From the IMG/VR virus record IMGVR_UViG_3300047551_002225, positions 1 to 34,530 of that record: a stretch of DNA of 34,530 bases, one strand, 5' to 3'. The DNA is from a virus. A model generated the notes under the pieces. That model made no database searches, was not told the DNA's origin, and saw only the letters and a list, made by a program, of their open reading frames with translations. Both the position numbers and the translations under genes were made by a program. How positions within the stretch are numbered: the stretch's first letter is position 1; the number at the start of each line of letters is the position of its first letter. Shown here piece by piece: positions 1-34,530 of the stretch.

Positions 1-141
1 CTCCTGCGTGCCGTCCGTAGATCCTGTATCAGCGATCAAATGATAGTCGCCGTCTTTGCACGACTCGTACCACCGCTCGACGAAGTGTTCTTCATTGAGC
101 GCGATTGTGTAGAACGCAACTCTTACGTTAGACTCTCCCAT
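1..141 (-). CDS. Glycosyltransferase family 2, N-terminal fragment (runs off the window)
   Basis: The first 47 residues are visible, reading leftward from an ATG at 139-141. They show the GT-A/GT2 opening: a short beta strand (VRVAFYTIALNEE), then a helix, then DTGSTDGT, the GT2 version of the nucleotide-sugar-binding D-x-(G/S)-S-x-D-G-T turn. This family transfers a sugar from a nucleotide-sugar donor in the cytoplasm; the acceptor cannot be read here. It follows the RCC1 fibre gene on the same strand after 37 bp, so it could act on fibre or host-surface glycans. No Shine-Dalgarno is visible, and the -10-like box sits 6 nt before the ATG, suggesting a leaderless message. Family assignment is firm despite the truncation; specificity is unknown. 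Confidence 0.8.
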   Translation of the reverse strand, partial: MGESNVRVAFYTIALNEEHFVERWYESCKDGDYHLIADTGSTDGTQE

Positions 142-147
142 GCGGCA

Positions 148-156
148 ATTGTATCA
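148..156 (-). promoter_or_regulatory. Extended -10 promoter, probably leaderless, for the GT2 gene
   Basis: On the minus strand TGATACAAT is followed by six bases and then the ATG of the glycosyltransferase. A TG dinucleotide at the extended -10 position compensates for the lack of a clear -35. The same TGATACAAT occurs at 17294-17302. Predicted from sequence only. Confidence 0.4.
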
Positions 157-178
157 CCGCGACCGCAAAAATGCGGTA

Positions 179-2515
179 CTAGAAGTAGATGTTTGTGAGC
201 AGTCGCGGATAGTTGAAGCGATAAGCAGTCTGTGTAGCATAACCTGTTGAATCGCCGCCCGCCGGGTTCCAGCCTTCATAGTCATTGTAGCCGCAGGCAA
301 AAACTTCACCGTTGCTGTAGCGCAAGAACCACGCTTGCGAAGATGAGCTGACCCAGAGCGGGTGCACGTCTACAAGACCGACGCCTGCGTAAGGAAGGTT
401 TGTCGTGATCTCGAACGGCTCGCTTCCTGTTTCCCAAGGATCTTGGTTTGGTCGCTGTGAGTGAGTGATTGAACCGCTGCCGTACCAACCCCACGAGAAG
501 TACCGGCCTGCAGATGTCGCGCACCACACTGTTGTGTAGCTGTTGTCTCCTTGAGCCCAGACGTTCGTGATCGTGCCTTGAATGCCTGCCGGCAAGTTCG
601 AGCAAAGAGTAGGCTCGAGACGGTTTGTTGTCGAGTTGTCGCCGATCTGACGATAGTTGTTCAGGCCCCAAGCGTACAAGAACCCGTCGCTTGTGAGACC
701 GTACAACGTCGCAGATTCGCCACCAGCCGCGACAAGTCGTGTGAACGTCTTGCCGGCGGGACGGTTGACACGCGCCCAGATGAATGAGTCGGTAGACGCC
801 GCTACGTTTGTTCCAAGCTGACCGTGGTTAGAGCGACCAGACGTGTAGATGTGGCCGTCGGACATCAAGATCGCGTTGGTGTAGCGAGTTGTTGACGTTG
901 TTGTGTTCGAGCGGTTCATGATCACGTCGACCGGAGTCGATCCAACGGTGATCACGCTCTCGAACTGTGACATGCGGGTAGGAACGGCCACCGCGTTTTG
1001 GTTAGTAAATCCAAGCTCGCCGGACTGGTTGTCGCCCCACCCGTAGTACTCGTTGTTTGAGTTCCACGCGATGACGTTGCTGCCGTACGCTTCAGCTTGA
1101 GAGAACGCAAAGCCTACGCACGCGTAGCCAAGACGGTTGATCGTTGACTCACCGATGCGGGTGAAGACCGACCGGTTCGTTGTGTCGTTCTGGCCAAGAA
1201 CTCGCCAGGCGTTGTATCCTGCGCCCCAGAGCTCGCCTTCAGCCGTGAGACAAAGAATGGCTCCGTTGTTGCCGTCGCTTCCTGAGAAAGAGCGTGTGTG
1301 CTGAATGTCGACGACGGTGCGGCCCTCTGTGTCTCCAAAGAACGCGTTGCGAGTAAAGATCATTCGGTTGTTCGTGTCACCGAAACCGAACTGACCGTAA
1401 CCGTTGTATCCTGTGAAGTACACACGACCGCGGTTTGTGACGATGCACGCGCCAGAGCTCCAGCGCGTGATGTAGTTGATTCGCTCGTCATCTGCGAACT
1501 TCTCAAAGAACTGCACGTATTGCGGAGTGCTCCATCGCTGACCTGGGTACGTTGTTGTGTTGAGAGTGTCTGGATAGTGGTGAAACCCGAGTCCGTTCTG
1601 GCGGTTCCAACCAGAAGACTTAGCAGAACGACGATCTGGCATGACCCAGAACGACGGACCCCAGCCGTGCATACGACCACGTCGTGTGATCAAGTTAGCA
1701 GATGTTGTCTGCTCGGTGCCGAAAGGCAGAGGAGAAATTGTGGACATCTGTACGATGCTGTGCTCACGGCCTGTCTGGTCTGTCCACGTAGGATCAGCAG
1801 AAGAACCTTGAGTTGTAAGAATCTGGTTATGAACGCCGGCAGGAAGACGGGTTGTGTCACCTGCGTTACGGAACACAAGATCGCCGCGGGTTGTAGTGAA
1901 GCTCTCAGAATCGCGAGCGATGACGCTCCAGAACGCAGAGTTGACCTCGACGTACGACGGATCAATCAAAGTGATTGTGCCGAAGTTCGAGGTGTTGTCA
2001 ACCGACACGTAGTACAGCGTGCTGTACGCTGCAGAGTCTGCAAATGGGACAGTGTACGTGATGACCTTGTTCGCCGTCGAAAAAACCTGTTTAGCGTAAG
2101 TCGCGGTGTACTCGATCGATGATGTGTCGAAGCCGACGTCGACGCGGTTCGGCGATGCGCCCATGACCGTGTCCGTCGAGTTGGTGACGCCAAGACGAAG
2201 AGCGAAAGAGTGCGATGTTGGGACAGCAGAAAAGTCAAAGTAGTACGTTCGGCCGCGAACAAGCGTCAAGTTCGGCGTGTCGCCTGTACCTACGCCAGCG
2301 GCGGTGAGACGGTACTTAGAGCCTACGACGGTGACCGTGATACGTGTTCCGTCAGCAAGACCTGGGCTTGTGAGAGGAGCCTGACCGAGAGCTGTTGTCT
2401 TCGCCGAGAACGAGCTGCCTTGAAAGAACACGGCGTCATTCTTCGTGTAAGTTGTGGCTGCAGAGTAGTCTCCACGCCAGTTCAACTTGATGTTGCTCAG
2501 ATTTACAGTTGCCAT
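179..2515 (-). CDS. RCC1-repeat (seven-bladed propeller) tail fibre/adhesin
   Basis: This 778-aa protein is probably a virion adhesin. Residues 1-48 are an attachment-type module (LNWRGDYSAATTYTKNDAVF). Residues about 55-186 form an inserted beta domain that resembles a degenerate cupredoxin. Residues about 207-250 hold the linker TTRGDLVFR...QILTTQG, also found in the neighbouring fibre. The rest is seven RCC1-type repeats, for example FTGYNGYGQFGFGD and YAWGLNNYRQIGD, each near 55-65 residues, which predicts a seven-bladed propeller. RCC1 propellers are protein-interaction scaffolds; here a receptor-binding tip is inferred from the fibre context. The next gene upstream is a paralogue. The start ATG follows a GGAGAAAGAAGAAAAG-type purine-rich leader. 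The exact ligand is unknown. Confidence 0.8.
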   Translation of the reverse strand: MATVNLSNIKLNWRGDYSAATTYTKNDAVFFQGSSFSAKTTALGQAPLTSPGLADGTRITVTVVGSKYRLTAAGVGTGDTPNLTLVRGRTYYFDFSAVPTSHSFALRLGVTNSTDTVMGASPNRVDVGFDTSSIEYTATYAKQVFSTANKVITYTVPFADSAAYSTLYYVSVDNTSNFGTITLIDPSYVEVNSAFWSVIARDSESFTTTRGDLVFRNAGDTTRLPAGVHNQILTTQGSSADPTWTDQTGREHSIVQMSTISPLPFGTEQTTSANLITRRGRMHGWGPSFWVMPDRRSAKSSGWNRQNGLGFHHYPDTLNTTTYPGQRWSTPQYVQFFEKFADDERINYITRWSSGACIVTNRGRVYFTGYNGYGQFGFGDTNNRMIFTRNAFFGDTEGRTVVDIQHTRSFSGSDGNNGAILCLTAEGELWGAGYNAWRVLGQNDTTNRSVFTRIGESTINRLGYACVGFAFSQAEAYGSNVIAWNSNNEYYGWGDNQSGELGFTNQNAVAVPTRMSQFESVITVGSTPVDVIMNRSNTTTSTTRYTNAILMSDGHIYTSGRSNHGQLGTNVAASTDSFIWARVNRPAGKTFTRLVAAGGESATLYGLTSDGFLYAWGLNNYRQIGDNSTTNRLEPTLCSNLPAGIQGTITNVWAQGDNSYTTVWCATSAGRYFSWGWYGSGSITHSQRPNQDPWETGSEPFEITTNLPYAGVGLVDVHPLWVSSSSQAWFLRYSNGEVFACGYNDYEGWNPAGGDSTGYATQTAYRFNYPRLLTNIYF

Positions 2516-2555
2516 TTTGCTCTTTTCTTCTTTCTCCGACCGGAGAACCTAGCGG

Positions 2556-2786
2556 TTAGGCTTGGTACTCTGGCAGTGTCCCGAGTGCTTCGATTTCTTC
2601 GTTTGTCGCCTCACGGAAGTCCATGCTGTCCTCTGGCAAAGCCGACTGAACTGCTTCTGCCGACGGAAACCGGAGGTACATGCGTCCTCCGTGAAAGCCG
2701 AGGTCCTGGATCGGACCGCCTTCCCACGGCGCCATCTGGAGGTACGAGATGTTGACCAGATCTGGAATATATGTGTAGATATGCAC
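2556..2786 (-). CDS. Small protein between the two RCC1 fibre genes
   Basis: A 76-aa acidic protein beginning MHIYTYIPDLVNI, with no signal peptide or membrane segment. It starts with GTG; the ribosome-binding site TAAGGAGAG overlaps the stop codon of the upstream RCC1 gene, so the two are translationally coupled. I do not recognise a family. The segment GGRMYLRFPSAEAVQSAL could be a small alpha/beta fold. Small proteins in this position beside fibre genes are sometimes assembly chaperones or fibre accessory proteins, but nothing in the sequence proves that. The good RBS and exact fit between two long genes make it a real gene. Confidence 0.65.
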   Translation of the reverse strand: MHIYTYIPDLVNISYLQMAPWEGGPIQDLGFHGGRMYLRFPSAEAVQSALPEDSMDFREATNEEIEALGTLPEYQA

Positions 2787-2797
2787 CTAATCTCTCC

Positions 2798-4738
2798 TTA
2801 GAAGTGCGTGATTTGACGTGGGTAGAATGTTCGGCTGACGACGTTTGTTCCGTCGTTTGTTCCTGACCACAAGTTGCCGTCGTCGTAACCCATGTGGAAC
2901 GTTCGGCCGTCGTTCATCAAGATGTAGATTGACGACGCAGTTGTTGTGATGTAGCCAGGCACGATGTTGATGATGTTCGCACCGAAGTCTGGAAGCTGCG
3001 CGGTGATCTCGCGCGGATCAGACGATCCGTTTGAGCCGTCGAACAACGTCGAGATCGGAAACTGAGCTTGAGCGATCGTGCCCCAGCCGTAGTAACCCCA
3101 AGAGGCCCAGCGGCCCGTCGTTGTGCGAGCCCACGCGAGGTGGAATCCAGTCGGTGATGTGTTCGAGTCGCCCCATGTCCAGACGCTCTCGATCGAGCCT
3201 TGGAATCCCGCAGGAAGACCGGACACCAGCGTCGGAACCTGGCGGTTCGTCGTCGTTGTGTCGCCGATTTGACGGTATCCGTTGTAGCCCCAGGCGTACA
3301 AGAAGCCGTCCGTAGTTACAGCGTAGAACGTCGCAGATTCGCCGCCTGACGACCAAAGCTTAGACCATGTCTTACCAGCAGGCTTTGTGACGACCTGCCA
3401 GATCGCGGACGTCTGCCCGTCAGCACCACCGATACCAAGCTGACCGTGGAGCGACTGGCCTGCCGTGTAGATCTCGCCGTTGGTCATCAAGATAGCAGTG
3501 ACGACACCGTTGTTGTCGTTTCCGCCGACCGGCATGCAGATGTCGACCGGAGTGACGCCTGCACCGATGAGAGACTCGAGCTGCGTAAGACGCTGCGGAG
3601 TGTTCTGCTGCGCTGTTGTGTTCAGACCGAGCTGGTTGCGCGTCGGTGCGCCCCAGCCGAAGATCTGACCCGCAGAGTTCCACGCGATGATGATCGCGTT
3701 GTTGATCGCGCACTTGTTGCTGAACTGGTACCCGGTGATCGTCGCGCCACCAGAGTTGAGCGTCGCGGCGCCGATGCGCGTCCACGACGTGCGGTTCGTG
3801 GTGTCGCCTTGTCCGAGAAGACCTGCGCCGTTGTAGCCTGCGCCGTACATCTCGCCTTCAGACGTGCGAACAAGGAACGGAGTCGTGAGGCCGTCCGAGC
3901 CCGAGAAGATCTTGCCGATCTTGACGTCGACCGCGGTGCGGCCGGTGCTCGGACCAAAGTACGCCGAGCGCGTGAAGATCTGGCGTGTTGTCGTGTCACC
4001 GAAACCGAACTGGCCGTAGCCGTTGTACCCTGTGAAGTAGAGACGACCTTTCGTCGTGACCGCGACGGCCGAAGCGTAGTTGCGGACGACGTATGCGAAA
4101 TACTCGTCTGCGTCAAGCGCGGTATCGAACTGGCAATACTGCCCGGTAGTAGCGCGGCTTCCTGGATAGGTAGAAGTACTGATCTGGTCTGAGAAGTGAC
4201 CGAAGCCGAGGCTCTGGTACCACTGGTAGCCGACAGCCTTGATGTTCTTGCGGTCTTGAGTGATCATGAACAAGTTGCCGTAGCCAGGATTTGCGCCGTT
4301 GTTGCACATGTGCAAGCCGCCGACCGCATAGCCTGCAGTCTGTCGACCGTACTGTGACGCGCTGTTCAGCAAAGAAACAGCTCCGGTGTACGTCGAGTAG
4401 TTCGGACGACCGCTCTTGTCCTGCCAGTACGGATCGCCTGTTGTGCCCTGCGTTGTGAGGACCTGGCCAGCAGTGCCAGCCGCGAGTCGTGTGAGACCAG
4501 AAGCGCCGCGGTAGACGATGTCACCGCGTGTTGTGACGACGCTTGATGCGCCGCGCGACAGGTAGTTCCAGTTCGCGTTGAGCGCGCCGCCAGAAAGCGG
4601 CTGAGCGTTTGTGTTGTCGGCTACAGCAACGAACGAGTCGCCGTTGAGGTACACCGCGTCATTGACCGTGTAGGCCGTAGCGCTCGACCACGTGCCACGC
4701 CAGTTGAGACGGATTTTTCCAAGATTGATCGTTGCCAT
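2798..4738 (-). CDS. RCC1-repeat (seven-bladed propeller) tail fibre/adhesin, paralogue
   Basis: 646 aa, paralogous to the 778-aa RCC1 protein downstream. Residues 1-65 form an NDAV-type module (MATINLGKIRLNWRGTW). Residues about 66-110 are the linker VVTTRGDIVYRG...GQVLTTQG, and the rest carries seven RCC1-like repeats (FTGYNGYGQFGFGD, GAGYNGAGLLGQGD, YAWGYNGYRQIGD and others). It lacks the roughly 130-residue beta domain present in the paralogue. The first blades of the two genes are nearly identical in DNA (around 1381-1430 and 3999-4050), so the duplication or gene conversion may be recent. The start ATG has GGATAG six bases upstream. The inferred role is a receptor-binding tip; the target is unknown. 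Confidence 0.8.
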   Translation of the reverse strand: MATINLGKIRLNWRGTWSSATAYTVNDAVYLNGDSFVAVADNTNAQPLSGGALNANWNYLSRGASSVVTTRGDIVYRGASGLTRLAAGTAGQVLTTQGTTGDPYWQDKSGRPNYSTYTGAVSLLNSASQYGRQTAGYAVGGLHMCNNGANPGYGNLFMITQDRKNIKAVGYQWYQSLGFGHFSDQISTSTYPGSRATTGQYCQFDTALDADEYFAYVVRNYASAVAVTTKGRLYFTGYNGYGQFGFGDTTTRQIFTRSAYFGPSTGRTAVDVKIGKIFSGSDGLTTPFLVRTSEGEMYGAGYNGAGLLGQGDTTNRTSWTRIGAATLNSGGATITGYQFSNKCAINNAIIIAWNSAGQIFGWGAPTRNQLGLNTTAQQNTPQRLTQLESLIGAGVTPVDICMPVGGNDNNGVVTAILMTNGEIYTAGQSLHGQLGIGGADGQTSAIWQVVTKPAGKTWSKLWSSGGESATFYAVTTDGFLYAWGYNGYRQIGDTTTTNRQVPTLVSGLPAGFQGSIESVWTWGDSNTSPTGFHLAWARTTTGRWASWGYYGWGTIAQAQFPISTLFDGSNGSSDPREITAQLPDFGANIINIVPGYITTTASSIYILMNDGRTFHMGYDDGNLWSGTNDGTNVVSRTFYPRQITHF

Positions 4739-4756
4739 TGCTATCCTTTTTTGCTA

Positions 4757-7700
4757 CTACGAGGTGAGTACCAATTGACCGGAGGCGTTCACCGACACTG
4801 TCATCTCCGCTGGGAGAATGCCATAGTCGGTGTAGTCTCCAACATTATAGGTTCCGTCCGGACCTGTGACAGCCGTGAGGTTGCCATCGTCGTCGGTCGT
4901 GAAACCGAGGAACACCGGACCGAGAGCCTTCCATCCGCTAGAAGTGTAGCGGTTGATGTAGTCAGTGTCTGTTTCAAAGATCAACTGACCAATGGAAGGA
5001 GATGCTGGACGAGAGGTCGAAGCCGTGACTTGGACTGCGCCAAGGACGGTGTCTGTCGCCAAGCTTGTGTACTTGAGGCCAGTAGCTTGAGCGCTGTCGG
5101 CCTGAATGAACGTCGTGTTAGATCCAACACCAAGTCGAGTCATCGCGTCTGGCGCGGTAGCAACAATGATGTCGCCCTTCGCGTTCGCGATGTCGTTTGT
5201 CAGAACATCGTGGTTATTCTGCTTGAGAGTACCTGTGACGGCGACGTTGCCGACCGCGGTGATGTTGCGGAGCTGGAGGTCGTCGTAGCGGACACCAGCT
5301 TCAGAGAAGTTTACTGTGTTCGCTGGCTTGGTACTCGCGTCTGCGAACAGCTTCCAGATTCCGTCTGTTGCGTCTTTCGCAAGACCTGAGTACTTCGCTC
5401 TGTTGGAAACAGTCGCTGTACCAGTAGCAGACGCCGCTGGAACGTTTGTTGCAGTCTTGGCAAAGCTGAATGACGAGGCCGTCGGAAGATCTGTGATCAA
5501 ATGAGTTCCGTTGAATGTCGCATCGACGCCTGCGACGACGACGTAGTCGCCCTCTTGGAACGTGTGCGCCGCCGAGACCGTCAGCGTGGCAATGTTGTCG
5601 GTGAGGACCTTGTTTGTCACGGTACGAGCGATCGGAGTGATCGGGAACGCTGCCTCGCCGACGAACGCAAAGTCAACTGCGTTGTCCGAGTTAGACTGCG
5701 CGACGTAGATCATTGGGTCAACGACTGCGAGGTTTGCGGTGTCGAATGTTGTTCCGCCGCCTGCGATCGTGATCTGGCCTTGGATGTCGACGTTACCGAC
5801 AATGCCGACGTTTCCGCCGACGTTCAAGTTACCAGTGAGACCGATACCGCCGTCTACAGTGAATGCTCCAGTAGTAGCGCTTGTAGATTCTGTAGCGATC
5901 TCGACATGCACCGACTGGAACGGTGTGATGATCATTTGTTCGTTACCGGACGTGAGACCGCCGGCAGCAAAAACGATCTTGTTCTCGACGCCGTTTGCGC
6001 CTGTAGCCAAGACGAGGTTTCCTGCGCCGCCAGAGCCGGTCGGAGCGTTCATGAAGATGTAGCCGTCGTGTGCTCCGGTCAGAGTGAACTCTGGGTCGGC
6101 AAAGTTGCTCGACGTGATGCCTATGTCGATGTAGCCGTCGTTGTCAGAGCCATCGTCGGCGTACGCGATGAAGTCAGTTGACGCGTTGACGGCGTCACTG
6201 ATGTTCCTAAACGCAACCTGTGCGTAGTCATCTGCGTCGATCTGGAACGTCGCGATCGGGTTAGTCAACGTAGCGCCGAATGCCGCTGCTCCGTCACCGA
6301 CACCGATATAGTCAAGACCGCTCAATGCGAGGTTACCGATGACGTTGAGGTCACCTTGGACATTCATGTCACCTTGGACACCGACGCCGCCCGCGACTAC
6401 GAGCGCTCCTGTTGTAGTGCTCGTCGACGCAGTCGCGATCTCAATGTGCACGCTTGTGTCTGGAATGATCTCCATCTGGGTGTTGCCAGATGTCAAACCG
6501 CCGGCTGCGAAGACGATCTTGTTAGCTGTTCCGGTGTCTCCTGTGGCCAAGACAAGGTTGCCCTCGCCGGTGGTTCCTGTCGGAGCGACCATGAACAGGT
6601 AGCCGTCGTTCGGTCCTGTGATGCCGTACGTTTCGCTGTCAAAGTTCTCGCCGGTAATACCGATGTCGATGAAGCCGTCAGAGTCTGTAGCATCGTGCGT
6701 CTGCACGATGAGGTCGGTCGAGGCTAGACCGTCAGTGTTCTTGTTCCAGACGACGAACTGAGCGTATTCCTCAGACGATCCGCCAGCGTCACCAACCGCC
6801 AAACCGATGAGGTTTGGAAGAGCGACTGCTGTGGCGATTGTGTACGCGTCTTGGCCAAGATAGAGAACTCCGCCCGCCTGAACGTCGCCAGAGATGTCGA
6901 TGTTCGATGACCAGAACGGGTCTGTTCCGTCAGTCGAAAGAAGCTTGTTCTCGTTGCTTACCTGGGCCGGGAGGTAGTCGGCACCAAGCGCAAAGACCGA
7001 CCAGTACGCGTCGTCAAGAATGCTTGTAGCACCAGACGTAAAGTCTGCGCTTGAGACAAACGTCGAGTTTCCGTCAGAGACAAGGTCGTTGACCAAGTAA
7101 TCTGTTTCTGGAGTCCAGATACCGCGGAAGCGGAATCCTTGGCTGTAGACAGACCACTTCAGTGCTGTCAGATCTGCGTTGAATGTGCCGGCAGACGTGT
7201 GCGCAAGAATACAGATGTACGCGTTGCCGCCGCGAAGGACGATGTCGTTCAGTTCGTAGCGAGTTGCTGTGTTCCAGTTGCTGCGGAACTTGAGACCGTC
7301 GGCAAAGACCGCCCAGTCTGATCCGCTCCCGGTGGCACCTGGTTCATCGCCTACCGTGTCACGAAGCGCGACGTACGTACGACCGCCGAGGTAGACGACG
7401 TCGTTCTTTTTGTATTCGGTCGCGGCGTTGTAAAGACCAAGGCTCGCGAGACCGTCTGCAAAGACCTGCCAGTACGAGGTGTTTGTCGGAAGATTTCCTG
7501 TCGTCGTAGCGGTGGCGATGTACGCGCGTGCACCATAGGTGACGATGTCGTTCTTTTGGTAAGGCGTTGCGTTGTTGTAGTTGCCTTCATATTGAAGACC
7601 GTCAACGAACTTTTCCCAGTAGGTTGTGTTAGTCGGGACGTTATTTGTGCTGTTCTGGATGCAGGTGTAAAGAATGCCGCCGAACGCAACGACGTCGTTT

Positions 7701-7930
7701 ACCGCGTACGGTGTGACTGCATTGTAGTTACCGCGGAAATTGATGCCCTCGACCATGACCTGCCAGTGCGAGGTTGCGGTCGGAAGAGTGCCTGTCGTGG
7801 CAACTTCATTTGTGTAGACATACACGTTGCCGCCGTAGCGAACGCAGTCGTTCAGCTCGTATTCAGTCGCGGTGCTGTACTCTCCGGCAAAATAGAAGCG
7901 GAGCTTTCCAAGATCGATTAGTTGTGCCAC
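4757..7930 (-). CDS. Large modular tail fibre with six tandem N-terminal modules
   Basis: 1057 aa. Residues about 6-325 are six tandem repeats of 50-56 residues with the pattern G-x-(Y/W)-x-x-x-T-x-Y-x-x-N-D-x-V, then an exposed strand and W (as in YNAVTPYAVNDVVAFGG), resembling carbohydrate-binding 5/12-like modules of phage fibres. Residues about 345-735 hold two copies of a roughly 190-residue unit (DGYLFM/DGYIFM ... NKIVFAAGGLTSGN ... VHIEIATxST), of a type seen in marine phage fibres. The C-terminal part has the AKGDIIVATAPDAMTRLGVG linker shared with another fibre here, then SIGQLIFETDTDYINRY and an end domain. The start is GTG, directly abutting the upstream stop. It is a probable structural fibre; which end contacts the host is not evident. 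Confidence 0.8.
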   Translation of the reverse strand: MAQLIDLGKLRFYFAGEYSTATEYELNDCVRYGGNVYVYTNEVATTGTLPTATSHWQVMVEGINFRGNYNAVTPYAVNDVVAFGGILYTCIQNSTNNVPTNTTYWEKFVDGLQYEGNYNNATPYQKNDIVTYGARAYIATATTTGNLPTNTSYWQVFADGLASLGLYNAATEYKKNDVVYLGGRTYVALRDTVGDEPGATGSGSDWAVFADGLKFRSNWNTATRYELNDIVLRGGNAYICILAHTSAGTFNADLTALKWSVYSQGFRFRGIWTPETDYLVNDLVSDGNSTFVSSADFTSGATSILDDAYWSVFALGADYLPAQVSNENKLLSTDGTDPFWSSNIDISGDVQAGGVLYLGQDAYTIATAVALPNLIGLAVGDAGGSSEEYAQFVVWNKNTDGLASTDLIVQTHDATDSDGFIDIGITGENFDSETYGITGPNDGYLFMVAPTGTTGEGNLVLATGDTGTANKIVFAAGGLTSGNTQMEIIPDTSVHIEIATASTSTTTGALVVAGGVGVQGDMNVQGDLNVIGNLALSGLDYIGVGDGAAAFGATLTNPIATFQIDADDYAQVAFRNISDAVNASTDFIAYADDGSDNDGYIDIGITSSNFADPEFTLTGAHDGYIFMNAPTGSGGAGNLVLATGANGVENKIVFAAGGLTSGNEQMIITPFQSVHVEIATESTSATTGAFTVDGGIGLTGNLNVGGNVGIVGNVDIQGQITIAGGGTTFDTANLAVVDPMIYVAQSNSDNAVDFAFVGEAAFPITPIARTVTNKVLTDNIATLTVSAAHTFQEGDYVVVAGVDATFNGTHLITDLPTASSFSFAKTATNVPAASATGTATVSNRAKYSGLAKDATDGIWKLFADASTKPANTVNFSEAGVRYDDLQLRNITAVGNVAVTGTLKQNNHDVLTNDIANAKGDIIVATAPDAMTRLGVGSNTTFIQADSAQATGLKYTSLATDTVLGAVQVTASTSRPASPSIGQLIFETDTDYINRYTSSGWKALGPVFLGFTTDDDGNLTAVTGPDGTYNVGDYTDYGILPAEMTVSVNASGQLVLTS

Positions 7931-8188
7931 TTACACTACCTCCACCAAAAGGTGTCCTGTTGTATTATCCCACGAAAACCGCAATGTGTTGCTGGTCCAG
8001 ACCCATGCGCGGTAATCAGACGGCTTACGAATGTAAGGATCGCCTTCCGTCGTGAGTTCTGGCAGCTTCACTGGAGTTCCGTCATTTACTTTTACTGCCG
8101 TAAGTGTCCCTGTCGATGGAGCAAAACGCAGGCCGTAGAACGTCTTGTCTGCGATGTCCTCAACGTTGTAATAGTCTGGAGCTGGCAC
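7931..8188 (-). CDS. Small virion-associated protein (unknown)
   Basis: 85 aa beginning MPAPDYYNVEDIADKTFYG, predicted mostly beta with many aromatic residues. There is no signal peptide or membrane segment. The GTG start overlaps the preceding stop by one base (TAGTG), and its own TAA directly abuts the GTG of the 1057-aa fibre, so it belongs to a translationally coupled structural operon. I do not recognise the family. It may be a baseplate or fibre-adaptor protein, judged only from position. Confidence 0.65.
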   Translation of the reverse strand: MPAPDYYNVEDIADKTFYGLRFAPSTGTLTAVKVNDGTPVKLPELTTEGDPYIRKPSDYRAWVWTSNTLRFSWDNTTGHLLVEVV

Positions 8189-8532
8189 TAGACGAGTCCT
8201 TCCACCGCCGAAACGATTAGATCAAATGAATCTTCCACTGGACAAACTGCTTCAAGAACGTCGCCAGCTTGGACAATAATACCGTTGCCGGCAAGCTCTC
8301 TATTCTCTCCGTTGGGCACTCGATGGTCCTTGACGACATAGTGTGTGTCTGCGCCCCGCGTGATCTTCACCGTCAAAGGCAGCGTTCCGCCGGTGCGGTT
8401 AGCGGCGATCAGCGACGTGACACGACCCTTTTGAGTCGGAGAATAGACCGCGGTGTCCGTGTCAGCGTCCTCGACGGTGACCACAATTGTCCGTGGAACT
8501 CCGTCGGTAGATCTTCCTGTAAATCCTGGCAT
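8188..8532 (-). CDS. Small beta-rich virion protein (unknown)
   Basis: 114 aa starting MPGFTGRSTDGVPRTIVV. Alternating hydrophobic residues (RTIVVTVEDADTDTAVY, LPLTVKITRGADTHYVVK) predict a beta sandwich. The pattern of a strand-rich core with a PNGENRELAGNGIIVQAGD turn resembles small phage surface or decoration proteins, but I cannot name a family. It overlaps the next gene by one base and lies nine bases after the upstream stop. Real gene by context; function inferred only as structural. Confidence 0.65.
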   Translation of the reverse strand: MPGFTGRSTDGVPRTIVVTVEDADTDTAVYSPTQKGRVTSLIAANRTGGTLPLTVKITRGADTHYVVKDHRVPNGENRELAGNGIIVQAGDVLEAVCPVEDSFDLIVSAVEGLV

Positions 8533-8541
8533 CTGTTACCC

Positions 8542-8880
8542 CTAGACTGACGTGATTTCGTTGATCTGGTCGATACCGACGACGGTGAAAGTGACGTCAG
8601 AAGTAGACGCCTCAACCATGATCTCGTCGGTGTTCATGACTGGAAACCGATACGTTTCATAAGAATCTTTGAGATTGAGTGGAAGGTTGAATGCGACGTG
8701 CGACGGAATCAAAGCTTCGTTTCCTGCGGGGATTACCCACACGGTGAAAGTCGCGTTGTCGGTCTCTGAGACGTTTGTCGCGATCACCGACACGAAGAAG
8801 TAGCTTGTGGATGTGAACGCGAGCATAGGAGTATCTGCCGTCGGTCGGACGATACCAAGTCGTCGAATCGGTGTTGCCAC
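8542..8880 (-). CDS. Small virion protein (unknown)
   Basis: 112 aa with a predicted beta-sandwich pattern (YFFVSVIATNVSETDNATF, FTVWVIPAGNEALIPSHVAF). It starts with GTG, preceded by AGGAGCTGAATA. The chain ends right before the related small beta-rich gene at 8188-8532, and the two may be structural partners. There is no signal peptide or transmembrane helix. The arrangement TxSTSYFFVSVIA...IPAGxEALIP recalls small head-tail or neck-region proteins that precede fibres in several phages, but this is only a resemblance. Confidence 0.65.
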   Translation of the reverse strand: MATPIRRLGIVRPTADTPMLAFTSTSYFFVSVIATNVSETDNATFTVWVIPAGNEALIPSHVAFNLPLNLKDSYETYRFPVMNTDEIMVEASTSDVTFTVVGIDQINEITSV

Positions 8881-8890
8881 TATTCAGCTC

Positions 8891-9352
8891 CTATGTTGCT
8901 AGCCACCAGTTTGTTGCGAATCCAAGTCCGCCGCCACCTTCTGGACCTTGAGGACCTGTAGGACCTGTTGGACCAAGAGAGCCGACTGGACCGGTAGGTC
9001 CAAGAATATTGCCCGAGTTATTCCACGACGAAGTAGATTGTATCCAAACGTAGAGATCGCCATTGTCAAGAAGATAGGCGTCTCCCACTGAACCAACTGG
9101 ATGCGCTGTGACAAGGTCGTTGTACGTCTCAAACTGCGCGAGGATGAGAGTCGGAACTCCTTGAGGTCCAGTTGGCCCGAGTGGGCCAGTCGGCCCAAGT
9201 GGTCCAGTTGGACCTAGTGGACCTGTAGGTCCTGTAGGACCCACAAGCTCTGTGACAACAAGGTCCCAAGTGACGCCTGTCCATGTCCATTTCTGCGTGC
9301 CGTATACGTATTCGTCACCTGGCGTTGGATCGAACGGAAAATCAATAGCCAT
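8891..9352 (-). CDS. Short collagen-like fibre with DFP anchor and LYVW module
   Basis: 153 aa. Residues 1-37 are an anchor ([18 protein letters not shown]...WTWTGVTWD) shared with the next two genes upstream. Two collagen-like blocks of GPT/GPL triplets, residues about 38-62 and 117-138, flank one compact module ([20 protein letters not shown]...GDLYVW, residues about 67-117). The protein ends in [14 protein letters not shown]. It is a short trimeric shaft, probably a tail or capsid fibre. Its ATG overlaps the next stop upstream by one base. The module occurs four more times in this window, so this gene looks like a minimal form of the larger collagen proteins. Confidence 0.75.
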
Positions 9353-10632
9353 TACGACAACCTAGCCCACGGTGTTGACACGGTGTTTGAGTATGTTGTG
9401 CGCGACGTTGGAAGGTCTGCTTGTGATCCAGCAGCGCCTGTCATACGAGGTGGAAGAGAGTTTATTGTTGTGATTGGACTTGCGTAGTTCATGTACACAG
9501 AACCTGCACCTGTAGCCACCATGATGATCGCGACTGCGTACCGCTGTCCTGCTTCTAGTGTGTATGACGCCGGGTAGCCGCTTAGCACAGAAAACGGCTT
9601 TGTGTACGCAGTGTTTGCAGAAGAAAGAATACCAGTATCATTGTCTGTTCGCGCGACAAGCGTCGCGTTGTCGCTTGCATCGACTGTGTAAAGACCAAAT
9701 CGTGCGATTGATACGCCGCTTGAGACAATCGTGCCTGAGACATAAGTGATATTTGACACCGTCAATGTGTACAGAGGAGTGAAGAACGTGAAGAACGCGG
9801 TTCCAGTTGCGAGGTTTGTTGTTGTGTTGACAGTTCGCGGAGCGGTGTCAATCGCGTTTGGTGAAAGATGGAAGTGGCCTTGAATCGCCGTGAGTGACGG
9901 AGCACCGATGTGGTACGGACTAATAGCCACGCCGGTAGAGTCTTTGACGACGCTGCCAGAATAGTAGACAAGATTTGACGTGTTCGAGATACCGTGCACT
10001 GACGTTGACGCCGCAATGTGATCGCCAACTGTAGTTGACCACTTGATTCCAGTAGCTTCTGTGTCGTCTGCCTCGAGAGTAGTGCCGTTTGCTCCAACTC
10101 CAAGACGCGCAACAAGATTGTCAGCGGTTCCGGCGATCAAGTCACCTTTTGCGTCGACCATTGTTCGAAGAACGACATCTGCGGTGTTTGGAATGCCGTG
10201 AACGTCTGTTGTGTCGATACGGTGCGCTTCCGTCGAGGCAGCGGCTTCATTCTGCGCTTTTTCGAGAGCGCCGAGCTGAGTCTCAAGTTCTTCGACATCA
10301 AAGATTCCGTGGACGTTTGTTTGCTGCGCATTGTGCGCCGCGACTGCGGCGGCCGCGGCTGCATCGGCCTTGCTCTGCGACCCGGACACCGTCTCGATTG
10401 TCGGGCCTGACAGCGTCTGAGTACCGGCGTTCCACACGAGCGGAGCGGAGGTGTTGATCGTTTGAGCAGGACCAGTAGGCCCTGTCGGACCGAGCGGTCC
10501 TGTTGGTCCAGTTGGGCCTGCCTGGCCAAGACTTGAGTCTTGGTCCCACGACGTACCAGTCCATCGGTACGTCTTGTTTCCAACGACGACTGTTTGGTTC
10601 AGTACTGGAGAGTTAGGAAAGTCTACTGCCAC
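9352..10632 (-). CDS. Collagen-like tail fibre with three VHGI repeats
   Basis: 426 aa from the GTG at 10630-10632. I chose this start because the protein then begins VAVDFPNSP, matching the DFP anchors of its two neighbours, and lies seven bases after the upstream stop; an extended frame to 10716 would add unrelated residues. Order: DFP anchor (1-35), short GPT collagen block (about 43-60), Ala-rich helix, three H-x(n)-VHGI motifs in heptad-like surroundings ([27 protein letters not shown]), an [20 protein letters not shown] linker, then a beta-rich C-terminal domain of about 170 residues. H...VHGI repeats are common in actinophage fibres. A trimeric receptor-binding fibre is the likely role. 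Confidence 0.75.
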
Positions 10633-10639
10633 GATGCGC

Positions 10640-12394
10640 TCACAGTTCCGCCGACGAAGTGAATGTATACAACGAGCCAGCTGAGTGGTTGCCGGTCTGC
10701 ACGTGACCGTCGGCACTTACCGTGAACGACGCACCTGTACCGACGTTGAATGTTGGAGTGAGAATAGGAGTTGCTCGCTTGCGTACCTTGTAGAACACCG
10801 TCGGAAATGACGAAGATGCCGCTGTGACAACAGCATGCGAGTTGCCGGCAGACTTTTCAAAGTACCGCATGCAGCGAGCGAGCTCAATTGAGAGTGGCCG
10901 AACATCAAATGGACTTGCTACAGTATTGACCTCGAGCTGCGCCTGAGTAAAAGCGATGTACTGTGACGCAGATGACGCAAGATTTGTTTGACCGACAGCT
11001 CTGTTCGCCGTGACAGTTGCTCCCCACGACGACGCAAGCGTGCCGCTTGTGTAGTCAGTCCCAGCGCCGAGGTACCAACCGACAATCAACGAAGCGTTGT
11101 TGTCATTGTCGAACTGACCGACTGTGTCGCCAGCAAAAGTGATCGTCTTCTTTTCCCATGTGTCTGCGACGTTGATACTGTACGCGGCACTGACCGAGCG
11201 GGTGTTGTCGTTGTCGTACAGTTCTGCAATGTAAGTGCCAATGACGTTAGACTTTACGTAAAATGAAAGTGTCAGTGCAAGAGCATCAGCTGTTCCTTTC
11301 TTAGCAGACTGAACGTCAAATCCTTCAAGCTTCTGCTCAATGCGAGAAAATGAGTTTGGTGTTGGCGCTGGTGATGCGGCTGTGCAGGTGAGCTTCAACG
11401 CGCTTCGAGAAACGTCGACAGCGTCACTTATTTGTTCTGATGTCCAGATACCTATGCCTGAGATCACATGATTGAACCTGTCAACAGTGTAGTAGTTGGT
11501 CGATGAAATCGACGCGACTGAAGTAGAACGCTGCGCTACGCGCATGTCTCCATTTGTCAGCAAGTTTCGGAACGGGACAAGTGCAAGACCTGTTGGTCCA
11601 GTTGGACCGGTTGGTCCAGTAACTCCAGGTCCTGTGGGTCCTGTTGGTCCAGTTGCGCCGCGAGGTCCTGTAGGACCAGTTGGTCCGCCTGACGGACCAG
11701 TCGGACCTTGCGGACCTTGCGGACCAGTTGGGCCTGTGATCGCTTCGCCTTGCGCGCCTGTCGGTCCAGTTGGACCTTGCGGACCGGTTGGTCCGGGAAC
11801 TTCAGGACCAGTAGGACCAGTCGGACCAGCGTCGTTCGCTGAGACCTCGACCCAGAATCCATCGTAATAGACGTATGTCTTCAAGTTGATCGTGTTGAAC
11901 CAAGCGTCACCTTCTTCAGGCGTCGGGTTTGGATACGTCTCTCCAGCAAGATACTTGCCATTTGTTCCCGCTGGACCTGTCGCGCCTGTGACTGACTCGC
12001 CAGCTGGACCAGTAGGTCCCATCGGTCCGGTGACATTTGATGGAAGTCCTTGCGGTCCAGTTGCGCCTGTAGGCCCAAGAGGACCTGTAGGACCGGTTGC
12101 GCCGACAGGCGCGGCGCCGACCTCAACCCAGAAGTCGTCATAGTAAACGTAAACTTTTCCAGTCACACCGTTGAACCACGCCTGACCTAGTGACGGTGAT
12201 GGCGGCGGAGTCTCAGTTGCGATTGAAAAGATTCCATACGGGCCGGTTGGTCCGAGCGGTCCAGTAGGACCTGTCGGACCTGTAGGAGTAATACGCAGCG
12301 TCTCCCAAGCCGTACCGTTCCACACCCACTGAGAGTTTCCTCCGGTGTGAACCTGCCCAACTACTGGGTCATTTGGAAAATCAATCGCTGACAC
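10640..12394 (-). CDS. Collagen-like tail fibre with C-terminal beta-sandwich domain
   Basis: 584 aa. Residues 1-35 are the DFP anchor ([19 protein letters not shown]). GPT/GPL/GPQ collagen blocks (about 37-52, 95-125, 190-270) are interrupted by two copies of a 45-residue module ([20 protein letters not shown] and [19 protein letters not shown]). The C-terminal 310 residues begin [18 protein letters not shown], the first strand of a carbohydrate-binding-type beta sandwich seen in many phage fibres and appendages. The start is GTG with GAGGAG at a 6-7 base spacing. It is the longest of three tandem DFP-anchored genes. Likely a side or tail fibre whose C-terminal end binds glycans; the ligand is unknown. 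Confidence 0.8.
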
Positions 12395-12436
12395 TAAAGC
12401 TCCTCGGCTTCAAGAACTTCCTAAATCTTACTACTT

Positions 12437-12601
12437 CTACAACGACTCCAAGCCTGCGTTTAGGCGTGAGACCATGAGCATCGCCCAGTCTGCGGCAGCA
12501 GACACCGACTCCCACGGCCCTGAGTTGTCTATAAGACTTCCATCTTTATAGATCTTCGCCATCGGCGGAGTCTCTTGAATCTCATACGTGTACATGTCCA
12601 T
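12437..12601 (-). CDS. 54-aa protein beside the fibre genes (unknown)
   Basis: I place the start at the ATG 12599-12601, after TAGGAG that overlaps the stop of the propeller gene; a longer frame exists but lies inside that gene. The protein reads MDMYTYEIQETPP, then a short strand with KIYKDGSLIDNSGPW, then a helix (VSAAADWAMLMVSRLNAG). Short proteins of this pattern (YxYEI...KDGxLID.SGPW...A..WA) occur beside fibre genes in various phages and have no assigned function that I know. A role as a fibre accessory protein or chaperone is possible from position only. Confidence 0.65.
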   Translation of the reverse strand: MDMYTYEIQETPPMAKIYKDGSLIDNSGPWESVSAAADWAMLMVSRLNAGLESL

Positions 12602-12608
12602 GTTTCTC

Positions 12609-13526
12609 CTATCCAGACGACGTCGCGATCTTTCCAGCCTGGCCGACCGCGACGAACGTACCAGATCCAAACACCACTGAGTTGATTGGTGTTGTGCCAA
12701 ACGATGATGTTTGCTGAACCCACGCGTCGTTGCTGACCGAGCTCAAGATTCTAGAAGTTCCGAGCTTGCCTGAAAAGCCTGCCGCTACAAGCATACCGTT
12801 ACCGCCGTACGACACTGCCTCAAGAGTTGAAGACAAGAACGTGTTTGCCTGTTGTGTCCACGCGGTTCCATCTGGACTTGTAGCGATCTTTCCGTTGTTT
12901 CCAACGATGACTGCGTATCCAGTAGGTGTGTGCGCGATCTCTCGGATTCTGTCTGTTCCAAAAGATGACGTACGTTGAGTCCAAGAGATTCCGTCTACAG
13001 ATGTCGCGAGCTTGCCAGCGTCTCCAACAGCAACCCACTTTCCGCCTCCGTATGAGATGTCATAGATGTAAGTCGTGCCGAACGACGAAGTGCGCTGCGT
13101 CCAGTTGAGACCGTCGATGCTCGTCGCCAACTTACCTCCGACTCCTGCGGCGATCCAAAATCCTTCGTAGTACGCAACAGTAAGAATAGTAGTTGTGCCG
13201 AACGAAGACACGCGCTGAAACCAGTTCACGCCGTCTACCGACGTTGCCATCTTTCCAGTACTGCCAACAGCAACCCACAAGTTGTTTCCGTACTGTACGC
13301 TCCAGATGTTGCTTGTGCCGAACGACGACGTCAGCGACGACCACGTCACGCCGAGGTCTTGAGACACGGACATCTTTCCTGAGTCGCCAACTGCTACAAA
13401 CACCGAGTTACCATAGGTGACGTGGTTGATGTTTGACGATCCAAACGTAGATGTGCGCTGCGTCCATGTCTCAGGCACAAGAGCTCGTTTGATTGAGCCA
13501 ATAGCTCCGTGAACAGATATCAGCAT
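12609..13526 (-). CDS. Seven-repeat BNR/YCF48-like beta-propeller fibre tip
   Basis: 305 aa from the ATG at 13524-13526, two bases after the stop of the big collagen gene; a longer frame exists but lies in that gene. After a short leader (MLISVHGAIGSIKRALVPE) come seven repeats of about 40 residues following W-x-Q-R-x-S-S-F-G-(S/T)-x-x-I-x-x-V-x-Y-G-x-x-x-(F/W)-V-A-V-G-x-x-G-K-(M/L/I)-A-T-S-x-D-G, as in WTQRTSSFGTTYIYDISYGG. Seven repeats predict a closed seven-bladed propeller of the BNR/YCF48 or sialidase-like type. The Asp-box-like turns (S-x-D-G) are visible, but no sialidase catalytic residues stand out. Probably a receptor-binding head, possibly mounted on the collagen protein encoded just upstream. 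Confidence 0.75.
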   Translation of the reverse strand: MLISVHGAIGSIKRALVPETWTQRTSTFGSSNINHVTYGNSVFVAVGDSGKMSVSQDLGVTWSSLTSSFGTSNIWSVQYGNNLWVAVGSTGKMATSVDGVNWFQRVSSFGTTTILTVAYYEGFWIAAGVGGKLATSIDGLNWTQRTSSFGTTYIYDISYGGGKWVAVGDAGKLATSVDGISWTQRTSSFGTDRIREIAHTPTGYAVIVGNNGKIATSPDGTAWTQQANTFLSSTLEAVSYGGNGMLVAAGFSGKLGTSRILSSVSNDAWVQQTSSFGTTPINSVVFGSGTFVAVGQAGKIATSSG

Positions 13527-13528
13527 GG

Positions 13529-16500
13529 CTAGTCTACCAAGCTGCCGAAGAGAACCCACGTATTTGCAGCGCGCTTGATCAACGATACACCTGACCACTG
13601 CTGCGAAAGCTTTCGTCTATTTTGTTCTGAGTTCAACGTCACGCCTACGGCAGGAGCAACGGACGCCTGACCGAGACCAACCTGAACAATCACAAGCTGT
13701 GTGCCTACTGCAAAGTCGTACGTCGAGTCGGCAGGAATTGTTAGCTCGACTGCAAGTGCTGAGTCGACCTCGACAAGCTTGCCAGCGTCGCTTGCACCGA
13801 GCGTGTGCGACGACGTAATGATTGAAGACGTGAGATTGTAGAACCCAGGACCGGTCGCACCGACTGGACCTGTTGGGCCTTGCGGTCCAGTTGGACCGGT
13901 GACGTTAGACGCCAGTCCTTCAGGACCTGTTGGGCCTTGCGGTCCAGTTGGACCGGTGACGTTAGACGCTGGACCCTGCGGGCCGGTCGGCCCGGTCGGT
14001 CCAATGACGCCTTGCGGACCAGCGACTGTTGATGCAGGACCAGTAGGACCGGTGGGTCCAGTTGCGCCTTGCGGACCTTGCGGTCCAGTCGGACCAGGAG
14101 TTGTTGAAGTTGGACCTGTGACGCCTTGTACGCCTTGCGGACCTTGCGGACCAGTTGGGCCAGTGATACCTGGACCTGTTGGACCTTGCAATCCTTGAGG
14201 ACCAAGTGGGCCAGTTGGACCGGTGGGACCAGTAGGTCCAAGCGGGCCGGTTGGACCTGTGACTGTTGACGCAGGACCTGTCGAACCAGTAGGACCTGTC
14301 GGACCAGTCGAGCCGCGCGGGCCTGTGACTGTTGACGCAGGACCTACTGGACCTGTTGGGCCAGTGTCGCCTTTGTTACTTGACGCTGACTCAATCCAAT
14401 AGCCGTCGTAATAGACGAAGATCTGGCCTGTTGAAGAGTTGAACCAAGCGTCGCCGATATCAGCAGAAGGTGGAGGTGTCGCAGAAGAGATCGCAAACTG
14501 ACCGATGTCACCCGTGGGTCCAGTTGGGCCAGTTGGACCTGTGTCGCCAATAGGTCCTGTAGGACCTGTAACCTCAGGACCTGTCGGGCCTGTAGGACCG
14601 ACGTTGCCTTCAATACCTTGCGGTCCGGTTGGACCAGGTTCACCTTGCGGTCCTGTTGCACCTGTTGCGCCAACTGGACCTGTAGGTCCTTGAATGTTTC
14701 CGACGTTTACCCATGTCGAACCGACAGCATTCCAGACATACAGGTCGCCGTTCTCAACAAGATACCCGTCGCCTGCGTTACCAGTTGGGTGCGCAGCTTG
14801 CAGCGCAGCAAGATCGGCGTATTCGCCTAGAATTGTTACAGCCGAGCCTTGAGGACCTGTCGGACCAAGATCGCCCTGCGGACCTGTAGGTCCTAGTGGA
14901 CCTGTCGGACCGACGTTTCCTTGAGGACCAGTCGGGCCAAGATCGCCTTGCGGACCAGTTGGACCGAGGTCACCTTGCGGACCAGTTACACCTTGCTCAC
15001 CTTGCGGACCAGTTGGACCCAGATCGCCTTGCGGGCCTGTTGGGCCAAGCGGACCAGTTGGACCTACTTCACCTTGAATGCCTTGCGGTCCAGTTGGACC
15101 AAGATCACCTTGCGGACCAGTTGGACCGAGGTCACCTTGCGGACCAGTTACACCTTGAATGCCTTGTGGTCCTGTGGGACCAATGTCACCTTCAGGTCCT
15201 GTCGGTCCTTGAATTTGACCAACGTTGACCCACGAAGACGACGTTGCAGACCACACATACAAGTCACCGGCAACAAGATAGCTGTCACCTGGATTTCCTG
15301 TCGGCTGAGCTGCGATGAGTGCTGCGTATGAAGCATACGAACCAAGAATGGTGACGCCAGTTCCTTGGGGACCTGTTGGACCAAGCTCGCCTTGCGGTCC
15401 TGTTGGACCGAGCGGTCCAGTTGGTCCAATGTCTCCTTGCGGACCAGTCGGGCCAAGATCACCTTGCGGACCAGTTGGACCGAGGTCACCTTGCGGACCA
15501 GTTGCACCTTGCTCGCCTTGCGGACCAGTCGCACCGACTGCGCCAACAAACGAGTATGGGTTCCAGTAGACTCCAAGATTTCCACCTGTCGGAGGAAGCG
15601 CGTCGTTTGTCGCAAGACAGATGAAGTAACTTCCACTATAGAAGATGATCTCACCCGGCTGATACGCGTTTTCAAACGCGCGCAACGGCGAGTACTCGAA
15701 CGCATCGAAGCCTTGCGGTCCAGTAGGACCGGTTGGACCTAGGTCACCCTGAGGTCCTGTAGGACCTGCATCGCCTTGCGGACCAGTTGCGCCTTCAGGC
15801 CCAGTTGGGCCGAGGTCACCTTGCGGACCTGTCGGACCCTCTGGACCTGTCGGACCAAGATCACCTTGCGGACCAGTTGGACCGAGGTCACCTTGAGGAC
15901 CGACGTCGCCTTGCGGGCCTGTAGGACCTGCGTCGCCTTGAGGACCTTGATCACCTTGTGGTCCGGTTGGACCAATGTCGCCTTGTGGACCTGTCGGTCC
16001 TTGAATACCTTGCGGACCAGTCGGACCTTCAATGCTGCCGACGTTGTCCCACTCTGAACCAACGTTGTCCCAAACGTACAAGTCACCGTCAACAAGATAT
16101 CCGTCACCAGGATTTCCTGTCGGGTGCGCCGCAATGAGTGCGTTATACGTAGCGTATGAGCCAAGAATTGTGATTGACGTTCCAGCAGGACCTGTAGGTC
16201 CGGTGTCGCCAACAACACCTTGAGTGCCTTGAATACCTTGCGGACCTGTCGCACCTGTTGCTCCGGCGGGTCCAGTTGGTCCGACGTCACCTTGCGGACC
16301 TTGCGGACCAGTAGGACCGCCTGAAGGTCCAGTTGGCCCGAGTGGACCGGTTGGTCCTGAAGGACCTGTAGGACCTGTCGCACCTTGCGGTCCAATAGAA
16401 CCACGAGCGGCTGCACCTGCAGTCGCGTCAGAGACAGGAGAAAGACTGCCAAGTTGAGAGAAAATATCGACAGGGCTTCCGTCACCTATTGGAAGGAAGA

Positions 16501-16804
16501 TCCAGAACTTTGTCGGCTTGACGCCGTTGATACGCACTTGAACTTCGTACGCCCAACCTGTCGGCTTGAGCGCTGGGTTGTCTGTTGTCGGAAGAGTGAT
16601 GCTGAATGCGCCTGCTCCGTCAAGAGTAGCCACAACAGGATCTGTTACGATGACATCATCGTTCTCATCGACGACCGTGCTGGTCGGAGTAAACGTGACT
16701 GTGCCTCGACCGGCAGTTCCGCGCGCGGTAATGTAGCTACCGGTTACAACACGGGTTACAATGTCCTCTGACCAACTCACCGACGAATCCACCTTGTCCT
16801 GCAT
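13529..16804 (-). CDS. Large collagen-like fibre with five interspersed modules
   Basis: 1091 aa. Residues 1-135 are a beta-rich N-terminal head ([19 protein letters not shown]...). The rest is mostly collagen triplets G-P-T/G-P-Q/G-D-(L/I/V), interrupted by three copies of a compact module ([20 protein letters not shown]...GDLYVW, near residues 215-265, 488-535, 655-705), one NDAL-type module ([20 protein letters not shown], near 370-420) and one [17 protein letters not shown] module (near 775-820). The last 90 residues form a globular end. This composition predicts a long jointed trimeric shaft. A hairpin encloses the start codon. It is the first gene of the fibre operon, and the propeller gene follows two bases after its stop. 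Confidence 0.85.
14939..15900 (-). repeat. Near-identical direct repeats inside the collagen gene
   Basis: Four copies of a block beginning AAGATC(G/A)CCTTGCGGACC and running into AGTTGGACCGAGGTCACCTTG start at 14939, 15101, 15455 and 15857. The first three extend about 55 bases with only one or two differences; the fourth diverges after about 40. They encode [19 protein letters not shown]. The codon-level identity exceeds what the protein needs, so the array was probably made by recent unequal exchange, and it should be prone to length change. Confidence 0.75.
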
Positions 16805-16814
16805 TGCTCGCAGG
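16798..16814 (-). promoter_or_regulatory. Hairpin enclosing the start codon of the large collagen gene
   Basis: On the minus strand CCTGC, seven bases, GCAGG form a five-pair stem. The loop carries the AT of the ATG and the stem takes its G. No strong Shine-Dalgarno precedes it. A TATTAT box lies about 38 bases upstream (plus-strand 16842-16847), so the hairpin would sit in the leader. It may dampen initiation; this is inferred from base pairing only. Confidence 0.35.
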
Positions 16815-16858
16815 GTGCAACAATGCTAAAACTACTGGAGAATAATACCAACGGTAGA

Positions 16859-17242
16859 CTACTCCTCATTCCTACGGGAAGCCACAAATCCAATGGTCGC
16901 GGACTCAGAACTCTTAGGCTTTTCATCTTCTAGAACTGTTAGTTCTTTCGGTTGAACTGGTTCTGTAGCGTCAGCTATAGCCGCGTACGCCGCGGCGCTG
17001 ACCCAGTGCTCATGAGCGTCGACCAAAGTCGTCGCTCTCACTAGGTCGTAGGCACTGAGCATCGCCGCTACTTCAGACGGCGGGATCGGTCCTTCTAGGT
17101 CCAAGATTCCAGACCACACAACGCCGACTCTTGAGAGATCGGTGTGTTGCTGATCTGCCATCTGCGCGGTGACAACAAGCTGTGCGGTCTCGAGCACTTT
17201 GCTCTTGTGGGAGTCCTTCAAGATGCGACGAGACTTGGCCAT
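16859..17242 (-). CDS. DUF6378-like phage protein
   Basis: 127 aa, helical, no membrane segment. The core V-W-S-G...L-E-G-P-I-P-P-S-E-V-A-A-M-L-S-A-Y-D-L-V-R-A, then A-H-E-H-W-V-S-A-A-A-Y-A-A-I-A, matches the layout I remember for the DUF6378 phage family (a W, a PxxVAxMM-type helix, an acidic/His turn, then AGYxAL). No function is established for that family to my knowledge. The tail after residue 95 is charged and probably disordered. The ATG has GGAG six bases upstream, and a good extended -10 promoter precedes it in the 81-bp gap after the phosphoesterase gene. Family match from memory, hence moderate confidence. Confidence 0.6.
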   Translation of the reverse strand: MAKSRRILKDSHKSKVLETAQLVVTAQMADQQHTDLSRVGVVWSGILDLEGPIPPSEVAAMLSAYDLVRATTLVDAHEHWVSAAAYAAIADATEPVQPKELTVLEDEKPKSSESATIGFVASRRNEE

Positions 17243-17293
17243 TCACGACTCCAATACAGTCATGTCCTACCGGGGGCACGGCGGGATAGCCAA

Positions 17294-17322
17294 ATTGTAT
17301 CAACGCATTGAGAGTGTGACCA
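17294..17322 (-). promoter_or_regulatory. Promoter for the DUF6378-like gene and perhaps the fibre operon
   Basis: Minus strand: TGGTCA, 17 bases, TACAAT, with TGA immediately before the -10 (extended -10). It lies in the 81-bp gap between the phosphoesterase stop and the DUF6378-like start. Because only 54 bp separate that gene from the collagen gene, this promoter could also feed the whole fibre block. Confidence 0.5.
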
Positions 17323-17323
17323 C

Positions 17324-18340
17324 TCAGTCGAGCCAGATGACGTATTCTGCCGTCACTCGACCTTTGTCTGGATCGACGAAGTGAATACGTTGCGACGGTC
17401 TGCCGATCGCGGCGACGAACTCTCGAGCGTACTCGTTGCCGGACTCAGGAGAGCCAGTCACGAACACTCGACCGCCGTTCGCCATCGTCAGCGCCATCGG
17501 CGTGTGCCAGTGACCCATGTAGACGTCTTGGAAGTCTTCGACCACTCCTGTCGCCCAGGCATTCGCCTTGCGGAGAATACCGAACGCCGGCGTGTTGCCG
17601 CCGAAGCTCTTGATCTCGTCGCCGTGCACCAGCAACGCTTTGTAGTTGCCGATAGTGACGATTTGATACCAGTCACCTGACATCTGCCACGTGACGTTCT
17701 TCAGATCTTTTGTTCTGTCTTGACAGATCCGGTACGCCATCGCGTCGATGTTGTCACCTGACGGAAGTTCTCCCTTACGACCGAGACGACCGTGGTTGCC
17801 GAACTCGCAGACGATCGAGACCTTCTCGAAAGTCGATGAAAACGAGCGGACCATCTTTTCCATGATCCGCGCGGCTTCGAAGAGCTGCTCGAACAGATGC
17901 GCCTCTACTTCCCAGGCTTGCCCGGGAAAGATCGTGATGCCTTCGACCATGTCTCCGCCGAAAAGAAGACATAGCTCTCTGACCGGGTGATGGCTCTGCT
18001 GGATCGTCGAAAGTTCGTTGACCTTCACGATCATTTGATCCATACGAGCGGCGCAGGTAGTCATGCCGTACGAGACGGTCTTCTTTCCAAGCTGCCAGTC
18101 GGTGGCGTGAACTACTGCAACCTCGCCTTTGCCTTTGCGAGGATCTTTAGCTGGTGGCTTTTGCTTGTCTGGGATCCCTCGGCCGGCGGCGATGCCTGCA
18201 TCGTACGCTGCCTTATAGACTGCTTCTACAAGTTCTTCGTTCTTGCGCTTGGCCTTGTATTCAGAAGCCTGGGCGGTCTTTAGAGCTCTTCGGAGATCTG
18301 CTATCTCTTCCTCGAGCTTGATCTCATCCTCAAGACTCAT
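17324..18340 (-). CDS. Calcineurin-like phosphoesterase (Mre11/SbcD-type fold)
   Basis: 338 aa. Residues 1-45 are a charged coiled coil. The metallophosphoesterase core follows: HATDWQLGK (D81, with Q83 where most members have His), GGDMVEG (D130), GNHGR (N182-H183), LLVHGDE (H239) and GHWHTP (H277, H279). These residues bind two metal ions that cleave phosphodiesters. The fold with GNH and GHxH suits DNA nucleases of the Mre11/SbcD type, and the DWQ variant is common among phage members. It overlaps the HTH gene by four bases (ATGA) and lies beside the primase-helicase, so a role in replication or recombination is likely. Substrate not determined. Confidence 0.8.
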   Translation of the reverse strand: MSLEDEIKLEEEIADLRRALKTAQASEYKAKRKNEELVEAVYKAAYDAGIAAGRGIPDKQKPPAKDPRKGKGEVAVVHATDWQLGKKTVSYGMTTCAARMDQMIVKVNELSTIQQSHHPVRELCLLFGGDMVEGITIFPGQAWEVEAHLFEQLFEAARIMEKMVRSFSSTFEKVSIVCEFGNHGRLGRKGELPSGDNIDAMAYRICQDRTKDLKNVTWQMSGDWYQIVTIGNYKALLVHGDEIKSFGGNTPAFGILRKANAWATGVVEDFQDVYMGHWHTPMALTMANGGRVFVTGSPESGNEYAREFVAAIGRPSQRIHFVDPDKGRVTAEYVIWLD

Positions 18341-18612
18341 TTGATCTTCGTCGAGAGTTCTCCTCGACGATACCTCGAAATGACTGACGAGGCGAGCTTA
18401 TGTCCTCTGCGCGCCATTGCCTTTGAGATTCGCGAAGCCGAGATCGCGTGGTCGTCGAGCGCTGCCAGCAGATCTTTTCTGTCTGACGGCTCGAGTGCCT
18501 CTAGTATCTCGGCGATTCGTGACCTGTTTCCAGGGTGAATCTCCGTTTCTTGGATCTCCTTGAGAAGATCGCCCATAACCGTACCTCCCATGATTTGGCC
18601 GGTGTTTGTCAT
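18337..18612 (-). CDS. Small helix-turn-helix DNA-binding protein
   Basis: 91 aa. Residues about 25-85 are helical; SASRISKAMARRGHKLASSVISRYRRGEL is written here in parts: the first helix is SASRISKAMARRG, the turn is HKL, and the recognition helix is ASSVISRYRRGEL. This layout (A-x-x-L/I-S-x-A-hydrophobic-x-x-x-G-H, then S-x-x-x-I-x-R-Y-R-R-G-E-L) is frequent in actinophage and cyanophage small HTH proteins. It probably regulates early genes or aids replication initiation, and could recognise the inverted repeat at 18705-18719. Translation starts five bases after a TATAGT box with no Shine-Dalgarno, so the transcript may be leaderless. It is coupled to the phosphoesterase. Confidence 0.65.
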   Translation of the reverse strand: MTNTGQIMGGTVMGDLLKEIQETEIHPGNRSRIAEILEALEPSDRKDLLAALDDHAISASRISKAMARRGHKLASSVISRYRRGELSTKIK

Positions 18613-18617
18613 TAGTC

Positions 18618-18626
18618 ACTATATCA
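18618..18626 (-). promoter_or_regulatory. Extended -10 promoter for the HTH-phosphoesterase pair
   Basis: TGATATAGT on the minus strand ends five bases before the HTH start codon. No convincing -35 is seen, but TG at the extended position is present. It is one side of a divergent 121-bp region with the primase-helicase on the other side. Confidence 0.4.
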
Positions 18627-18704
18627 TACTCATTGTCATCGCGTGTGAACTATCAACAAATTCTTTGTAAGCTCATCTATGTCTTCTTTTTTGTCCACAT
18701 TCAC

Positions 18705-18731
18705 GCTTCAACGCGAAGCTTGGTGTATTAT
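18705..18731 (+). promoter_or_regulatory. Inverted repeat and TATTAT box ahead of the primase-helicase
   Basis: GCTTC-AACGC-GAAGC (18705-18719) is a perfect five-base inverted repeat, followed by TATTAT (18726-18731) just before the annotated ATG. If TATTAT is the -10, transcription starts after the first ATG and the in-frame ATG at 18806 becomes the likely start. The repeat lies where a -35 would be, so it could be an operator, for instance for the adjacent HTH protein. Inference only. Confidence 0.35.
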
Positions 18732-18733
18732 GA

Positions 18734-21421
18734 ATGACCTACACAACAAATAGCGCGGCCAGAAGCTTCGCACATCTCTCAACCGAAAGAAGATCTCTCG
18801 CTTCAATGACAACATGGGAATCAGCAACTGGTAGACTGGGTTCAGCTGCCGAATGGTACGCACAGCAGGGCTGGTTCGTCATGCCTTGCTACGGCATTGT
18901 CGGCGGACGCTGCACGTGCGGCGGATCGCACCCCGAGCCGAAAGACGTAGGCAAGCATCCTCGCGTAAGCGAGTGGAACGTGCAGGCGACTGCGAACATC
19001 GACGCAGTCAAAACGTGGTGGACACAAGACCAAGACAGCAACGTCAGCGTGTACTGCCGACCGAGCGGATTCTTTGTCATCGACATCGATCCGAGAGCGG
19101 GTGGGCCTGACTCGTTTGAAAAGTTTGAGTCTCTTGTAGAAGGTGCGCTTCCGCCAACAGTTGAGGCGATCACTGGCTCGTACACCGCGAACGGCAAGAT
19201 TATTCGAGGCAGACATCTTTTCTACAAGTGCGACGAATCAGAGTCGCTAGTTGGCAATCTCAAGAAGTCTGGTCTAAACGGCATCGACATCAAGCACAAC
19301 GGTTACGTGCTTATCGCGCCGTCACGACATTTCTCTGGCGTGTGCTACGAGTGGGTGCAAGGCAAAGCGCCTTGGGAGATCCCAGTCGCGCAGGCACCAG
19401 AAGAGCTGCTGTCGGCGCTAAGAAAGCGCGGAAAGCGAGCTACATCCAAACTGGGCGAAGGCGATTGGACTTGGCTCGAAGACGCAGACTTCTCTGGCGA
19501 GAGAGTCGACGTTGACAGGCTTCTTACTGAAGGCATCGACGAAGGCTCTCGCGCCGTTGACATCTACGCACTCGCGTGCGCTCTCGCTAACAAGTTTCCT
19601 GTGAACACCGAGGCAGGTCGCCTAGCAGTTGAGACAATGATGATTCGCTTCAACGCCGAGAAAGTACGTCCACCGCTCGAGCTCGAAGGACAGGGCGGAC
19701 TGTTGATGCATGTTCGTCGCGCTATCCAGTTCGTTGTTGACAACCCAAAGACAGAGAAGCTGTGGCCAGGTCTGCAAGACTGGGCGATCAAGTCGCAGGA
19801 AGAAACGCGAGCTAAGTCAGGCATGACAACGACGTCAATCGTCGCACGGCCTCCTACTCAGTCGGACACAACTTACTTGCCTGGCACGATCGGCGGGACA
19901 GTGTCCGCGGCATTACAAGACGGTGACTCACTTGCAAAGGCGACAAGCCTGACGAACATCGACGTACCGCAAGACCCAGACGCGATCAGCGAAGAAGAAG
20001 GCGGCGAACCTGGCAAGCGAACGCTCACCGACACCGGCAACGGTCGTCGACTCGTCGACTCGTTTGGCGCCGCGGTCAGATACACTCCAGGTCTAGGCTG
20101 GTTTCACTGGGACGGCGGATACTGGAAGCCAGACGTCGAGAGCCTTGAGATGCAAGAACTTGCAAAGAAGATCGCGCCTATTGTCGCAAGCGAGGTTGTC
20201 CACTATCTCGACGACGCAGACAAGCAGTCAGAGGTAATCAAGTGGGCGCAGCAGGCGAAGTCAAACTCGCGCATAACGTCTTGCATCGAGAGCGCCACTT
20301 CGGACCCGCGAATCTTGGTTGGCGTCAACAACTGGGACTCTGACGAGACTCTTCTTGGCGTAGCCAACGGAGTGATCAATCTCCGCACCGGTGAGCTCTT
20401 GAAAGGACGCCCGGATCTCTACATCACTCGCCGCGCGCCGGTCGCGTACAATCCTGGAATACGCAATATCCGCTGGGAACAGTTCATTGACTTCGCGACT
20501 GGTGGCGACAAAGAGCTTCAGGAATGGTTGCAACGAGCGGCTGGATACTCGCTTACTGGACTACGAACATACGATGTCATGTTCCTAGTCTACGGTCCTC
20601 CAGGATCAGGTAAGAACACGATGGTTGAAGCGCTGGTCAAAGCGCTCGGCACGGCGCAGTACGCGTGGCCGTTAGACTCAAGCATTCTTGCTCAAGGCGA
20701 CGGACAAGCGCACGGTGCGGACCTGTATCACTGGGCAGAGCTTCGCGGGCGCCGTATGGTGTGGGTCGACGAGTTGCCAGAGTCAGAGCGCATGAAAGAG
20801 AACTCGGTCAAGAAACTGACAGGCTCTTCTGAGATCTCAGCGCGTTCGCCAGGTGAAAAGCCGTTTACGTTCCAGTCACAGGCGAAGCTGTGGGTCACCA
20901 CAAACCACAGGCCGATCATCAGCGACGACGCGATGTGGCGCCGACTTCGTCCGATACCGCTCACAAACATTCCAGAAAATCCAGACCCAGACCTCAAGCA
21001 CTACATCTTTGATCCAGAAGGCGCACTGCCGGCGGTGCTGTCGTGGGCAGTCGAAGGCGCGATCAAGCTTCTTAGTTCGAGCGCACGCGATGCTCTTGGC
21101 TGGTGCACCGCAGTCAGCGACGCTGCTGAGATCTACCGTAAGAACGAAGACCGCATCGGATTCTTCTTGAACGAAGAGACCAAAGAGTCAGAAGGCGCGG
21201 CTACACCTGTAAAGTCACTGTACGCGGTCTACCGTATCTGGTCAGAAGAACGAGGCGAGAAGCCAATGACACAGATCGCATTTCAGCGCAAGTTGCAAGA
21301 CAGAGGCATCGCCGTTGAAGGCCACGGATCACGCGCGCAGTTGATGGGCCGTTTGCTGATGCCGAGAGTGGTGCCGCAAGGTGAGGTTGACTGGGGAATC
21401 GCTACAAGATTCGCTAGATAA
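18734..21421 (+). CDS. Bifunctional primase-polymerase / SF3 (D5-type) helicase
   Basis: 895 aa. The N-terminal prim-pol (AEP) domain spans about 35-225, with catalytic DID (D117, D119), GRHLFY (H161) and the GIDIKHNGYV...PSRHFSG motif. A linker follows. A D5_N-like region (RLVDSFGAAVRYTPG) starts near 440. The superfamily 3 helicase has Walker A GPPGSGKN near 621, Walker B VWVDELPE near 675 and sensor LWVTTNHRP near 718. It would prime and unwind phage DNA as one polypeptide. The start is uncertain: no Shine-Dalgarno precedes 18734, and the ATG at 18806 (residue 25) is a serious alternative that keeps every domain. It ends 38 bases before the terminator hairpin and is transcribed convergently with the recombinase. 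Confidence 0.9.
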   Translation: MTYTTNSAARSFAHLSTERRSLASMTTWESATGRLGSAAEWYAQQGWFVMPCYGIVGGRCTCGGSHPEPKDVGKHPRVSEWNVQATANIDAVKTWWTQDQDSNVSVYCRPSGFFVIDIDPRAGGPDSFEKFESLVEGALPPTVEAITGSYTANGKIIRGRHLFYKCDESESLVGNLKKSGLNGIDIKHNGYVLIAPSRHFSGVCYEWVQGKAPWEIPVAQAPEELLSALRKRGKRATSKLGEGDWTWLEDADFSGERVDVDRLLTEGIDEGSRAVDIYALACALANKFPVNTEAGRLAVETMMIRFNAEKVRPPLELEGQGGLLMHVRRAIQFVVDNPKTEKLWPGLQDWAIKSQEETRAKSGMTTTSIVARPPTQSDTTYLPGTIGGTVSAALQDGDSLAKATSLTNIDVPQDPDAISEEEGGEPGKRTLTDTGNGRRLVDSFGAAVRYTPGLGWFHWDGGYWKPDVESLEMQELAKKIAPIVASEVVHYLDDADKQSEVIKWAQQAKSNSRITSCIESATSDPRILVGVNNWDSDETLLGVANGVINLRTGELLKGRPDLYITRRAPVAYNPGIRNIRWEQFIDFATGGDKELQEWLQRAAGYSLTGLRTYDVMFLVYGPPGSGKNTMVEALVKALGTAQYAWPLDSSILAQGDGQAHGADLYHWAELRGRRMVWVDELPESERMKENSVKKLTGSSEISARSPGEKPFTFQSQAKLWVTTNHRPIISDDAMWRRLRPIPLTNIPENPDPDLKHYIFDPEGALPAVLSWAVEGAIKLLSSSARDALGWCTAVSDAAEIYRKNEDRIGFFLNEETKESEGAATPVKSLYAVYRIWSEERGEKPMTQIAFQRKLQDRGIAVEGHGSRAQLMGRLLMPRVVPQGEVDWGIATRFAR

Positions 21422-21458
21422 GTTTCTTCGCTCGGGGAGAGACGGGCGCTGAAAAAAC

Positions 21459-21498
21459 GAGCCGGGATTCTGAGACGAGAGACTCAGGGTCCCGGCTC
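21459..21498 (-). terminator. Rho-independent terminator of the recombinase gene
   Basis: GAGCCGGGA and TCCCGGCTC pair over nine bases, extended by CTGAG/CTCAG after a two-base mismatch, with an eight-base loop. Read on the minus strand, the stem is followed by CGTTTTTTC, a typical U-tract. The recombinase stop codon is inside the stem. In the plus direction no T-run follows, so for the primase gene it would be only a weak or Rho-assisted stop. Confidence 0.8.
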
Positions 21499-22182
21499 AA
21501 CTACTTTGTTGTGCTTTCCTTTGAGAAGTACGTGAGACACGCTAGACGCATACCACTTCTTTCCGCCGTTGCTAGTTGAGACCTCAAGCTCGTTGAGCTT
21601 TCGCGCGATCTCTGAGTAGCTGATCCCAGAAGCTCGCCACTGTGTCATCACGTTGAGGACTTCGGCAGGGATCTTTGTCTTAGGACCTTTGTCCTTGCCC
21701 CAGACAACTCCGTTAGCTCGGCGATCTTTATGGACATCTTTCTGCCGCTCGGCGATAATCGCTCGCTCCATCTCTGCAAGAGCTGACATGATTGTGACAA
21801 CAAACCGTCCTTGGTACGTAGAGGTGTCGAGGTTGAGGTCGAGCATGACCACGCGCCAGTTGTTCTTATTCGCTCGGTCGATGATCGACAGGAAGTCTTG
21901 AGTAGACCTGGCAAGTCGGTCGACCCTTGTGACGATCAGCGCTTCTGCCTCGCCGCGGTCTAAGCGCTCGAGAGCAGACGAGAGAACTGGACGGCCTTTG
22001 ATACTTTTACCAGATCTGCCCTCTTCCCTGAGAAGCTCTGTCTTCTTGTACCCGATGTCGCTAGCAGCCTTCTTGAGAGCTCGCTCCTGCACGGCAAGAG
22101 ACATTCCGTCGTTTACTTGCATAGAAGTGGACACTCTTGTATACAGTAACGCGACTTTCTTTGATGACTTGCTAGTTTCCAT
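21484..22182 (-). CDS. Small serine recombinase (resolvase/invertase family)
   Basis: 232 aa from the ATG at 22180-22182; a TTG at 22206 would add eight residues and neither start has a strong Shine-Dalgarno. The N-terminal catalytic domain has YTRVSTSMQ (S18 nucleophile, R16), the RVDRLARST motif and the long helix GRFVVTIMSALAEMERAIIAER. The C-terminal part (IPAEVLNVMTQWRASGISYSEIARKLN, in parts) is a helix-turn-helix with a short basic end. The length fits resolvases, invertases and small phage recombinases, not the 450-600 residue large serine integrases. It follows a collagen fibre gene on the same strand; an inverted repeat with a two-base centre lies 54 bp upstream of its start. The product could resolve genome multimers, invert a fibre segment or integrate; the sequence does not decide. 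Confidence 0.8.
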   Translation of the reverse strand: METSKSSKKVALLYTRVSTSMQVNDGMSLAVQERALKKAASDIGYKKTELLREEGRSGKSIKGRPVLSSALERLDRGEAEALIVTRVDRLARSTQDFLSIIDRANKNNWRVVMLDLNLDTSTYQGRFVVTIMSALAEMERAIIAERQKDVHKDRRANGVVWGKDKGPKTKIPAEVLNVMTQWRASGISYSEIARKLNELEVSTSNGGKKWYASSVSHVLLKGKHNKVVEPGP

Positions 22183-22236
22183 ATCCAGTAAGGCTTTCCG
22201 GGACAATCTTGTACAAAACTCGTTGGCTACACTCTA

Positions 22237-22258
22237 ACACACCTAAGTTTAGGCGTGT
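22237..22258. repeat. 22-bp inverted repeat with central GT, candidate recombinase site
   Basis: ACACACCTAA-GT-TTAGGCGTGT: two ten-base arms match at nine of ten positions around a non-palindromic dinucleotide. Serine recombinases bind such dimer sites and cut with a two-base overhang at the centre. It lies in the 107 bp between the fibre stop and the recombinase start, so it could also be an autoregulatory operator. A two-base loop is too tight for a terminator hairpin. Confidence 0.45.
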
Positions 22259-22289
22259 ACACAGGAAACCGTTGTCCAGTATGGACTTT

Positions 22290-23885
22290 TTAGGCAAATC
22301 CGCCGGCGTTTGTAAAGTTGGCCGAGTTCAACGAAACCTTCTGCCAGGTGTTAGTTGCTGTGCAAATGTACAAAGTTCCACTGGCATCGTCAATACATAT
22401 TTCACCAAGTGTGCCTGTTGAAGTCTTTGATGCTGGATACCCAGATTTATAGGCAATGCCAGTTACGGCAATGGCATTTTTGTTCTTCCAAAGACTTGTA
22501 GCAGTTTCATATACCAACAGTTGCTTGTCTTGTAAACCATTGATCAAGACGTTGTGAAGTTCTTGCACTTCAAAGCCATTCTGTGGCCTGACAAAGATCT
22601 CTCCGTTGTTCTGCTGCTTTCGAGTAACAATACCGATAAATACAAGATGATTAGGCGCGACTGGTTTGTTTGCGAGACCAAAAATCAGATTTCCATCATC
22701 ACCGAGCCAAATTGGATCTCCAGCGGCGTTGGCAGCAGAAGTGTCAAGTCCTTCAACAAGACCTTCAGTGACGACATATCCTGCATTGTTTGGATCAATT
22801 GACTCTGCCATCACGCCAAGAGTCTTTGAAGACGTCGCTTCTGTGCTGTAGTCAGCAAGTCCGACAAGCATATTTGTTCCTGCGAGACCTGTTGATCCGA
22901 TTACGTAGACCGCTTTTCCTGCCGCTATCGTCGACGCTATTCCATTTCGCACGAGGTGCCGGACAAGAGACGTCGCTGTTGTTGTAGCAGGCGGACCTAT
23001 CGGTCCTGTTGGTCCGGTCGGACCTGTCGGACCTACTGATCCTGTCGGACCAGTAACTGTTGAAGCAGCGCCTGTTGCGCCTGTAGGACCGGTCGGTCCA
23101 GTTGGACCTTGCACTGTAGAGTCGGAACCTGCTGGACCAGTTGCTCCAGTCGGTCCAGTTGGTCCAGTGGGCCCGGCGGAGCCGAGCGGACCTGTAGCAC
23201 CTGTAGGACCCATAGGACCCAGCAAGTTGCCTGCGTTATTCCAAGAAGAAGACGTCGAACTCCACACGTAAAGATCGCCGCCGACAATGTGAGCGTCACC
23301 TGGATCTCCAGTCGGATGCTCGGCGATAAACTCGGCATACGTATCGTGATAGTCCAAAACTGTGATGCCTGTGCCTGTCGCACCTGTCGGGCCAATAGGT
23401 CCTGTCGCGCCTGTGTCACCTGCTGGACCCGTCACGCCGGTTGGACCGGTTGGTCCTGTCGAACCTTGCGCACCTACGGCACCGCTTGGTCCGGTCGGGC
23501 CTGTTGGACCTGGAACTGTTGAGTCTGCGCCAGTTGGACCGGTTGCGCCTGTGAGTCCTATCTCACCTTGTGGACCTGTTGGACCTGTGGGTCCGATCTC
23601 GCCGGTGGGTCCGGTCGGGCCTGTTGCGCCTGTTGGGCCAAGCGGACCTGTCGCGCCGATCGCGCCGGTTGGACCTGTGACTGTTGACGCTGCGCCGGTT
23701 GGGCCAATGGGTCCAGTTGGACCAGTCGGTCCGGTCGGTCCTTGAATGCCTTGAGGACCTTGATCACCAGAGATGATGACCTCTGTCTTTTCGTTGATGA
23801 CCTCGATGATCGCTTCGGTCTCGGTGACCTCTACAGTTGTCTTCGAGACATCAACGTAGACTACGCTGCTAGCAAGGTCATCCAT
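22290..23885 (-). CDS. Collagen-like fibre with neck-appendage-type C-terminus
   Basis: 531 aa. Residues 1-40 are a beta-rich anchor ([20 protein letters not shown]). Collagen triplets (GPT, GPQ, GAT) run from about 42 to 170 and again from about 222 to 300, separated by one LYVW module ([20 protein letters not shown]...GDLYVW). The C-terminal 230 residues ([20 protein letters not shown] ... [19 protein letters not shown] ... [19 protein letters not shown]) form a type found in marine and freshwater phage appendages. The gene overlaps its upstream neighbour by one base. It lies apart from the main fibre block, next to the serine recombinase. A trimeric fibre is the likely role. Confidence 0.8.
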
Positions 23886-24232
23886 CAGTACGTGATCTCT
23901 GCGTCAATTGTGAGCCTTCCTTTGACGAGACGAGTTACAACTCCGCCCGCCGTGACAAGCTCGAGGTCGTACATGTACTTGCCCGCGTTTAGTAGCGCGG
24001 TCTGCGTCGCCGACACGGTAATGTCAATCGTTCCGTTGACTCCGCCGAGCACGATGCCACCGCCTGTCGATGCTGTCAACGACAAGATCGCAGGTTCTTG
24101 GACCATGCGACGAACCTTCATCCGTGCAGAATAAGACGTTAGATCGACAGGAGATCCGTCGATCTTCCAGGTAAGGCGCTGGGTGAACGTAGCACCCTGC
24201 TCCATCTTCAAGTGCAGAACTCCTGCAAGCAT
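23885..24232 (-). CDS. Small virion-associated beta protein upstream of the fibre
   Basis: 115 aa from the ATG at 24230-24232, which has GGAGG ten bases upstream; an in-frame ATG at 24289 would add 19 residues with a poor signal. The sequence [19 protein letters not shown], then [14 protein letters not shown], then [26 protein letters not shown] matches the layout of small phage baseplate or upper-fibre proteins (EQGATF..TLTWK..G.P.DLTGYTA.M.IR). These often precede a fibre gene and connect fibres to the virion. It shares a one-base overlap with the collagen gene, supporting a joint role. A TACAAT box sits at 24266-24271 as a possible -10. Confidence 0.6.
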
Positions 24233-24334
24233 CTCCGAGAGACCTCCAAACAGACAACTGCCACCATTGTAGTCCATAAACTGCACCAAGACACTCTGAA
24301 CTAGATCTATCAGTAATCAAAGTGTAACTTCGGA

Positions 24335-24392
24335 CTCTCGCCTGGTAGGATAGACCCAACGCTAAAGACAAGTCCCTACCCCCTAGCGAGAG
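24335..24392 (+). promoter_or_regulatory. Hairpin that can sequester the lysozyme ribosome-binding site
   Basis: CTCTCGC (24335-24341) pairs with GCGAGAG (24386-24392), and GGTAGG (24344-24349) with CCTACC (24375-24380), leaving a 25-base loop. The right arm overlaps the probable Shine-Dalgarno GAGAGG. TAGGAT at 24346-24351, 17 bases after TGTAAC, could be a promoter; a transcript from it would lack the left arm, while one from further upstream would fold. This suggests promoter-dependent translation, but it is untested. Confidence 0.35.
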
Positions 24393-24402
24393 GACTCAAA
24401 GC

Positions 24403-25008
24403 TTGACAAAACTACTGACGATATTCCTATTGTCTGTTAGTAGCCTTAGCGGGGCCTTCAACTTGAAGGCCGAGAGTGTAGACACTACGAAACCTGCCGT
24501 TGAGGTCGTCGCTACCCGGGCCGGGACTGTTCCAGTCCAAGTCGCAGCTGACCACCTGGAAAGGTTGATGGAGAAGGAAAAGAACCGCGGAATCGTGTTT
24601 CGGCACGGTGACATCTCGTGGCTGCCGAAGCTGGCCGCCGAGGCGGGCTGGCCAGAAGAGACCTGGGACAAGCTCGGCGAGATCATCCTCCGCGAGTCGG
24701 GCGGCTGCCCGAACCGCAGGGGAGGCGACGTTGTTGACAAGAACTGCCGTATCACTCGGGTCTCCGAGTGGAACCATAGATCGGACACAGGGCTGCTCCA
24801 GATCAACGGAACTCACTGGAAGAAAGACCACCCGCAGTATTCTGGAAGCATCTGCCGCAACATGGGAATCTGCGACCAAGAGACGCTTCTTGACCCGATC
24901 ACGAACCTCAGAGCGGGGAAGTACCTCTATGACATCGCGGGCTTCGGCCCGTGGGATCCATGCACCTGGAAGCCAGAGATGAAAGGTTGCAAGAAGAAAA
25001 AAGACTGA
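24403..25008 (+). CDS. Secreted lysozyme/SLT-like muramidase
   Basis: 201 aa from a TTG that gives a clear signal peptide (MTKLLTIFLLSVSSLSGAF, cleavage near residue 19-24) and has GAGAGG upstream. Residues about 70-185 are a lysozyme-like domain: ILRESGG places the catalytic acid at E98, followed by TGLLQINGTHW, the SLT/goose-lysozyme signature. Six cysteines in the domain (102, 115, 151, 157, 187, 196) suggest disulfide bonds outside the cytoplasm. It would cut the glycan strands of peptidoglycan, either during lysis or as an exported helper. The C-terminus is Lys-rich. The stop overlaps the start of the glycosyltransferase gene (TGATG). The endolysin at 26155-27015 is a second wall enzyme with a different bond target. 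Confidence 0.75.
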   Translation: MTKLLTIFLLSVSSLSGAFNLKAESVDTTKPAVEVVATRAGTVPVQVAADHLERLMEKEKNRGIVFRHGDISWLPKLAAEAGWPEETWDKLGEIILRESGGCPNRRGGDVVDKNCRITRVSEWNHRSDTGLLQINGTHWKKDHPQYSGSICRNMGICDQETLLDPITNLRAGKYLYDIAGFGPWDPCTWKPEMKGCKKKKD

Positions 25009-25697
25009 TGTCGTACGGGAGAGACGGTCGGGTAGTAATGGTCATACCGGTGCTGAACGGCTACGACCTGCTTGACAGAACGCTGGCGTCGGTGGACGAC
25101 GACAGGATCAAAGAGATCTTGATCGTAGACAACGGCGGTCATTATACAGATCTAGTTGAAAACTTCAGCCGCAGTTATGAACTGAAGATCCTGAACCTGC
25201 CGTCAAACTTAGGGGTAGCAGGGTCTTGGAACCTAGGGATCAAGCTGTATCCTCATGAACCGTTCGTGATCTTCGGGTCTCATGACAACGGGTGGATTCC
25301 AGGAGAGCTGACGCGGCTGATCGACGAGAGCTCTGAGTGTCACATGGTCGTGACTGACCCAGAGCCGTACGCGACGTTCTCACTCGGGCGCGACATCGTG
25401 AGACTGGTCGGGCTATTCGACGAAAACTTCTATCCTGCGTACTACGAGGACACGGACTACACGCGCAGGATTACGCGAATGGGATTCGCGACCTTGATCA
25501 AAAGACCTGGAATCAAGATGAACTTCTACTCACACGGGACGACAAGAGACTCAAGCCCAGAGTTCTACAAAAGAGACAACTTCACGATAGGCGAGAATCA
25601 CGGCTACTTTCACGCGAAAGAAGAACTGCCCATCGACGAGCAGAATAGCATGAAGTGGCAGATAGATAGACGGATTAGAAACGAGTGGCTTACTTAG
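25008..25697 (+). CDS. Glycosyltransferase family 2 (rhamnosyltransferase-like)
   Basis: 229 aa starting at the ATG that overlaps the lysozyme stop by one base. GT-A signs are VIPVLNGYD at the N-terminus, ILIVDNGG (residues 37-44), NLPSNLGVAGSWNLGI, GSHDNGW (HDN at 92-94 in the DxD position), and FDENFYPAYYEDTDYTRRI, the acceptor-side motif of rhamnosyl- and galactofuranosyl-type GT2 enzymes. The classical DxD is changed to HDN. It would transfer a sugar from a nucleotide donor in the cytoplasm. Targets could be virion fibres, host wall polymer or host glycolipid. Its end overlaps the convergent basic-protein gene by eight bases. Family is firm, substrate unknown. Confidence 0.8.
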   Translation: MSYGRDGRVVMVIPVLNGYDLLDRTLASVDDDRIKEILIVDNGGHYTDLVENFSRSYELKILNLPSNLGVAGSWNLGIKLYPHEPFVIFGSHDNGWIPGELTRLIDESSECHMVVTDPEPYATFSLGRDIVRLVGLFDENFYPAYYEDTDYTRRITRMGFATLIKRPGIKMNFYSHGTTRDSSPEFYKRDNFTIGENHGYFHAKEELPIDEQNSMKWQIDRRIRNEWLT

Positions 25698-25902
25698 AAG
25701 CTTTGGTCGGTCGCTTTTTCTTTACGCCGACAGGACCGTGCAGATCGTGAGTGCGCAGCTCATGACCGTACGGAAGACGCTGACGCCTCTTACCGGCTTT
25801 TGTGCCTGGAACCATCTCAACGGCACCGGTCTTTGGGTGCACGCGGCGGCGCTGTTGCGCCGACTTACCCGAGCTTCCGCCGCCGGACTTTTTCTTGCCC
25901 AC
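25690..25902 (-). CDS. Small very basic protein
   Basis: 70 aa rich in Lys, Arg and Gly (MGKKKSGGGSSGKSAQQRRR, then HPKTGAVEMVPGTKAG), with no membrane segment. GTG start at 25900-25902 with AGGAAAG upstream. It overlaps the end of the membrane-protein gene by 38 bp and the convergent glycosyltransferase by eight bp. Its charge suggests nucleic acid binding or an inhibitory role, but no fold is evident and I do not recognise it. The overlaps make it less certain than its neighbours. Confidence 0.5.
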   Translation of the reverse strand: MGKKKSGGGSSGKSAQQRRRVHPKTGAVEMVPGTKAGKRRQRLPYGHELRTHDLHGPVGVKKKRPTKASK

Positions 25903-26149
25903 TGAGCTTTCCTGTCATGTGATCGTTGATGTGCTGGTCTAACTTGCCTTCTGTACGAACCGCGGTCTCTTCAACTCTGTCGATTGAACGGCCGAGAGAC
26001 TTGCCGAGCTGGTCAATCTTGTCGACGACAAAGTTGTGATCTTCGCTGTTCTTATGCCAGCGGCGGTTATTTGTCCTGCGTCCGTGCTCCATGTAGCCGA
26101 CGCCTAAGACGCCGACAAGACCAATGAGCGCGACGAGCACCTCGTTCAT
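25865..26149 (-). CDS. Small N-terminally anchored membrane protein (lysis-associated)
   Basis: 94 aa. Residues 3-20 (EVLVALIGLVGVLGVGY) form one transmembrane helix, followed by basic residues and then an amphipathic helix (VVDKIDQLGKSLGRSIDRV). This shape resembles the DUF2746-like or holin-accessory proteins encoded beside actinophage endolysins. It lies five bases after the endolysin stop. It probably modulates membrane permeabilisation, but this is positional inference. Confidence 0.6.
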   Translation of the reverse strand: MNEVLVALIGLVGVLGVGYMEHGRRTNNRRWHKNSEDHNFVVDKIDQLGKSLGRSIDRVEETAVRTEGKLDQHINDHMTGKLSGQEKVRRRKLG

Positions 26150-26154
26150 TAGAC

Positions 26155-27015
26155 TTACTTCAGTCCGAGAATGTCAAGGACCTTGGCGCCGGCCTTGGTC
26201 TCTTTAGCGTTCAGTCCGTGCTTGCCTTTCAGCATCTTCACTGCGTTCGCTGTTGCCTGATCAAACTTACCGTCCGGGTTCTTCGGGTAGAAGCCTTGCT
26301 TCTTCAGCGCTTCTTGCAGAGCCTTGACACGAGGACCACTGTCGCCAACGTCGAGCGCTCCGTCACCTGTCGGCGCGGGCGCGGCGGCTGGCTTTTCAGC
26401 TTTAGGAGCCGGTGCTGGCTTGTCTTCTTTCTCTTCGGCTGCTGGAGCGGCCGCGACGTCTGGCTTCGCGTAGCCGTTGCCGGCGGCGATCCAAGCCGAG
26501 ACTGCTGCTGGAACAACGTCGCCTGCGACGTAGCGGAGGTGCCACGGCTCTTCTGGGACAACTTCCCACGAGAAACCGAAGTCCTTGACGTTGTCGATCA
26601 GCCACTCAAGACGCGCACCGCTAGCGGTGTGAACGTCAACGGCGATTCCGAGGTTGTGCTGTGAAGATCCTGGAGCAGCGAGGCTGGCGAGCTTCTCGTT
26701 CTTCTTGTACCACTTGACGCCTTCAAACGTACGAGTGCTGTTGCCGTTCGGCTCTTTTGTGTAGCGCTCGAGGAAGACCTTGAGCTGTGAGTCGTACGAG
26801 CGGTAGGTGTCGCCAGACGAGACCGGCTTGAGCTCGATACCGTCGGCCTTAGCCTTCGCGACCATCGCGCCCCACGCATTCGCTGCGCGCCAGTGAAGCT
26901 TGCCTCCGCCTGCCGCCGGCTTCAGCAGCGCCTCAGGAAGCCTGCCTGGCTTGTGACCCTTGAGGTCCTCCGGCATCGTGACCTTGACTACGTAATCCCA
27001 TGCGACTTTGCCCAT
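26155..27015 (-). CDS. Endolysin: VanY-type (M15) peptidase with peptidoglycan-binding domain
   Basis: 286 aa. Residues about 35-180 are a D-alanyl-D-alanine carboxypeptidase-like (M15B/VanY) zinc peptidase. GSSQHNLGIAVDV gives the zinc ligands H120 and D127, and EEPWHLRY gives H159 with acidic E155/E156. A Pro/Ala/Lys linker (188-216) leads to a peptidoglycan-binding-1 domain (about 220-286: GDSGPRVKALQEALKKQGFY). There is no signal peptide, so release depends on a holin. It would cleave the stem-peptide bonds of the host wall. ATG start with AGGAG about ten bases upstream, and a sigma70-type promoter precedes it. Confidence 0.85.
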   Translation of the reverse strand: MGKVAWDYVVKVTMPEDLKGHKPGRLPEALLKPAAGGGKLHWRAANAWGAMVAKAKADGIELKPVSSGDTYRSYDSQLKVFLERYTKEPNGNSTRTFEGVKWYKKNEKLASLAAPGSSQHNLGIAVDVHTASGARLEWLIDNVKDFGFSWEVVPEEPWHLRYVAGDVVPAAVSAWIAAGNGYAKPDVAAAPAAEEKEDKPAPAPKAEKPAAAPAPTGDGALDVGDSGPRVKALQEALKKQGFYPKNPDGKFDQATANAVKMLKGKHGLNAKETKAGAKVLDILGLK

Positions 27016-27057
27016 TGCGAAAAGCTCCTAGAGGTGGGTGTAAAAACGGTAAGAGCA

Positions 27058-27086
27058 ACTATAAACTACTTCTGGAACCCTGTCTT
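27058..27086 (-). promoter_or_regulatory. Sigma70-type promoter for the endolysin operon
   Basis: Minus strand: AAGACA (-35), 17 bases, TATAGT (-10), about 42 bases before the endolysin ATG. Read from the consensus; no further element seen. Confidence 0.45.
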
Positions 27087-27113
27087 GGTTCCTGATCAAG
27101 AAGAGCTTATGGC

Positions 27114-27204
27114 GGGGCCAGTGACGTCGGAAAGGACAACGCACGTCACGGCCCCGGCCGGCCACCCCTGGGAGAGGGTGCGAGCGCCCTACTACATGCG
27201 CTCG
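27114..27204 (+). other. Three-hairpin structured intergenic element (possible small RNA)
   Basis: This lies in the 341-bp gap (27016-27356) between the endolysin and nei genes, which are divergent. The first hairpin pairs GGGGCC-A-GTGACGT (27114-27127) with ACGTCACGGCCCC (27143-27155): 13 pairs, one bulged A, 15-base loop CGGAAAGGACAACGC. The second pairs CACCC (27163-27167) with GGGTG (27176-27180). The third pairs CGAGCG (27181-27186) with CGCTCG (27199-27204). No T-run follows, so it is not a simple terminator. A 33-codon frame (27109-27210) runs through it but seems a by-product. The strand is not determined. Apart from the endolysin promoter and a possible promoter at 27294-27322, I see nothing else in the gap. 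Confidence 0.5.
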
Positions 27205-27293
27205 GCCTAGACGACCTATCAACCATTCAGCCCGTCTGGCGCGAGGGCAATAGTAACATGACATAGATCTGTTGTAGGTCATTGATCACAGTT

Positions 27294-27322
27294 CAAACTT
27301 TCCGCCGTAACTATTGTAGAAT
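27294..27322 (+). promoter_or_regulatory. Possible promoter for nei and the following operon
   Basis: CAAACT, 17 bases, TAGAAT. The stretch AACTTTCCGC...TATTG...TAGAAT is also found, with small insertions, ahead of the holin-like gene (30625-30654). TAG(A/G/T)AT recurs as the -10 in several intergenic regions here. The distance to the nei ATG is 34 bases, leaving room for its Shine-Dalgarno GAGGAAG. Confidence 0.35.
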
Positions 27323-27356
27323 AGCAAGGAAACGACGAACAACGAAAAGAGGAAGA

Positions 27357-28154
27357 ATGCCTGAAGGACATTCAATACGACACCTGGCGACGATACATGA
27401 GGGAGCTTTCGCTGGGAAGACAGTGAGAGCTTCTAGTCCGCAGGGGCGGTTCGCGGACGAGGCGAAGAATATCGACAATCGTATATTGAATAATACGACA
27501 GCGCACGGCAAACATCTGTTCTTGCACTTTGACACCGGGCAGACCGTGCACGTGCATCTTGGACTGTATGGGTGGTTCTATCTGTCAAAGAACCCAAACA
27601 AGAAACCTAAAGACTCGACCAGGTTGCGACTGCAACACGACATCTACATCTCGGACCTGGTAGCGCCGACAGCGTGTGAACTGCTTGACGACGCGGGAGT
27701 GAGCGCGATAAAGAAGAGGCTTGGACCTGATCCGATACACGACGACGCAGACCCAGAACAGGCTTGGAAGAAGATCGTGAAGTCGAAGCGTACCATCGCG
27801 GGACTGTTGATGGATCAATCCGTGATCGCTGGGATCGGAAACGTGTACCGTGCCGAGCTGTTATTCTTGTCTCGTCTTGATCCATTTATTCCCGGTATGC
27901 AGATGCAACGCGAGAAGTTCGATGAGATATGGCGGAACGCTTCTATTCTTCTTCGAGATGGGTCGACCGACGGCAAGATTCGCACGGTGGCGCCCGAGCA
28001 CTTGGGCGAAGACGAAGTCAAATTACACGGTTGTTCTCAGTTCAGCTACGTCTATAAACGGCAACGTCAGTCGTGCCGTCTCTGTATGACAGAAGTAAAA
28101 GAAACAGAACTTGATTCACGGACTCTCTACTGGTGTCCTACCTGTCAAAGATAA
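27357..28154 (+). CDS. nei: Endonuclease VIII / Fpg-family DNA glycosylase, actinobacterial type
   Basis: 265 aa. I start it at the ATG 27357 because Fpg/Nei enzymes need the N-terminal Pro: MPEGHSIRHLATIHEG places P2 (Schiff-base nucleophile) and E3. The motif SSPQGRF matches actinobacterial Nei proteins (MPEGHTxHRLA...SSPQGRF). The central H2TH region contains ...SVIAGIGNVYRAELLF, and the C-terminal zinc finger has four cysteines (CRLC and CPTC). It excises oxidised bases, mainly pyrimidines if Nei-like, and nicks the DNA backbone. GAGGAAG precedes the start. A glycosylase in a phage is unusual; it may repair oxidative damage to phage DNA. Family is firm; Nei versus Fpg specificity is inferred. 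Confidence 0.9.
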   Translation: MPEGHSIRHLATIHEGAFAGKTVRASSPQGRFADEAKNIDNRILNNTTAHGKHLFLHFDTGQTVHVHLGLYGWFYLSKNPNKKPKDSTRLRLQHDIYISDLVAPTACELLDDAGVSAIKKRLGPDPIHDDADPEQAWKKIVKSKRTIAGLLMDQSVIAGIGNVYRAELLFLSRLDPFIPGMQMQREKFDEIWRNASILLRDGSTDGKIRTVAPEHLGEDEVKLHGCSQFSYVYKRQRQSCRLCMTEVKETELDSRTLYWCPTCQR

Positions 28155-28163
28155 AATATGTAG

Positions 28164-28376
28164 GTGAAAGTCGCAGAGAGCACAGACACTAAAGCATACG
28201 TTTCTGGCGATCACGACAAGTTCGCTCACTACGCAGACAAAGCAGACATCGTAGAAGCCGTCGTTACAGGCGTTCCTATTGTCGCTCTCTGCGGAAAGAT
28301 ATGGGTACCAACAAGAGACCCAGATGGCTTTCCAGTCTGCGAGCGCTGCAAACAAATATACGAACAGCTTCAATAA
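28164..28376 (+). CDS. DUF3039-type small zinc-binding protein
   Basis: 70 aa from a GTG. The core is DHDKFAHYADKADIVEAVV, then TGVPIVALCGKIWVPTRDP, then FPVCERCKQIYEQL. The order H-Y, K, A/E-x-V-T-G-x-P, A-L-C-G-K-x-W-V-P-x-R-D-P, F-P-V-C-x-x-C-K matches the actinobacterial family DUF3039. CG and CxxC with the His probably bind zinc. The function of the family is unknown to me. Because this family is typical of Actinobacteria, its presence supports the host assignment. It lies between nei and the ribonucleotide reductase and shares their operon. No strong Shine-Dalgarno is seen. Confidence 0.75.
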   Translation: MKVAESTDTKAYVSGDHDKFAHYADKADIVEAVVTGVPIVALCGKIWVPTRDPDGFPVCERCKQIYEQLQ

Positions 28377-28398
28377 CTGTAGGGAGTAGTAATCAGCC

Positions 28399-30450
28399 AT
28401 GACTATGTCTTTGTTCTCTTTCCGTCTTTCGCCGGAGTTTGTCAACGAGTACCGTGACAGGCCCGCGCCGTTCGGCTACCGTGACGCGGGTGGAAACTCT
28501 GTGGGTGAGATCACGTTCTTGCGCACGTACTCTCGGTTGAAGGAAGACGGCACAAAAGAGACATGGGCCGACGTGTGCGAGCGCGTCATCAACGGCATGT
28601 ACTCACTTCAGAAAGACCACTGCAAGACAAACCGTCTGCCTTGGAACGACAGCAAGGGACAAGCGTCTGCGAAAGAAGCTTTCGACAGAATGTTCCATCT
28701 CAAGTGGACGCCGCCTGGCCGTGGACTTTGGGTCATGGGCACGCCGCTTGTGAACGACCAGCGCAACTCTGCCGCTCTTCAAAACTGCGCGTTCGTTTCG
28801 ACCGCCGACATGACGAAGGCGAACCCTGCAAAGCCGTTCGCTTTCTTGATGGAGGCGTCGATGCTCGGCGTAGGCGTCGGATTCGACAACCTTGGAGCAG
28901 AGAAAGAGTTCACGATCTACAAGCCTGGGTCGGTCGGCACGTACGTGTACGAGGTCCCAGACACTCGCGAAGGCTGGGTTGAGTCTGTTGTACTGTTGCT
29001 GAACTCGTACTTGAAGCCAGAGATGAACAAGATCGACTTCGATTACCAATACGTGCGTCCGGCAGGAACGCCGATCAAGACGTTCGGCGGAACCGCCGCT
29101 GGGCACGAGCCGCTTGAGCGTCTGCACAACCACATCCGCAGACTGTTTGACGGGAGAGCTGGACAGCCGCTCACAAAGGTCGACATCGCCGACATCGGCA
29201 ACTTGATCGGCGTGTGCGTCGTATCTGGCAACGTCCGACGCTCGGCAGAGCTGCTGATCGGCAGCATCAACGACAATGACTTCTTGAATCTCAAGAACCC
29301 GAAGGCGTTTCCTGAGCGCAACTCTTATGACGCGAGTTCTCCAGGCTGGGGCTGGATGTCGAACAACTCGGTGCTTACTTCAGTAGGTGAAGACCTTGAC
29401 TCTATCGTCGAGGGCATCAAGCTGAACGGTGAGCCAGGCGTCATTTGGCTAGACATGAGCCGCAAGTACGGACGACTTGTCGATCCACCGAACAACAAAG
29501 ATCACAGAGTGGTCGGATACAACCCGTGCGCCGAGCAGTCGCTCGAGTCGTACGAGTGCTGCACCTTGGTCGAGACATACTTGAACAGGCACGACAGCCT
29601 TGAAGATTACAAGCGAACGCTGAAGTTTGCTTACCTGTACGCGAAGACCGTGACTCTCCTACCGACGCACTGGGAGGAGACCAATGCAATCATGCAACGA
29701 AACCGCCGCATCGGAACGTCGATGTCTGGCGTCGCCAACTTCGCTGACATCCACGGTCTGCCGGTCCTCAGAGACTGGATGGATTCTGGATACAAGACGA
29801 TCCAGCGGTATGATAACGTCTACTCAGAGTGGATGGGAATCCGCGAGTCGATCAAGATGACTACCGTCAAGCCGTCTGGCACGGTGTCGATACTTGCTGG
29901 AGAATCGCCGGGAGTGCACTGGACTCCGGGCGGACAATACTTCATGAGAGCGATCAGGTTCGCGAACGATGACCCGATGCTTCCGCTCTTCCGAATGGCT
30001 AACTACCGGGTGGAGCAAGCGTCAGAATCGCCGAATACAACATCGGTGGTCTTCTTCCCGATTGAATCTGTCGCGAAGCGCTCGGAAAAAGACGTGACGA
30101 TCTTCGAGAAGATGTCGCTGGCAGCGACCGCGCAGCGGTACTGGTCCGACAACTCGGTGTCCGTGACGATCTCTTTTGACAAAGAGACCGAGGCCGACCA
30201 TGTCGGAACCGTCTTGCACATGTACGACGGTCAACTCAAGACGGTGTCGTTCTTGCCGAGCGGCAACGAGACGTACCCGCAGATGCCGTACACGCAGATC
30301 ACTAAAGACGAGTACGTCGCCGCTAAGACGGCTTTGTTCCCGATCGACTTCTCTGGAGTATACGCGGGAATGGCTGCAGACGCGATCGGAGAGTCATACT
30401 GCACGACGGACTCTTGTGAGATAAAGTTCGTGAAAGAAAATGCCAAGTAA
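28399..30450 (+). CDS. nrdJ: Adenosylcobalamin-dependent (class II) ribonucleoside-triphosphate reductase
   Basis: 683 aa, slightly shorter than the roughly 740-residue monomeric Lactobacillus-type enzyme. Key residues align by spacing: redox Cys in LQNCAFVS (C130), finger-loop NPCAEQSLESYECC with radical Cys C377 and E379 and partner C388, and C-terminal redox pair ESYCTTDSCEI (C668, C673). PPGRGLW and KPSGTVS are also present. It converts ribonucleoside triphosphates to deoxy forms with adenosylcobalamin, supplying dNTPs for phage replication without oxygen. The host must supply the cofactor. No separate reductase subunit or cobalamin-riboswitch signature is visible upstream. ATG with AGGGAG nearby. 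It overlaps the next gene by 11 bp. Confidence 0.92.
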   Translation: MTMSLFSFRLSPEFVNEYRDRPAPFGYRDAGGNSVGEITFLRTYSRLKEDGTKETWADVCERVINGMYSLQKDHCKTNRLPWNDSKGQASAKEAFDRMFHLKWTPPGRGLWVMGTPLVNDQRNSAALQNCAFVSTADMTKANPAKPFAFLMEASMLGVGVGFDNLGAEKEFTIYKPGSVGTYVYEVPDTREGWVESVVLLLNSYLKPEMNKIDFDYQYVRPAGTPIKTFGGTAAGHEPLERLHNHIRRLFDGRAGQPLTKVDIADIGNLIGVCVVSGNVRRSAELLIGSINDNDFLNLKNPKAFPERNSYDASSPGWGWMSNNSVLTSVGEDLDSIVEGIKLNGEPGVIWLDMSRKYGRLVDPPNNKDHRVVGYNPCAEQSLESYECCTLVETYLNRHDSLEDYKRTLKFAYLYAKTVTLLPTHWEETNAIMQRNRRIGTSMSGVANFADIHGLPVLRDWMDSGYKTIQRYDNVYSEWMGIRESIKMTTVKPSGTVSILAGESPGVHWTPGGQYFMRAIRFANDDPMLPLFRMANYRVEQASESPNTTSVVFFPIESVAKRSEKDVTIFEKMSLAATAQRYWSDNSVSVTISFDKETEADHVGTVLHMYDGQLKTVSFLPSGNETYPQMPYTQITKDEYVAAKTALFPIDFSGVYAGMAADAIGESYCTTDSCEIKFVKENAK

Positions 30451-30613
30451 CGAGATCTACGCGATCGTGCACCTGTCCGTGGGCGGCTGGGGAGGCAACT
30501 ACATGACTCTCTGCGGCGTTGAGGCTGACACCGAGTGGGTGACGTTCAACGAGGCTAACGTGACTTGCGACGCCTGCAAGGAAGCCAACCGGTACAACAG
30601 GGGCAGGAAATAG
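30440..30613 (+). CDS. Small zinc-ribbon-like protein overlapping nrdJ
   Basis: 57 aa: MPSNEIYAIVHLSVGG at the start, CGV in the middle (C25) and VTCDACKEANRY (C43, C46) at the end. H11 and C25 with the CxxC pair could bind one zinc ion. Short proteins of this type (HL...CG...VTC..C) are common in actinophages, with no assigned role. The ATG lies inside the end of nrdJ, with AAAG a few bases upstream, so it is coupled to nrdJ translation. I call it real because of the coupling and the four-ligand pattern. Confidence 0.65.
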   Translation: MPSNEIYAIVHLSVGGWGGNYMTLCGVEADTEWVTFNEANVTCDACKEANRYNRGRK

Positions 30614-30625
30614 ATCTATCTGTAA

Positions 30626-30654
30626 CTTTCCGCGGCGGTTATTGGTCTTAGTAT
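30626..30654 (+). promoter_or_regulatory. Promoter ahead of the holin-like gene, followed by a leader hairpin
   Basis: CTTTCC, 17 bases, TAGTAT. Downstream, in the leader, GAGGCT-GGGG-AGCCTC (30687-30702) is a perfect six-pair hairpin with a four-base loop. The leader of about 75 bases then reaches GGAGG and the holin-like start. The hairpin may tune lysis-gene expression; this is inferred. Confidence 0.4.
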
Positions 30655-30735
30655 CAAAAACCGACGGATAGGTTACTATGGAGACCGAGGCTGGGGAGCC
30701 TCTATCAGAGGGCGCAAACTTCTGTTGGAGGCTAT

Positions 30736-31047
30736 GTGGAACAGATCAAGAACATCATCCTCAGGATTATCGCGACCTTCGCGGCGTCCGGACTTGGCGT
30801 CATAGGCGCTGGAACAATCGCAGGTGTGCCGCTGTGGCAAGCGATCTTCATGGCCGGAATCGGCGGAGTCGCTACAGTCATCGAAGGACTGTCACGCGCG
30901 TTCTTGGACGACGGCAAGCTCAGTCTGGACGAGATCAACGCGGTGTTCGACAAGGTCGGCAAGCAGCCTGCTAAGAGCGCTGAGCCAGAAATTGTCGAGG
31001 CTCCTGCGGAGTATGTATCCGAAAGCACAGAACAGCAGGCGCTGTGA
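30736..31047 (+). CDS. Holin-like membrane protein (r1t-type layout)
   Basis: 103 aa from GTG 30736 with GGAGG five bases upstream. Two hydrophobic helices (about 8-27, IILRIIATFAASGLGVIGAG; and 31-50, VPLWQAIFMAGIGGVATVIE) are followed by a charged tail with FLDDGKLSLDEINAVFDKVG. Actinophage holins of the r1t superfamily have this layout: two TM helices and a DGKL...DEIN tail. It would make pores that release the endolysin. It begins a cassette of four overlapping genes. A small membrane protein cannot be proven a holin from sequence alone. Confidence 0.65.
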   Translation: MEQIKNIILRIIATFAASGLGVIGAGTIAGVPLWQAIFMAGIGGVATVIEGLSRAFLDDGKLSLDEINAVFDKVGKQPAKSAEPEIVEAPAEYVSESTEQQAL

Positions 31048-31283
31048 GGCGCGTTCTTGCCGCGGCGGCTATCGTCCTAGTCTTAGGAGGATGCGGATAC
31101 GACGGCAAATACCGCTATGAGTGTCAAGACCCAGAGAACTGGGATGCAGATGAATGCAATCCGCCGATCTGTCTTGTAGACGGAATGTGCACGGAGACGC
31201 TGATCGGGTTCGACCCAAAGAACCCGCCAAGTGAAACAAACGTAACAAGTGAAACTGTGCCAGCAGAAGAAGGGCAGCCATGA
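31044..31283 (+). CDS. Small lipoprotein
   Basis: 79 aa. The signal peptide MRRVLAAAAIVLVLGGCG ends in a lipobox (LGGC, Cys at 17). The mature part has further cysteines (C27, C38, C43, C49 or nearby) in ECQDPENWDADECNPPICLVD and an acidic Thr/Ser-rich end. The GTG overlaps the previous stop by four bases. Lipoproteins placed among lysis genes sometimes act as outer-leaflet spanin-like or exclusion proteins, but actinobacteria lack a classical outer membrane, so the role is open. Possibly superinfection exclusion. Confidence 0.7.
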   Translation: MRRVLAAAAIVLVLGGCGYDGKYRYECQDPENWDADECNPPICLVDGMCTETLIGFDPKNPPSETNVTSETVPAEEGQP

Positions 31284-31567
31284 GAAAGAACAAGCAAAGA
31301 ATGACGCCCGAAGACCTCGACGCGAGGTTGAAGTTCGTCGTCGGCTGTGTGCTGGCTGCCGTGCTGACAATCACGACAATCGGCGTCTTGTACGCGCTTG
31401 TGTTTGTAACGCAACCCATCGGAGCACAGGCTGAAAATGACAAGATGTTCTTTGGTGTGCTGTCATCAGTTGCGACGTTCATCACAGGAACTCTTGCCGG
31501 ATTGATGATCTCGACCGGCCGAAACAAGCAAGAAGACCCAGAAGAGGAGATCAGCAATGAAGGATAA
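31280..31567 (+). CDS. Two-helix membrane protein in the lysis cassette
   Basis: 95 aa. A basic N-terminus (MRKNKQRM) precedes TM1 (about 19-43, FVVGCVLAAVLTITTIGVLY), a short outside loop and TM2 (about 55-78, FFGVLSSVATFITGTLAGLM); the tail is acidic. The ATG overlaps the lipoprotein stop (ATGA). The pattern is that of a holin or antiholin. No family is recognised. With the two flanking membrane genes it forms a coupled set. Confidence 0.65.
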   Translation: MRKNKQRMTPEDLDARLKFVVGCVLAAVLTITTIGVLYALVFVTQPIGAQAENDKMFFGVLSSVATFITGTLAGLMISTGRNKQEDPEEEISNEG

Positions 31568-31811
31568 GACAATGTGGCTTCTATCAATGATGGTTGGAGT
31601 CGCGATCATCACTGCAATTGTCGGTGACTACGTAGTCGCTGGAATTGAAACAATGAGAACTGGCGAAGCCGTTGATGTATCCGCAGAAGTAATGACTCTG
31701 GTCCAGACGGCGCTTGGTGGTGTCATCGGTATCCTTGGTGGATACTTCGGTGCCAAAGGTACTAAGAAATCTGGCGATCACTGCGATAACTGCTCTTGCG
31801 ACGACAAGTGA
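31557..31811 (+). CDS. Two-helix membrane protein with Cys/His tail
   Basis: 84 aa. TM1 (about 5-28, MWLLSMMVGVAIITAIVGDY) and TM2 (about 47-65, VQTALGGVIGILGGYFG) are followed by a short tail GDHCDNCSCDDK, with three cysteines and a His that could bind metal. The start overlaps the previous gene by 11 bp with GAGGAG nine bases upstream. It resembles small holin-like proteins. The metal-binding-like tail is the odd point. Role inferred from position. Confidence 0.65.
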   Translation: MKDKTMWLLSMMVGVAIITAIVGDYVVAGIETMRTGEAVDVSAEVMTLVQTALGGVIGILGGYFGAKGTKKSGDHCDNCSCDDK

Positions 31812-31812
31812 C

Positions 31813-32223
31813 ATGTACGAGTACAGAGTCAAGAAAGTCCTCAAGGTAGTTGACGGAGACACAATTGATGTTGACATTGATCTTGGGTTTGATATCTCTT
31901 ACACTCAGCGAGTCCGTCTCGCTGGCATCGACACTCCAGAGTCTCGGACGACCGACAAGCAAGAAAAAGTCCTTGGACTTGAGGTAAAAGACCGTCTAAA
32001 GAAGCTGATCGACTCCGCAACGTCAATCGTCATTCGCACGGAAAAACCTGACTCGTCTGAGAAGTACGGTCGCATTCTTGGCTGGTTGTTCTTAGACGGA
32101 GCAGACAAGTCAGTCAATCATGCGTTGATTGCTGACGGATACGCTTGGGAGTACATGGGCGACACGAAGGTAAAAGACTTCGAGCTTTTGCGTCAACGCA
32201 GAGCTAAGTCGGCAGGCAAGTAA
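31813..32223 (+). CDS. Staphylococcal-nuclease-like (SNase) endonuclease
   Basis: 136 aa from the ATG at 31813, one base after the previous stop; a longer frame exists but only duplicates the previous gene. The SNase fold is clear: VVDGDTIDVDIDLG (D14, D16), RLAGIDTPES (R35, D40, T41, E43), EKYGRILGWLF (R87), and LIADGYAWEYMG. R35, E43 and R87 are the catalytic trio of the family in the same order and spacing. It cuts DNA or RNA with calcium. There is no signal peptide, so it acts inside the cell, perhaps degrading host DNA or trimming phage DNA. It ends five bases before a structured element. Confidence 0.85.
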   Translation: MYEYRVKKVLKVVDGDTIDVDIDLGFDISYTQRVRLAGIDTPESRTTDKQEKVLGLEVKDRLKKLIDSATSIVIRTEKPDSSEKYGRILGWLFLDGADKSVNHALIADGYAWEYMGDTKVKDFELLRQRRAKSAGK

Positions 32224-32227
32224 GCGA

Positions 32228-32280
32228 CCACCCCGCCTATCCTCTCGGAAGGACCTGGAGGATCCTTGTCAACGGGGTGG
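32228..32280 (+). terminator. Structured element after the nuclease gene, possible terminator
   Basis: CCACCCCG (32228-32235) pairs with CGGGGTGG (32273-32280); inside, ATCCTC (32239-32244) pairs with GAGGAT (32258-32263). The loop reads TCGGAAGGACCTG. The motif TCGGAAGGAC also occurs, with one extra A, in the loop of the element at 27114. It ends the nuclease operon, but a T-run is lacking, so it could be an RNA end structure rather than a true intrinsic terminator. Confidence 0.45.
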
Positions 32281-32312
32281 GACGTTTGAGTCAATACTAC
32301 GACATTGATAGA

Positions 32313-32318
32313 TAGAAT
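32313..32318 (+). promoter_or_regulatory. -10 box six bases before the ATG of the 68-aa gene
   Basis: TAGAAT-AGTCGC-ATG. No Shine-Dalgarno is visible. The spacing puts the expected start of transcription at or next to the ATG, as in actinobacterial leaderless messages. The -35 is unclear. Confidence 0.4.
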
Positions 32319-32324
32319 AGTCGC

Positions 32325-32531
32325 ATGATGACTGAGCTTCAAGAAGCGGAAGAAGCGCTCGAGCAGATCGTGCTGGTCACAAACGCGATGGCCGTTGAGC
32401 GAATCGACAAAGCGCTTGTTGAGGTAAGCGGAAGAGACCTAGTGTCGTCTGCCGAGATGACGGACTTGTTACTTGATGTCCGCCAGATCCTGGTGATCGA
32501 CCTTGAAGAGATGGTCTCGGGCTCCGACTAG
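32325..32531 (+). CDS. Small helical acidic protein (unknown)
   Basis: 68 aa, almost entirely helical with heptad-like leucines and isoleucines (ELQEAEEALEQIVLV, then LLLDVRQILVIDLEEM). No cysteine, membrane segment or signal peptide. A coiled-coil dimer is likely. The function is not recognised. It shares the CTAG of its stop codon with the convergent membrane-protein gene. A second in-frame ATG lies one codon downstream (MM). Confidence 0.6.
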   Translation: MMTELQEAEEALEQIVLVTNAMAVERIDKALVEVSGRDLVSSAEMTDLLLDVRQILVIDLEEMVSGSD

Positions 32532-32686
32532 CGCGCCCAGTAGCCGTGACGGTCTAGTATCTCTTGCTGTTTGCTGCGCTTTGACCGGTCGTTGCTGTAG
32601 TGGTAGTCGTTGACAGCTCGCATAAGAACAAGCTTGTGGAACGCGGTGGCGAGCATGATGATCGTGAATAAGATGAGAAATGGCAT
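32528..32686 (-). CDS. Small membrane protein (52 aa)
   Basis: 52 aa. Residues 2-21 (PFLILFTIIMLATAFHKLVL) are one transmembrane helix; the rest is hydrophilic and ends HGYWAR. It has no Shine-Dalgarno, but TAGAAT ends six bases before the ATG, suggesting a leaderless message. It converges with the 68-aa gene and shares CTAG with its stop. Not recognised. Moderate confidence because of small size. Confidence 0.55.
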   Translation of the reverse strand: MPFLILFTIIMLATAFHKLVLMRAVNDYHYSNDRSKRSKQQEILDRHGYWAR

Positions 32687-32692
32687 CTTGTT

Positions 32693-32698
32693 ATTCTA
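32693..32698 (-). promoter_or_regulatory. -10 box six bases before the ATG of the 52-aa gene
   Basis: Minus strand: TAGAAT-AACAAG-ATG, same spacing as at 32313-32318 and 148-153. No Shine-Dalgarno. Predicted from sequence only. Confidence 0.4.
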
Positions 32699-32754
32699 AA
32701 AGATCGCCGGAAAACAAGTTACTCTGAAAATCTACAAAAAGAAAGGATAGAACG

Positions 32755-32895
32755 ATGGACTTCGATAAAAAGCGTGACGCCACAACGCTTATAGCGTTCT
32801 TCGTCTTTCTGCCTGCCATTGCTGTGACTCTTGTCTACAAGCTTTGGCAGATGCGAAAAGACCTGACGCTGCCTAATCGCGATATGTGGGAGTGA
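32755..32895 (+). CDS. Small membrane protein (46 aa)
   Basis: 46 aa. A short charged start (MDFDKKRDATT) is followed by a transmembrane helix (LIAFFVFLPAIAVTLVY) and a basic tail. AAAGGATAG lies eight bases before the ATG, a fair Shine-Dalgarno. Its end overlaps the convergent 107-aa gene by 23 bases. No family recognised. Its codons and RBS support it as a gene. Confidence 0.6.
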   Translation: MDFDKKRDATTLIAFFVFLPAIAVTLVYKLWQMRKDLTLPNRDMWE

Positions 32896-33196
32896 TCTCC
32901 ACGCCTTCTAGCTCGTCATCAACGCCATTCCTCACGAGTAGGTCAACGACCGCGCTCTGAGGATCGTCTCCGACGCCTATGACATTGGCCTCCGCTGAGT
33001 ACCAGAAGTCTACCGCGTCCGTGTCGTCGCCGTGCAGGTACTCTCGCATCCTGTCGTCAAACTCGTCGAAATCTACGCCGCCTGTGGCGAACCACTTTCC
33101 GCCTTCGTACACTCCTGAATACCGAGACTGGTGCACGATGATCGGGTACAGGTCGTTGATCGTCTTCTTCTTGGCTTTCTTGCTTTTAGTCTTCAT
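32873..33196 (-). CDS. Hypothetical phage protein (107 aa)
   Basis: 107 aa. A Lys-rich N-terminus (MKTKSKKAKKK) precedes YPIIVHQSRYSGVYEGGKWFA, then acidic segments (FDEFDDRMREYL, HGDDTDAVDFW) and GVGDDPQSAVVDLLVRNG. No membrane segment. Similar short proteins (IIVHQSRYSGVYEGG...) are known from phages and bacteria, but I do not recall a function. The ATG has AAGGAGAG upstream. It overlaps the small membrane gene tail to tail. Confidence 0.6.
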   Translation of the reverse strand: MKTKSKKAKKKTINDLYPIIVHQSRYSGVYEGGKWFATGGVDFDEFDDRMREYLHGDDTDAVDFWYSAEANVIGVGDDPQSAVVDLLVRNGVDDELEGVEITPTYRD

Positions 33197-33262
33197 GTGA
33201 CTCTCCTTGCCTTGGTCTCATCCTAGACAAAGGTCACAAGCACGAGTGACACACAGAAATAG

Positions 33263-33276
33263 CCTCTTGATAGAGG
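33263..33276 (-). terminator. Small hairpin after the oxygenase gene
   Basis: CCTCT-TGAT-AGAGG, a five-pair stem 17 bases beyond the oxygenase stop. Read on the minus strand it is followed by CTATTTCTG, a weak T-rich tail. It may end the oxygenase transcript ahead of the next minus-strand gene. Confidence 0.35.
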
Positions 33277-33293
33277 TATAGAATCAGCCGCCG

Positions 33294-34115
33294 CTAGGCA
33301 GACTGAAGTTCAGGCTCTTGCCTCGAGAAACGAGTCGTCGTGATTACCGAGCCCTCACGCTCGTTGAACGGCGGAAGCTCCTTGCGGACCAGGCCGCGGA
33401 TCAGCCAGCGGTCTGTTCCGTCGTAGCGAGCCGGGAACGGCGTGCGACCGTGGACGATCTTAGAGTTGTCGATGACCAAGAAATCGCCGCGCTGGAGAGA
33501 GATCTCTCTGACGCAAGGTTCAACAGCCTTTGCAAACAGGTCAAGAGCGCGCTGAGCTTCCGGGTTTGTGCCTCGCATCGTGGACTTGTCGAAGGTCATT
33601 CGCCATCGGCCGGTGTCTTTGTCTGTCGTCAAGATCGGCAGCAAGACCTCTTGGTCTGGCTCGCCGTGAAGCCGGAAGCTTTGGTCGACGGTAGTGATGA
33701 ACTCTGGACGAGTCAGGGTGTCGACGGTCTTGCTGTCGAGGAACGACACGATGGTGTCTACGTGAGCGTAGGTCGTCTTGGCCGCCTTGTCTCCACGCAG
33801 GCAGCCGAGGACGATGTAGTCGGGACGATACGGGTGAAACGCCGTCTCGGTGTGAAGCTCAAGCTGAGTCTTAGACGAGTTTGAGATCTGGTCAGTCTCG
33901 AATGACTTGACCGGATAGACGTGCTGGATGTACTTTCCGTCTTGCTCTTGAGCGTATCCGACTAGATACCCGTACTTCATCGAGACCTCGAGCATCGCCG
34001 AGTACGCCTCTGGAATCTTGACGAACGCGCCGCGCTCGGTCGGTGTCGGAGGAATGATTCCGACTTCTTTGTCAAACATGTCAAGACCGTCGCCGTAGCT
34101 ATGCGCGTTCATCAT
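33294..34115 (-). CDS. Fe(II)/2-oxoglutarate oxygenase of the clavaminate-synthase-like family
   Basis: 273 aa. QLELHTETAFHPYRPDY supplies H88 and E90 of the iron-binding H-x-E...H triad; VIDNSKIVHGRTPFPARYDG supplies H222; R236 or R240 in TDRWLIRG should bind 2-oxoglutarate. The sequence resembles the TauD/CAS-like subgroup (AsnO, VioC, clavaminate synthase) that hydroxylates free or bound amino acids, usually Arg or Asn. The Glu in place of the usual Asp is typical of that subgroup. It lies upstream of short hypothetical genes; an ATG with GAGAGGCG precedes it. A phage-encoded member of this subgroup is uncommon. The substrate cannot be deduced; ribosomal protein, amino acid pool or virion protein are all possible. 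Confidence 0.8.
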   Translation of the reverse strand: MMNAHSYGDGLDMFDKEVGIIPPTPTERGAFVKIPEAYSAMLEVSMKYGYLVGYAQEQDGKYIQHVYPVKSFETDQISNSSKTQLELHTETAFHPYRPDYIVLGCLRGDKAAKTTYAHVDTIVSFLDSKTVDTLTRPEFITTVDQSFRLHGEPDQEVLLPILTTDKDTGRWRMTFDKSTMRGTNPEAQRALDLFAKAVEPCVREISLQRGDFLVIDNSKIVHGRTPFPARYDGTDRWLIRGLVRKELPPFNEREGSVITTTRFSRQEPELQSA

Positions 34116-34154
34116 CGCCTCTCCTTGTCGTTCGTAGTTGCTTATTACTGTATA

Positions 34155-34340
34155 CTAAGAAGGACGGACTCCGTGCACCGACCATTGCGTAAAACAGTCT
34201 CTGTCTTTGGTGTTGCACAGCGAGACGTACTTCTGGCCTGGCGCCCAGACTCCACCGACCCCGTACCAGCCGTCTTTTCCTGCTACGTCGATTGTCGTCT
34301 TGCAGAGCTCGCAGACCGGTCCCGTCGGGGGATTGACCAT
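34155..34340 (-). CDS. Small four-cysteine zinc-binding-like protein
   Basis: 61 aa: CELC near the N-terminus (C10, C13) and C42 with C49 (SLCNTKDRDCF). The spacing suggests a treble-clef or rubredoxin-like zinc site around a Gly/Trp-rich core (GWYGVGGVWAPGQKY). The ATG overlaps the stop of the upstream gene (TGATG), so the two are coupled. No family recognised. Confidence 0.6.
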   Translation of the reverse strand: MVNPPTGPVCELCKTTIDVAGKDGWYGVGGVWAPGQKYVSLCNTKDRDCFTQWSVHGVRPS

Positions 34341-34530
34341 CAGTTGAAGCTCTTGAGGACGATGTCAACGATGACGCTCTCGGTGGCCGGAATGGCCATC
34401 GAGCGAGACTCGGTGTACATGAACCACAGCGCGTCGGTGATCTGGATCGCCGAGCGGTGCGTCTTCTCGTGAGGGTGGCCGTCTTTCTGCAGCGCGCCGT
34501 AGACCTGCCTGTAGATGACGGTGTACGTCA
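34340..34530 (-). CDS. Hypothetical protein, C-terminal part (runs off the window)
   Basis: The last 63 codons are visible, ending SVIVDIVLKSFN. Before that are the segments YTVIYRQVYGALQKDGHPHE and HRSAIQITDALWFMYTESRS. It looks helical, with no membrane segment. The start lies beyond the window. No family recognised. It belongs to the same operon as the four-cysteine protein and probably the oxygenase. Confidence 0.55.
   Translation of the reverse strand, partial: TYTVIYRQVYGALQKDGHPHEKTHRSAIQITDALWFMYTESRSMAIPATESVIVDIVLKSFN

Follow-up and report, generated by a model that had tools for sequence, protein, structure and literature searches.

Collagen-interrupting modules of a phage fibre locus as candidate in-line trimer clamps in a recombining fibre toolkit

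The window analysed here, by which we mean the whole stretch of 34,530 nucleotides, corresponds to positions 1–34,530 of IMG/VR record IMGVR_UViG_3300047551_002225, and all the features described below lie on its minus strand. A 1091-aa collagen fibre is encoded at 13529..16804 (Pfam Collagen, 7.4e-66), with 194 Gly-X-Y triplets spread over 15 tracts of at least four triplets. Its modules follow the order c-L-c-B-c-L-c-L-c-G-c (c, collagen; L, LYVW; B, NDxV-type; G, GDAWFN), with an N-terminal head at 16415..16804, present in ORFs of 29 loci, and a C-terminal tip at 13529..13849. If every tract folds, this chain would form ∼170 nm of helix (582 residues at the collagen rise of 0.29 nm per residue, as given in PMC3368898). 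The 153-aa fibre (8891..9352) consists of an AIDFP module, collagen, LYVW, and collagen; the 584-aa fibre (10640..12394) of AIDFP, collagen, GDAWFN, collagen, GDAWFN, collagen, and a C-terminal tip; and the 531-aa collagen fibre (22290..23885) carries a single LYVW. The Pfam Collagen cut-off (PF01391, 27.2 bits) was exceeded by the 584-, 1091-, and 531-aa proteins, and the 153-aa and 454-aa proteins scored below it (24.4 and 14.2 bits, respectively).

All five LYVW copies that an earlier note on this DNA had reported were found, and its coordinates were off by a few bases at most. One lies in the 153-aa fibre (9005..9151), three in the 1091-aa fibre (copy 1, 16031..16174; copy 2, 15212..15355; copy 3, 14693..14839), and one in the 531-aa fibre (23223..23366). 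Alignment showed that the copies are indeed related: compared with that of the 153-aa gene, the remaining four were 52–73% identical, with 15 invariant positions, which is far beyond chance. Because their DNA columns average 75% identity, the five copies are not recent duplicates. For each of them, the closest relative belongs to a different virus, a result that we do not count as evidence because the comparison set was 222 versus 4.

The GDAWFN module was likewise confirmed three times in two genes, at 12098..12241 (copy 1) and 11822..11965 (copy 2) of the 584-aa gene and at 14366..14509 of the 1091-aa fibre. A third shared module, AIDFP, had been overlooked; it is N-terminal in the 153-aa (9257..9349), 454-aa (10537..10629), and 584-aa (12296..12388) genes. 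An NDxV module had been claimed both in tandem in a 1057-aa fibre and in the collagen gene. The tandem units stood (6980..7900), Pfam CBM_5_12 (PF02839) matching six stretches there at 69 bits (cut-off, 26.2), or four stretches when the whole 1057-aa protein was scanned. The CBM5/12-like module between collagen tracts of the 1091-aa gene (15542..15706) turned out to be a weak relative, with E 0.0017 for 1,000 sequences against the NDxV profile, PGEIIF in place of NDxV, and no Pfam match. The flanking GPT triplets, said to border every copy, were seen as collagen flanks of LYVW and GDAWFN but not around the tandem NDxV units; the 1057-aa gene has no collagen tract.

The expectation that LYVW occurs almost only between collagen triplets was borne out. 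In a first scan (107 loci), 175 of 198 copies had collagen both before and after them, as did 115 of 123 in a second (75 loci) and 25 of 29 from 13 phage records with names. As a control, one-sided random 23-aa windows of other ORFs passed in 1199 of 20000 cases. The carriers are phages or contigs of Actinomycetia, Methanobacteriales, Escherichia, Pseudomonas, and others, and include 201phi2-1 gp230, which has two LYVW copies and is listed in its record as a virion protein on mass-spectrometric evidence.

The proposal of a combinatorial fibre toolkit agrees with the 37 distinct module orders seen among 101 ORFs with at least two modules (near-identical loci counted). Direct support for shuffling comes from the 1091-aa fibre, whose head and tip reside on two fibre genes, at most ∼1 kb apart, in 16 other loci and are joined in a single gene in the window and in five of its close relatives. 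The single-gene state is the outcome expected of a deletion between collagen tracts, and two neighbouring fibre genes were probably joined in this lineage, in a direction and by a mechanism that we infer from the two arrangements. If so, recombination in collagen repeats offers a concrete way in which phage fibres could be rebuilt. On duplication versus exchange, a gene tree of 46 columns was uninformative (one-clade tests, p = 0.62 and 0.61). A serine-recombinase switch was considered and rejected, the 21 inverted-repeat pairs being mostly collagen-repeat arms and the others short and imperfect. The head/tip rearrangement had been missed in the earlier note.

LYVW had also been put forward as a previously undescribed domain, which held in part. 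No Pfam or NCBIfam model scored above its cut-off, and over 94 copies the best E of any Pfam family was at least 0.002; however, in predicted fold it is similar to phage-protein domains and to the trimerization domain of collagen XVIII, and small beta domains between collagen linkers have been published for dairy phages. Profile comparison links LYVW to GDAWFN (score 27.5; maximum of ten column shuffles, 11.0), AIDFP (22.2; maximum of ten, 9.8), and VPEG (26.5; maximum of twenty, 11.4), the last of which occurs in a methanogen virus, in Lactobacillus and Leuconostoc phages, and in crAss-like phages; against YIYT the score was 31.2 (maximum of ten, 13.9). Searched against PDB sequences, the GDAWFN profile returned one match (E 0.28), the VPEG profile five (E 0.2–1.5), and a single VPEG sequence none.

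AlphaFold2 gave confident single-chain models of LYVW (copy 2 of the 1091-aa fibre with three residues added on each side; pLDDT 87.6) and of GDAWFN (the copy of the same fibre; 86.0). The predicted plan of LYVW, 46–50 aa long, is strand-helix-strand-strand-strand, and GDAWFN is predicted to share it with a loop replacing the helix. Against the PDB, the LYVW model matched residues 3–58 of 7chu (Z 5.8; Foldseek TM-score 0.72), and collagen XVIII (Z 4.6–5.1, rmsd 3.2–4.0 over 48–50 of 54 residues) and collagen XV (Z 4.9) were matched as well. The GDAWFN model matched 7chu with Z 5.5, five collagen XVIII entries with Z 4.9–5.4 (rmsd 2.0–2.1 over 47–48 of 48 residues) and a sixth with Z 4.1, a phage tailspike with 4.3, and collagen XV with 4.2, subsequent matches dropping to 3.4. 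The collagen XV/XVIII (multiplexin) trimerization domain, which is similar in size to both modules, ranked in the top five entries for each model and was covered over its whole length, with Z below 8 and near 5, a range also reached by common small folds; Foldseek found no PDB match for either model at E ≤ 0.001. In the animal collagens this domain adjoins the collagen helix and is present as a single copy at the helix end; it is not known to be repeated inside the helix.

Taken together, we consider it likely on balance that LYVW and GDAWFN act as in-line trimer clamps, initiating the triple helix and setting its register, in modular phage collagen fibres remade by recombination. The five proteins of 153, 454, 584, 1091, and 531 aa are collagen-like fibre chains of a tailed phage, and each fibre would be a homotrimer. 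Three copies of a module, one per chain, would pack around the fibre axis into a small prism, which would start the triple helix on both sides, fix its register, and form stiff nodes in a long thin rod. Trimer state and clamp function are what we infer, the trimer packing being argued by analogy with similar folds. AIDFP may serve as the base module, the tips as receptor-binding ends, and the NDxV units as sugar-binding additions. The GPT-coding repeats would provide many similar DNA stretches at which recombination could add, drop, and join modules, as in the deletion thought to have fused two adjacent fibre genes in the window lineage. If this reading is correct, a small clamp family would explain how phages keep a thin collagen rod in register, collagen fibres of bacterial and archaeal phages would carry clamps like that of human collagen, and small trimerizers would become available for protein engineering.

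Close precedents are already known, namely the 3β domains, K1 lyase, and the EPcl proteins. In the trimeric Tal adhesins of streptococcal and lactococcal phages, 3β domains of ∼60 aa are reported to alternate with collagen-like linkers and to be combined with carbohydrate-binding modules, the domain being repeated ten times in BK5-T (PMC9437275, PMC9692632). Like LYVW, these are small beta domains between collagen-like linkers, and the window fibres may likewise be adhesins. However, the 3β domain belongs to another sequence family: in the Tal proteins of BK5-T and TP-778L, four module profiles other than VPEG, run with filters off, reported no domain at E ≤ 100. The GDAWFN profile alone listed BK5-T Tal as a whole protein within E 100.

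The N-terminal domain of a Klebsiella phage K1 lyase is described as having a collagen-XVIII-like fold and trimer association in the crystal, with fewer stabilizing contacts and no swapped loops (PMC8822698); because of these differences, such a fold need not trimerize strongly. The 7chu structure is Geobacillus virus E2 ORF18, termed a putative pectin lyase (PMC11058221). Both are phage domains with this fold that are N-terminal in a larger protein; unlike LYVW, the cited accounts do not describe them as lying between collagen tracts, and K1 lyase goes on into a beta-helix. K1 lyase was not among the matches listed in the fold searches of either model. EPclA and EPclB of EHEC prophages, collagen-like side tail fibres whose oligomeric state has been measured, resemble the window fibres in being modular phage collagen, EPclB having two collagen stretches with a Pf2 repeat between them, but differ in their domains (PfN, PCoil, Pf2, and PfC); as trimerizers of these E. 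coli phage collagens, the cited study reports PfC from measurement and suggests PCoil (PMC3368898). Because these collagens use other trimerizers, the window fibres could be held together by parts other than LYVW.

It is possible, but rather unlikely, that LYVW serves chiefly as a knob for binding receptors or sugars, displayed along the fibre, with copy number tuning avidity. One Trp is invariant across all 94 aligned copies, and CBM5/12-like units are present in the same fibre set. Moreover, in 6 loci of two sequence types a domain of 56–63 residues is inserted between the LYVW helix and strand 2, where the usual loop has ∼4 residues; LYVW can therefore carry cargo, which could mean a display role and counts against the clamp reading. 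These insertions bear a weak likeness to NDxV units (E 0.044 and 10 for 1,000 sequences). However, the best-conserved LYVW positions belong to the strand core, the closest structural matches are phage-protein domains and collagen trimerization domains, and the absence of any Pfam family better than E 0.002 also speaks against a binding knob, as does the score of 9.6 against the CBM-like profile, which is within the shuffle range (up to 12.9; this profile is shallow, with 4 distinct rows).

We regard it as improbable that the modules act as near-neutral hinges or spacers, dispersed as the repetitive collagen DNA recombined, with tolerance of the collagen trimer as the sole demand on them. Their copy number and order vary widely, and successive LYVW copies are 18 to 597 residues apart, as such spacers might be. 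Nevertheless, the module is conserved across the phages and contigs of all the groups named above, and the three LYVW copies of the 1091-aa gene keep their order with 96–100% identity in the five relatives L001–L005, which is weak evidence because three of these five proteins are 99.7–100% identical to that of the window throughout.

We give still less weight to an ancestor shared by the phage collagen-interrupting modules and the animal collagen XV/XVIII trimerization domain, with the helix-plus-clamp pair passed from phages or bacteria to animals, or the reverse, and VPEG as the bridge. The Pfam model of the animal domain (Collagen_trimer, PF20010) matched none of the 94 LYVW copies, exceeded its cut-off in none of 22 virus records, the window included, and found nothing at E ≤ 10 in 13 further records. 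One sub-cut-off match, in virus record vir323 (E 0.0013), sits on a VPEG module and not on LYVW. Among 15 VPEG modules PF20010 matched one (16.2 bits against a cut-off of 23.8; E 0.011), and unrelated Pfam families matched at least as many of these 15 modules at similar E (P2, six; KH_N4BP1, three, best E 0.012). At the permissive limit, 7 of 14 control genomes also had PF20010 matches. Compared with the human collagen XVIII profile, LYVW aligned over 8 columns with a score reached by 2 of 60 shuffles, and shuffles reached the scores of GDAWFN and AIDFP in 30 and 47 of 60 cases. VPEG aligned over 37 columns in register, with 1 of 100 shuffles reaching its score. Sequence kinship with collagen XVIII, although pressed with all four modules and PF20010, was thus not supported.

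LYVW could also be read as a fragment of an established repeat domain, for instance gelsolin or kelch. This reading draws on permissive-limit matches of Kelch_3 to 19 of the 94 copies (best E 0.0022) and of Gelsolin to 7 of them (best E 0.015) and on a PDB profile search whose best match was a villin (E 0.013), followed by gelsolin-type chains (0.063 and 0.21) and an unrelated designed repeat protein (0.2), but it is nearly refuted, since the gelsolin-type matches span ∼15–25 residues of one hairpin and the whole-domain model matches other folds. Neither family exceeded its curated cut-off; a 104-aa LYVW piece gave 15.6 bits for Kelch_3 (E 0.018; cut-off 22), and by extrapolation the match at E 0.0022 should be below the cut-off too.

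Returning to the fibres of the window, their gene neighbourhood is shared with the Actinomycetia phage DSL-LC01 (OQ999401), which by annotation has the same order of primase, terminase small subunit, phosphoesterase, hypothetical gene, and collagen fibre, together with LYVW, GDAWFN, and AIDFP modules. In contrast to the window, DSL-LC01 has head and tip on two genes, and its first fibre has a different tip. Because of this kinship, an actinobacterium is the probable host. The 1091-aa fibre is followed directly by a 329-aa repeat protein (12609..13598), used as a synteny marker, which from its repeats may be propeller-like; its relative in DSL-LC01, with 60% identity, is annotated as ‘photosynthesis system II assembly factor’.

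All copies that the earlier note had listed of LYVW and GDAWFN, two small domains it had placed between collagen tracts, were confirmed in the window sequence, where five genes encode Gly-X-Y tracts, mostly GPT. To the LYVW core, used without its flanks as the query of the first scans, the viral scan returned 255 relatives, of which the best 80 were taken, the genome scan returned 27 loci (in 21 cases Clostridia or Methanobrevibacter MAGs), and the phage collection returned 23 records. The resulting 107 loci, these 80 viral and 27 genome ones, held 198 LYVW copies, and collagen lay on both sides of 175; 18 others had upstream collagen and a frame ending soon downstream, three had collagen downstream only, one upstream only and one on neither side. 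A second scan, whose query was a divergent copy ending in two flank residues and from which the best 80 of 102 relatives were taken, gave 123 copies in 75 of the 80 loci, 115 of them with collagen on both sides. Locus counts are non-independent, some loci being near-identical and some contigs common to both scans. The remaining copies of the second scan had collagen downstream only (five), downstream with an upstream frame too short to judge (two) or upstream only (one); in the five downstream-only copies a long insert in the module puts the upstream collagen at a greater distance. Inside LYVW, a stretch of 56–63 residues of two sequence types was seen between the helix and strand 2 in L147, L148, L153, L173, L174 and L058. 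Among 29 copies in 13 named phage records, 25 were two-sided, one had upstream collagen and a frame ending, one upstream collagen only, one downstream only and one, which is one of the two copies in 201phi2-1 gp230, neither.

No description of LYVW was found in the open-licence papers that were read; the search was by topic and not by sequence letters. Because phage adhesins with small domains between collagen linkers have already been described in published passages (PMC9437275 among the sources), we regard LYVW as a variation on a known design.

We next compared the module families, whose names are labels of this analysis. The 181 collagen-like ORFs, from 81 of the 107 loci, contained 367 interrupting segments of 20–120 aa, comprising 172 LYVW, 80 GDAWFN, and further clusters and singletons; one of these clusters, proline-rich and with 29 members, was dropped as a wrong-frame or antisense reading. 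Profile comparison linked LYVW to GDAWFN (25 columns), to AIDFP (22 columns) and to the rarer YIYT family (45 columns, with a YIYT profile of 3 rows), each well above column shuffles. GDAWFN and AIDFP were weakly linked (16.9), and LYVW scored 9.6–14.6 against other families, with a shuffle control for the CBM-like family alone. The VPEG family, found in a methanogen virus and in Lactobacillus, Leuconostoc and crAss-like phages, scored 26.5 against LYVW over 41 columns (shuffle maximum 11.4) and was hardly tied to GDAWFN (14.3); 12 of its 15 copies had collagen on both sides and three downstream only. One collagen-interrupting VPEG, in a Methanobacteriales virus (L121:321-485), matched the animal collagen trimerization model at a score below its cut-off.

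Fold models were built without templates from own-family alignments of 94 rows for LYVW and 41 for GDAWFN. The predicted LYVW monomer (pLDDT 87.6) consists of a strand, a helix and three strands, and that of GDAWFN (pLDDT 86.0) of four strands. In Foldseek neither model reached E 0.001 against any PDB entry; the top row for LYVW was 7chu (Geobacillus virus E2 ORF18), which came second for GDAWFN, behind an iridovirus capsid chain. After re-ranking with VIA-align, the top row for both models was the N-terminal ~60 residues of 7chu, and collagen XVIII domains were among those that followed; the second row for LYVW was the Acinetobacter phage tailspike 6e1r (Z 5.5). Against predicted viral structures, 35 LYVW matches reached E 0.001, of which 14 carry the name collagen, 12 are tail, tailspike, baseplate or virion proteins, five are nameless and four are others. 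Independently of these models, published work on the K1 lyase structure ties a phage tailspike domain to the collagen XVIII domain, the trimer being similar and less tightly held. Of the unproven parts of this analysis, kinship of the modules with collagen XVIII carries the highest stake.

The clearest case of module shuffling is the gene of the 1091-aa fibre (13529..16804, minus strand). BLAST searches of 200 loci at E 1e-8 located ORFs with its head (16415..16804) in 29 loci and with its tip (13529..13849) in 33. Head and tip share one ORF only in L001–L005, which are 90–100% identical relatives of the window's gene, and lie on separate ORFs in 16 other loci. Each of these 16 loci has the head ORF ahead of the tip ORF on one strand, with 6–8 bases between them in five and 0.7–1.0 kb in 11, and in 15 the tip-bearing ORF begins with AIDFP. 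The propeller-like gene directly follows the tip ORF in 13 of the 16, the locus ending 65–275 bases past it in the other three, and directly follows the fused gene in the window and the five fused loci. A single deletion that began inside the first gene's collagen and ended inside that of the second would yield the fused arrangement; we infer this mechanism and its direction from the numbers and synteny. Repeat families in collagen DNA are common to several fibre genes of the window and could serve as recombination homology. Published passages discuss collagen-like repeats as suspected phage recombination hotspots (PMC7242381) and antireceptor domains with collagen-like repeats between them (PMC5601072).

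We found 37 module orders in the 101 ORFs that carry two or more modules in the 107 loci and 13 phage stretches, near-identical ones counted, for example L-L-L-L-L-G-G-L-Y-U (L, LYVW; G, GDAWFN), with collagen between all modules. AIDFP was always first wherever present in these orders. The 1057-aa gene has one unit by our CBM-like model versus six by Pfam.

The closest named relative found for the window, a virus record of 34.5 kb, was Actinomycetia phage DSL-LC01, described in its report as a lake phage with a 129-kb genome and a predicted host (PMC10611076). Megablast of the 8.4-kb stretch 13000-21400 against it found similarity in the primase gene only, at 77.3% over 21% of that stretch. 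Judged by annotation and size, both share the gene order primase, small terminase, phosphoesterase, hypothetical gene and collagen fibre; sequence comparison covered the primase, the fibre head and tip, and the propeller-like gene.

The propeller-like gene (12609-13598, minus strand), which adjoins the collagen fibres, encodes a 329-aa repeat protein for which the loci gave 72 BLAST pieces at E 1e-8; its DSL-LC01 relative is named a photosystem assembly factor, even though the predicted hosts of that phage are Actinomycetia. A serine recombinase gene (PHROG integrase / DNA invertase; 21484-22206, minus strand) adjoins the 531-aa fibre, and no convincing site-like inverted repeats for a recombinase-driven fibre switch were seen. 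Two large proteins (179-2515 and 2798-4738, minus strand) have RCC1-like propeller repeats and an NDxV-type stretch near the start of each, and the 179-2515 protein also matches our cupredoxin-like fibre module profile. A 286-aa protein (26155-27015, minus strand) matches a tape-measure family and also endolysins, and a ribonucleotide reductase gene lies at 28399-30450 on the plus strand.
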